Source of the DNA: Megalonaias nervosa
Lineage: Eukaryota; Mollusca; Bivalvia; Unionida; Unionidae
NCBI GenBank assembly: GCA_016617855.1
Contig: JAECUM010093710.1
Location: 1 to 64,000, forward strand
Direction of reading: 5' to 3'
DNA: 64,000 bases
This document shows positions 1-64,000 of the stretch, in pieces (position 1 is the stretch's first letter; each line of letters opens with the position of its first letter). The translations under genes and the position numbers were made by a program. The notes below the pieces were generated by a model. The model was given only the letters and a program-made list of their open reading frames with translations. It was not told the origin of the DNA and made no database searches.

Positions 1-285
1 CATACAGCAAGATCTGGGTCCAAACTTTAGACATTCAGCAAGATTTGGGTTAAAACTTGAGACATACAGCAAGATCTGGGTCCAAACTGTAGGCATTTAA
101 CAAAAACAGGGTCCAAACTTTAGACATAAGAGTGAGACCTGGATCCAAATGTTAGGCATACAGCAAGATCTGGGTCCTAACTTTAGACTGTAGCAAGATC
201 TGGGTCCAAATTTTAGACATAAGGTAATATGTGGGTTAACTTTAGACATAGTTAGATCTAGTAACAAACTCGAAACATACCAATA
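1..285. repeat. 31-bp tandem repeat array
   Basis: About nine degenerate units containing cagcaagatctgggtccaaa and then ctttagacat run from the window start to about 285. The array begins before position 1. The minus-strand reading frame across it is a repeat by-product. Confidence 0.9.
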
Positions 286-477
286 CTGCAACTAAATACA
301 GCATCTGAGGTAAAAGGTGTGTGACTTCCAACAACTGAACAAAGCAACTTAACATGCTAATGCTGCCATGACAATGGTCACTGCTGGGGAAGTCATACCT
401 ATGTCACACTTTTCAATTGTGAGACAAATTATACAGTACAAGACATTATACAACAGTTAATGAAAAAGATCACTCAC
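1..477 (-). other. vav intron (partial), DH-PH junction
   Basis: Downstream of the microexon. It holds the 31-bp array; the remaining 190 bp shows nothing recognisable. Confidence 0.6.
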
Positions 478-496
478 CATCTGCAAGTCTACAATA
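478..496 (-). CDS. vav: vav 19-nt microexon at the DH-PH junction
   Basis: Nineteen nt, TATTGTAGACTTGCAGATG, preceded by a long T-rich tract ending 'tttcag' and followed by 'gtgagt'. With AG from the previous exon it reads S-IVDLQM, matching SIENLDQ, which follows NFQL in Vav1 at the DH-PH junction. In phase 2, out phase 0, so the PH exon beyond the window should start on a codon boundary. The call depends on phase, splice sites and five or six residues. The upstream intron is about 8.7 kb, so a missed exon in between cannot be fully excluded. Confidence 0.75.
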
Positions 497-1711
497 CTGA
501 AAAAAAAACAAAAAAAAAAAAACAAAATAACTGTTTATACTAGTTTATTCAAAGGTATGTATGTGTGTGTGTGTGTGCATGCACGTATTTATAGGGTTTA
601 AAGGTACATCATCACATTCCTGTCTATTGTGCCAAGTTTAGTTATTCCAAACAATAGACAGACAAAATGATAAAGGCAAAAGGAGGCAATTTTTTTTATA
701 TATTTGTAGTTCTTTCAGAAAGTCCAAGAAATTCTTAGTGTGAATGTCATCACTGGATTCATTTGCATCAAAAAGACTTGCTCCATTAGTCATTTCTTAT
801 GATGTGTAAAAAGGAACATTAGGCATATCCTATGTCTTTGAACTCACATGAGGATTTCTGAAAGGTACTGTGAATAAAATTTTTTTTTTTTTTACAGAAA
901 TCAATTTTCATTGTTTTGTGAAATAAACATTCTTGTCGCTTTCTAAATTTGTGGATTTAAATTGGGGTCCTTTTCTTTCCAGACCTGCCAACCCTGACAA
1001 GTCCAACTCAGTAAGGCAGTTGATTTTTTTCCGTAAGTTTAACCAGTTTTCATTAAGGTGTAAAAAAATCATAAACTGCTATTTTAAAGCTGGAAAACGT
1101 AATTAAGAGTTCGGTATTCGAAACATATAGCGAATATAAAGATTATGTTCAACTGAAAAGTTTGAAAAGTACGCATAGACTTTATTTACCATTAGTACAG
1201 TTGCACAAACTCTAGTTCCAAACCATTTGCAGCTTAATGGCTTGTTGCTATCTCTCTACTTGATGTAATTCTTGGAATTCTTTTTCCATTTCACATGACG
1301 ACAGCAATCATATCTCCCACCTTGAGTCATACTCAAATTGACACGTGATGTCCAAGAAATGTAATTGTGTCCCTTCCAGCTATTATTCACAAGAATCGGA
1401 ATATTCCTTTTTATTCTTCTGTGTTGATTATTAACACTTTTCAAGAGGCTTATTTTCCCTTTTGTCTTAAACACACATCACTTGCTGTATGCCATTTTAA
1501 AAAAACAAAAAAATTCTATAATCAACAGTTTGATCATGCAGTCGCGTCGCATGAACAAATAGGTGCAGTTTAAAGCGTCTGAGGTGCTGCTGTAAAGTTA
1601 GTCTGGTTCCCTGACTAATTTCATTAATTCTAATATCAGTAAAATAATAAAATAAAATAGAGACAAACAGTCATGCATATAATTATACTGTTATAAAGGA
1701 CATACAATTTA

Positions 1712-2385
1712 TCAATTTAAAAAAAAAAAAAAGCATACAGTTTTATATAGTGCATTGGTATTAAGGCCATTAGGATACAAAGTATCTAATTTATGAATCC
1801 AGTAAGTTTCTTTTATAAGCCTATTCATGACTCCATGCACAATATCTATTGGAATGAAAGAAAAATCAAGTAGAGAGTGATTATTTGTATTAAAATGTGT
1901 TGAAATATTGGAGGAAAACTGAGGATCTCTATACTTTTTAATATGAAAGTGATGATTATTCATTCTCTTAGAAACTTGTTGAAGTGTTTGTCCAACATAT
2001 TGCATATTACATTTTTTACAGGTTATCAAATAAATCACATCAGTTGATACGCAGATAGTGTTAAAACGTAGACAAAATACCTCTCTTGTATTAGTACTAC
2101 TGAAAGAAGCACTTTCTCTTATGTTTGCACATTGAGAGCAACAGTGTCTATTACATTCAGATGACAAGAATTGTCTTTTTTTATTTTCTGTTTCTTTAGT
2201 TCTAATTAGAAAATCTTGCAAATTCTTGGGTCTTCTATAAGCAAGAATTGGTTTATTGTTGTAAAGTGATTTTACTCTGTTTTTATTTGATAAATTTAGA
2301 AGACTCCAATATTTATTAATTATAAGGCCTATATTAGGTAATGAAGGATTATATTGTATTGTAAAAGGAATTATATTTTTTAGAG
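1712..2385 (-). pseudogene. Penelope-like GIY-YIG endonuclease domain and linker
   Basis: In the frame after the shift, the linker (IINKYWSLL ... YRRPKNLQDFLIRT) leads to a Cys-rich stretch and a GIY-YIG domain: VIYLITCKKCNMQYVGQT carries the GIY and YIG equivalents. It is followed by S-KRMNNH (catalytic Arg region), and LIKETYWIHKL with the catalytic Glu, ending PNGLNT. This is the standard Penelope C-terminal nuclease that nicks the target for primed reverse transcription. The linker shows it was fused to the reverse transcriptase before the frameshift. Confidence 0.87.
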
Positions 2386-4229
2386 AAAAATATAATTGTA
2401 CAATTTGTTGTGTTTAAAGCCTCATGTTGAATAAAATTACGGGCTTTGTTCAGCGCAGAATCAATAATATGTTTAGGACAATTTCTGTTTTGGAAATATG
2501 TTTTTAAATCATTCAACGAATTTTGTAATTGACAATCATCTGAAATAATGCATGGGTATCTTTTGGCCTGGCTATATGGTATACTGTTTTTACATGACAT
2601 GGGATGACATGAAGAATATTCCACATACTGGTGGATATTAGTTTCCTTGACATGAATATTTGTAGAGACAGCGTTGTCAATGTTTTTAATTACATTTACA
2701 TCTAAAAATGAAATATGCGTACTAGATGCAGTATAAGTAAATTTAATTGTCGGATGAAAATGATTTAGGCGATCAATGAATTTTTCCAGTTCTTCATTTG
2801 AATGGTTCCATATAAATATGTCATCTAAAAATCTAAACCAAACAGATGGATTAAACTTTTCTTTTTGAAGGAAATCTTTTTCTAATTTACCCATGAAAAG
2901 AGAAGCGTATGAAGGAGCCATAGGACTACCCACTGCTGTACCCATTATTTGGATGTAATCTGTATTATTAAATTGAAAATAATTATTTTCCAAGATAAGT
3001 TTTATTATTTTACAAATATCTTCACTAGATAGTGTGCTATTATTAGGATTGTTATCAAGAAAATATCTACACGCTTCAATGCCATCTGTATGTGGAATGT
3101 TGGTATCTAGTGATGTTACATCTAATGATACCAGGATTGAGTTATCAGATAGATGTGGAATAGACTTAAACTTTTTAATGAAATCAGTATTATCTTTAAT
3201 GTATGACGGAAGTGATTTCATTAAAGGTTGTAAAACACTATCAATAAATTTGGATAGGTTTTCAGTATATGAATTACAACCTGATATAATGGGTCGTCCT
3301 TGATAATTTAAAGGTAAATTATGGTTAGGATTTTTATGAGTTTTGGGTAATATGTAGAATTGAGGCATACGTATATTAAGAGGGAAAGTATCAAATTCCT
3401 CATATATGGAATTATTATTTTTAGCGATCTCATTAATGCAAGTTGAAATTTTTGATTTAATTTCTATTGACGGGTCTTCGTTAATATGTTTGTAGTATTT
3501 TTCCACATTTAACTGACGTTCAACTTCTTTAACATAATCTTCCTGATTCATAATAATAATAGTGTTTGATTTATCAGCCTTTTCAATCACTATACTGTCG
3601 TCATTCATTAGATTATATAAAGACTTAATTTCATCCTTAGAAATATTACTATAATATCGCTTTTGATGATTCCCATGTAATATATCTTTTGTGATCGCAT
3701 CAATAAAAAAATCTAAATAGGAATCATGTCCACTAGGTGGTGTAAAAGATGATTCAATTGTGTTGAAATAACTCATTTTTTTAGAACGAAAAGAATGCGA
3801 TTTAACCTCTGAATTGTTGTATGCTTTATCATAAAAATATTCTTTTAATTTTATGCGTCTAGAAATGTTAAAAATTTCTTCAGCTAATTTAATTTTATTG
3901 TGATACTTCAGTTTGGGACCAAATTTTAGCCCTTTGCCTAACAATATATAGTCATTATCAATTAATCTTCTACGTGAGAGGTTTAACACGGTTTCTTTAC
4001 CTCTCTTAATTTGTTTTCTTCGCTTTTTTTCTTTCTTCCACTCTCTTCTACTTTTGAATCTTGGGAACCTCCTATTCTTTTGTCTTCTGACGTCATCTCT
4101 ATTAGTCCTTGTAGAATCTTGACCAGGTTTGTCAATGTCTTTCTCATGGTCACTGTTTCTGATTCCCCCTGTTTTACGGCTTCTGCATATGTCTTCTTTG
4201 TTGTGCCCTGGGGAGTCAAGTTTTTTCAC
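2349..4229 (-). pseudogene. Penelope-like reverse transcriptase, frame broken at both ends
   Basis: One open stretch holds the whole reverse transcriptase. From the first codon of the open frame: a Penelope N-terminal motif near residues 81-104 (VLNLSRR ... LLGKGLKFGPK), FYILPKTHK at 291-299, GRPIISG at 311-317, motif A LVSLDVTSLDTNIP with Asp at 370, motif B GTAVGSPMAPSYASLFM near 430-446, motif C FRFLDDIF with Asp-Asp at 469-470, and SFLDV at 507-511. The catalytic aspartates are intact. The proper frame then shifts by one base near 2380-2395 in an A/T-rich run. After that the sequence continues LKNIIPFTIQYNPSLPNIG into the endonuclease frame. A sequencing indel or a recent mutation could explain this single break. 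Confidence 0.9.
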
Positions 4230-4640
4230 TGTTGTTCATCATGTTTCTTGTTTGAATTTACAAAATTCCTATCTATGTTGACTCTTTGGTTTACTGATGT
4301 TTTGGGAGGTGATATATGTGTATTAATGTTCCTTGCTGTAGTTTCTTTGGGTTTTGAAAACTTACTTTCTTGCCATTCCTTACTCTGTTGTGATGATTTG
4401 TTGCTTTTCTGCTGCCGCTTTTTCGGTTGTTTATGGATTATATGCTGTTCTCCAGTTTTTCAACTTGATGACTTTTTTCTTCTTTGCTCTTTCGTAAATT
4501 GTTCAATTTTTCATTCTGCTTTAGAAGTATATTACTTTTTGTTGAATCTGTTTTCTGGTATACTTCCTGGTCGAAATTGAAAAGGCTTTGTCCATCAATT
4601 TTCTTCTTCAGTTCATCCCTAAGATTATCCATCTGTTTTC
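3983..4640 (-). pseudogene. Penelope-like N-terminal region, broken frames
   Basis: From 4632 a frame starts with Met (MDNLRDELKKKIDG), ends at 4438, continues open in another frame (Lys/Gln-rich, IHKQPKKRQQKS) to a TGA near 4230, and continues in that same frame (TPQGTTKKTYAEAVKQ) to 3983. The reverse transcriptase frame overlaps it. The region is lysine-rich and poorly conserved in the family, so the true start and junction cannot be fixed. At least one stop and two shifts are needed to link it. Confidence 0.5.
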
Positions 4641-5004
4641 CTAGAATGACGTAATTGTTATTTTAAAATATAAAGACGTCATCCGTTTCTTTCAGAACAT
4701 TTTGTGCCTGAAGAAGCATACATTAAATGCAAAACTAGTTGCACAGAATTATTGGCGTTTGTGTTGTTTTTTATCCCAATTAATTCAAATATGAAACCCG
4801 AATCCAAATCAAACATGGATGAACAAATTTCCAGATTTTTCAGCAATAGTCATTTTTCCATAGTTTTTGTTTTTGTGCTGTTAAGTCCGTATTTTAAGGG
4901 TAATTTTCGCAAGTCTTACGGCAAAATCATAAGGGTTGGCAGGTCTGTCTTTCCACAGAAGAATTCATTGGGTATTTAAAGTTTTGATTTGAGGCATCCA
5001 CAAC

Positions 5005-7340
5005 AGGAGTCTTTCAAACGGACTGTTACTCTAGTGGCTGATAAGAATTTCCAGGAATCGATGAAAAGACCATTTCTTCTTTTGACAGCTAAGTGTTGAA
5101 ATCATCTCTGAAATTCCTAAGTGATAACAATATTTTTAAGATGGCCATCATCATATGTAAGATCAGCACCATTTTTAAGTAGGAGGTTTCTCTGTAACCT
5201 GTGCCATCGCTTATGCTATGGTATGTATTTTCGGTACAGATGTCAAAATTTTGGGAAATTTCTACCGGGTACCCGTCAGTCCTAATGTTTGGTTACCCAG
5301 GTACCTGATCAATGGGAAATTGTAATAAATGTACCTGAACTGCTTTGTTGTAGGTTCACACATGCCAACTCGCATGAGAGGTATAAGCATAATTTATACT
5401 AATATAAGTGGCAAAGAAGCGTAATCTGAGCATAAAAAGAGCAATCTATATATTATATGCCATAATTACAGAAAACTGTATGAAAAACGTACATATTTAT
5501 TTTACTTAACTTACATTTATTTTGCTACTTACCTGGATCTGCAGTTAAAATTTTTGTCACAAAAACTGGCTAAATCCATGTGGATTAGTAGTTCATACAA
5601 GAGTATAGACACAAAAGAAACTGATAAATTATTTATGCATAACACTCACTTTAACTAGTCTACATGTTTACCGTAACTTTCGCGAATAGTCATCAAGTCC
5701 ACAAATGATCACTGTTGTAGCATCCTCAACCTGACATGGTTGTCTCTTAACGACAATCCCATACAACATGTTTATAAGTCTTACAAAATCCCTCTCCTCT
5801 AACATTTTTCAATCATATAACATCCAACAGTCACATCGATACAGACCATTTTTAGGGGGGAGGGGTAATGATATCTGGTGCCATTTTCAATTTAGACTCG
5901 TCCGCTAACTATGTAGTATCAAAACATAATGAATCTTTGACAAGTGGTTTCACACTGAAGAATCATGTCTGATTTCTTGAAACTGTTTCATGTAAAATTA
6001 ATGCAAAACTTGCCAAATTTACACACGTGGTCAATTAGTTGGTTTTTTTTCAGTGTTATTAAATAAAAAATATTTCCCTTATATTTAAATATTTCAGTGA
6101 AATTTCATTCTATATATGTGTCCATTCCGTTCATATTTTCCTAACATGGTATAAGAAATGCATGTTATGGTAACCAAGTTTTGTGTTGCCTTTGCCGTGA
6201 CAAAAATATCTGTCTTGGGTTTCCTGCTAATAAAAAAGGACCAGTAAATGAACATATGAACAGAGGCCCTGACTTGAACAGCTAATACTTGCTCCAGGGC
6301 CACAAACTTGAGGCAAAAATGGCATTAGTTAAACCGGACATTTATATTGTGCTTTCTTTTATCTGAATTTAAGTACATATTCTAAATTTTTTTCGTCAAA
6401 TATTTCCTAATCAGTATTTACTGTTGCTATTGATGAAAGGTACTGACCTATTCAATCTCAAAATAAGTACGTTTAAGTCACAAGAAAAATAGTGCATGAA
6501 TGATGGACAGGCATGAAGTCAGGACAGTCTAGCTTTAAATATCAGTGTTGATTCTTAAATAGATCTTGCGAGAAAGGAGAGAAGTGTCTTCCCTTGTATT
6601 ATTATATAGTTGTAAGCAACTGTACCAGCCCATGTGATGATGAATAAATGCACACACAACACAAACCTCAAATTGTAATCGTTATTCTGTGTCTCGATCT
6701 AAACTTGGAATACTTTCTTTTTTTTTTTTAAACGGGTACCTGGTTGTTCATTTTATTAAGTGGGTTATTATCAATGGGCGGGTACCCAAGTACCTAGGTA
6801 CCCGTTGGCATCTTTAATTTTTGGATCCCGTTTTCTGCAAGTTATCGACAAAGGAATGAATGATGATTGGCATCATTTCCTTTTCGGATGAACTAGTCAC
6901 CAAAACAATTCTGGTGAAATTTTCATACAGGACCATCAAGACATCACAAAAAGTCTTTTAGTGAAACCCCATGTTGATATGACCTTCGTAATGAAAAAAA
7001 GATTTTGGAGATGGTCAACATGAGAGCCAGTTTGTAGGCTGACTTGGCACCAGTTAGGACCAGCTACACATCATAGTCTTCTGGTGAAAACTCCATGCTG
7101 ATATAACTGTCTGTTCAGGGGGACAATATGTTCAAGATGACTGCATGGTGGCCATGTTGGATGTCTGAGTGGCATCATTTTCTTTAGAACCAACTGGATT
7201 GGGATGAATGCGAGCATAAAGTTTCAGGCAATCCTCCAAGTAGTTTAGCCTGGAGTAGCAATAATAAACTTGTACTGATGGATGGACTGATATCAGATGA
7301 CGGACAATGGACAACAGGCCATTCCATAAGCTCATCTTGT
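5005..7340 (+). repeat. AAGATGGC/GGCCAT repeat family, copy 1, interrupted
   Basis: Starts near 'aagaatttccaggaatcgat' and ends near 'acaacaggccattccataagc'. Inside are loosely repeated blocks of about 110-130 bp with gataacaa-attttcaagatggc, ggccatgttggatgtc, ggcaccatttt and gtgaaaaccccatgttgat. Related copies occur at 23.4, 26.3, 28.6, 38.6 and 51.6 kb, all in the same orientation. A hAT-like element (5237-6813) splits this copy. I see no coding capacity; the origin is unknown. Confidence 0.7.
5237..6813. mobile_element. probable hAT-like non-autonomous element with GGGTACC clusters
   Basis: The left end starts cagatgtcaa and the right end gives the complement ttggcatct. Subterminal blocks are rich in GGGTACC/GGTACC (5276-5312 and 6733-6805). 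No clear target duplication and no transposase reading frame. It interrupts the repeat copy at 5005-7340, which marks its limits independently. Confidence 0.55.
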
Positions 7341-7608
7341 CAATTACATGCAGAGCTCATTATAACTATTTTACAAGAACTGTTTTAAAGCAAAGTAAGA
7401 ACTGTTTTGATAATTGTATAAGGCTGTAACAGGATTTCTTAATTATTTTAATCATGTGACATGAAAATATACAAAAAAGAGAGATTTAAACATTTTTTGA
7501 GATTTTCTACACTCTCTTCTCACTATTTTCACCAACTTCAACCTATTTTGATTGGAGAGATCAGTCATTCTGCCCAGAAGTTAAATGGACCTTGCTATAG
7601 ACAGTACC

Positions 7609-8347
7609 AGACCTGCCAACCCTAACAAGATCTTGTCAGTTGCAAATCAGTCAATATTCTGTTAAGTTAGAAAATTTTCAGTATTAAAGGTGTAACAAAA
7701 TGTTATGTACTGCTATTATCAACTTAGAAAACAAGCATTTAAACAGTTCAAAAGTGTATTCGGAGAATGATGCAAACAGGTTGAACAAAAAAACTTGGCA
7801 AACCCTCATAACTGACAGCAAATTTTCTAAAACTGCAGTTCCAAAAATCATAAAGCTCAAATGCTTCTTGCCAGATCTCTCAACTGGACGTAATCTTTCA
7901 AATTATTTAATTTCATGTGGCAATCGTCTCTTTTGCCATAAGACGTAATCCAATGAACTCAATATGACATACAATCTACTTTTTCCCAGAAATCTGAATA
8001 TTTTACTCCTCTGTGCTGATTATTTAAACTTTTTAAGGGGCTTATTATCCCTTTGTCTTCAGCATGATTTTGTTTGCTGGACACCATTTACAGAAAATAC
8101 TATAAACAAGAGGTTGATCATGCAGGCATTTAGTGTGAAAAATAGAGGCAGTTTAAAGTGTCTGATGTGCGCCTGTAAAATTATTCTTTTTCCCAGACAA
8201 ACTCCAATGAATCAGGATCCGGATCAAACATGGAAAAGACATATTTGGATTTTCCCACAACAATCACATTTTTAACTTTTACAATTTCTCCCAAGTCTGT
8301 AATTTAAGAAAAATTTCAGTAAGACTTACAGTAGGGTTGGCAGGTCT
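7609..8347. mobile_element. hAT-like MITE, copy 2
   Basis: A 739-bp element with 15-bp inverted ends AGACCTGCCAACCCT (7609-7623) and AGGGTTGGCAGGTCT (8333-8347). Flanks acagtacc and tcagtaca share the core cagtac, fitting an aged 8-bp duplication. Interior resembles 981-1636 plus 4793-4931. Short plus-strand reading frames inside have no recognisable protein. Confidence 0.83.
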
Positions 8348-8879
8348 TCAGTACACAACTTTAAAAAGCTGAACACAACAAAACTTTAATAAAACATCTT
8401 AATGCTGACACTGGTACCAATGTTGAAACTGCAGCTGAACATGAGATACCAACATTAACAAAGGCCTGATAAAAAAAATCTCTATCATATTAGTTCAAGG
8501 CAAATATCAGTGTATAAAAAAATTTGAAGACTCAATCAAAAACTCTGAAATCTGCTTGATTAACATCAATTCATTGACCAATAACAGATAGAACTTGTGA
8601 GCCCGATATTTTATTTCAACCAATCATAAATGATGTTGCTTCTGCAAACTGTTTATAAATAGGTGATAGCAAAAACTCAATTTCAGACTTGAACTGAGTT
8701 TTATGATCTCTCAGTCAGAATTTCAAGTTGAATAAAAATCTGAATTTAAAATCTTTTGTTGCAATCTTGGGACCTGATGTACACTGGAATTTTCTGCTTT
8801 GAATGCTTGGTTGCTTTCACAATCAAGATGCTGCTACTACGGCTGTTTTTGTTGTGGACTTACCATCTTTCAGCAAATG

Positions 8880-9075
8880 ATACACTATACAATTGGTGGT
8901 GGAAGAACTCAGAAAAACCCTGTGAAGAACCACCAACCCATAGTAAGTTAATGGCAAGTTTCTTCTGATATACCCATACTGGCAGAGCCCGAGATTGAAA
9001 CCTATGCAGACAGAGGTGAGATGTCAGTGATCTGTAAAGACAAGCACTTTAAAACACTTGGCCACCCAGAGCCCC
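8880..9075 (-). mobile_element. SINE, tRNA-headed family 2, diverged copy
   Basis: Read on the minus strand it starts ggtggccaagtg (A-box-like), has ggtttcaatctc (B-box-like) and a body with aaacttgcca, ggttggtggttcttc and cttccaccacca. These blocks match the full-length SINE at 63395-63630. It lies 80 bp from a vav exon. Confidence 0.7.
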
Positions 9076-9154
9076 ACAAGCATGAAGCAAGAACTAAGCA
9101 GTTCATTCTAAAAGATGTTAACTAAAGTTTCTGATCACAGTTGTTGATACTAAC

Positions 9155-9228
9155 CTGTTCTGAATTTCATTAATTAACAGCAAGGCTTCATTGTCTCTCT
9201 TAACTTCATTCACATAGAGAGAAAGGTC
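9155..9228 (-). CDS. vav: vav exon: last DH helix, YVNEVKRDNE
   Basis: Seventy-four nt, phase 0 in and phase 2 out (leftover AG), acceptor 'ttcatttcag', donor 'gttagt'. It reads DLSLYVNEVKRDNEALL, then LINEIQN. Vav1 reads DLAQCVNEVKRDNETL here; CVNEVKRDNE is one of the most conserved Vav stretches. The leftover AG needs one base from the next exon. The T that opens the 19-nt exon at 478-496 gives Ser, matching the S of the Vav sequence SIENL. Confidence 0.95.
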
Positions 9229-9998
9229 CTGAAATGAAGAAAAGAAATGATGGATTCTGAAGAGATTTTACAATTCCAAACATTTTATATTAAATGCTTC
9301 TTAGCAAATTTACTCAAGTCTGAAATAAACTTAAAAGCTGGGTTTAATTCTCATTGTAAAAAGACACTGACAGTATATACATGTAGTTTTACAGTAAATG
9401 ATCAAGAACAAACAATAATTTGTAGTCACAAATAATAAATTCTCACTTATCTTCAAAAATTTAATTATTTATAAAAGAAAATCACTAAAGAAATAAAGAT
9501 TTATAGTGTTGTGTCATGCAAGAAAAATAAAAAAAAATCAAATCACATTTATGTTTATTATACGTCAGTGTCAGTACTCTAATAGTATCTACAACAATCA
9601 TAAACCAATGAAAATTAACTTCTTTAATTTTGCTATATTTGGGTAATCAATCACCATCCATACTAACTTGTAAGTCCAACTGCAAACAAAATAGATGCTG
9701 ATCACATACTGTGCCAGTAGACCAAGGTCTATTTTGTTTAATCCAATGATTACTTCTAAAAAAAATGCATAAACCTTGATTTGCCAGTGAAACATAATGG
9801 AAGAGAATGTGAATTAATTAAGTTCATCTTGGAGTACCTGGCATGTGATAATTATATTTTGTCCTGTATCTTGTTTCTTTGATTAGCCACAACTCTGAAA
9901 ATTAGTACAGCTTAAAATTTAATGAGGATTAATACAGTGATAACAAGTTTGATGGCTGAATTTCTGTGGAAACACGGAGTTATCTCCATAAGACTTAC
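9229..9998 (-). other. vav intron, 770 bp
   Basis: AT-rich; no repeat family or coding signal recognised. Confidence 0.6.
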
Positions 9999-10070
9999 CT
10001 GCATGGCATCAAGAGCTACTTCAAGAGATTTCCTATCGTCACTGCTTTTATCTGTGTTCTTAATCAACTC
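9999..10070 (-). CDS. vav: vav exon: DH domain, ELIKNT...ALDAMQ
   Basis: Seventy-two nt (24 codons), phase 0 to 0, acceptor 'ttgtgcacag', donor 'gtaagt'. It reads ELIKNTDKSSDDRKS, then LEVALDAMQ. Vav1 has ELVKHT...NLRLALDAMR at the same place, just after the QR-x-x-x-Y-x-LLL helix. It forms the start of the last long DH helix. Confidence 0.93.
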
Positions 10071-11295
10071 CTGTGCACAATAACAATAAAATACAAAATT
10101 ATTCAACTATCAACTAGATTTTGTGTTTGCAAATATATGTATACTCCAAATGCTCATGAAAAAGTCCTAAAAGTAAAAAAAAGAGAATTTGAAAAATTGC
10201 TTGAATGGCAAAAAGTACTGAATTACTCTATCAACATAGGCATACAAATAAGTAAACCAAATTGCATTTGTCTACCTCAAATGTTTTTTGCTTAATTATG
10301 TTAACAAATTAGAAAAATGGCCTAAAAATCTAATCATGTCATCTTCATATAAATACAACTATGCATATTAAATAAATTTCATCACGTACATATAAATATA
10401 AATACATCAAACCAAAATTCTGTTTGCCTATCTTAAGAGGTTTCTTTTTAATTGTGATAACAAGGTCAAAGTCCGAAATTGTGTAAAAATTCAGAATTGC
10501 AGTAATGGCCTGAAAATCAAATCTGGTCATCAATGGATACAAAATACTTGAAAAATGTAGTGTCTACACAAAGGGATTTTTGCCCATTTAAACATACAAG
10601 GTACCCAGGAAAGGCAGGTTTCAAAAATATATGCAAGGGTACTCTGTTTACTCAAAAAGTTCATACAAAAATGATACAAATATCTAAATCACATCTATGG
10701 GAGACGACTACCCCATGCTGAAAGTGCCTTCCCTGGGTCCCAAGTCTCTATCTCCTTGGGACAGATGGATGTACCAGCTGACATGACCAAATCAATATAT
10801 CACTGATGCATATACTGGGAGCATAAATTCCAAACTACCGTAATGACTGTAAGTCTTCGGACACCATAAGTAAATTTTATGACATATAAATTTTAAGACA
10901 CAAAATTAAAGCAATTTTTCATGTACTATAAGTCTTGGCGACCTTCAACATCTTTTTCTACTAATCGATCAATGTAATTTTCTCAATTGTAATGACATAA
11001 AAAAAGTGACCATGGTTGTTAAAGGACTATCATTGTGAATTATTACATGGGAATGTAATAAATGTATACAATTTGTTTGAAAGGTCAATAAATATATTTA
11101 ATTGTCCTGTTTCCTTATTATTTCTACCCAATTCAAATGTATATAATTTGATCGATGACATGAGATAAGCATTAGCGAGTTGCTGTAAGCATTTACAACA
11201 GTAACCTATCCCTTCTGTCTTCAGTTTATTATTCTTTTTTTTAAGCATTATTGCATTAGAATATTATATCAATGCACCAGTAATTACCATATTTA

Positions 11296-13458
11296 CCATA
11301 TATATTGGGACATTATAAAATAACTTCTTTTCCTGTCCCAGAACTTATGGTGAAACTTTTTTTCACCTAGGTCATATGTCCCAAGACTTAAGAAACGAAA
11401 TAAATTTGTATTGCATCTGTGCTCCTCCCCAATGCATGTTACAATAAAATAAATAAACAAAACGCTTATTTGATAATAAAAAAGAATGAAACTAACCTTG
11501 TATTGTTATCATTTATTCCTTTTTCTTCAACATGAGCATTAAAGAATAAAATATATCCACGAAATCCGGATATGTAGCTTAGGCTTCTAAACTGTAGTGT
11601 GTATCGCTTACGTCCGATAACACACGCACGTTGTTCACTGACATGAACACTGAGAAACAAATTGTGTTTGGTTGTGCTCAAAGGTTTGAATATGTTATCC
11701 AAATGCAAAGTGGATCCAACAAAATCGCAAACAAGAGGGAAATAATCAACTGATATCTTTAAGACAACCATCATTCAAGCATGATACGGTGTTAGGTTTA
11801 CAAAAGTATCATTACTATTGACCCGCAGACATCAATGCTCCTTTGTATTAATTATTACTATGGATGCCAAGCACATAGAAGCCCGGGTGGTGAATAATCA
11901 CAATTAGCAGCGAGCAGTAAACTTTGTCTTTAAACTTACCGACAGGACATCAAAGACAAAGGTTATTTTTATTATAAAGCAAGCTGACCTCAGAAGCCGA
12001 CTTTGGTGACTTTTTTTTTAAAGGATATAAATACAAAGGTTATTTTATTGCAAAGCAAGCAGACATTGGAAGCCGACTATGGATTCTTTTAAGTGTGCTG
12101 ATTTTTTTCTCTATTGAATATACAAAGACGGCCGAGATATGGACACAAACTTTTGGTTCTTTTTCACCGGTATTCACGAGAATTTTGAAAATAAATTGAA
12201 ACAATGGAACAAAATTTTAAAGTGACACAATATAGTGCTTTGTGCATGGATGTCCATGACCCAGCATCTCCCAGATTATTTGGAGAAAATAAAATCATGT
12301 GATGAATTCGTGCAGGCCTGAAGACAAGCAGATGATTTCGCAAACGAGATGGAAATAATCAACTGATATCTTGAAGACAACTGCCATTGACGCATGACAC
12401 AGTGTTAGGTGCAAAATAACCACAACTGAATTATATCCAGGTTTACTGTATGACAGTATCTCGTAAATAAAAATCATTATTTGAAAACACATTCACTTGA
12501 GTGCAAGTGACCATCTTTTTGTCAGCATGGGTTACAAAAGTATTATTACTATTGACCCGCAGACATCAATGCTCCTTTGTATTAATTATAACTACAGATG
12601 CCAAGCGCATAGAAGCCCGAGTGGTGAATAATCACAACTGGCAGTGAGCAGTAAACTTCTTTGAACTTACCAACACGACATCAAAGACAAAGGTTATTTT
12701 TACTACAAAGCAAGCCGACCTCAGAAGCCGACTATGGATTCTTTTAAGTGAGCCGATTTTTTTTTTTTTATATACAAAGACGGCCGAGATATGGAAACTA
12801 ACTTTGGTTCCTTTTCACCGGTACTCACGGGAATTTTGAAAATAAATTGAAGCAATGGAAGAATTTTTGAAGTGACACAATATAGTGCTTCATGCACGAC
12901 ATCAATGACCCAGCATCACCCAGAAGATTTAGAAAATAAAAATGCGATGAATTCGTGAAGGCCAGAAGAGAAGCAGATATTTTGCCGACAATATGATCAT
13001 TAACATGGACGAAATTCTAGTGTACTTTGATCATATTCCTGGACAGACTGATGATAAGATGGGAGTCAAAAGTGTGAGAATTAGACTGGTGCAGATTTGA
13101 AAAAATCTGACTTCGGTCCTTGCAGTTTCCGCTTCTGGTGATGTGTTGTCTAACAATTTTTCACAATATGAGAAAGCTAAAAAAATATTCATGCACCGAA
13201 AGAACGGATGATACACGTGCAGGAGAAGGATTGTGTTCATGAGATGCAGCTGCACTGGATTAAAGAGTTTTATCCAAATACACAGTTTTATATTTTTTAA
13301 AATGAAATTTCAGTTGGAGAGCATTTTCCGACATGCAATTTTCGAATGATTAAAAGGTGTCCCACAACTTGCAACTAAAAAAAAACGATGTGTCCCAGAA
13401 CATACAGTACACAAAAAATTACTTTTAAAATTAATTTGTGGTGTCCCAACATATATGG
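11296..13458 (+). mobile_element. pogo-like DNA transposon, deleted and internally duplicated
   Basis: Ends CCATATATATTGGGAC (11296 on) and GTCCCAACATATATGG (to 13458) are inverted repeats, each flanked by TA as in Tc1/mariner-pogo elements. Subterminal tgtccca(r)aactt blocks recur near both ends. About 615 bp is duplicated in tandem inside (roughly 11725-12340 and 12341-12985), with shared blocks such as ttactattgacccgcagac and aaataatcaactgatatct. A broken transposase segment lies at its right side. Confidence 0.75.
12895..13280 (+). pseudogene. pogo/jerky-type transposase fragment
   Basis: Across several frames the plus strand reads PEDLENK, NMDEILVYFDHIPGQ, GVKSVRIRLVQ, LTSVLAVSASGDVL and then PKERMIHVQEKDCVHEM, QLHWIKEF. 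These match in order the DDE_1 domain of pogo-like transposases (NMDETPVxFD, K-x-VxIRTTG, LTxxLxxxADG, P-x-x-V-x-x-x-x-KGWMDE, WI). The third catalytic Asp region is missing. A second partial copy of the first block (DYLEK ... CDEFVQA) lies near 12268-12310 in the upstream duplicate. Confidence 0.72.
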
Positions 13459-14017
13459 TAAATGCGGTACGTTTTTATTTTGCCTTGAAAATGTAATTAA
13501 CTACCTTGTTAGACCTGTGCTCCCAGTATGACAAGAATGAACAACAATAGCGTTTCGTTCAAAACTCACTTTTTAGTTAGCATGATACATCACGGCATCT
13601 CTACAGGTACATCGAAGATTCTGACTTGCACTAAATGAAGTACATCCATTAGATTTGAATTACAGGCACAGTTGTGCTAAACTTTAATAATACCTCCAAA
13701 ATACAATAAAGAAATTTCAGAAATAATTCTTTGAAAATAATTTGTAATAACTTAAGCACTCAGATGTAGTTTGATGTAAGCAACCATAAATAGGCACCTG
13801 TTTACTTGGCTACGGCAATCATACTACTCAATTAAGACAATGTTCATACCTTAATTTACTGACAATAATACTTAAGTCAATGGTTAGTCAGTCCAATATA
13901 ATTCTGTGGGGCATTTGGATTAAAATTTATATGGAAATGAGCAACAGTCTGGCTTAGTGCAAAGTATCAAAAGAATCAATCATCAAAAACAACCTTTTTA
14001 TAAGAATATTCTTTTAC

Positions 14018-14113
14018 CCTTAACAAGAGATGATACTTGAGTACTCTCTGCATTGGAACATGTAACAAATCTCTCAGCCTGAATCTTCCTTCATTGGCTT
14101 TCCTCTCACATTC
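14018..14113 (-). CDS. vav: vav exon: DH domain conserved region 3
   Basis: Ninety-six nt (32 codons), phase 0 to 0, acceptor 'attttgttag', donor 'gtaaaag'. It reads [15 protein letters not shown], then [17 protein letters not shown]. The L-L-x-x-P-x-QR-x-x-x-Y-x-LLL signature is conserved region 3 of all Dbl-homology domains, the helix that carries most GTPase contacts. The preceding C-x-x-(K/R)AN-x-GRF is specific to Vav (Vav1 CSQRANNGRF). All signature residues are intact, so the exchange domain should be active. Confidence 0.95.
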
Positions 14114-14774
14114 CTAACAAAATATAGAAAATACAGATAAAAATGTATCATATTTTCAGTAATTTAGAAAAATGTATACCATGCTGAGATACTTTACATT
14201 TTCCAAAATAAGTCACAAAGTTTGATTTCTGGTTACTGATAGGTTAAGTCAAACAGAGGTCTGGGATTATTAATACAGTGTTAATGTTTATCTTATTTTA
14301 CAACTACTCCAATATACAGAATTTCTCATATTAACTGCAGTTTATGGATAGCCTTGAAAGAGTAAGGTATATTTAAATGGCAAAATGAATTATATTTTCA
14401 CCTGTAGAAATGACAAATACAATGTATTTAATCCAAAATTAAACAATAGAAGTTTAAAGCCAATAGTGTCAAACAAGGGGATTCAAGGACAGCAGAAAAA
14501 ACAGTGCAATGGAAAAATTAAAATCCCAACTAGAAACGCTGAAGGTAGTATCCAATGTGGAATGTGATACACCAACTCAAGATGTTGTACAAGTATGCCA
14601 AGTTTCTTTGCTTAATTTCAAAATGCCCTAAGGTTTTAGAGATGAACCAAAAGTGTAATGGACAGACAACAAAAGGATCGACAGATGGAGATGTGGATAA
14701 TGTATTCCATAGTTTTCATGAAAACGTGAGGCAATAATACCATGCATGCCACATTGACCATATCAGTCTCTTAC
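14114..14774 (-). other. vav intron, 661 bp
   Basis: Nothing recognised; ordinary AT-rich intron. Confidence 0.6.
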
Positions 14775-14978
14775 CTCAATGGCTAATTTAATACTATCAC
14801 TCTTTTTGGAAATCTCCTCGATATGCTCTTGTGCCTGCGGTAAATTTGAGCAGTAATCCCCATAAATGATAAACTTTCGCTTGTGGCTGACAAACACCTC
14901 ACTGATCTGGATCCCAGTGCCTGTTGTGCAGGCTCGATGCAAGTCTTTGTAAAACTGACTGTGAACTTCATGCAAATT
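14775..14978 (-). CDS. vav: vav exon: central DH domain
   Basis: Two hundred and four nt (68 codons), phase 0 to 0, acceptor 'tttctgctacag', donor 'gtaaga'. It reads NLHEVHSQFYKDLHRAC, then ISEVFVSHKRKFIIYGDYCS, then LPQAQEHIEEISKKSDSIK. This is the Vav pattern L-x-x-VH-x-x-F ... VF-x-x-x-x-x-F-x-x-YG-x-YCS ... A-x-x-x-(L/I), covering the middle helices of the RhoGEF domain. It is the longest exon in the window and the strongest single match to Vav. Confidence 0.95.
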
Positions 14979-16059
14979 CTGTAGCAGAAAAACTCTGTTT
15001 CACATGAGAAGGCTAAGATTCAGCATTTCATTTGAAATTGAAGATGAAAACCTCTGCAAATATATCCCAAAAATGTTTAAAAGATTTTTTTTATCCCACC
15101 CACTTAAAGTCTCCCAATTCCTAAAGATAGAGTTCAGGTCAGAACTGATGGATTAATGGACAGGGGCTGTCTATAATGGGAGTAACACACAAAAAAGTCT
15201 AACATTATTATATATGTCTCGATAGGGTTTAACAGCATATAAGCACAAACCAGCCTATACAGAGGCTAGATAATTTTTCTTTGTAAAAATAAGGCAAAAT
15301 CTGCAGTAAATTTAGGCAGATAAATCCTTACAAATATAGATATGAACTCTATACTATAAAAGGACAAGAGAACTATTTTTAACAAAATATTTAAAATAAA
15401 AAATAAACTTAGAATCCTTAGAAAACAGTGCAGAATCAACATTCTCTTACATGAAGCAAAGTCTAAAATTTTCTTAAGTGGTACATCATGAAAATGCTAT
15501 AAATAAAAACCTTGTGTCTCACAGGCAGAAGGTTGACATATTTGATGAGAATATGCACACTATGAATGCACTCTGACTGATGTTCAAACTCAGGGGAAGT
15601 GTAGGCCAGGTTTGTGTGTTCTGTATGTGAGAGACACAATGCCACCCCACCTGCACAATTTGTTCTTTATAATGGATACCACTCTCTAAGAGTTGGTTTT
15701 ATAAAGCTTAATTGTAAAGTTTTCATTCCATATGTTTTGCCCAGTATACTCAGCATTCAGATAACTATAATAATGTACATAAGGTCACATTCAGTGCAAC
15801 TTTGGCTACTTCACCTGTTCTCCCTTACCCTTAATACTATTATGACTTGGCAGTTAACACTATGGAGTACCTTGTGTGAAGTATGCAAGCAGGTTATGTT
15901 ATGGTAAGACTTTAGATATTAATGGATTGTTATATCCTGGGTATTTGCAAGGTTATCTATGTGGAAAGGGAATCCAAAACAATAAAATTTAAAATAAAAT
16001 CTAAGACTAAAGATGTGTGCTTTTGTAAAATCAAATCTTACTGTGATGTTTGCAATGAT

Positions 16060-17250
16060 GTGATTACCACCATACATTATGACATCAATATAATGTGATC
16101 AATGCATTATGGTATCATCCATATGTGATCATTACATTATGGCATCATCCATATGATGTGATCATGGCATCAATATGATGTGATCAATTCAGTATGGCAT
16201 CATCCATATGATGTGATCAGTGCATTATGGTATCATCCATATGATGTAATCAGTACATTATGGTGTCATCCATATGATGTGTTCAATGCATTATGGCATC
16301 AATAAGATGTGATCAATGCATTATGGCATCATCCACATGATGTGATCAATACATTATGGCATCATCCATATGATGTGATCAATGCATTATGGCATCATCC
16401 ATATGATGTGATCAATACATTATGGCATCAATATAATGTGATTAATACATTATGGCATCATCCATATGATGTGATCAATAAATTATGGCATCATCCATAT
16501 GATGTGACCAATACATTATGGTATCATCCAAATGATGTGATTAATACATTATGACATCATCCATATGATGTGATCAATGTGTTATGGCATCATCCATATG
16601 ATGTGATCAATACTTTATGGTGTCATCCATATGATGTGATCAATGCATTATGGCATCAATATAATGTTATCCATACATTATGGCATCATCCATATGTGAT
16701 CAATACATTATGGCATCATCCATATGATGTGATCAATGCATTATGGCATCATCCATATGATGTGATCAATACATTATGGTGTCATCCATATGATGTGATC
16801 AATGCATTATGGCATCATCCATATGATGTGATCAATGCATTATGCCATAATGTGATCAATACATTATGGCATCATCCATATGATGTGATCAAATGCATTA
16901 TGGCATCAATATAATGTGATCAATACATTATGGCATCATCTATATGATGTGATCAATACAATATGGCATCAATATGATGTGATCAATACATTATGGTATC
17001 ATCCATATGATGTGATCAATGCATTATGGTATCATCCGTATGATGTGATCAATAAAATATGGCATCAATATGACTGTGATCAATACTTTATGGTATCATC
17101 CATTTGATGTGATCAATACATTATGGCATCATCTATATGATGTGATCAATGCATTATGGTATCATTCATATGATGTGATCAACACATTATGGTATCATCC
17201 ATATGATGTGATCAATACATTATGGTATCATCCACATGATGTGATCAAAA
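16060..17250. repeat. 33-bp minisatellite, about 36 units
   Basis: Units of 33 bp alternate tgatcaatacattatgg and catcatccatatgatg. The block CATCATCCATATGATG is nearly palindromic and TGATCA is a palindrome. Some units are shortened to 'catcaatatgatg'. Because 33 is divisible by three, the plus strand stays open and would encode repeats of YDVINTLWHHP. There is no start context, splice signal or family match, so I do not call a gene. Confidence 0.93.
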
Positions 17251-17267
17251 CAAACATCAAAAAAAGA

Positions 17268-17915
17268 TCAGAAGTTGTATTCAAGGCTGATGCAGTGATT
17301 GTCAACTAAAAAGTTTGTAAAGTACTTAGATCTGAATTACCTCCAGTTCACTGTCACAAACAGTTCCAATCTATATGGAGTTCAATGGGTTCTTGCTATC
17401 TCTCATTCTGACACAATTCTTGCAATTTTTTTTCCAATTTTACTTGACGACAACAATCACATCTCCCGCCATAAAATACACTCAAATCAACTCATCTCCA
17501 ATAAATTTAACTGTTGATCTTCCTGCCTTGTCCCACGCCCAAGAATCTGAAGATTCCATTTTATTCTGTATTGATTATTAACAATTTTTTCAAGGCTTAT
17601 TTTCCTTTTGTTTTAAACATGTATTGCTTGTTTGAAGGAAATTTTTTAAAAAGTTTCTTTAATAAACAACAGTTTGATCGTGCAGATGTTTTACATATAA
17701 AATATGTGCAATTTAAAGTGCCTGAGGTACTCCTGTAAAGTTAGTCTGGTTCCCTGACCATCTACACTAAATCTAATATGAAACGCAGATCCAAATCATA
17801 CACGTACAAACCAGTATCCAGCTTTTAGCACAACAATCTTATTTCCGTAATTTTTTATTTTATTCTGTCAGTTTTTTATGGGTCATTTTGAGAGACATGC
17901 GGTAAATTTGTGTTA
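17268..17915. mobile_element. hAT-like MITE, copy 3, both ends lost
   Basis: Internal sequence matches copies 1 and 2 (for example ttgattattaaca, caaggcttattttcc, cctgtaaagttagtctggtt). The left end stops where the 33-bp minisatellite begins; the right end fades out before the next array. Confidence 0.7.
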
Positions 17916-17929
17916 TAATGAGCTCAGCT

Positions 17930-18124
17930 TATACTGGTGTACATTATAGTATTACTATCACATAATGTAATAGGATCCACGACCAAACAAGCCTTATAAA
18001 AGAGTCAGTGTGATAGTGAGGTACCTTGTATTAGGGCATATTATATACAGTATTACTACTACATTATGTCACAGGATCAGTGTCCAAAAAAGCCATATAA
18101 AGAGACAAGCTTTATTTTGTGGTA
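17930..18124. repeat. satellite-like array, left part
   Basis: About two units of the array continued at 21306-22262: gtattactatcacataatg, aggatccacgaccaaacaag, ccttataaaag, gaggtacctt. The Tigger at 18125-21305 inserted at a TA of the repeated gtggtacctt. Confidence 0.75.
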
Positions 18125-18813
18125 CAGTGTGACCCCACTATAACACGGTAGTTGGGAGCCATAGAACCCGACCGTGTTATGAACTGAACCGTGTTATAAG
18201 CAACCATGTACAGTACCAACAAATTTGCAGGGTTAGTGGCCGGGGTGGGTGGGTAATGAAAGCGGGTGCAGAAACGTGTGCTTCATTGGCATAATTACCA
18301 TTTTAAATCAATGTATATTAAATGAGAAAACACCTGCAGTGATAACACAGATTGCATATATAATATATTACTTTATTCAGAGAACCACGCATTGGCACAT
18401 ACACGTGTATAGTTTATATATATATATCTATAGCATGAATAGAGTATCAACACCATGTACTCACCCATGAATCAAATCACATACATTAAATCCACAATAC
18501 AAGTATTTCCATCAAAAATATACGCACACAGATTTAAAATATTCAATAATTTTGTCACAGATCAGTATGTGACTGAATTCAATGGAAAAATAAATAGGAA
18601 ATATTAAGTAATGAATGATGAAACAGCACGTCCGAAGGTTAAAAAACGGTGTCTGTATAAATTTCATACTGCTAAATTTTCTCATCCGTGAATTGTAATA
18701 CTTTGTTGTTTGAAAAACTCAGTGATTTTCAGCTGCTTTCTGCTACTGTCACGTTTGCTCTTGGCAAAGTCAATCATATTTCTCAACTGAAGAATTCGAA
18801 CATAGTCAATATC

Positions 18814-20324
18814 TTACGTCTCCATCAATCTCAAAGCACACTCTAAACTTTTGACTGCTTCTGTTGCTGACGGTGGATTATCCTCAGGTGTGGTGTCAAC
18901 AGAAGCATCACCACTGTCATCATCACCATTGGTGTTACTGAACATAATATTCTTAAAAATTTCTGCATCCGAAACGTGGTCTGCAACTGGGCAGTCATTA
19001 TTAAAAATGATCCATTCATTAACACTGTTGCGTGACTGCATCAGCTTCCCAAATGCCCTTTCAGCCTCGAACACATCATTCTCAGAAAATCTATCAAATA
19101 AACTATCATCATCATCACCGCTGTTATCCTGAGTAATAGTAATGCTGCCCCAAGTCCTTTCTCCCAGCATTTCTCAATGCATCTGGGTGTAATGGCATCC
19201 CAAAATTTGCCGCTGAGGTACATTACTTCTTTCAGATTTAAACTTTGTAGTGTCGCCTGGACAGAGGTTTCATTGCAAACAATCTTTTTCACAAGTTCTC
19301 TTCTATAATTCATTTTAAAAACTGATATTATGCCCTGGTCCAGAGGCTGAATCCTGGAAGTTGTATTCTTTGGGAGGAAGCTGGCTTTTATTTTCTAATC
19401 CTTACTAACCAGGCTGTCTGTGGGTGGGTGTGCCGGGCAGTTGTCCAATAATAACAATGCCTTTGGCTCCATTTTCAGATTACTGAGGTGGGATCGAACT
19501 GCTGGTATGAATTCATTCTGAAACCATTTTTCAAACAAAGCAGCTGTCATCCATGCGTTTTTTGTAGCATCATATGAAAATGGTAGGGTCTTCATATTCA
19601 AATGATGGAAGCACCTAGTAGACTTGAATTTTCTGATACATAGTGGTTTAAGTTTGTGTCTTCCCGTTTTATTGACACAAATCAGCAAAGTTAATCTCTC
19701 CTTTAGTTTCTTAAACCCTTCATGTTTATGTTCGTCTTTTTTCACAGTTAGGGTGGTGTCAGGCATCATTTTGTAGCACAATCCAGTTTCATCACAACTG
19801 TAAATCTGCTCTGGGGAATATCCACCTTCCTCTATTATTTCCCTCAATTCATCTGAATAGTTCATAGCAGCTTCAGAATCTGAAGAGCAGATTTCTCCAG
19901 AAACTGTCACGTGGCTAATCCCATGTTGCTTCTTAAAACGGTTTAGCCATCTATTGCTTGCTTTGAAGCTGGAGTCTTGCCCATGTAAGTCGGTGTGAAA
20001 TTTTTCAGCTTGTGCCTTTACAATTGGTCCTGATATGGACACTCCTTCAGCCCTAATCTGCACAAACTGCTGATACAGGGCTGCATCAAGTTGGGTGTCT
20101 CCTGCTAGTCTTGCTTTCTTTCTCATCAATCCGTCACTTTCATGCATATCCACAACCATCTCTCTTAGTTTTGCTTCTTCCCTCTTCCATCCTCGGATTG
20201 TTGATTCATTCACACCTAAATCTTTAGCTACTTGTGATTGTCTACCACCGGACTTAATCCTGTCCAAAGTTTCGATCTTTTCTTTAACAGCAAAAGCTTT
20301 ACATTTCCGTTTCCCATTTTCCAT
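18814..20324 (-). pseudogene. Tigger-like transposase, one stop and one frameshift
   Basis: Starts MENGKRKCKAFAVKEKIETL. Residues 10-60 form the CENP-B/Psq helix-turn-helix (VAKDLGVNESTIRGW). Residues 80-145 form the second DNA-binding helix-turn-helix (FKASNRWLNRFKKQHGI). The DDE domain has YSCDETG (Asp 178), LLLLDNCPAHP (Asp 294) and, after an in-frame TAG at 19395-19397 (codon 310), TSRIQPLDQGIISVFK (Asp 329). A one-base shift near 19150-19170 then moves the acidic tail (TQDNSGDDDDSLFD ... ALRLMET) to another frame. About 503 codons, the normal Tigger length. All three catalytic acidic residues survive; the two lesions make it inactive as read. Confidence 0.92.
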
Positions 20325-20964
20325 TCAAAATGTCCACTAAATAACACTTTTACACCTATTACTTTAAGAGACTACAGCATGAATAATTGTCAGTCAACAA
20401 GGGGGGTATATTTGTAGGAAGTGGACAACATTATTCACTGGTCAACTGATTGCATAAAACAACACCGTCAAGCCACGCGCACATGTTGGCGGCTTTCGTT
20501 TGTTTGATGTTTTTTAAATCGTTGCCCCATAATTTGAACAAGTTTAGCTCAGCAATTGACTTTGATGATGAACAATATACTTAAATTAATTGATCTACAA
20601 ATTCAGGTGAGAATCTTTTATCAACCACCGCATTGTTTGTTGCTTAGTTGTGTAGTCAGTTTAGAGAACATATGTCAGATATTGTTTGAGCAACGACTGT
20701 ATATGGAATGCACAGAAGACAAACACAAAGTAGACTTGATGGCTTCATTGTTATTGTATACAGAATGCACTGAAGACATACACAAAGTAGACTTGATGGC
20801 TTTATTGCTCATGGATCAGTAATAATAAGATTAACACTTATGAGCTGTCATTTTTCAACAATAAACAAAGATCAAAGTTCTCAAAAGGCCCAGCCTTTGG
20901 TTCAGAAACTCGTATTTCTGATGTTTATTTTGGCACAAAACTGTAAGAAATTGGTTAAATTAAA

Positions 20965-21262
20965 AAATTTTAGGAGCCACGCCACAACTTTTTAATTTAC
21001 GAATCCATACACGATTACCTCTCCAAAATGATAATAAACTTTCCACGTTATTTTCTGCACTTTTAAGAAGAAATGTTTTCCGTGTACGAGAATAATACAT
21101 GTATATGATATTTCAGGAGTCATGCCACAATCGTCTTATATTCGAATTTATATGCAATCTCTTCTCCAAAATGATAATAAAACTTTTACATATTTTATTT
21201 TTCGTACTTATAAAAAAATTTTTTGTTTACAAGAAAAATACCTGTAATAAGGTAAATGAAAT
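20965..21262. repeat. subterminal tandem repeat inside the Tigger, two units of about 147 bp
   Basis: Two adjacent units share aggagccacgccacaac / aggagtcatgccacaatc, ctctccaaaatgataataaa and a 'tttcgtacttataa'-like tail. A third start (gggagccatgccacgaccgt) runs into the terminal repeat. They could be extra transposase-binding sites (inference). Confidence 0.75.
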
Positions 21263-21380
21263 TTCGGGAGCCATGCCACGACCGTGCTATAGCGGGGTCA
21301 CACTGTACCTTGTTTTGGGTACATTGTACACAGTATCACTATTACATGATCAGGGCTTCCTTATCTGCTGGGAGCTGGGG

Positions 21381-21513
21381 GATTTACCTGGCTACTTTAA
21401 CTTTACACGGGACTACTTTAAAAAAAAAAAACCTGCATTCCCATTGGGTGAGGTACCCCCCACTGTCTACTTTGGTAACTCACCCTCCATCTTTATATCT
21501 AATAGAAGGCCCT
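21381..21513 (+). repeat. dispersed module shared with 60846-60962
   Basis: Blocks ttacctggctac, actttaaaaaaaa, taactcaccctcca and agaaggcc occur in the same order at 60846-60962. Both copies sit at the edge of or inside a tandem array. Confidence 0.7.
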
Positions 21514-21785
21514 GATTATGTAATGGGACCCATGACCAAACAAGCCTTATAAAAGGAACCATGTTATACTGAGGTGACTTGCATTGGGGGACATAATGCA
21601 GAAAACAAAGGAAATCTTAGTATTATGGTGATTCCTAATCATAATGCTCTACATGGGAGCCATAAAATGTGTACAGTGTTATACATAAGTCCCCTTATAT
21701 GGGGCACATTATGTTTAGTATTATTATTACATAAAAGTGTACAGTGTTATACTCCAGTCCCCTTGTATGGGACACATTATGTTTA

Positions 21786-21815
21786 GCTGGCCTAGTGGTT
21801 AGAGTGTCTGCCTCA
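21786..21815 (+). mobile_element. SINE-head fragment inside the satellite array
   Basis: cctagtggttagagtgtctg followed by cctca matches the tRNA-like head of the SINE at 34128-34453 (cctagtggttagagcgtctg). Only about 30 bp is left, between two ordinary satellite units. Confidence 0.5.
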
Positions 21816-22317
21816 TAGTTAGAATTACTATTACAAAAAGGTGTAGTGTTATACTAATGTCCCTTATAAGGGGCACATCATATTTAGAATTACTATTACA
21901 TGAAAGTATACTGTGTTTACCAAGGTCCCGTTATACGGGGTACATTCTATATTATATTTAGAGTTATTATTACATAAAAGTGTAGTGTTATACTAAGGTC
22001 CACATTTAAGTGGTACATTATATATAGAATTACTGTTACATAAAAGTGTAGTGTTATACTAAGGCCCTCTTTTGAGGGGTACATTATATTTAAAATTACT
22101 ATTGCATAAAAGTGTACAGTGTTATACTAAGGTCCCATTACATGGGGTACATTATATTTAGAATTACTATTACAAAAAAAGTGCAGTGTTATAGTAAGGT
22201 CCCCTTTCATGTGATACATTATATTTAGAATTACTATTACATAGTGTAATGGGATCCATGACCATACCTGCTGTAAAATAATGTTTTAAACTTTTATTGA
22301 GGGATCACTGCACTCAC

Positions 22318-22413
22318 CTCAATGTAAGCTTTATTAATTAACCTTGTACCCTTGTGGGACATTAGGCTCAGCAAGTACGGGATTTCTGAAGGTCCAATCT
22401 GTGTGTCACAGGA
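22318..22413 (-). CDS. candidate cryptic or alternative exon in the DH region
   Basis: A 96-nt open segment (32 codons) between a 'cttaattagttcag' acceptor and a 'gtgagtgc' donor, in phase 0 and out phase 0, so it would fit between or instead of DH exons without breaking the frame. It starts SCDTQIGPSEIP and ends RLINKAYIE. The final IE followed by gtgagt resembles the neighbouring real exon. I see no Vav homology in the rest, and an insertion here would disturb the DH fold. It lies just outside a satellite array. It may be chance; the splice signals are the only support. Confidence 0.22.
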
Positions 22414-22721
22414 CTGAACTAATTAAGAGTAGAGCAGATAAGTAAAAGACCCAGCAAAATTATATCTGGCCTTATTTAACTGATTTGGCCTTATCTGACT
22501 GACCCCTTTGACCTTATTTGACTGACCCATTTGTCAGTATTTAACCAACATAAAAGTAGTTTACTGAACTGAGTTTTATCAATTTCTGTACTAAGAATTA
22601 GGCGTCACTTCATTTGTTTAAATGGCAACATATGCTTGTCTGAATAAGTTTTTGTAGGAAGATGACTGGCAGTCTGAGGATAAAATGTCAATGCCAATTT
22701 ATTAATAATGTTAATACTCAC

Positions 22722-22790
22722 CTCTATGTGTAAAAAGATTTTATCTCTATCATGTGTTGTTATAATTGTCTTCAAGGGCTTAATGAAATG
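22722..22790 (-). CDS. vav: vav exon: DH domain, HF(I/L)KPL segment
   Basis: Sixty-nine nt (23 codons), phase 0 to 0, acceptor 'ctttccacag', donor 'gtgagt'. It reads HFIKPLKTIITTHD, then RDKIFLHIE. It aligns without gaps to HFLKPLQ...IIFINIE of Vav1, the DH segment joining the first helix to the region that follows. The next canonical exon (14775-14978) starts NLHEVH, equal to Vav DLLRVH, so the protein continues smoothly. A further splice-flanked reading frame lies 300 bp downstream at 22318-22413 and ends on the same ATTGAG/ATAGAG-gtgagt pattern. Confidence 0.93.
22722..22790 (-). promoter_or_regulatory. vav: splice sites bracketing a DH exon
   Basis: Acceptor 'ctttccacag' ends at 22791 and donor 'gtgagt' begins at 22721 on the minus strand. 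Listed because the candidate exon at 22318-22413 uses the same donor sequence, which could make the two compete. Confidence 0.4.
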
Positions 22791-22852
22791 CTGTGGAAAG
22801 AAAAAACAAAGAGCATAAGATTTCTGTTATACTTTCATATTTTTTGACCAAT

Positions 22853-22914
22853 GTATGTATGTATGTATGTATGTATGTATGTATGTATGTATGTATGTAT
22901 CTATGTATGTATGT
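22853..22914. repeat. (TATG)n microsatellite
   Basis: About fifteen tetranucleotide units with one tatc interruption. Confidence 0.95.
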
Positions 22915-23429
22915 ACTGACTATATAGTACCAATTAAAGGCAAATTCTTAATATGCAAGGAAGACTTACACACACTCAAAATACTTTAAGAACATAAATC
23001 CTTCCAAAATAAACAATGATACAGTACTCCAAGAAAAAGAATACTAGAGGAGTCTTAAGCTAATGGCTTATATGGCAATCCATCAAAAACTTGGGGAACA
23101 ATTGCACTAGTAATACACTGTCATACACTGCATTAATAGCTGTATGACAAACAGGGCAATATCTCCAACAAAAATTGTGACAGTGATGCAATTTATCAAT
23201 CAGCACATCTTCAGGTCAGGAAACATAACATTTACTATTTATCAATGACTGCAGGACTAATGAAATTGTGTCATACACTGCAATAAAGTTACATGTCAAA
23301 AATGGCAACACCACCAAAACCTAATTGCAGGACCAAAGTGATTTGTTCACTTGCACATCTTCAGGTCATGACCATAATGTTTACCAAGTTTCATGGCAAT
23401 CCATCATATAAGAGCCCCTAGAAGGGTCT

Positions 23430-24925
23430 GACTCTCTCCTGGACAAAAAGAAGTTTCAGAATTCAAGGAAAGACCATTTCTTCCTTTCAACTGATGAGTG
23501 TTGAAACCATCTCTAACATTCTTCAGCTATAACAAGCTTTTCAAATTAGCTGCTGTTGTTCACAGTGGCTGTCAGAATGTCACCATTTTCATTTTGGAAA
23601 AAGTAGACAGCATTAGAAGTCTTTCGATGCAAATCCCAATTTTATAATGATCATCCATTCAGAGGGATTAGTGACAACAAGATTTTCAAGACAGATATTA
23701 AGACAACCATAATGGATGTCTGACTGGCACCAAGTTCATACAGGACCAACTAGGTATCATGAGAAGTACATTGGTGACAACCCCATGTTGATATAGCCAT
23801 ACATTCAGGAGGAGTGGAGATAACAATATTTTCAACCATGTTGGCCATACTGAAAGTGAGTCATTTAAATTTTTTAATAGGCCCAACCTGACACCATAAG
23901 AACTAATGAAAACCCAACATCAAAATAACTTTCCTTTTAAAAGGAGTAGTGAAAACATTTACAAGATGACCACATACTGGACGTCAAATCAACACCATTT
24001 TAATTTTGGATCAACAAGACATAATAATTAGTCTTCTAGTACTGATAGGACCATTAATTTAGGAGTAGTGATAACAGATTTTCCAGCTGGCCAATGTGGC
24101 AGCCATATTAGACATCAGATTGACACCATTTTCATTTATGACTAACTAGACATCATAGGAAGTCTGCTGGTGAAAACACCATGTCAATATGACTTTCCAT
24201 TCAGGTGTAGTGATAACACGATTTCCAAGATACTGGACCTTAGACTGGCACCATTTTATTTAGGTCTAACTAGACATCATCATAAGAAATATTTTTGTGG
24301 AAACTTCATGGTGAAACAACTATCCATTTTGGAGGAGCAGCAATACAATTTTCAAGATGGCTGATGTGTTGGCCATACTCAATGTCAAATTGACAACATT
24401 TTCATTCAAGACCATCTAGACATCAAAAGTCTTTTAGTGAAAACATCGTGTTGATATGATGATCCATTCAGGAGGAGTAGTGGTAACAATATTTGGTACC
24501 AATGTCATTCAAGACCAACTGGACAAAATAAGAAGTCTTTCTGAGGAAAACCCACATCAATGACTTTCTGTTCAAAAGGAGTTTGCAAAAACAAAATTTT
24601 CAAGATGTTCATATTCAACTTTAGACTGACACCATTTTATTCAGGACCAATTAGACATCACAAGAAGTCCTTTAATGAAAGCCTTGTTCAGAAAGCAAAA
24701 TTCACTTAGGATCAGTAGCAATAAGACTTTCAAAATGGCTGCTGTGGTGGCCATGCTGGATGTCCTGGCAACACTATTTTCATTTAGGATCAACTCAACC
24801 ATGGGATGAATCTGTATAAGTTTCATGACAACCCTACAAGTAGTAAGGTGGAGTAGCAATAACAAACTAGTGCTAACAGACTAATGATGGCAGACAGACC
24901 ATTACACACTTTCTTCTGGTCTATT
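23430..24925 (+). repeat. AAGATGGC/GGCCAT repeat family, longest copy
   Basis: About 1.5 kb. Begins 'ctggacaaaaagaagtttca' and ends 'tctggtctattagcagcaga'. At least eight internal blocks carry gataacaa, ttttcaagatggc, ggccatattggatgtc, gacaccattttcatt, gaccaactagacatca and gaaaaccccatgttgatat in that order. The blocks look like a decayed tandem array with conserved head and tail. Confidence 0.75.
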
Positions 24926-25204
24926 AGCAGCAGAGCTAAAAACTGCACATTAGCTGCACCAACGTGATCTTGTTATGCACTGCTTTAAGCTACAAGACAA
25001 AACTGGTAATAACAAAATTGCAAGAGCAAAGTGCTTTGTTAATATGCATATCTTCAGACCAAGACCATTCTTTTTACTAAATTTCATGGCAATCCTTAAC
25101 AAAACTGTAGGACTAGTTTCGCTAAGGAGATTGTGTTGTTACGAAACTCATCCAAGATCTTGATGATATAAGCCCTTATTCCAAGTCTGATCAAAACCAT
25201 ATCA

Positions 25205-26215
25205 GAAAAATTGCCTCCAGAGAGTTCACAAGATCTAAGCTCAACATCAAATTCAATAAGACCTAATTCATGTATGTGGAGCTCATTAATTGCCTCCAGA
25301 GAGGTAAAGCTCTAAGCTTAACATATCAAATTCAGTAAGACCTAATTCATGTATGCGAAGCTCAGTATTTGCCTCCAGAGAGTTAACAAGCTCTAAGTTC
25401 AACATATCAAATTCAATAAGACTTAATTCATATACGTGGAGCTCATTAATTGCCTCCAGAGAGGTAGCAAACTCTAAACTCAACATATCAAATTCAATAA
25501 GACCTAATTCATGTATGCGAAGCTCAGTAATTGCCTCCAGAGAGTTAACAAGCTCTAAGTTCAACATATCAAATTCAATAAGACCTAATTTATATATGTG
25601 GAGCTCCTTAATTGCTTCCAGAGAGTTCACAAGATCTAAGCTCAACATCAAATTCAATAAGACCTAATTCATGTATGTGGAGCTCATTAATTGCCTCCAG
25701 GGAGGTAACAACCTCTAAGCACAATATACCAAATTCAGTAAGACCTAATTCATATATGTGGAGCTCATTAATTGCTTCCAGAGAGGTAACAAGCTCTAAG
25801 CTCAACATATCAAATTCAACAAGACCTAATTCATGTATGTGGAGCTCATTAATTGCCTCCAGAGAGGTAACAAGCTCTAAGCTCAACATGTCAAATTCAG
25901 TAAGACCCAATTCATGTATGTGGAGCTCATTAATTGCCTCCAGAGAGGTAACAACCTCTAAGCACAACATATCAAATTCAGTAAGACCTAATTCATGTAT
26001 GTGGAGCTCATTAATTGCCTCCAGAGAGGTAACAAGCTCTAAGCTCAACATACCAAATTCAATAAGACCTAATTCATGTATGTGGAGCTCATTAATTGCC
26101 TCCAGAGAGGTAAAGCTCTAAGCTCAACATATCAAATTCAGTAAGACCTAATTCATATATGCGAAGCTCAGTATTTGCCTCCAGAGAGTTAACAAGCTCT
26201 AAGCTTAACATACAT
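25205..26215. repeat. 81-bp minisatellite, about 12.5 units
   Basis: Each unit runs attgcctccagagaggtaac, aagctctaagctcaacatat, caaattcaataagacctaat, tcatgtatgtggagctcatt. A second unit type has 'gcgaagctcagta' in place of 'gtggagctcatt' and recurs near 25355, 25520 and 26160. As 81 is divisible by three, both strands stay open for up to 169 and 147 codons; neither looks like a protein family. Confidence 0.95.
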
Positions 26216-26339
26216 AACCTCATTCATTTTATGAAGAACTCACTAATGAACTTGTCCAAAACTGTCATATAAACACATATTCCAAGCCTGATCTGATATA
26301 AAATATCAGCTGACAGAGTAGTTACAATCAATTGTTGAT

Positions 26340-26870
26340 GAATGATGGATTCAGGGGCTGACAATAACTTCACAAGGCCTTATAGCCAGGTGAGATAATA
26401 ACAAGTGTCACTCAGAGGGACTGATGTTCTACTGTCCAAAAAAGAATTTCCAGGAGTTAAGTTCAGACCATTTGTTCTTTCAAAATGCTCAGCGATGAAA
26501 CTATCTATGATGTTCTTGGTAAGATTTTCAAATTGGCCAATGTAGCAGCTATGTAGGATTAAAGTCATCACCATTTTCTTTCTGGATGAACTAGACACCA
26601 CTACTGTAATCAAAGAAAACAAAATTCTGACTTGGTCCCAGAGCAAGTGGCTCTCAAAAAAACAACAGTTGCCCTGTCTTGATGTCATAAAAAGTCTTTT
26701 AGTTAAAACAAGATGTTGATATAATAACCATCAATTTAGGAGGAGCAGCAACAACAAGATTTTCAAAATGGTTTCTGTGGTAGCCTTATTGGAAGTCTGA
26801 CCAGCACCATTTTAACTTAGGACCAAATAGTCCTTGAGATGACCAATAAAGCTAAAACCATTGCTCTGCA
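26340..26870 (+). repeat. AAGATGGC/GGCCAT repeat family, short copy
   Basis: Starts 'tgatgttctactgtccaaaa aagaatttccagga' (split for length) and contains two or three blocks with ttcaaattggccaatgtag and aggagcagcaacaacaag. The usual tail is missing. Confidence 0.6.
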
Positions 26871-27076
26871 TGTTCCATTTTGAATTTTACAAAAGCTCTG
26901 TACCAATATTACATATAGAAGGATGCTGATTATTTGTCTTTTTACTCATATGGATTCCCATCATGCTTCCCAATTATTATGATTCCCCAAGAATTAAAAT
27001 CAATTATATGGATGATCAATCACTCTCTAAAGATGGTTAAGGCTAATCTATGTTTTAGTGTAATTTTATACATTAC

Positions 27077-27178
27077 CATAACAAGCATGCTTAAGGCATC
27101 AACATAGTTTCTCTCTGTGTCTACCATTTCCTTGATACAATAATCTCTTTTTGTGATAGGCTGTGGCAGTTCTGAAGT
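27077..27178 (-). CDS. vav: vav exon: start of DH (RhoGEF) domain
   Basis: One hundred and two nt (34 codons), phase 0 to 0, acceptor 'ttattttatttcag', donor 'gtaatg'. It reads TSELPQPITKRDYCIKEMVD, then TERNYVDALSMLVM. The K-R-x-x-C-x-x-E-x-x-x-T-E-x-x-Y-x-x-x-L pattern is conserved region 1 of Dbl-homology domains, whose Glu contacts switch I of the Rho GTPase. Vav1 reads KRCCCLREIQQTEEKYTDTL here. This places the DH start correctly right after the acidic exons. Confidence 0.93.
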
Positions 27179-30100
27179 CTGAAATAAAATAATTAAAATT
27201 CATATCAAACAGATTTGCATTTGGTACCTGATGCTACACACAAAATGTATGCATGAAAATGGTTACACTAATGGACAAAAAGAATACCCTTTACTTGGAC
27301 ATCAATAATTTTATACCAAAATTTTATACCTTTCTTTTCCCTGTCAACATGGACTGTATGCATTCTACTCAATGGGCCAATGTAAAAACTGCTACCATGT
27401 TGTCCATTGGGATTTTCATTGCAGGGATGCATAAGCTCCAAACACCCAGCTGATTTCCAATCAAGAGCTATTGTCATAAACTGAATATTTTGTTTAGTTC
27501 TCCTTTCTCCTAAATGATCTTTCACTTAAGCAGCATGCAACTGTTCAAGGGGAACATGTATGCAGTTTTATACCAACTTCTGGCCAATCTTTTTAGGTGT
27601 TCCAAATTTGTATTTAAAAATTCTTGAACACGTGGGGGGGGGAATGGAATGTACAGTGTCTGCATTAACAAGGAAAAGAATGGTGTAACATTACCAAACC
27701 CACATCACAAGAACTCTCTTAGTCTATTTTTAGGGCTGTTCACATAATTACCATTTTCAATGTAGCAATTGTTACCATTTGCAATCCAATCCGAAAGGAA
27801 CTACAGTCAATGAGCCACCTAATTTTCTGATACATAATGCCAGCCCAACTGCAGTCAGTGTGTGCTGCCACATCATGCAGTGGTAGAGCTGAGCCTATGC
27901 TGTTAATAATTGTGTATACGTTACGCAAAAGTAATTGCTGTATTCCCATTTTTCCAACCGATTCTTTTAATAAAGTACAATGTCAGGTCCATTTGAATCA
28001 TCTGTTAGAAGATGCTCACTGAAATTCTTGTAATCTGAGTATCCTCTAAGGCTTCCCACACCATTTTTTATATTTGCATTTATGTTTGGGTGTAACATAA
28101 ATGTCCATATATCAAAAATGGGGTGGGAAGGGCCAGAGGAATTGTCATTAAACTTCTTGGCATAATTTTAAATAGCGCAACATTATCAATTAATCCATTT
28201 CCTAACTTTGCACATTGTTGAACTATGACAATAGTCACATGATGATATTCATTATGTAAAAGTCAAATGGCCAATCCACAGACACTTGTGTCACAAAAAC
28301 AAATAAAAATAAACATTTTGAGTAAGCAAAGTATCTGATTGGTTCATCAATACTGATGAAGACCCCTCCAACTCTATTAAACCAGAAAGCCCCTTCAACT
28401 GTCTTAAACTCGCGGGCAATTTAAAATACCAGTAATTGTTTAAAAAGAGTCAATATGTCCACTGATGTGTTTCTGGCAGATTTGTCTGCAGTAATTGCAA
28501 TGTTTAGTTAATAGGTGAGATCAGAACACTTGCCGCCAACATCAATATAGGCTTGGGGGCTGAACTATCAGACTATCAGAGTGGCACCAATTTCAATTAG
28601 AACCAACAAGTCACCACAAGAAGTCTTCCGGTGAAAACAGCTTGACAGTAGGGTTTTCTGTTCAAGAGGAGTAGCGATAACAAGATTTTCAAGATGGTTG
28701 ACATAGCAGTCAAAACTAAACATCAGATCGGCACAATTTTCATTTAGGACCAACCAGACATCAAAAGAGGTCTTTCTATGAAAACCCTATATTTAACTGT
28801 CCATACATTCAGATGGAGTAGCGATTAAGATTTTCAAGACGGGTACTGTGGTAGCCATACAAAGAGGTAGCTATTTTTATATATCTGAGTGGCACTGTTT
28901 ACATTTAGGACCAACTAGACCATGGAATGAACATGTATAAAGTTTCATGGTAATCTTTCAGGTAGTTTAGGGGAAGTAGTGATAACAAACTTATCCAAAA
29001 GGACAGATGGACGATAGAGAATGGATAACAGACCACTGAATGATCTCTTCTGGTCTATGACAGTACAGCTAAAAGCAATGAGAACAGACCCATGAAAATA
29101 CATAAACTGACAGTATACCTTTTTGTAAAGACCAAGAAATATTACTCAGTTCTAACAAGATTGAATTTCATGTTCTTTTCTTTCAACATTTAGGATACAT
29201 TTCACCACTGTACAATTTGAACTTTTTTGTATTCAAGTAAATTATTCTAATTACCTTTTTTTTAAGATCTGACAATAATGTTTCATACGACCTGTGTATG
29301 TGTGTGTGCGTGTGTGTATGTATGTATGTGTATATATATATCCCTCATGATAATGTCATAGTTGGGGTCCTTAACTGCAGATTGCATTTTGTATGGAGCT
29401 GCATTACAGTGAAAACATTATAATGTACAGAAGCATGGTACAGTGAACAGCGCTATATACTAAACCAAAGTATAATGGGTATGAACAAACTACATACAAG
29501 TATTTTGGAAAAAAAAATAAGGTAACTAAACTCACGTTTTCTTTCATTTCATATTGTCATTCACTGGTTTCTTCTGTTTGGTTATGGAGTTCACTGCAGT
29601 ACTGAGTTTATATACTATAGTGAAATGGTCAAATGAGAGACATATCTTGCAAATGTAAGGAGTCCTCAGGCTTTCAGTGCATCTGGTTCAGATTTTATTA
29701 CATGTATAATCATATTTCTACCATTCCAAGACGTTGCTAAATAGATAAATCCATCCTGAATTCAAACTTCAAGTAAATGGATGCAGGTCTTTGAAAAAAG
29801 TTATGCCCACCTTCAACTCTAAGCTTCATTGTATTTGTATTTTGAAAAATAGTTTTAAATATTAACACATGAAACGTGACATTAGAAATTATTCTGTCAA
29901 CATTCTTGTTTCAATATGAACAATCTATTTTATTTTTATTCTCTTCAAGACCAATTACAAGTCCATATGGATAAGATAACATAAATAAAAGATATGATGA
30001 ACTGTGCCTTCAGTCATGCAAAGCAATCACCTTTGTAATGGCACATGCTACTTATAGTCCTCAAATGATGTTTAGTGGTATGACTATAATATTTACTGTT

Positions 30101-30589
30101 TATGAACATCAACTTATCCATGTCAATGTCTTCCAAATTGAGTGTACTTTTTATACCTGGATTCTATTTCTATCTCATGGTCTTTTCTAATAAAACTTTT
30201 TATTATCAGGGCCTTATCTAGTAATAAGACCACCCTACCTTTTGAAAAATTGTTGGGATCTTACCTACGAGAAATAGTCTTTTACCAATTCTATCTCTCC
30301 CAACTAAACAATACATCATTTGTCATCCAGTTTAACATATTTAAATATTCAGAAAGCACGCTTAATTTTTGAGAATGAGAGATGGCAGTACAATACAGTT
30401 TCCCGATTGATGAATACATCAACACCTTTATAGCAGAACTCACATAAAAACTCCACCTGGTTTGAGAGATCACTTTTAAAGGGACCAATAAAGTGACCTC
30501 TAGTCGTAAGTTTTTCTACATATCTGTACTCCCTACCTACCCACCTACCCAATCCCCAACAATAGCAAACCCTCCCACCCACCCCTTAC
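27179..30589 (-). other. vav intron, 3.4 kb
   Basis: Holds an AAGATGGC-family fragment (28555-29060) and a short GT/AT run (29297-29341). The rest, 27179-28550 and 29345-30589, shows no recognised element. Confidence 0.6.
28555..29060 (+). repeat. AAGATGGC/GGCCAT repeat family, 3' part
   Basis: Three blocks plus the family tail (aaagtttcatggtaatcttt, gataacaaactt, gaccactgaatgatctcttc). The family head is missing. Confidence 0.6.
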
Positions 30590-30704
30590 CGTTGCAGATG
30601 TCTTGCGTCTTTTTCTTGTGGAACACAAATCTTCATAAATTTCATCATCATCCTCTTGATAAACAGAGTCATAAAGTTCCTCATTGTCGTCCAAGTCATT
30701 TTCA
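30590..30704 (-). CDS. vav: vav acidic-region exon, type B copy 2 (ELYDSV + DEIYEDL, Tyr160/Tyr174-like)
   Basis: One hundred and fifteen nt, strong 'tgtctgctag' acceptor, 'gtaagg' donor, in phase 2 and out phase 0. It reads ENDLDDNEELYDSV, then YQEDDDEIYEDLCST, then a basic tail RKRRKTSAT. Both vertebrate Vav1 motifs EDLYDCV (Tyr160) and DEIYEDL (Tyr174) are recognisable in order. In the known structure the Tyr174 helix plugs the GTPase-binding face of the DH domain, and phosphorylation releases it. This is the canonical version of the exon. The basic RKRRK tail immediately before the DH domain is not shared with copy 1. The next exon (27077-27178) follows in phase 0. Confidence 0.93.
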
Positions 30705-32814
30705 CTAGCAGACACAAGCAAACAAAAGGAAATGAGAACTAAAAAACAAGCTACATGTCCGGGGTAATGCTGGGACATACACTGGCCTGTATAGTACAGT
30801 GCTCCCTCAACATTTTCCCCACTTCCATACAAGACAAATGGAAGCTTGAGGTGACAATAAATTAAGGATCCAAATGACGTTTACAGTGAATTAGACTCAA
30901 TAGTGACAGGGTTGAAAAATATTGATGGGGCTGGTAAATCAAAGGAGCACTGCAAATGCTTTAAAGAGAAAATTTTTACATGTGTACTGGTGTCCGCAAA
31001 TTGACAAACCTTAAATTTAAATCAAATTACACTATCTTCTTCATTATCCAAAACCAAAAGCAAATGAAACATTAAAATGATTATGATCATTGGTAGTTAC
31101 CACAATTTAAATGATGCTGTTTAAGCTAAGCAGTGGCATCAATTATGAAGTGAAATAATTTTGTAATGCCCTGCACAGCATTTAAGGTGTTTTTTTCCTT
31201 ATGTCTTTCATTTGTATTTCAGAGATATTTATTGATACCAAATAAAATGTTTAAAATATTTTAGCCCCCAATCTGCATATTGTTGGAAGAAAACCAAAAA
31301 AGTTTTATTTGGTAGATTTATTTAAAATTATTGTACAAAAGGTGACACAAAATGTATGTATATACAGCATAGGTATATACAGCTAACTCTACACATTCTT
31401 CAAGGTAATGTAAGAGTTACATACCTTTAAAACAGGTCAGAGGTCACTGCACAAAAGTACACTACTCTTCACTCAAATGTACAAGAAAAATTATAATACA
31501 CCAAAATTGTTGTGCCATTTTACAGTTAAAGAAACTTACACAAAATATGTTTAAAATTCTGCTTATTTTAGTATGTAGTAACCGAAATCACTTCAAAAAT
31601 GTTTCATTTTTTTCATTTGTGACTTCTGATCTACTGCAAAGGGATGAAACTCCTACATCTCCTTAGAGGATATGAAGAGTGGTCTATACTGCCAACAACA
31701 TTATCTAAAATGACGCATGCTGTACTGAAATGCTGAAAACATTGAAATAAATACAACATGTACATTAAGAAACTTAACTGAAAATATGCAAAATAATCAT
31801 CAAGCTAGCAGTATGTAAAATACATGGCACCTTCTGTGTGTGTCATAACCATGGAATCCTTCATGCTGAAATCAATGAAGATTAAAGCAAAAGAAACATG
31901 CAAAATAAGATTTGACAATTTAGATGTACAGAAAAGCAACTTGGAGAGATTTATATAAAAAATTCTAAATGGGGTTGAAAATTGTCTCTTTCAACCATAA
32001 AATTAGCCATTTTGACAACAGTTTAACAAGATGATTATATACACCTGTATCTCTTTAAATCCATGGAAAGAGACCAAAACTGGGTTATCCAAATTATTCC
32101 TGCTGGAGAACTTTCGTTTAATCCATATTCTTGTCTGTACATCTAAACAGGGTTTATAAATACTAAGCATAATGTCACAGGTCACTGGGATGTAGTTGCT
32201 AGGTCAAACAATACTGACACAGATAACTGGAAATTAGTAATCACAAATACACTCCACTAAACTACAACAGAAACCTGGAACCTGCAGATCAACAAAATTA
32301 TATTTATTATAGATTATATATGTGTGTCACAAGTATCAACAATGGACTACATCATGGTTGCATATGTACAAGTATGTGTTATGCTGAACCTAAGAAATAT
32401 AAAAGGGATCCAGTAGTTGTCCCAATGGAAGTGGCATACAGGTTATCATCCATGGTTTGTAAAGCCCCCAAGAACTGAATTTCAAGGCATTTAGAAGGAC
32501 TTCCAAGAGTTTTCAATGAGTGTTTTTATTTTTTTTAAAGGAAAGCTTCTTACATATGTTACATTGTTCATCACTAATTGGTAAAAAAATAGAAGAAAAA
32601 ACATTACTAACTAGTGCATCATTTATTTATTTATTTTTGGAATGTGTAAGTAACAAAACTTTTGAATTGCATAGGTGATTAATTTATTACAGTTTTAGAT
32701 TTATGCATTCTCTCAGATAAATTACAGTATTTTTTTTCAAAATTAAAAGAATTTTTCAAGCAGATCTTCAAATTCAAGAATTTTATTCTGGTTACATGAA
32801 CCGTGGTTATCCAA

Positions 32815-34545
32815 AATGTGTCTCCATGTTGGTGGGATACAGGGTCTCCTCATGTCTTCTAATACAGAAGGGTTGCAGGGTATCCCAATGTGTTCTAATA
32901 ATAAAGGGATGCAGGGCATCTCCATGTGTTCTAATAAAGGGATGCATGGTATCCCCATGTGTTCTAATAAAGAATGGATGCAGGGAATCTGCATGTGTTC
33001 TAAAAAAGAAAGGATGCAGGGTATCCCCATGTGTTCTAATGAAGGGATGCATGGTATCTCCATGTGTTCTAGACAAGAAGGGATGCAGGGTATCTCCATG
33101 TTTTTTAATAAAGAAAGGATGCAGAGTATCCACAAGTGTTCTAATAAAGAATGAATGCAGGGTATCTCCATGTTTTCTAATAAAGAATGAATGCAGGGTA
33201 TCTCCATGTTTTCTAATAAAGAAGTGATGCAGGATATCCCCATGTGTTCTAATAAAGAAAGGATGCAGGGTATCCCTATTTGCTCTGATAAAGAAGGGAT
33301 GCAGTGTATTCCCTATGTGTTCTAATAAAGGTAGGATGCAGGGTATCTCCATGTGTTCTAGTAAAGAAGGAAAGCAGGGTATCCCCATGTATTTTAATAA
33401 AGAGGGGATGTAGAGAATTCTCATGTGTTCTAATAAAGAAAGGATGCAGGGCTTCCCCATGTGTTCTAATAAAGGGATGCATGGTATCCCCATGTGTTCT
33501 AGTCAAGAACAGGGTATCTCCAGGTTTTCTAATAAAGGATGCAGGGTATCCCCATGTGTTCTAATAAAGAAAGGATGCCAGGTATCCCAATGTATTCGAA
33601 CAACGAAGGGATACAGGGTTTAACCATGTCTTCTAATACAGAAGGGCTGCAGTGTATCCCCATCTGTTCTAATAAAGAAGGGATGCAGGGAATCCCCATG
33701 TGTTCCGATAAAGAAGTGATGCAGGGTATCCCCATATGTTTTACCAAAAAAGGGATGCAGAGTATCCCCATGTGTTCTAATAAAGAAGAGATACAGGGAA
33801 TCCAAACGTGTTCTAATAAAGAAAGGATGCAGGGCTTCCCCATGTGTTCTGATAAAGGGATGCAGGGTATCTCCAGTTTTCTAATAAACAAAGAGGAGAT
33901 GTAGAGAATCCTACTTTCCCATGTGTTCTAATAAAGAGGGGATGCATGGTATCCCTCTGTGTTTTAATAAAGAGGGGATGTAGGGAATCCTAATTTGTTC
34001 TAACAAGGACGATATTCAGGGTATCCCCTTTTTTCTAATAGACAAGGGATGCAGGGTATCTCCATGTGTTCTAATAAAGAAGGTATGCAGGGTATCCCCA
34101 TGAGTTCTAATAAAGAAGGGATGCCAGAGGTGTGTGTGTGTTATTTGGATTTTTAACGCAGCTTTAACAATTTTTCAGTCATATCGCTACGATGTCTGCA
34201 GTGTGGCAGTTTATAGTGATGTCTAGCACTAGGGCATCATGTTGCAGACATGTAGCATCATGTCCCACCCAGTCACATTATCCTGACACCAGGCTGACCA
34301 GTCCCAACACTAACCTCTTAATGCTGAGCGCCAAGCGAGGTAGCTGTTAGCACCATTTTTTTTAAATCTTTGGTATGACTCGGCCAGGGATCGAACCCAC
34401 GACCTCCCGCATCTGAGGCAGACGCTCTAACCACTAGGTCACCGGAGCGGTCTAAGGGATGCCAGGTATCCCCATGTGTTCTAATATAGAGGGGATGCAG
34501 GGTATCCCCATCTGTTCTAATAAAGAAGGGATGTAGGGTATCCAA
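32815..34545. repeat. 36-bp minisatellite, about 39 units
   Basis: Units of 36 bp (some 33) read gggatgcagggtatccccat then gtgttctaataaagaa. The GGGTATCCC inside each unit is self-complementary. Long frames on both strands (repeats of MQGIPMCSNKE or LLEHMGIPCIPS) are by-products of the unit length. A SINE at 34128-34453 interrupts it. Confidence 0.94.
34128..34453 (-). mobile_element. SINE family 1, full length with target duplication
   Basis: On the minus strand it starts at a tRNA-like head (ctagtggttagagcgtctgc, A box; gtgggttcgatccctgg, B box) and has a body ending tcgtagcgatatgactgaaa, aattgttaaagc, then a short tail ending cacacaca. aagggatgccag flanks it on both sides (34116-34127 and 34454-34465), a perfect 12-bp duplication. 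The tail resembles SINE 3' ends that are common in mollusc genomes (from memory). The head is a retroposon promoter, not a working tRNA gene. Confidence 0.88.
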
Positions 34546-35996
34546 TAAGATTCATATTACAATGCTGATATTACACTTGTTTTTTGCTAGGGACAATTCA
34601 TGTTTAAAGATTATATATTACGAACTGAATATGGTGGTAGCATAAGCAAACTTTAATAAATGATCCATGACAGAGGGTGACAATTTTAAATATTGACATA
34701 TTAGCCTGATGTGGACACACTGAAAGTAGACTCAAAACATTATCTGTCGAATGATTCTTCTACTGTAAATAGTGATTTACTTTAACAGATGCCTGATATA
34801 ATCATCATAACATAACAATTACAAGAGATGGAGGGTTGTTTCCACATTTTATGTCTGTTTTCAAACTATACCGATGACTGACTCCCAATACCTAACAGGA
34901 CTCTTTAAAATTGCATTTCAGCAGATTTAGAAGAGTAACATGATAGTACTAAAATCAAAATCTTATCCTTCTCAATCATTCAATATAAAAACAAAAATTA
35001 AAATGAGTCCTTTTAAAGACCCGAAATCAGTTATAGTTATTGTTCAAAATGGACTATATCAAGCCTATACAATGCAACTGGACCTTTGTCAACAGCCATG
35101 GACCTCTGTCAACAGCTATCTTCTCAATACTTTGATTGCATAATGAACTGCTTGTTTGCAGTAAATCATTTGTTTGCTGTTTGGAAAAATGGTGCTAGTT
35201 ACATTAACCAGTCAACACTGATGTCCAGGCTAGCTACCATCCCCTGCATACTAAATGCTCCACAGACCCTTGTGTTGAGCCTACTTAAAGCACAATAATG
35301 AATCTCGATCCTATCCTTGGTATTTCACTTGCAAAACCTAAAACACAAACCTCTGGTGTTGACACATACCCTACTGCTGTCATTACCAGAAAAGTGATAC
35401 CAATGTTTACCCATGCTAATACTGGTGAGACAAAAAGACCATGAAAGTGGTCTAAGGCCTATGGAACCTGTACCACATTGTTGACACACGTGACACAAAT
35501 TTTCATCCATGTCTGTCAGTCATCACATTCACCGTCTCTTGGCAAAGAATATTTTGATGTTCTGAGAAATTATTTATCCACTGAGAATAATTATCATCAT
35601 GGCGATCTTACTTTTATTTCCGTCTAAAATCCTTGAATTCTTTTGTCCAATGTACTATACTGTTAGGTGTCCACAAGAGCAAACCATAATGTACAATAAA
35701 ATTCATGAAATCTTCAAAACTATGTGAAACTGCCTTTTAACTGAATGAAATCCTAAATCAATCCAGCAACCTGAATATAAACTTCAACCAGTCAAATACC
35801 TGCAGGTTAAACTTGAAGTAGCCAAATATTTGGTTCGGAGGGCTTTGTACCCGACTAAAATGGGTTAAAAAATAATGGTCTAATTATTGTATCCTGGCCA
35901 ATCATAAACAAGTTGGAAAATTCCTTTCATAGTTGGTAAAGTGAATTTGCTTGCCGCTTTATAACTGCATAAAATAAATCTCCCACTTCCCAGTAC

Positions 35997-36099
35997 CTGT
36001 GACCCTGCTAATCGTTTCAACGAGCAAAGGTCATCATAAATTTTCTCTTCATGGTTTGTGTGGACTTGAACTTCATTATCTTCAGGAACATCAGTCAAT
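35997..36099 (-). CDS. vav: vav acidic-region exon, type B copy 1 (EEKIYDDL)
   Basis: One hundred and three nt, acceptor 'tttgtacag', donor 'gtactg' (weaker than the gtaag donors of its neighbours). In phase 2, out phase 0. It reads LTDVPEDNEVQVHTNH, then EEKIYDDLCSLKRLAGSQ. EEKIYDDLCS is clearly related to DDEIYEDLCS in the exon at 30590-30704 and to the DEIYEDL site of vertebrate Vav1 (Tyr174), the main autoinhibitory tyrosine. It lacks the second upstream tyrosine motif (ELYDSV) of the other copy and is less acidic. It joins in frame to the DH exon at 27077-27178. Splicing it to the 30590-30704 exon would read TGA at once, so the two should be alternatives. Confidence 0.82.
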
Positions 36100-36253
36100 C
36101 TGTACAAAACACAGATCAAAGTCATTAGAAATGTTAATAATAGGTAAATGTTACAAAGCTCCTTGAAATGGAACTGCTGAAATAAAACAATTTCTTGGTT
36201 AAAGTCCTATATTCAACTCTTTTAATGATTTTAAACACAGATTTCAAAAACTG

Positions 36254-36256
<3 letters not shown>

Positions 36257-36306
<50 letters not shown>
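36257..36306. repeat. (TA)n microsatellite
   Basis: About 25 uninterrupted TA units, 160 bp from a vav type-B exon. Confidence 0.95.
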
Positions 36307-36311
<5 letters not shown>

Positions 36312-36406
36312 CCTGTCATAACAGTCACCTTTACTTAGCAGTCACCTGTTCACAATGGCCATTCTAGTTTGCACCCCACCTGCTACCCCACCCCCACCCC
36401 TGCAAA

Positions 36407-36407
<1 letters not shown>

Positions 36408-36439
<32 letters not shown>

Positions 36440-36600
36440 TGTATGTATGTGTATAAGCCCGTTTGTGTATAAGCCGACCCCCCCCCAACTTGACTAGGTA
36501 AAAATAGGAAAAATTGCATGACCCGCAGATAAGCCGACCCCTTCTTCTTCAAGGCTTTATTTTTTCCTAAATTCTTCAGCTTATACGCGAGTATATACGG
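36408..36600. mobile_element. MITE-like copy with its left end replaced by (TATG)n
   Basis: Right end gcttatacgcgagtatatac-gg (to 36600) with TA after it. The interior (aagccgacccc, aacttgactaggtaaaaata, ggaaaaattgcatgacc) is the same as in the next copy. The left end is lost and its place is taken by a TATG run (36408-36450). Confidence 0.7.
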
Positions 36601-36616
36601 TACATAACAGTGCCTA

Positions 36617-36785
36617 CCGTATATACTCGTGTATAAGCTGACCAACCAACTTGACTAGGTAAAAATAGGAAAAATTGCATGACCTGCAGATAAGCCAACC
36701 CCCCTTCTTCAAGGCTTTATTTTTTTTCCTAAATTCTTTGTATTTTTTTTCCTAAATTCTTTGGCTTATACGCGAGTATATACAG
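36617..36785. mobile_element. short MITE, TA-flanked
   Basis: 169 bp. Ends CCGTATATACTCGTGTATAAGC and the complementary gcttatacgcgagtatatac-ag are inverted repeats of about 22 bp (the middle agrees apart from two bases), flanked by TA at 36615-36616 and 36786-36787. It lies 16 bp from the previous copy in the same orientation. Confidence 0.75.
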
Positions 36786-36795
36786 TATATATATA

Positions 36796-36880
<85 letters not shown>

Positions 36881-36885
36881 CTGTC

Positions 36886-36922
<37 letters not shown>

Positions 36923-36945
36923 CTCTCTCTCTCTCTCTATATACA
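36786..36945. repeat. compound (TA)n(GT)n(CT)n microsatellite
   Basis: Runs directly out of the MITE's terminal 'tatatacagtatatat'. It contains TA, TG, TA, TG and TC blocks in that order. Confidence 0.95.
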
Positions 36946-37894
36946 CACACAAATACATGTATGTCCTGTTATATAAGAGCCACCCACCTTCAGAGGTCAG
37001 CGGCCAGGTGTTTTCTAAACACACAATGTTTTCACCCTGCCTTAAGTGGCTACTGATGCACATCTACAGCAGTGACAGCTCAGTCTTCTGCTTTATGAGA
37101 AAGGCATTGTATGGGTCAAGGAATATCATATGAATCAATTTGCCAATATTTCTTGTCTCACTTTACTCACTACATCCCAATTACATTGATAGTTTAACTC
37201 AAACGTGTCACTGTTAAATTTGAAAACAAGGCAGTTTTTATAATTAGGGTACGGGATCAAAGAAATTTGTTTGCTGGATGGTGAGAAAAAGTTGTCTCAT
37301 CGCAGCAGAAATGGGAATCACCCTTTGTGTCAGTGTGACAGGTAAAGTTAGAGCTTGTAAATTAAAGTTATCTCTGAACAATAAAGTTGATCTTTGAGAA
37401 GAGATACAAGTTACATCCCCTTTCATTAGGTCAGAGGTCATTCAATATTTAAAATTAAAGTCAGGTAAAGTTTTGGTTCATGAGTCAGAAAGAATAGCCA
37501 TATATGGCTTTTTTTTGATTTCCTATTCATTGCAGGCTTCTCACATAAGCCGTCTCATGATCTCAGTCAGCTCAAGAACTGGTTAATCCAGATATTGTTG
37601 TTAAAACTTGAAGTAAGATTGGTGTAGATTTTAAGTCAGTGATGATTTCATTTGTTGGGTGGATTAAAATGAGCAAGATATGGTAATTTTGTGTGGAACA
37701 TAAACTTATGACAGAACAAACTATATGCATAATTTATGATTTTGTTGTACAGTGCAATTAAACAATCTTCATAAAATAATAATAATAATAAAAATGATAA
37801 TGATATTCAGCCCATAGTATATGTGTATAAGGTGAATTTGAGTACAGAGCAACACCAACTTTTGCCTTTTCCCGCCAGTGGCCACTAATGACAG

Positions 37895-38098
<204 letters not shown>

Positions 38099-38639
38099 CT
38101 GTGTGATTTTTGCATCAAGTGAAGCAACAACAAAGTTCAGCCACATTAATCTGACTTCTGTTTCCCATGCATAATCAGCACCCAAGTATGATCAATGCAG
38201 ACTGAAATTTGTTTTTGGATAATGTACCAGCAGATCTAAGTCATAAAAAGAACAAGCAATCTGGACCTAAGCCTACTGGTACATACTTTGCAACAAAAAA
38301 AATTTTCTTTAAAAATAATGACTTGAAAAGAGGTATGTATTTCAAGAGACCTATTTTTAACCCTGCAATTTTCACTAATCCTAAAACAGAGTGGTGACAG
38401 GTGATTATGTCAAAATTTGTATCACCTAAAACAGGTATTGATCTTTTGAAATGGATACCACTTTTGAAGAAATTATTTCGATTCCAACATGAATACGTAA
38501 AATTCTTTTCAAAATCGACTGCACTCTGTTGACCAAGCACATAATCGACTTTAAAATGTTCATCATACAGAAACTTAACTACCACTTAGACATGATATTT
38601 ATCATGAAAGGATATCATTTATTCAAATTAGTCCTTTCA

Positions 38640-39255
38640 ATAGACTGTTGTTCCACTGGGCAAAAAGAATTTCCAGGAAGTCAAGATAAGATCATTTTTC
38701 CCTGTTAACTTCTGAATGCTGAAACCATCTGATATTCTTGAGCGATAACAAAATTTTCAAATTTAGCAGTTGTGGTGGACATAATGATGTCTCTCAGATT
38801 GGCACCATTTTTAGTTTAGAACAAGTAGACATCATTAGATGTCTTTTGGTGAAAGGACAATTCTGATATGAACAGCCATTGACACGAGTAGCAATAAGAT
38901 TTCGAAGATGGTCACTTTGGCAGCCATACTGGAGGTCAGACTGGCATCATCTTCATTTAGGACTAGCTAAACAACAATCTCAGTCCTTTAGTGAAAACCC
39001 CATTTTGATATGACCATCCATTTAAAAATAGTAAGAACCAGACTTTCAAGATGGTCACCGCCAATGGCCATATTAGATATCCAGGCTGCAACATTTTCAT
39101 TTCAGGCAAACTAGACCATGGGATGAGCGCATGTGTGTAAAGTTTCAAGGCAATCCTCCAATTACTTGATGAAGAGTAGCAATAACAAACTTGCACTAAC
39201 AGACTGACAACAGGCCATCCCATAAGCTTTTCTGGCCTATGAACAGTAGAGCTAA
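38640..39255 (+). repeat. AAGATGGC/GGCCAT repeat family, head-to-tail copy
   Basis: Has both the head (ttgttccactgggcaaaaag, aatttccaggaa) and the tail (acaggccatcccataagctt, ttctggcctatga), with about three internal blocks. It gives the best view of the family's limits, about 0.6 kb. Confidence 0.72.
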
Positions 39256-39629
39256 AACTGAATAAAATTAGAAGACTTCATGCCATAATGATCCCTGCCA
39301 AGGTTTTGGTTGAAACTGATTCAGTGCTTTTTGAGAAGACAATCAAAAAAGCAATTGTTGACACATGACTCATGCATAGTGCACGATGCTCTCAATCTGA
39401 AACAGTAAAGCAACTAATAACATCCTCATGTACAAGACATTTATCATTGATATCCTCTAACTGCCAAGCAAAGAAATTTACATGAAATATGTGAACGTGT
39501 TGTTTTTGTATGGTTCCAATTTCTGTGAATTTCATGGTTTGTTATGAACCATAAATGTTAAGACCTGATGAACAATGATCCTTGCACTGAAATAATGTGA
39601 CCCCCTGGCAAATCAATCAATGTTACGTA

Positions 39630-39966
39630 CAGCACTCCCTCATTATATTGCAGACATCAGGAACTACTTTACCACCGATCACATTATGTACTAAGCTACA
39701 GTACACAAACCACTGCAACAAATATAAAGTCAAAAAATTTGAGAATATCGTAATATACAGGATCGTGATATAGCGAACACTATAAAATTTTTTTTAAATA
39801 ATAGTGTTTCGAAAAGGAAATAAAGATACAAGACCAAGTTTCACTGGGTTCTGTTTCAACCCATAATGGTATACACTAGTATGGTTTTAGTCATGGGGTA
39901 CACAGTAACACTTCATTATATCCTGAATTGCATTGTAACAAAGCACATTAAAACAAGGGAGAGCTG
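39630..39966. mobile_element. MITE, Tigger-like, 337 bp
   Basis: Inverted ends CAGCACTCCCTC (39630 on) and gagggagagctg-type complement (aacaagggagagctg to 39966), flanked by TA (39628-39629 and 39967-39968). Internal sequence has no coding capacity. Confidence 0.7.
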
Positions 39967-42447
39967 TACATGAATGCAAATGCCATTTTTCACAAAACCA
40001 TGAAAACTGATACTCTCAAAAATAAATAAGTTCACAGAAACACAAATATCCAATATTATTTTGACATACCATATAAAATTCTTTAAAAGTCATGTAAAAT
40101 TGCATTAGCCTGGCAATTTTTCTGTACTTCTCTGATTTATTCCAGACTGATAGATAAGTGATTTTTCCATACCAATATTAACATGATTTAAATTAAGTTT
40201 AACATGAGCAGAAGCATAACCTGTGATTATTTAGATCAAAGATTTGCTTCCATAAAAAATTCAGCTAAGTTTTCAACTCAAAACAAACATGCCAGGAGTG
40301 CTGTTAGTAACTGTAAAACACAAAATGAACAAACAACACTAACGACCAATTCAAATGATTTGCTCAGTTATATGCTGGTATCATATCTTCATTCATATAC
40401 ACATAGTAAAAATGAACTGGATGTACAGGCATGTGGAAATCCAATGTCCAGCTTGTCATAATGAACTGCCAGACAATCAATGTTTACATTTCCACTGTCC
40501 ATAGATAGCTCTTTCTGCATGAGACTGAGTTTTATAATAGTATCTCTAGTCTGAATATACCTCCCCTTTTGTTTGTACCCCATTACCAATTAAAAAAACG
40601 AAAAGCATAAATGAGATTTTAAAAAATGCACAGAACTTAAGTTCATTCATTGATTTAAAATTTCAAGCCTTATTATGACCAGGAGGGTCCTAACACCATT
40701 ATTGTCTGCACATTTCATACCAATTGGAAGTTTTCAGTGTAAAAGGATAACCTGCTCGCCCATCATTTCATGTTCCTGGACAAGTCCATTTTCAATGAAG
40801 GGGTGGATGCATGACTACACATGTATGTACATAGAAGGTAAATACTACTTCGTCTGCTTCCAATATTTACAATGTCGAATCAAGCAAAAGAAAGGAATTA
40901 TAACAACGAATTTACCTCTCATGTGGAGTTAACAAGCAGTGTAATTTCTATGTACATATGTGCAAAGGAATATAGTTCTCAACTCACAGCTTTATGGCCA
41001 TTTACAGAATTATTCCCCAGTTACCGAATAGGATAAGCTCTGTCACTGTTGTCTGAGGAAAATAGACTAGCCCATAGTGTACACAAAATGGCGCCATGTT
41101 AGTATAGAAACTCCATTAGGTATGAAACAAGCAGACGATGACAGTGTTAGGACCACTCTGGTCAGTCAGGTTAGAAATTATAAATCAATGAATGAAATGA
41201 GTCAGTTTTGTGCATTTTTTATCACGTTAACATTTTTCATTATTGAAATCGGTAAGGGTGTACAAATGATGCAAAGACAATAGTATTGTCTGACAGCCAT
41301 TTACTTATCCAATTCTACAGTAAGTGTTTTAGATTTTAGATTTCATCCTACATCTTGACTGCTAACTGTTTGACTGAATTAGTTTACTTATAACTGATTT
41401 GGACCAATGTACTACTTCAGACTGATATATACTACTTCAGACTGATATATTCTACTTCAGACTGAGATCTGACCTACAAATTTCATAAATAATGCACATT
41501 TACATAAAACTTAATCAAAACATACTGTAAGTAAAAGAATAAAAGATGGAAAAAAGCTTTAATTATGGACAACTATGTGAGAATAATTACAAATCACAAA
41601 AATAGACATATACACATGTACCTTGATCATTTGGACATTTAGCCATCTTATTTACATATGGACAAATGGCAATTTTGGAGATTTCCACACACTTGTAAAT
41701 ATATTCAGCTGATGATTAAGCAGTCATTTCCATATAATAATTACATTAAAAACTAGAAGTGTAAGAATTCACACTCAATCCATTTTCTTCTCTTTCAAAT
41801 ATGCAATATATCCAATAACTGCTGATAAAATAATGCAACACAAAGCCCAATTTCAAAGTTTTTATAATGGATTTCAGAGTTACAGATAAGTGGTATATTT
41901 ATATATTTTATATAGACAATTTGACTCCAACTGCATACAGAAATTATTAAATGCATAAAAATTATATAAAACAATTTCAGTCAAAAGTTTTCAGCATATT
42001 GCTTCTGCCATAAGTGCTGTCAGTGTTTGATTAATATATCCATAATCTAGGCAAATTCCACATGTTCTGTACATGTTTGAAATGACAGAACTCAAACACT
42101 GTATGTGTGAAAACTCACTCAGATAGAGCCATAGGATCAAATGCACTCTGAACTAGTCTATGTCACTAAGCCATTTGATGCACTCATGAAGACATGATTA
42201 ATTACTTGATGAGATTAAAATTCTATCCCAAGGCAGATGTTGTGAATTTTGCAGTGTTTATAAAATACCGTTTACTTCTTATCTAGAGCTATGTAATTCA
42301 AATAAAGAGGTAAGCTATTAAGACAGGGGCATATACAAGTCTGTCAATCAATATCAAAATATAAGCCAAAACAAACTTTAGTTTTTGATTTAATAATCAC
42401 AAATACACCACTAAATTTTTCTTATGTAAGAATTATTAGTCTTTCAT

Positions 42448-42500
42448 TAGTAAAATAATAATAATAATAATAACAATAATAATAATAATAACAACAACAA
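42448..42500. repeat. (AAT)n microsatellite with AAC units
   Basis: About seventeen trinucleotides, AAT with some AAC. Confidence 0.9.
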
Positions 42501-42959
42501 ATATACTATTATTATTGCTGGAATTTCAGCTAACATGCACTTCTGACATTATACAACCAGCTAAATTTCAATACAATTTCCACTCGCTACATATATTACG
42601 TGCACTCTTGACATTAACCAACAATATATTACCTCCAGTATTATTATACAAGCTTGACATTCTGGCAAAGCTGGGCCAAAGTATCTGATTATATTTAAAA
42701 TGCCACCAACTACACAAGCAGGTAACAGATGGTATTAAGCCCTCGAACCCTTACATTTAACAATGGATGTTTTATTACATTCTAAAGAAGTAAGAATAGA
42801 ATCATTTCTCAATTTCCAGACTATGTATGGTTAGGTCAAACATGAATATTTCTAGCTGAATTTTCGGGAGAAATCATAATATAACTAGTTTGTTTAAAAA
42901 AAATCAGGGTATGAATACAGGGCACAATGATCCTGAACTTTGACCTTTTGCATACTTAC

Positions 42960-43043
42960 AGTGCCAGATCCTGTAGGTTACCATAGATATCTTCCTCACT
43001 GTTGTTATTATGACTACTGGACTTGTTATCAGGTGGGAAACCA
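42960..43043 (-). CDS. vav: vav acidic-region exon, type A copy 2 (EEDIYGNL, Tyr142-like)
   Basis: Eighty-four nt with a pyrimidine-rich 'gcttgtag' acceptor and a 'gtaagt' donor, in phase 2 and out phase 2. It reads GFPPDNKSSSHNNNSEEDIY, then GNLQDLA. The EEDIYGNL motif corresponds to the DEDIYSGL site of vertebrate Vav1 (Tyr142), one of three tyrosines whose phosphorylation releases the DH domain. The Ser/Asn-rich stretch before it is a low-complexity linker. The last two bases (CT) form a Leu codon with the first base of either downstream type-B exon, A at 36099 or T at 30704. It is the more canonical of the two type-A copies. Confidence 0.87.
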
Positions 43044-46034
43044 CTACAAGCAAGAGATAAACTAAAAACATACCCATTCAACTAAACCACTAAGTGTTAC
43101 TATAGTACTTGCAACCATGGTAGCAAGCAATGAACTATACCAAAGTAACCAAGAAGTGTGCCATTATGGTTGGCAAGGTATTTTCTGCCTGGAAGGTCTT
43201 AAAATGGCAATGAAGCCCTCACTGGTCAGTAATTTGATGCTTAAATCAAAAGAAACATTAGCAAAATGTTTCCATTCATTCCACTGATATTTAGAACAAA
43301 AAAGAGCCAATAAATAAATAGTATGGAATACATTATTTTCCACAGAATGACCCACTGCCATCAATTTATGCCACAGTTTAGAAACTCATGTATAAGTACT
43401 GTATATGTTTATGAATTAATATTTACAATAAAGTTTTGCATAAAATATATCTGAGGTCAGTACACTGGACATTGCTGTGAAATCTAGTTTAACAGAATTG
43501 CAAATATATCTCCTTCCTCCCTGGTTAAAAGGTCATGGAAAAATATGACTTTTCAATGTGTTATGAACAGCTACATTATTGATTCTTTTACAGTGTTGGA
43601 AATACTTCAAATAAAACAATTTTCCAATCTATTCCCTTTAGGATTTTATACCAATGATAACTGACCAATGAAGGCCAAGAAAAGTAGTAGGTGCTGACAG
43701 AAGAGTGATAAAATTCATTCAGGACAAAGAAAGAGACGGTGTTGGTTCTTGAAACAATACATGTCTCAAGTCTGTGAAATCCACTCTGCAAAAACAAAAT
43801 TAAAAGAAACACAGCACATATCACCCAAGTGAAAAATAATTAGATCTTCAGAAATTACCTATAAAGTAAACTGCATTATAGACATAGAAGATATCATTGT
43901 TACAAATGGCAGGCTAATGATTCCGAGGTCATGGAACAAGCAGCTAGCTTGAATGAAATAGTTACTAGTTTATATCACACCTAAACTGTTCTGCTCCATT
44001 TGTTTCTATATTACTTTTGATACAAAAATCTCAAAATAATCCCTAAAAATGTGTTAATGATGGTTTCCTACTGTCGCACTTCATCTGTTCTGGTGTGATG
44101 TCAGGCCTTTGTATCAAACGAATCAGGCATGTAACTGACCAATCATGTGCCTGTGTCCCTTTTCACTTCCACAGTTATCAACATCAAAGATGGATACTGA
44201 CACACAAGAAATTCCACACTACTGATTCGCTATTTTAAACTTTTCTCCTGTAGTGGATTTAAAAATCAGTATCATGCCAAATTGCAGCAACTGTAACAAA
44301 GTTTTCAGGTTTATATTTCTCACAACTGTGCTATCAAACATTAAAAAAATCTAAATACATTGTACGGTACACTTTAACAACAAAATATGCGCACAGATCA
44401 CCACAGTCAAGAATTTAAGAATATTGCACTTCTGCACTAAAATAATCGCACATTTGGTGTGTTTTCTAGGTTTTAAAATTAATTTATTACTGGAGAGAAA
44501 AAAGTATTTCCCTTAAACTGGCTGACTTAAATTTTGACCAGTCAAGTGTCTTAGATCTAGACAAACTTTAAAACATATGTTTAATGAAATCAGGCCAGAA
44601 CTGAGTTTTATCGACAGAACACAAGTCTAACCTTGGACTTCAGTCTCAAGTCCAGTAATCTGATACACTGAAATTAAGTCTGGACTTAATAATAAGACCT
44701 GTATTGGTGAAATCGGTGACTAGTCTTTCCTGGAATGGAAGTAGAGTCTATGTACTGCAACCTAGGTGACAAACTAAACAGTGATTTCAATGGCCTAATT
44801 TGATTTGGTGATCAGTTATTTAAAACTTGCATTATGATAGTTATAATGGAACAAAGGAAGTAATTTTACCAAGTCTTAATTCTAATAATTCTGATTCAAC
44901 TTAAATTCAACCCTGCCCAAAGTGACAGTTGTGCGATTAAAAAATTTTTAATTCCTATTTACCTTTCCACTTAAATTAAGGGTGTCAATACATGTGCACA
45001 ACATGTCATGGACATGACCTTATTTTAATCAGTGACATCTAAACTTATGTAATTCTTTGTATTAAATATATTCTAAAACAAAAACTATATGCAGCCAACC
45101 ATACTGTATTCTTCCAACAGACAGTCCCAAACCATGTACAGTGTGCATTAAAACCTTCAATGCATGGGGTGAGGGGGGCAAAGAATTTAGTTTTACACAA
45201 AAAAGAAATGGTTTTTTGAGAAAAAAAATTGCGATAATTTGTGGACAGAGTAGCTTATTCCATAGCCTAAAGAATAATTTGGTGTGAGTGCCCTTAAAAG
45301 TTTACAGATGTTTGGAGTAATCTTTTTTCCAAGTCCATCTCCCATGATTAAAAAAGGCTTTTCTAAAGCAAAGAAAAATCAAAACAACACTTGATAATGT
45401 AATCGAATATGGTGGGGTGGAAGATTCTGGCTGTCACTTTTATGGTTTGGTTCCTGTCTTGTGTAGTAGAGATAAATATGATTTGAACACAATGAGAAGT
45501 TACAATTCTGGGTTAATCTAATCAATAATTTTTTTCTAAAACAAGCAGCTATTCATGCTAACAGATTTTACAAACCCATTAAAGTTTGAAGTTAAATATA
45601 GCAAGTACCAAGAAGGGCAAAGTGAACAAGATTATACAACCAATGCATTTGTCCCTTTCCTTAAAAATGTCTCAAGCTGTTTGTCACAGACAGCTTCCTC
45701 AGAAATTACAACAACTGTTTATCAACAAAAAATTATTTTCTTGATCAACTTATAAGAACAGTCAAGATTTATATCCTTACATGAAGTAGGAATCCTTAAC
45801 AATAATAAAGAAAATATACAAGTCTTTCAGGAATGGCCATGAAGGTTAATCAAACTGAAAAATCCAGAATTGCTCACTTCTCATCTATTAGTACTAACGA
45901 AATTAGTTATTAAAACTAAAGCTAGCTCAAATGCTCAAGATGCACACAAAAATGGCACAAAGCTCCAGGGCCCAGGCTCTAGCCAAAATAAGCCTCTGGC
46001 CGTTTGGGGGTATTTTAATGCTGGGTACACTTAC
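43044..46034 (-). other. vav intron between the two type-A exons, 3.0 kb
   Basis: No transposon, array or coding signal recognised. It is the cleanest long intron in the window, which is notable between two duplicated exons. Confidence 0.55.
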
Positions 46035-46106
46035 TGAGCGAGCTCCTCGAGCGCATTATAGTAATCATGCTCGGGCATGTGATGGTGATTATTGGATGGA
46101 AATCCA
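46035..46106 (-). CDS. vav: vav acidic-region exon, type A copy 1 (DYYNAL tyrosine motif)
   Basis: Seventy-two nt between a 'tctag' acceptor and a 'gtaagt' donor, in phase 2 and out phase 2. After the T that completes the previous codon it reads GFPSNNHHH, then MPEHDYYNALEELA. The GFP start, the tyrosine followed by NAL/NL, and the final EELA/QDLA match the exon at 42960-43043, so the two look like diverged duplicates. In vertebrate Vav1 the equivalent segment holds the first regulatory tyrosine (DEDIYSGL context). This copy has an unusual double tyrosine and a histidine run in place of an acidic start. Skipping it, using it alone or including both copies all keep the frame. The call rests on splice signals and similarity; transcript evidence is lacking. 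Confidence 0.75.
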
Positions 46107-46197
46107 CTAGAATTACAGAATAAATCAACAAAGGATATGTTAAACATTATTCCCATAAAATCCCACTGGACAACAAAATATCCAACCTAAATACAAA

Positions 46198-46235
<38 letters not shown>

Positions 46236-46236
46236 A
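46198..46236. repeat. (TG)n microsatellite
   Basis: About seventeen TG units followed by catgcatgcat. Confidence 0.95.
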
Positions 46237-46500
46237 TGCATGCATAAATGTATGCAGAGGTGCACAGTATTAGTGGTATACCAGTTTACCATTTTATTTT
46301 TTCTGGTGGAACGCATTACAGTACTTCTGCACTGTACCGGTACGGCAGTAGTTTCCATCAATAAGGAATACACAAAAATATTTTCTCGTTTAGTTAGTAA
46401 GTGTGTTTTATGTTTACTGATCCACTCTTATAAATATCTTGCCCGGGTATTGGCATCCAACTCAAAGTTTCCATGCCTTATTATACTACTAGTGTAGCTA

Positions 46501-46727
46501 CCGTATTTTATATAATTTTCGTACACGAAAAAATAATTATTAATTTCAGTGTACGAAAAATTATATGTAAAATAAATAATTATCATTTGGTGGTGCTGAC
46601 CGTGCACGAAAAATAAAGGGATCATACCAAAACAAGTTCTACAGTACACACGCTACTCGACAACCTAACGGTACAAACGTACAAAGTAAACGTATATTTT
46701 CTGTCTCAAAAATCAAAAGTATTTTTG

Positions 46728-46784
<57 letters not shown>

Positions 46785-48476
46785 ATGTCTCAGTGTGCAA
46801 GCTCATCTGCATTTAGAACATACATACCTGTTATGTTGTGCAAAATGATCAAGATGGTTTGAACATGTGTAAGTTATGGGTATTATTTATTGGTAAATTG
46901 TACGCAACGATACGACCCCATATCGTCAGGAAATTAAGTGCAAGTTGTATTTTTACCGCAACAATAATCTCATTATCAAATTGCAATAAAAAATAAAGAA
47001 CTTGAAATCAACGCTTAAGTTAATGCGCGTGTGTGTGTGTGTGTGTGTGCACGCGCGCCAAAGAGATCAATCAAACAAAATTTTTTCAGTGTACAAGACC
47101 GTATGTATTCAGTGTAGTTTTTATTTGTAGCTTTTGCAAAGAGAAAAAAAGACTATTTTTAGTTACCTGACGAGTGGGATAATCCTCATGTATTACGACC
47201 CTACTATATTCCATTAGGAATAAACACCGCTAAATCAACAGTTCGTTCCTGTTTTAATTACAATGTACATTGTCACAACAACCACATGGTTATATAGTGT
47301 TATTTACACGGTAATTAAACCTGCTTAGCGCTTTGGTTAGTCCAGTTGAAACCAGCTTGAGGGCAAGAATCGACTTAAGAGGTCAAATCAGTGAGGCTGC
47401 CAGTAGGGAAATGAGGCTCACTTTAGGGAAATGAAAGTCTGTCAATGTGCTATTGAAGCCGTTGTCCATATAGCAGATGTCATAAGGACAAGCGATCATA
47501 TGCATTACTTGTTATTCGAACTCGCCAATAAAGATAATAGTGGGGTATATCAGAGAATAGATTTGCAATAAAATGTTAATTATATTCAAGTCAAAACAGA
47601 ACAAGCACTTAAAAGATAGTATATGTATATATACGAATCGATTTAACGGAGTCCGTGACTTTTAAATTTACGATGGAAAATGACAAGGTTTTTATATGTT
47701 ATGTTTGTATGACTAACGAAACAATAAGACAAGTTGACCAATGGTCTGTGGTCTTCACTTTAGCATGTACTGAGATGTAATTTTTGTTGGATAAGACAAC
47801 ATCAAAGGGCTTCCGAACTCGTTTTAAAATGCACGTGGTGTTTTGTTACGGTGATGGACTTAATAAGGAGAATTAATTAACGATAATATTTAAAGGTATG
47901 GTCTGTAAAGTCCTTTGTTCATTTGTTAATAAACACCAGTAGATATTGTAATGACAGTAAGAGTTTTTGCACATGAGCGCCCGCAGGATCTTTTGCAAAA
48001 GGTGGGGTGGGGTCAGTCAGTCATGGCCGGGAGAGTTAGTATAATAAGCAGTCTGAAACTAAAGCTAATATTTACTAAGCATTTTGAACAGAATTTTGTG
48101 ACATATTTTCAGCTTCATTTGCATGATTAAACTTGTCGGAATATATACTGCAGTATGATTTCGGGGGGTGGGGGGTGTCACGTGACCCCCCTTGACCTAT
48201 GCTGCGGGCGCCCATGCTTATGCATCAATCATTATATTTTCTCACCAACAATTAATCATTAATTTTTGTAAAAACAAAGTGGGAATACGGTATTTTCGAT
48301 CTTTTTTGCAAACGTAAATCTTCTTAGTGGAAATGTTATGTCCGATAATTTAATGAATTTTTCAAATAATACAAAGTGATATGTACGAAAAATTATGATA
48401 AATTTAAATAATTATTATTTTGATAACTGGATTGTGTACGAAAAATTAAAGGGTACGAAAAATATATAAAATATGG
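46501..48476. mobile_element. TA-flanked 2-kb element with inverted ends
   Basis: Left end CCGTATTTTATATAATTTTC and right end gaaaaatatataaaatatgg are inverted repeats of about 22 bp, extended by gtacgaaaaatta repeats on both sides (46523-46620 and 48380-48460). TA flanks at 46499-46500 and 48477-48478. No transposase motif found. Includes GA (46731-46780) and GT (47028-47056) runs. Most likely a deleted Tc1/mariner or related element. Confidence 0.68.
46731..46780. repeat. (GA)n microsatellite
   Basis: About 25 GA units, inside the element at 46501-48476. Confidence 0.95.
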
Positions 48477-49125
48477 TAGTTAATTGTAGGCGTCAATTTC
48501 AAACTTCTGTTTTTGTCAATAAGCTCTCTAATGTCAGCAAGGTGTCTTTCACAGTATCAGCTATAGTGTAAGCTTAATCATCACACTTTAGTTACAGCTT
48601 TTAGATCGCAACTTATACAACAATTAAAAGACACATAGCAAATTACTATAAGGCACCAGCCACTTAATTTTGGGGGGTGGGGGAGGACTGTGATTTTCTT
48701 TTGAGCTGATATATATCTTTTCATTTCTTTTATCTAAATATAATTAATTTTTTTTCCAAATAATATCATGGAGGTGTTATTTTGCAATAAATCTGGGCAA
48801 GACATTTTTTCCAGCTACTGAGAAATGGAAATTAAACAAAGAAGTTTCAGGCTCCTGCCCCAGAACATTGAATTTGTTGCTCCTTAACATAGTTGTGGTA
48901 TACCATAGTATCGCGGTATGTTCAGAAAAACAGCGGTTTACTGTGGTACAAATTTTTTATGGTACCAAAATCTGTATATATGTATGTATGTATGTCTGTA
49001 TGTATGTATAGGGTTTAATAGCATATCAGCACATGTGACTATATAGTGCTCATTAAGTTTAAGCATCTCCAGAAAGATACACAAAACAGAAGATAAAGGC
49101 AAAAGGCTAAAAAAGGAAAAACATG

Positions 49126-49200
<75 letters not shown>

Positions 49201-49201
49201 T
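49126..49201. repeat. (AAT)n-(ATT)n inverted microsatellite
   Basis: About eleven AAT units, then 'atc', then about twelve ATT units. The two halves are complementary, so the strand can fold into a long hairpin. Confidence 0.92.
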
Positions 49202-50254
49202 AAGAAGAAGCTCGTTGGTCAACTGACCAGTCTTCCATGGGGCCTTCTAGTGCATGACAAAAGGTAAAAGTGTACGCTGTAACATTTAATATAACCCTTC
49301 TACTCTTGCAGCAGAGTATAAAATTCACTTTGTAATAATTTGCAATGATTTTTTTATACAGTATACAAACTGAAGTATTCATTACTGTTTCAAAATGTAT
49401 CAAATTCTGCCTTCTGGTTTCAATGCCACAACCAAAAGAATGTAAAGCATATTGCAAACACTGAATGATAATACTGACCACAATGTGTCACCAGTGGCAA
49501 TTGTTGTTCCCGATTAAAAATAAAATGTTGTGTAGAAAATTTCTATTTTTGGTCTACAACAGCTTGTCTTCTGCCTAGTGAACTGATTATTTTTTCTTGA
49601 TCAGCATAAACTGCATATAATCAAAACTATTAGGTCTCAAATGTTCAGACCTGTTCTTCAATTGTGGGCTCATGAAGAAATGAAAAACTTGAACCACAAC
49701 ATCAGTGCAAATTTTCCAGGACTGGGACCTGGATCCCAATGTAAAAGGGTAGAGTGAACATGTATGTCAAAGAAGGAATTGTTTTGGCTTCGTAATAATT
49801 CATGCCATATATGATGAGAATCTATGAGGGGGTTAAGGAAATTTTTTTTAAAACTAAAACCTCAACAAACTATCGATGCTGCTCAACAATTCTACTGTGG
49901 CTAACTCCTAAAATGCTGATTCAAACTTATTCCATTTTTTACAGCACACAAAAGTATACCAACTTTTAAAGGGTTTCAGGAGATCTTGAGAAAACAAGCG
50001 TGATGGACAGACTGATTATCAACATGACTCTAGTATACCCCACCAAATTTCATTTTGCTGTTGAGTGTAACAATGACTGTAAAAGAAATATGTCTTTTTG
50101 TACATGTGTAAAGCTCAAATTTACAGAATTTTTATATCCTGATCTAATTGTGTTTCTGTGGGTAAATATTCTTGTGACAAGTTAAACGTTTGTAAAAGCT
50201 GATATCCTGAGTTATGGGAGTAGGTGATAATCACTTGTTTAAAGCATCAAGTCT

Positions 50255-50405
50255 AAAATGGTGCAGGTAGGACTTGCGCCAACTGATCAGTCCAGATAGC
50301 TACTGTGGCATGTCTTTGGACACCGCACTTTTACTCTACTTGCTTCAACCCAATATAACCTTGGAAATGTTGATGTGCTGCTCAACACCAAACCAAACCA
50401 AACCA
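50255..50405 (+). mobile_element. SINE-like copy, family 3, (CCAAA)n tail
   Basis: Body (tttggacaccgcacttttac, tctacttgcttca, aaccttggaaatgttgatgt) and tail (accaaaccaaaccaaacc) resemble the minus-strand copy at 52550-52727. The head is degraded. Confidence 0.5.
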
Positions 50406-50721
50406 AATTTCAACAGAAAAACTAACAATAAGACCTAGATGCAATGTGTAAATGACAATGCTGACAAGAACATCAACAACAACACAGAATGTTTCTAAGT
50501 AATCATACAGTCAATCGATGCCTTTTAAGACTTATGAAAAACGAGTATAAATATGATGAACATAAAGCCACTCACTGGGCACCCACAGACTTGGCAAACA
50601 GCTAGCAGCTACAGTAAACTAATCAGCCACTGATCATCCTGAATTCAGAGTCTGTAACACCTGTTCACACCAATCACCTATTTCCAGTCATGCATAAGAA
50701 GGGTGTTATAGTGTGGATATA

Positions 50722-50747
50722 TCTATATCTATCTATCTATCTATCTA

Positions 50748-50788
<41 letters not shown>
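50722..50788. repeat. (ATCT)n(AT)n microsatellite
   Basis: Six ATCT units followed by about eighteen AT units. Confidence 0.95.
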
Positions 50789-51070
50789 TGTTTCCATGGA
50801 AAGCCAGTGTTTGCAATAACTGCCTCCAGACTTTAAAGACTCAATGCATTGTGGCTTAGAGGAAATAATTGCAACAGAAAAAAGGGGTATCCAGCTAAAA
50901 GTACCCTTTCCCCATCCACATTAAATATTACAAATCCAGTGATTTCTCCAGAATATATTCTCCCTCAAGCATTTTTTAAAGGAAGGCTTGTCAATTTTGA
51001 TGGGAGCTGTTTTTATATCAGAAGAGAATCAATGAACAGAATTCAGTGTAATACTAGTATGCTTGAACAA

Positions 51071-51092
51071 ATGTGTGTGTGTGTGTGTGTGT
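51071..51092. repeat. (TG)n microsatellite
   Basis: Eleven TG units. Confidence 0.93.
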
Positions 51093-51624
51093 AATAAATA
51101 ACTTCTGAAAGATAGGCCAAAAACTCTGCTGTTTATTTCCATTATCAGCACAGTGGCAGTGATTGTGTGTTAAGACAATGGCCATATACTGTGTGACCAT
51201 GGCTGTATGCTGTATGACAATGGCTGTATGCTGTACACATTCGAACTGCATGAAATAAACATTTCCAAAATTGGTCACCCTGTAAACATGTACCGTATTA
51301 TCAGTAACACAGAAAGTACTGTTTCAAATTTAATTACACATTTCTAAACCTCAGCTTAAAAGCACTGTTTTAATAGTAATTTTTTGTTAGTTTTTTAAAG
51401 CACTGAAAACTTCCACATTGATAGAGGCATTACTACTAAAAAGCTGAAGCTGACAAGAATTGATTGTACCACACATTACACAACATTTCGCACCAGACTG
51501 ATTAACTTATAATGCAGACAGACATTATTATTTCAATTATTTAACTTTGAAAATATGTTCATTAACAGAATCTATGATAAGCATCATCTTATTATAAAGA
51601 CAGCATAGAGAGGATTATGAAAAA

Positions 51625-52060
51625 GTCCCTCAAACATATCCCCATGTGTCCTGACGGAGTTGCCACAGCTACTGAGAGTGAGTAGTAACAGCAAGATTTT
51701 CAGGATGACCGTTGTGGCAGCCGTACTGAATGTATAGTAGGTACATAAGAAGTCTATTGGTGAAAACCAATGTTGACAATGAGACTCATTTCAAAGGAAT
51801 AGTGATAACAATATTTTCAACATGGCCTGCATTATTACCATATTGACAGTCAATCGGCATCACTTTAATTTCAGGCCAACTAGACAGCATAAAAACTCAT
51901 CATGAAACCCCCATATCAAACTGACATCATTTAATCATAGCAATAAGAATATTTTCAAGATAGCCACCAAGGTGGTAATACTGGAAAATTAGATCAGTGC
52001 CATTTTAGCTTGCAACAAACAAAACTATAAGAAACCATCTGGTGAAAACAGAGAATTTCA
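51625..52060 (+). repeat. AAGATGGC/GGCCAT repeat family, fragment
   Basis: Three or four decayed blocks (gcaagattttcaggatgacc, gtggcagccgtactgaatgt, gataacaatattttcaacat). No clear head or tail. Confidence 0.55.
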
Positions 52061-52549
52061 AGATAGGTGCCATGCCAATGCCTTGCATGAAAACAGTTCT
52101 CAGCTGTAAGAGTAACATCTAGATTGGGGCATTAAGGTTGAGTTGTGAATCGGTTTGATTAAACGGCATAGTTTTGGTTATCATATTCCATGTACACGTT
52201 TAGAACTTTTGGCAAACACTGCAGCCTAACCATTAAATACCAAAAACTGCAGGTTTGCCACTGTAAAATCTCGTCAAATTCAGTTGATACAATGTTTTTA
52301 ATTGAAAAATAATCAATGAAAGCTGCCCATCACTCACCTGCAAAAAGTCACTCAGTAAGTGCTTAATTATGCAGTTAATTAAATAATCTAATGCTAGCAT
52401 GATTAGATTGAGCTTTGTTAATATTAGTGAATACTGCAGTTTTGTTAAACTCAAATCAACTGTACAATTTTCATGTACAAATAAATCTCTTCCACACTAA
52501 CATCACCCCTGCTACTACAATCACTAGCACATAATGTCCACTTGTGTTA

Positions 52550-52727
52550 ATAGGTTTGGTTTGGTGCATTATGGCGCTGCAACACAAGTAGGTTATTCTG
52601 TGCCAAGACAAATGGAGTAGAGTGCTTTGTCCATGGACACGCCCATAGCTGACCCTGGCTGGTCCAGTGGTAGGATCTGAACCAGCTACCTTTTGGTACG
52701 CTCACCTCTAAGCCACCATGGCTACCT
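52550..52727 (-). mobile_element. SINE, family 3
   Basis: Minus-strand head ggtggcttagaggtgagcg (A box) and ggttcagatcc (B box), body with gacaaagcactctactccat, tail accaaaccaaaccta. Flanks 'tgtgttaa' and 'tgtgtaa' may be an aged duplication. Confidence 0.68.
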
Positions 52728-52910
52728 GTGTAAGTACCATATTTCCCGGTTACATGCAGATTAATCAAACTGTAACCATTGTGTAAGTACATGTACAAAG
52801 ATCACCCAGCTGATCAAGGTCACTCTTATTTTTAGCTGGTCCACCTGTATAATTGTTATATAATTGTGCTAACCTCCAGATTTATACATGTAAGAACTCG
52901 TATAAATATG

Positions 52911-53060
52911 TATACAGTATACCCTTCAAATTGAGACCACCAAATGAACTATATAAAAGTGGTCTATGTAATAAGGTATTTGCTTTTTTTGCAAATAGGA
53001 GTGAATGAACAAGGCTGGAACTGGGTAGTGGTCTCAATTTTAGTGGTAATCACAGGCAGA
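52911..53060. mobile_element. possible short MITE
   Basis: Caaattgagaccac (52928 on) and gtggtctcaatttt (53030-53043) form an inverted repeat. The outer ends are unclear. Confidence 0.35.
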
Positions 53061-53607
53061 GGTTACCGTAGTTCTGAAATCTGGGTATCAACAGTTCTTC
53101 AGTGACTTGTGATGGATACACATGTATTAATAATAGATAGATATGCGAGAGAACAAAAAAAAAAACAAAAGAGCGAGACAAAGATAGATAAAGGAAACAT
53201 CACATATTTTATAACTACTGGATATTCCACAATCAAGTTATATATTTTTATAATTTAAATACTGAAAGACTTATATTTTAAAACATACTTCCAATGACTG
53301 TGTACTTTTATTTATATAAAATTCTATTTAGGCCAAAAAAATGTTTTCTACTGCACTTGGATTAAATTTAGGGTATGGTAGGCATGTCGTTTTTGTGAGG
53401 TCTTGTTTTGTTTCTTTGAAACATATATACTTAATTAGATTTTTTTGTGATTCTCTTTTCTTTTGCCATGGGGGACAAAAGTTGGCAGTGAGAAACAGTG
53501 ATGGTCAGCAGACCGGAAACACATTTTGGGGGGATCCCTGTATATCAAATGTTTTGTCCAAGCAGCAATGAAATAAATACTTCCAAACTTGAGGAAGAAA
53601 AATTTTA

Positions 53608-53668
53608 TGATAATAATAAAATTTAATAATAATAATAAATTTAATAATAATAATAATAATAATAATTA
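53608..53668. repeat. (AAT)n microsatellite
   Basis: Interrupted AAT repeat; another lies at 54001-54058. Confidence 0.9.
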
Positions 53669-53805
53669 TATGATAAATCCAAATTTTGAAAAGAATGTTT
53701 CACATTAATTATTACAATAAATTTAAGTTGATGACATTATTTTATCTATACATAATGGGAATTATCTGTTAATTTTTGAGGAATGTGACAAAAAGGCAAA
53801 CTTAC

Positions 53806-53861
53806 TTGTATTTTTTCTGTGCCAATTCCGTCTTTGAGAGCTTAGACAAAGTGGTCAAAAC
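53806..53861 (-). CDS. vav: vav exon: end of CH domain / linker to acidic region
   Basis: Fifty-six nt, flanked by an upstream 'ttttatag' acceptor and a downstream 'gtaagt' donor. The reading is VLTTLSKLSKTELAQKKY followed by two leftover bases (AA). It matches the last part of the Vav calponin-homology domain, where family members read V-x-x-TLS-x-LS-x-x-x-x-AQ just before the acidic region. The CH domain helps hold Vav autoinhibited. The exon starts in phase 0 and ends in phase 2. That fits both candidate next exons (46035-46106 and 42960-43043), which each begin with a T that completes an Asn codon. The preceding CH exons were not found between 53.9 and 64 kb and are probably beyond the window. 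Confidence 0.85.
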
Positions 53862-54511
53862 CTATAAAAGAAATATTACAAATGAACTGACAATAGAACT
53901 AATGATGATTGGTACACTGCAAAGTGTCCAGCTATCTAGAACTGGATTGATATCATCGATGTATCAATCAACCACAGTATTTTCTCATATAATGGCATAT
54001 AATAATAATAGCTGTAATAATAATACATGCAATAATAATAATAATAATAATAATAATATTCTCAAAAATATTTTCATGCATTAGCAATGTAATACGAACA
54101 TCCATTTGCTGAAGAAAAATTACTTTAAGTGTCCTTTCCTGAAATTATACATTTTTCTTTTATTTCTAGCCAATATATTCTCCCAATTAAATTACAGTAG
54201 TCTAGATCTGGTTGAATGTCACTTTTGTAAAATGTAACTCTGTACTGTGATGGAATGAAGACCTTGATTTTCTTTCACTGAGATAAAGAGTTTACTTTCT
54301 TTGAAAAATAATTTATATGAGCCAACTGCAACTTATTACCTACAGATATGCCAAGAATTGTATGACAACAGGTCATTTTAACTTCAATGTTATAGAGAAC
54401 ATGCAGTATATCAGTTTGTAATCTTGCTCTTTTCTGCTGTACGGGTTTTAAAATTAGGGTAGATAGGTATTTTTTTTTAAAAAAAACACATTATATACAT
54501 TATAATAATTC

Positions 54512-54557
<46 letters not shown>
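54512..54557. repeat. (TA)n microsatellite inside LINE fragment B
   Basis: About 22 TA units. Confidence 0.95.
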
Positions 54558-54562
<5 letters not shown>

Positions 54563-54783
54563 TAAGTGCTTCAAAGTACTGGGCAAAACTGGCTGAATGG
54601 CACAAATCAATTTCAGAATTTTTTTTTTTAAACCATGGGAGAAAAAAATTGCTAGGGTCAGCAATAAGAAACAGGGATGGCTGGCTGACTGGAAACACAC
54701 ACATTTTTTTTTTTGCCTTATCAGAAAGACTTTTGTTTTGTCTGTATTGAGGATCATACCACTGATACTACACCATATCTGAA

Positions 54784-54930
54784 GTATGTGAGAAAGCTTG
54801 CCAGTAGCTTCTCGTGGCTCGGTGGTTTTTTTCGGGGTTTTCCTGGGTTCTTCCTCCACCATTAATACTGGCCGTCATGCATAGCCTATCATGTGCTGAA
54901 AAATGGCATTAAACCCTACAACAACAACAA
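54784..54930 (+). mobile_element. SINE family 2, 5'-truncated copy
   Basis: Starts gtatgtgagaaagcttgcca and ends in caacaacaacaa. It matches the 3' half of the SINE at 63395-63630 and lacks the tRNA head. ccatatctgaa flanks both sides (54773-54783 and 54931-54941), a perfect 11-bp duplication. So truncation happened at insertion. Confidence 0.87.
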
Positions 54931-55998
54931 CCATATCTGAAATCTGTTGACAGCAGTCTGAAGGTTTTTCTCAAGCTCAGCTAGGTTACCTTGAGCATCT
55001 GACATGGTGTTTCTGAGTGTCATCAGCATACATCAGTTGGTGAGACAGCATCGACTATTATCAAGTGTAGGTCATTCATGAACAGAACAAATAACAAGTG
55101 TCCTAAGATAGAAACTTGTGGTGCTCCACAACTTATGGTTTTATTTTCTATTAGGTGTATCTCCTGTTGTACTCAACTGCACAAGTAGGATGTGAACAAC
55201 ATAAAAGTATCTTCACTACGTTTATAGATTTTTAATCTTTCAATAAATAATTCATGATCTACTTGATCAAAAACTAATCTACATTGTGACCCTCTATTAC
55301 GTTTACATGAATGCTCAGTAGTGTTGTTCTGATTATCAATTATAACTGATCAACAGTTGGTTAAGCGAACCAATAAGATAATTGATTGTGAAACTCCATA
55401 ATCAGTTGTGTGTAAACAGAGACGACTACTTTTTAGTAGCATGCAAAACACAAAGGTTTGTAAAATTCAAATGTAATGGTAAGCTAAATAGGGCTTTCGA
55501 TCTACTAAAGTTGATCTAAATTATTTATTCCCTTCACAACTTACAAACATAAGACCATACCATATTCTGAAGGTGCAAACATTCATAATTAGGAACATAT
55601 AGTCATAATTACATGATTAAATTGTTAAATTGTTGAGTTAATAACTTTAAAGAAATTATGATGATTTGTTTCAGTATAAATGTAAAATCCTTTTAGTACA
55701 TGTATTGTAAATAATGACAAACAAGAAGATCATGTCCTTCTATACTTTAAATTATAGACATGTCAGATATGAATGAAAGGGTTTTGGGTGTTAGCAACAT
55801 TGTTTCAGTTACATAAGACTGATAAGCGGTAAAAATTTGCTTTCATTTAACAAAGTTGTAGAACAAAAATAACACAACAGAAAAAAATGTAATCTACCAA
55901 TCTTGTAACAGGTTAAAGTATACATGTCATTCAAAGAGATTACATGTACTCTGTGCAATAATTAACATTTTGAACTCTTGAGCAAAGATATGACTGTA

Positions 55999-58315
55999 CA
56001 GTAAAACCTGTTATGAGAGGCCGCCCCTTCTGCCAACAAAAAGAGGTCTCTCAAGACAGGTGGTCTCTCATAGCAGGCTTGTACAAAAAGACCAGTTTCC
56101 AAGGTCCAGTTTCAGAACAATTTCAAGAAAAATAACCACAATCACTGTACATATACTCTTTCTTTATTAATATTTCTTGCTAAAATATTGTATGCATTCA
56201 CCTAAAAACAAAATTATATAGCAATAAAAATATACTTCTGTCATTAAACATGAAATCACATTTACATTTGAAGGTCACATATTTTAGCATATGAAATCGT
56301 TTCTGAAATACTTTTTTTTCTTTATAACAACAAAATTTGTTTTACTGACGTTTAAACCACTTTTTTGCAAGTAGTCTGCTCTTTTTCACTTCTTTCAGTT
56401 AGAACAATTATTTTCTCCATCCTTAAAATTTGGCTCTTTTAGTTGGAGGTTCATCCATTGTCATTAAGGTTCTAGGTGTTAAAATTATTAGTGCTCAGTT
56501 GTAATATCGAACATAAAGACAGTTTTGACTGGGCTGTGGGAAAATATGAAAAATCTATACATGTGTATTGCATATCTAACAATTAATGAAATAAAAAGAA
56601 ACATTTATCTCATCCAGAAACAGAACCATTTACTCAGAGACAAAAGTCAACGGCTTCATTCAAAGATGACATACTAGGATTAACTCTATAAGCTAAGTGT
56701 GTAACGCGGTCGCACCAACTTGAATAGATGGCAGCTTTGTGATTGGGCTGTAATCACTTAACATTGGGGGGAAAAACAACAAACATCACAAGTCTTGAAC
56801 ACTATTAATCGAATCCCACAAATGATTCTCTCTTGCTGGTTTAATAGATAATGACCTTATTCACCCCCAGCAATACGGATTAACTCTAAAGACAAACAAT
56901 ATATGCGACCACTGCGTCAACTTTGGCACCACATCGGCAATTCGTGACATGTACATTAGCCTGGTTTACGGACTGTAGCATCCATCACTGGTAGCAACAA
57001 TCCTTTTTCTTTAATATTCCTTTTATGCTTGTTTTTTATCAGAACAATCGTTACTAATCAAGTGGTCGTTGTAACAATTAATTACATATAGGTCAGTGGT
57101 GTCCATCTGTTCTCAGGATACGGTCATTCACATGGATGTCGGGTCCTGTGATTAAGGGGGCACTCACCAGTTATTATGTACTTTTGAGAGAGTGACATAT
57201 ATCAGGTGAAGCTGTTTGCATTTAAAACATGCACAGTGGAGAGAATGTTGGCATACCTCTATGCTACTTTGATGTAATGTGGCTGACATTTCTTTGGATA
57301 TTGTACTTTTGGAAATTGTAAATGATCTTAGCACACTGCTAACTAAAATGACTGCTCCCTTGTGCTCCAAAAATCAGCCTGAATTTGTCTAAAGTACACT
57401 ATCCTTAGCACCTATTAAAATAGGGAAAATGAATTTTGCCAGACTAGACAATTCCAGCTTCTGAAAGTGCAATGAATGAATTACCAAATATATCAAATGT
57501 AAAAAAAGTTATCAGCTCCTTTTTTTCACAATTCACCTCTGAAGTTCAGGAAGTCAAAATGACCAAGTGGAACTAGCACTTTTTTGAAAGGTGCACATCT
57601 GGAGTAAGGCCAAGCTGTATACTCTACAAACCATATTACACCCATCAATCATACACCAAAATAAAGGGAATTAAAGGTTCTTTGAACAATACCCAAGATA
57701 CACAAGGTCTTTTTTAAACAGCCAGTATAACCAGTGAGGAAACCAGGGGAAATTCTTTTTCTTTAAAATTCTAACCCTATGCAAAATACGAAACTGTAGA
57801 GCACCACCTAAGGTTGGGAAGCAGACTAAGTGCAGGAATAATTAGTCTGGTTCCCTGCTTTGTATGCTCCCTGCATTGCTCACCCCTATACAAATAACGG
57901 AGAACAACGTAGGAGCATACGAAGCAGGGAACCAGACTAGGAAATAATCTACATATACTTTAGTCTGGTTTACGACAGAAACTATAAAACACAATAAGCA
58001 TAGCTAAAATATTCAGACATCTGTAGCCAGCCTATTTTTAAAAATTTTTTGTTTTTATTTAGAACGGTATGAACAGTCGTTCTTACAGGGATTAAATAAA
58101 GGTCGGCGGAGTTTATCCTCGTTTTTGCGATGAGGTCGTTCATAGCAGTGTTGAAATGCATATTTTGCCAAGACATCGCAGTCGCTGGTCGCGTTCAGCA
58201 GGTGGTCGCTCATAACAGAGTGTTTATATAATAAAATCGATCCGTGCATTACGATTGTAGTCAGAAATGACAGGTGGTCGCTCACAGCAGAGGTCGCTCA
58301 TGACAGTTTTTACTG
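55999..58315. mobile_element. Tigger-like element, 2.3 kb, mostly non-coding
   Basis: Inverted ends CAGTAAAACCTGTTATGAG (55999 on) and ctcatgacagtttttactg (to 58315), TA on both sides (55997-55998 and 58316-58317). The right end has many ggtcgctcataacag-type subterminal repeats (58130-58300). A minus-strand start MTMDEPPTKRAKF near 56460 resembles Tigger N-termini but breaks at once. It is nested in the hAT-like element and hosts a snapback MITE. Confidence 0.78.
57843..57939. mobile_element. snapback MITE, 97 bp
   Basis: Two 28-bp arms (57843-57870 and 57912-57939) are complementary with one mismatch: tagtctggttccctgctttg ... caaagcagggaaccagacta type. The central loop is 41 bp. The words ttagtctggttccctg also occur at 1603-1620 and 17738-17756 in the hAT-like MITE copies. 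Confidence 0.72.
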
Positions 58316-58849
58316 TATAAGAAACAAAACTGAAAATTTTCTCTTAGTAACCAATTATAATCGATGTCAATTATAGGTTGATTAAGTGGAACCAATTATC
58401 GATTATGAAATTCTGACGGATTCCCATCACTAATGCTGAGATTCATAACCACCACTTTGTATTTTCAATGGCTGACATGAAGGCATATTTCCTATTAAAA
58501 CACAATGTATCCATTTTTTTTTACATGGTGTTAAGCAAACCAAATTATGTTATGAACATATAAGACCATGCTAAATCTGAATTAACTGTTATGAAACTTC
58601 TATTCTGAATAGCTTTCTGGGTTTTTTTAGGAACAAGAAAATAACTGGCTGAAAAGGACCTTTTTTGGTGTGTTACTGTGCTCACTCTAATGAAATAGTT
58701 TCTGCCGATACACTGGAGTTGTGTGATTTAAATTCTGCACACAAGTTTAGATATTTTTTTTCAGGAAGATTCTTTTGTTTGCTCTTAGAATTTTTATACT
58801 GCTCACCACATACCAAATTTTATCAATGCTAGAGATCACAAGTTTATAT

Positions 58850-60340
58850 GCTCTTTATTTCTGAAGGAATAATTTGTACAAGTTCCTATCAGACATCTTT
58901 GCTTACACAACATGGCAGTAATCAAGATATGGTTGAATAGAGCTTTTGTTGTTCATTACCCCATGTTTCACTGACTAATATGGTTTTAACATTTTGTATA
59001 ATAACCCCAACAAAGAAGAACCTCAATATGTTCATTCCACTGAAAATTGCAGTGAACAATAACTCCAAGGAATTTTGTCACGAGCTACAATGAGAAGACG
59101 TGTTCTCTTTTGTTAAGTAGTAATCATTAAAACCTTTGTTTTCTCAGTATTTATCTTCATGCCATTTTCCTTTTACCTGGAATCTAATTTAACCTGAGCC
59201 ACTTGTAAAGATGCTTCAAAGCCTGATCAGACAGGTTTGTGTTATCTGCATACAGATTGGTGGATGAAATGAATATGCCCATTTTCAAAGGCAAACCTAT
59301 AAGCAGAAGGAATAAAATACCAATGGTACTGTAGTTATGTATGAACAGTTTGAAAGAATTTCAAAACTTTATCAGCTGATCTAACAAGACATACATATTT
59401 GCTCTTGGAAAACATTTTTCTGAGCAGTAATTTCTTAATTCATTGTGATTGGAGCATACAATTGGTTCCTTTATTTCTGAAGCAACGGTGATGAAAACTT
59501 CATCAAAAGTTTTTGCACCTTCTACTTCATAATTTAGAATGAAGCACACTGTTAAGAAGTGTAATGAATGCATTTTATTGGCAGTTATAATCATTTTAGT
59601 GACTCGGCTACGATCTGCAGTGTGCTTGTTGACCTACCAATTAAAAGTAATCATGTGTTTTCATAGAAGCAAGAATGTCAGGGGTTATCCAGTCAGGTTG
59701 GATAGAACATCCACTGTGCATGTTTTCACATGTACATGTTTCTCCACCATCTGCATAAAATGTTCAGTTCATGTATGAAGAGCATCAACAACATTATGAA
59801 AGCTGAATATTTCATGGAAATATTACTTAGATCCTCCTGGAATTTGATATCAACATACCAAAATGATTGATATGTAATATTTTTATGTGTACATGATTCT
59901 CGGATTTCAAGCCAAATTTCCTTGTAACAGGAAGTAATCAACCCATTTAAAATACAATTTTAACACATTTTTCTTGCATATTCCTAAAGATGTGGTCTGA
60001 TTTTTGAGTAATCAGTTTCTCATGTTTATCTACTGTGCAATGCCAAAAACTTGTAAAAGTTCAACCAATATTGATTTATCTGAACATCCACTGGCGCTCT
60101 GTTAAAGCCACCAATCGCTTTATTCATAAGACCTTCAAATCGCTATTACAAACTATGTTTGCAGAATTGGGTCTGTAAACCATACAAACCATGAAATGAT
60201 TTGCATTTGACTAGCTGGCTTGAATCCATATTGCTTAAATTTCAAGTCCTGATCAGTTCTCCTTTAAAATGATACATCTTTAGCATAAATCAGGACATCT
60301 CCACCACCTGGGCCTCTTCCTAATAGCTATGTCGTAAACA
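58850..60340 (-). pseudogene. LINE ORF2 fragment A: endonuclease, linker, partial reverse transcriptase
   Basis: The minus strand from 60320 reads GRGPGGGDVLIYAKD, VCMVYRPNSAN, GGFNRAPVDVQ (normally GDFN) and ITQKSDHI (SDH). These are the motifs of an apurinic-type LINE endonuclease in order. Then comes a linker, KTFDEVFITVASEIKEPI (59361-59594), and reverse transcriptase pieces STNLYADNTNLSDQ (motif C) and LGVIVHCNFQWNEHI (about 59020-59270). The central reverse transcriptase is missing. Several stops and shifts. It overlaps in content with fragment B, so the two are separate copies of related LINEs. Confidence 0.72.
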
Positions 60341-60524
60341 TTAATAACCAGCTGAATTATTTCTTATGACATTCATTCTAGTAAATAAAGAACAGAGATA
60401 TCATTATTATTAATTTCAGCTGATATGGTTTATTATTGTTTTTGATGTTCACATGACCTGTATGAATACCTTTACGACAGTGTAAGCCTAGATTTAAGAT
60501 GCTACATGTATTTATTATGTAAAT

Positions 60525-60845
60525 CTGACTAAGAGGGGCATATGTCAAGAAGGGGCACCTGACTAGGAGGGACACATGTTAAGAAGGGGCACCTGACTAA
60601 GAGAGACGCATGTCAAGAAGGGGCACCTGACTAGGAGGGGTAAATGTTAAGGATGGATACCTGACTAGGAGGGACACATGTTAAGAAGGGGCACCTGACA
60701 ATGAGAGGTACATGTTAATGATGGGCACCAGCCTAAGAGGGACACATGTCAAGAAGGAGGAGGGGTACATGTTAAGGATGGGTACCTGACTAGAAAGGAC
60801 ACATGTTAAGAAGGGGCACCTGACTAGGAGGGGTACATGTCAAGA
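60525..60845. repeat. 34-bp tandem repeat, about nine units
   Basis: Units read aagaaggggcacctgactag then gagggacacatgtt, with ggta/gaca variants. Confidence 0.92.
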
Positions 60846-60962
60846 AGATTACTTTTACTTTACACCTGGCTATTTTTAAAAAAAACAACCTGTATCCCTG
60901 TTAAGGTAGGTCCCCCTCCCACTTTGGCAACTCACCCTCCAACTTCAAGCATAACAGAAGGC
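60846..60962 (+). repeat. dispersed module shared with 21381-21513
   Basis: ttacacctggctatttttaa, aaaaacaacctg, caactcaccctccaactt, acagaaggcc. It abuts the 34-bp array directly. Confidence 0.7.
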
Positions 60963-62164
60963 CATGTCATTGCAATCTGTTTGAAAAACTAGTAGTATCC
61001 AGTACCTGAACATGTGGAAACAGTTACAAAAATTATGACGTTCTGATCAACTACCACCTATCACTATCAACTTATCTCCTATCAATAACAACTATCACTA
61101 TCAACTTATCAACTATCAACTATCAAAGTAAAATTTAAGCATATACATTTGTATTTTTAGTTTATCTCTAACTGTGTACAGAAGGCATATATAACAGGTC
61201 TGGAAGTTTTTCTGAAAACAAAGTGCTCACTGACAGTTCAAATGGTTGCACTATAATTACATGCAATCTAATTATCTACATGTAAATTAAGTTAGCTGTT
61301 TTATCATAAATGGATTAAATGGAATTTGTTAATTACCAGTAACTGAACAGATCAAAGCAATAGTGACTGAGGACTTTTTCCTAGTAATGGGACTTTTAGA
61401 CCCATTATTCTGGGGAAAAAATGCATTAAATTTGGAATAAAATTGTCAGTAGTAAATCATTGAAACTGGAAATTCTACACAATACTGGGATGCTTTCAGC
61501 TAAATTGTATATTTTTAAGCAGCCTTTTAGACTAACTTAATACAAGCTGTTTCTTTACTGGCAGCAGCTACATTTCATGTCAAACTGGAATCATTTATAC
61601 AAATTTCAAAACCCTGCAGGCCAAGATGCTTTCTGTTGAATTCTGTTGAATAGTTTTGAAGACATCATGTAATTTATATTTTTTATTTTAGTAATTGAGA
61701 TCATATCTGATGGTAGACAGGCATCATTTGTACAAAATCCGAAAGGCCTTTATGCCCCTGATAATTTCTGTCATATTTTGTTGAGTAGTTTTTTGTTCCA
61801 CTCATCAAATTCTGAAAAGTCATTTTCACAGGGTTAGTTGCATATTTCTTTCAAAATTTTCAAGGTTTCTCAAGGTTCAAAATCACATTTTTCAAGGTGC
61901 ATTATTACATTAATTTTAAAGGATACATAAATGAAACTGTATGTAAACACAAGTTAATACTTACTGGTACTATTACTTCATACAAGGAACATTTCTCGCA
62001 AATTTATTTAAAAAAACAAAACAAAACATGAAGTCAAGATTATGATCATTGATATAATTCCCATTAATGCTAAACATCCTACATTTGGGCATTAGAATAA
62101 CGTACAATCATTGAACAATGTTCATTTTATTCTGTCTACACTACACTATTTACAAAATCCAAAA

Positions 62165-62900
62165 TATTTTATAATTAATTTTTCAGTTCCTGTAGCTTGT
62201 CATCAAGCTCTTTTCAAGAGCTCAAAGTTCAGCAATTTTGTCCTTAACGCTTTTCCTCAAACTATTTGATGTTGTGAAAAAGGAAATTTTCCTATGGGTC
62301 CCTGCTTCAATGCATAGTCATCAGCAACAGCTGTCATTTTCTCAAAGTGCTTTTCAGTACCTGCCTTTCTTCTTCACACACACCCCCCCATAAAAAAAGG
62401 AACAAAGATATGTTTTTTTATATTATCACTTATTTTAAAACAGTGTATGGATATTTTAAACTATTTCATATTAGATATATTACTATTTCTCTCAGCTTGG
62501 CTTTATTCTATATATCTTAGATTTATCATGTTCATTGCAATTATTGTCTGTCCTATTTGCACTCAATCCAAAAATAGAACCAGATCTAATTTCATAATTA
62601 AGACTCTATACAGTTTCTAATTTAACTGTGTTCACAGACAAACCTATTTCATCAAAAACAATTTCATGCTGGCTTCTTGTTTTGCCATATTAGCCACCAT
62701 TACGAGAGCTTAGTGGGGTTTTTTCCAGCTGCATATGACCGTAGAGCACTCTCTCCCATTGCACACAAATCAATATCCCTCTGGCATAATTTGCATTTTG
62801 CAAAGCTCTCTGAGAAAGATCTCTTAATCCAAACTTTGTATATTTTCTTGTCTAGCCACTGAAGTTGGAATCGGCAGCCTGCCATTTCAAAGCATACAAA
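62165..62900 (-). pseudogene. decayed zinc-finger transposon (hAT-like), internally deleted
   Basis: The minus strand at 62700-62870 reads WIKRSFSESFAKCKLCQRDI, DLCAMGESALRSYAAGKN. This matches the C-x-x-C ... MG-x-SAL-x-SH-x-x-GKKH finger of a transposon family common in aquatic invertebrates and fish, with the final histidines lost. At 62165-62340 a second piece, TSNSLRKSVKDKIAEL then LDDKLQELK, looks like the coiled-coil C-terminus of the same proteins. The domain between them is absent. Confidence 0.5.
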
Positions 62901-63089
62901 TGATTCAAATTTAAACCATGGCTTCATCTGGGCTTCGTACAACCGGATGTTCAAAATGTACAACTGTGCAGTGGTCAGTTGCAGAAATTTTTATTCTGGC
63001 ACAAACTTAGCAAGAGATCTTTTGTGCTTTTTTTTTCTTTTCTTTTTTATTTAAATCTGTAAAATGAAAACTATTAAGTCCTTTTGCTT

Positions 63090-63205
63090 TCAAGAAAATC
63101 AAGGCTTTTCAAGGCACCCAGACAATATTTTTAATTTTCAAGGTGTCTTCAAGGCCTTGAGGGACAAATTCATTTTTCAAGGCTTTTCAAGGTTTTTAAG
63201 GTCCA
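63090..63205. repeat. TTCAAGGC-rich repeat
   Basis: Six or more caaggcttttcaagg-type words. Similar words at 61855-61905 lie on the other side of the zinc-finger remnant, in the same orientation. Confidence 0.6.
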
Positions 63206-63394
63206 TTACAGACCTCGTTTTCAGATTTCAATTTTCATTTTTAATAATGCTGGGCCATATTTTATGGCAGATAATTCTATCATTTGTACAAACTTGCAGC
63301 CAAGTGACCTAAGAAACTGTTGAAATCATACAGAGATACAAGTCCCTCGCAACAGTGCTTGGCCGAGATCATGGGTACCTCTGCTACTGACTGA

Positions 63395-63630
63395 TGGCCG
63401 AGTGGTCTAAAGCGCTCTCCGTTATGGATCACTGCCATCTCACCTGTCTCCGTTGGTTCGAGTCTAAGATTCGGCGAATGTGGATATGTGAGAAAGCTTG
63501 CCAGTAGCTTCTCGTGGGTCGGTGGTTCTTTCCGCGGATTTCCCGGTTTCTTCCTCCACCATTAATACTGGCCGCCATGTATAGCCTATCGTGTGCTGAA
63601 AAATGGCATTAAGCCCCACAACAACAACAA
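63395..63630 (+). mobile_element. SINE family 2, full-length copy
   Basis: Starts tggccgagtggtctaaagcg (A box), has ggttcgagtc (B box), a body with gagaaagcttgccagtagct, gtcggtggttctttccg and cttcctccaccattaatact, and ends in caacaacaacaa. Flanks ctgctactgactga (63381-63394) and ctgctactgcctga (63631-63644) are a 14-bp duplication with one mismatch. The head resembles a Leu/Ser-type tRNA; it is a SINE promoter, not a tRNA gene. Confidence 0.9.
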
Positions 63631-64000
63631 CTGCTACTGCCTGACTTTAGAGTGAAAAAAATCAGGATAAAAGTTTATCTTAGAGCAGCCAAATGTAGAT
63701 ATATATAAATGCAGTAATAATTAAAATACTTCCAGCATACACAATCAGCTATCATAATTTTTGCATCAATTGATGAGAGCAAAATAATTAACAAATTTGG
63801 GCTATTTTTATACCGCCATTTTGTAATATCATCATCACTTTCCTCTGAAGCAGTTCTATGTAATTTTAGCAAATTTAAGAGCATTAAAATACATCATTAA
63901 GAACTTATTAAAGACAAAATAACATCTAATCAAGGCCAGAAAAACATACCTTTAAAATTCTGCAAACTTTAACACCCGGACATATTAGTCATGCATATAA

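Follow-up and report, generated by a model that had tools for sequence, protein, structure and literature searches.

The minus strand of the 64,000-nt stretch of Megalonaias nervosa DNA analysed here (the window) carries the middle portion of a Vav gene, running from the last exon of the CH domain to the sixth exon of the DH domain, at 9155 (Table 1). The last CH exon and the first DH exon are separated by four small exons. Two of these, A1 and A2, encode Tyr142-like motifs, A2 being the more canonical copy, with EDIY as in Vav1. The other two, B1 and B2, encode Tyr174-like motifs, to which B2 adds a Tyr160-like one, and each is preceded by AG and followed by GT. Both B exons had been proposed in a first-pass annotation of this DNA, and the coordinates, sequences, entry phase (2) and exit phase (0) that it gave for them were all reproduced.

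Table 1. Exons of the Vav gene in the window, in order of transcription.
Feature	Coordinates	Strand	Phase in	Phase out	Notes
Last CH-domain exon	53806..53861	-	0	2	Peptide VLTTLSKLSKTELAQKKY; aligns to human Vav1 from residue 111
A1, Tyr142-like exon	46035..46106	-	2	2	Peptide GFPSNNHHHMPEHDYYNALEELA
A2, Tyr142-like exon	42960..43043	-	2	2	Peptide GFPPDNKSSSHNNNSEEDIYGNLQDLA
B1, divergent Tyr174-like acidic exon	35997..36099	-	2	0	103 nt; EEKIYDDLCS; without Tyr160-like motif; sequence (36099-35997) LTDVPEDNEVQVHTNHEEKIYDDLCSLKRLAGSQ
B2, canonical acidic exon	30590..30704	-	2	0	115 nt; ELYDSV, DDEIYEDLCS, RKRRK; sequence (30704-30590) ENDLDDNEELYDSVYQEDDDEIYEDLCSTRKRRKTSAT
DH1, first DH-domain exon	27077..27178	-	0	0	Frame needs exactly one B exon
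DH2 exon	22722..22790	-			PDB alignment, splice sites
DH3 exon	14775..14978	-			PDB alignment, splice sites
DH4 exon	14018..14113	-			PDB alignment, splice sites
DH5 exon	9999..10070	-			PDB alignment, splice sites
DH6 exon	9155..9228	-	0	2

By homology, the gene is a member of the Vav family of Rho exchange factors. The joined peptide of the CH end, A2, B2 and DH1 to DH6 (290 aa) matched the Pfam RhoGEF domain with an E value of 6.4e-43. The best PDB match of this A2-B2 isoform was human Vav1, residues 111 to 388 (6nf1, 3ky9; E about 3.6e-63), and Vav sequences filled the top 6 places among the best 60 PDB sequences. Vav1 was again the best PDB match of the A1-B1 isoform (E = 2.4e-58). In the alignment, A2 and B2 together span all three Vav1 motifs (Tyr142, Tyr160 and Tyr174), between the CH and DH domains. 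For the A1-B1 isoform, phmmer aligned the B1 tyrosine with Tyr174 only in the shorter chain 2vrw, and in neither of the two full-length Vav1 chains listed. The last CH exon was the only part of that domain located, the three minus-strand frames of 54101-64000 giving no Pfam match to the remainder. No Pfam match to the PH, zinc finger or SH3-SH2-SH3 portions was obtained in the three minus-strand frames of 1-9000, and the gene seems to continue beyond the window past the DH domain. Viral and prokaryote contigs, scanned once each, returned no relatives, and ARAGORN found no tRNA genes.

To describe the reading-frame behaviour of the four small exons, we translated 16 combinations through DH6, crossing no A exon, A1, A2 or both A exons with B1, B2, both or neither. 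All eight combinations with exactly one B exon were open to DH6, compared to none of the eight with both or neither. Because the B exons run from phase 2 to phase 0 and DH1 is entered in phase 0, a single B exon maintains the DH frame, while A1 and A2 are frame-neutral (phase 2 to 2). The in-frame isoforms therefore number eight (one B exon joined to A1, A2, both or neither); all eight were translated, and they contain one to four tyrosine motifs, counted by reading, and one to six tyrosines in total. The first-pass claim that each B exon splices in frame to the A exons upstream and to the DH exon downstream was borne out in 8 of 8 single-B combinations, and joining the canonical sites of B1 and B2 gave, as it had also stated, TGA as the first B2 codon. 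Its wider conclusion, that productive use is limited to one of the two per message, holds at canonical sites (16 of 16 combinations) and goes too far beyond them, where alternative sites or a linking exon could connect B1 to B2 without a frameshift. The rule of exactly one B exon is thus firm for canonical splice sites, yet not absolute.

Splice sites were scored with approximate tables. On this scale, the B1 acceptor ranked in the top 2.2% of AGs and the B1 donor in the top 4.9% of GTs on the minus strand, compared to the top 0.0 to 25.6% for acceptors and the top 0.1 to 7.7% for donors of the other ten Vav exons. The B1 donor (CAG/GTACTG) scored 5.6, and the B2 donor was higher, at 10.5. We then screened the interval from A2 to DH1 (15.8 kb) for candidate exons of 60-160 nt that run from phase 2 to phase 0 with an open frame, using splice cut-offs just under the weakest Vav exon. 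Fifteen candidates passed, some of them overlapping. In an ungapped comparison with the B2 peptide, the highest scores were those of B2 itself and then B1 (48); the next candidate scored 19, and none of 7866 dinucleotide shuffles attained 48 (maximum 35). The B1 score against the acidic segment of human Vav1 was only 26, a value that 134 of the 7866 shuffles attained, so the case for B1 rests on its likeness to B2.

With gaps allowed, the B1-B2 score was 55, and none of 20000 residue-shuffled B1 sequences attained it (maximum 54). The A1-A2 score of 52 was likewise reached by 0 of 20000 and the B1-A2 score of 47 by 3 of 20000. It is very unlikely that the likeness between B1 and B2 arose by chance, and from their peptides A1, A2, B1 and B2 look like a single family of acidic-tyrosine modules. 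Within this putative family, phase and the IYxDLCS core would group B1 with B2, while the front of B1 is reminiscent of A2. Since the B1-A2 score nearly equals the B1-B2 score, the descent of B1 from a B exon rests partly on that phase and that core.

Both B copies retain the Ile-Tyr-acidic-Asp-Leu core of the Tyr174 motif. Over a 14-codon core of the B pair (HEEKIYDDLCSLKR and DDDEIYEDLCSTRK), pS was 0.73 and pN was 0.31, compared to 0.57 and 0.40 over 13 codons of the A pair; both cores were picked for similarity, making the contrast only indicative. Nucleotide identity in the B1/B2 core was only 62%, and the 1.1-kb stretches around the two exons had just short chance words in common outside the exon core. 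We also simulated the neutral decay of a B2 copy (n = 20000 at each divergence) and counted the copies that kept the required splice dinucleotides, an open frame and the similarity seen in B1. At 38% divergence, 107 of the 20000 copies did so; at 50% the count fell to 1, and at 60% and 70% to 0. By the pS and pN values of the core, the two copies look old and constrained.

The reading that we prefer, with a probability of roughly 0.64, is that the Vav exon for the end of the acidic region was duplicated in tandem long ago and that its two copies, B1 and B2, are used as mutually exclusive exons. Among other accounts, B1 could be a poison exon, whose joint splicing with B2 would produce an immediate TGA, decay of the message and less Vav in some cells, with the Tyr174 likeness as a relic. 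This would fit the TGA created at the canonical B1-B2 junction, and the weaker donor of B1 is compatible with regulated inclusion. However, a poison exon requires no retained amino acids, whereas the IYxDLC core has been maintained with synonymous sites near saturation, and B1 by itself leaves the frame open to DH6, all of which makes this account unlikely. The near-saturated synonymous sites also weigh against B1 being a dead copy, that is, a former exon that has lost splicing: although B1 is less canonical than B2, its frame, phase and both splice sites are intact, and neutral copies seldom keep such features in the simulation above. We consider a dead copy distinctly improbable. A mere chance likeness, or an assembly artifact in which two haplotypes were placed end to end, is scarcely credible. 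The shuffles that equal B1 against the human Vav1 segment would suit chance, but none does so against B2, and two haplotypes would hardly be expected to have a core with so little nucleotide identity and flanks that match only in short chance words.

Two further accounts were weighed. In one, an internal promoter would yield a short Vav lacking the CH domain, with B1 at the start of an alternative first exon. Upstream, the B1 frame stays open as far as 36206 and contains an in-frame ATG (MTLICVLYRLTDV...; ORF 36206-35883), and loss of the N-terminal region is reported to render Vav1 oncogenic (PMC4385868). Yet a first exon would need no acceptor, and B1 has a good one; the B2 frame is likewise open upstream with an ATG, so this feature is not special to B1, and we rate the idea as very improbable. 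The other, to which we give equally little weight, has B1 and B2 spliced into the same message by way of an alternative site or a small additional exon, so that the acidic region would be longer and carry two Tyr174-like motifs. Possible routes do exist. Open in-frame B2 acceptors number at least six, the best of those listed being at 30769 (score 0.5, with 30781 at -1.2), and alternative in-frame B1 donors lie at 36004 (2.0) and 36022 (-6.4), but all of these sites are outscored by the canonical ones (3.0 for the B2 acceptor and 5.6 for the B1 donor). A search for linking exons between B1 and B2 returned two candidates of the right phase, 38 and 35 nt long: 34480-34443 (acceptor 3.3, donor 7.7, compared to 3.9 and 5.6 for B1 itself) and 31865-31831 (acceptor 1.7, donor 4.7). 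The 11-12 aa that they encode showed no resemblance to Vav by eye, and the better candidate, 34480-34443, falls partly within a minisatellite (34454-34543).

Autoinhibition of Vav through phosphotyrosine motifs is a textbook case. Before phosphorylation, Vav is described as being kept shut by its CH-acidic region together with the last SH3 domain, and as opening when tyrosines, among them Tyr142, Tyr160 and Tyr174, are phosphorylated (PMC6562523, PMC6767298). Under mutually exclusive use of B1 and B2, the B2 isoform would have the canonical double-tyrosine switch (Tyr160-like and Tyr174-like), strongly acidic and with a basic tail, and the B1 isoform would have a single-tyrosine, less acidic switch (EEKIYDDL). 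The differences between the copies noted on the first pass were seen again here: B1 is less acidic than B2 (net charge -5 versus -9), and ELYDSV and the RKRRK tail are limited to B2. Either B segment would presumably be able to block the DH site. The B1 protein would be short of one phosphorylation, and its opening threshold would differ, in one direction or the other, from that of the B2 form; because the tyrosines that open Vav include Tyr142, Tyr160 and Tyr174, the B1 form should need a different number of phosphorylation events. Inclusion or skipping of A1 and A2 may add none, one or two Tyr142-like motifs. A bolder extension would make the acidic region a splice-built threshold dial, in which exactly one B exon is combined with zero, one or two A exons and the number of phosphorylations needed is set cell by cell; this is conceivable, but we regard it as doubtful. 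More simply, the exon arrangement suggests a Vav gene with a choice between two versions of its switch.

Exclusion would most likely work through the frameshift and decay of wrong messages, with splice regulators perhaps involved. Messages with both B exons or neither would be removed by nonsense-mediated decay, as for the U2AF1 exons discussed below. Judged by intron length and terminal dinucleotides, exclusion by a short intron or by a mixture of U2 and U12 sites does not fit, as the B1-B2 intron is 5292 nt long and both exons are GT-AG. Comparing 7 regulator patterns in the 300-base flanks of 11 exons with the window average by eye, we saw no cluster of known splice-regulator motifs near B1 or B2. 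Upstream of the last CH exon, TGCATG occurred twice, compared to 0.15 expected. The interval 27179-46110 contains 332 inverted-repeat pairs of at least 20 nt, the longest 25 of which were simple repeats in the A2-B1 intron and looped out neither B exon.

A frameshift on joint inclusion is an accepted basis for one class of mutually exclusive exons, with many cases among human genes (PMC5740500). B1 and B2 are neighbouring homologous exons with identical phases, and at canonical sites both joint inclusion and joint skipping break the frame; on the strength of the genomic sequence, they probably add Vav as a new member of the established class of frame-enforced mutually exclusive duplicated exons. 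Among the matches listed in the open-licence literature, no title or opening of an abstract referred to a duplication of acidic exons in Vav. Words starting with 'splic' are absent from the text of a 2019 review of Vav evolution as available to us (PMC6562523), and 'Vav' is absent from the main text of a survey of human mutually exclusive exons (PMC5740500) and from that of a paper on FYN (PMC9741552). The same review describes a single Vav gene in all invertebrate and urochordate species sequenced by 2019, except for the choanoflagellate Monosiga (PMC6562523). Given this single gene, splicing would be the route to Vav variety in invertebrates. Should the two exons be used as proposed, they would constitute, in an animal with one Vav gene, a natural experiment in switch strength, with one exchange factor and two autoinhibitory segments.

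Known systems resemble this arrangement in different respects. Exons Ab and 3 of human U2AF1 are tandem duplicates of 67 nt; stops arise in messages that carry both exons or neither, and nonsense-mediated decay lowers the level of such messages (PMC5224494). Like B1 and B2, they are tandem duplicated, non-triplet and frame-enforced, but the U2AF1 isoforms have been demonstrated in RNA and alter part of a splicing factor, whereas B1 and B2 concern a tyrosine switch and are known here from genomic DNA. Closest in spirit are exons 7a and 7b of human FYN, mutually exclusive duplicates in the SH2-kinase linker that differ in tissue expression (PMC9741552, PMC5339870) and extend into the kinase domain (PMC9741552). 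Here, too, a duplicated exon falls in the regulatory region of a signalling protein; FYN, however, is a tyrosine kinase, whereas for B1 and B2 the exchanged segment would be the acidic, tyrosine-bearing region of a Rho exchange factor. The acidic region of Vav1 itself corresponds to A2 plus B2 in its location between the CH and DH domains and in its three tyrosine motifs, but Vav1 as solved (3ky9, 6nf1) has one motif of each kind, compared to two A exons and two B exons in the M. nervosa gene.

The Tyr142-like exon of Vav is likewise present in two copies, A1 and A2. Because each is entered and left in phase 2, the reading frame is kept with both, either or neither of them.

The reading frame of B1, one of the candidate mutually exclusive pair of Tyr174-like acidic exons (B1 and B2), extends 5' beyond the exon without a stop and includes an ATG in frame, so there is a small probability that B1 instead serves as an alternative first exon of a Vav lacking the N-terminal CH domain.

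Tyr142-like exons, open frame of B1, tandem repeats and transposable-element matches in the window

Feature	Coordinates	Strand	Remarks
A1	46106-46035	minus	Tyr142-like
A2	43043-42960	minus	Tyr142-like
Open frame of B1	36206-35883	minus	
Minisatellite	32834-34124 and 34454-34543		36-bp unit, ~36 copies; part of B1-B2 intron
Tandem repeat	25209-26212		81-bp unit, 12.5 copies
Transposase	20324-19044	minus	DDE_1/HTH_Tnp_Tc5/CENP-B-like; between DH-domain exons DH2 and DH3
Tandem repeat	16072-17252		33-bp unit, ~37 copies
Reverse transcriptase	4235-1715		RVT_1 match

A SINE-like stretch, recognised by eye at about 34470-34190, adjoins the minisatellite; ARAGORN found no tRNA. Both strands of the 81-bp repeat, which has no tie to Vav, are open across much of its length; plus-strand translation of the 33-bp repeat yields DVINTLWHHPY-like units.

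The transposase is split over two abutting open reading frames. From the reverse-transcriptase stretch we also obtained a GIY-YIG match (E = 0.00023, slightly under the curated threshold) and, judging by this combination of domains, the stretch looks like a Penelope-like element.
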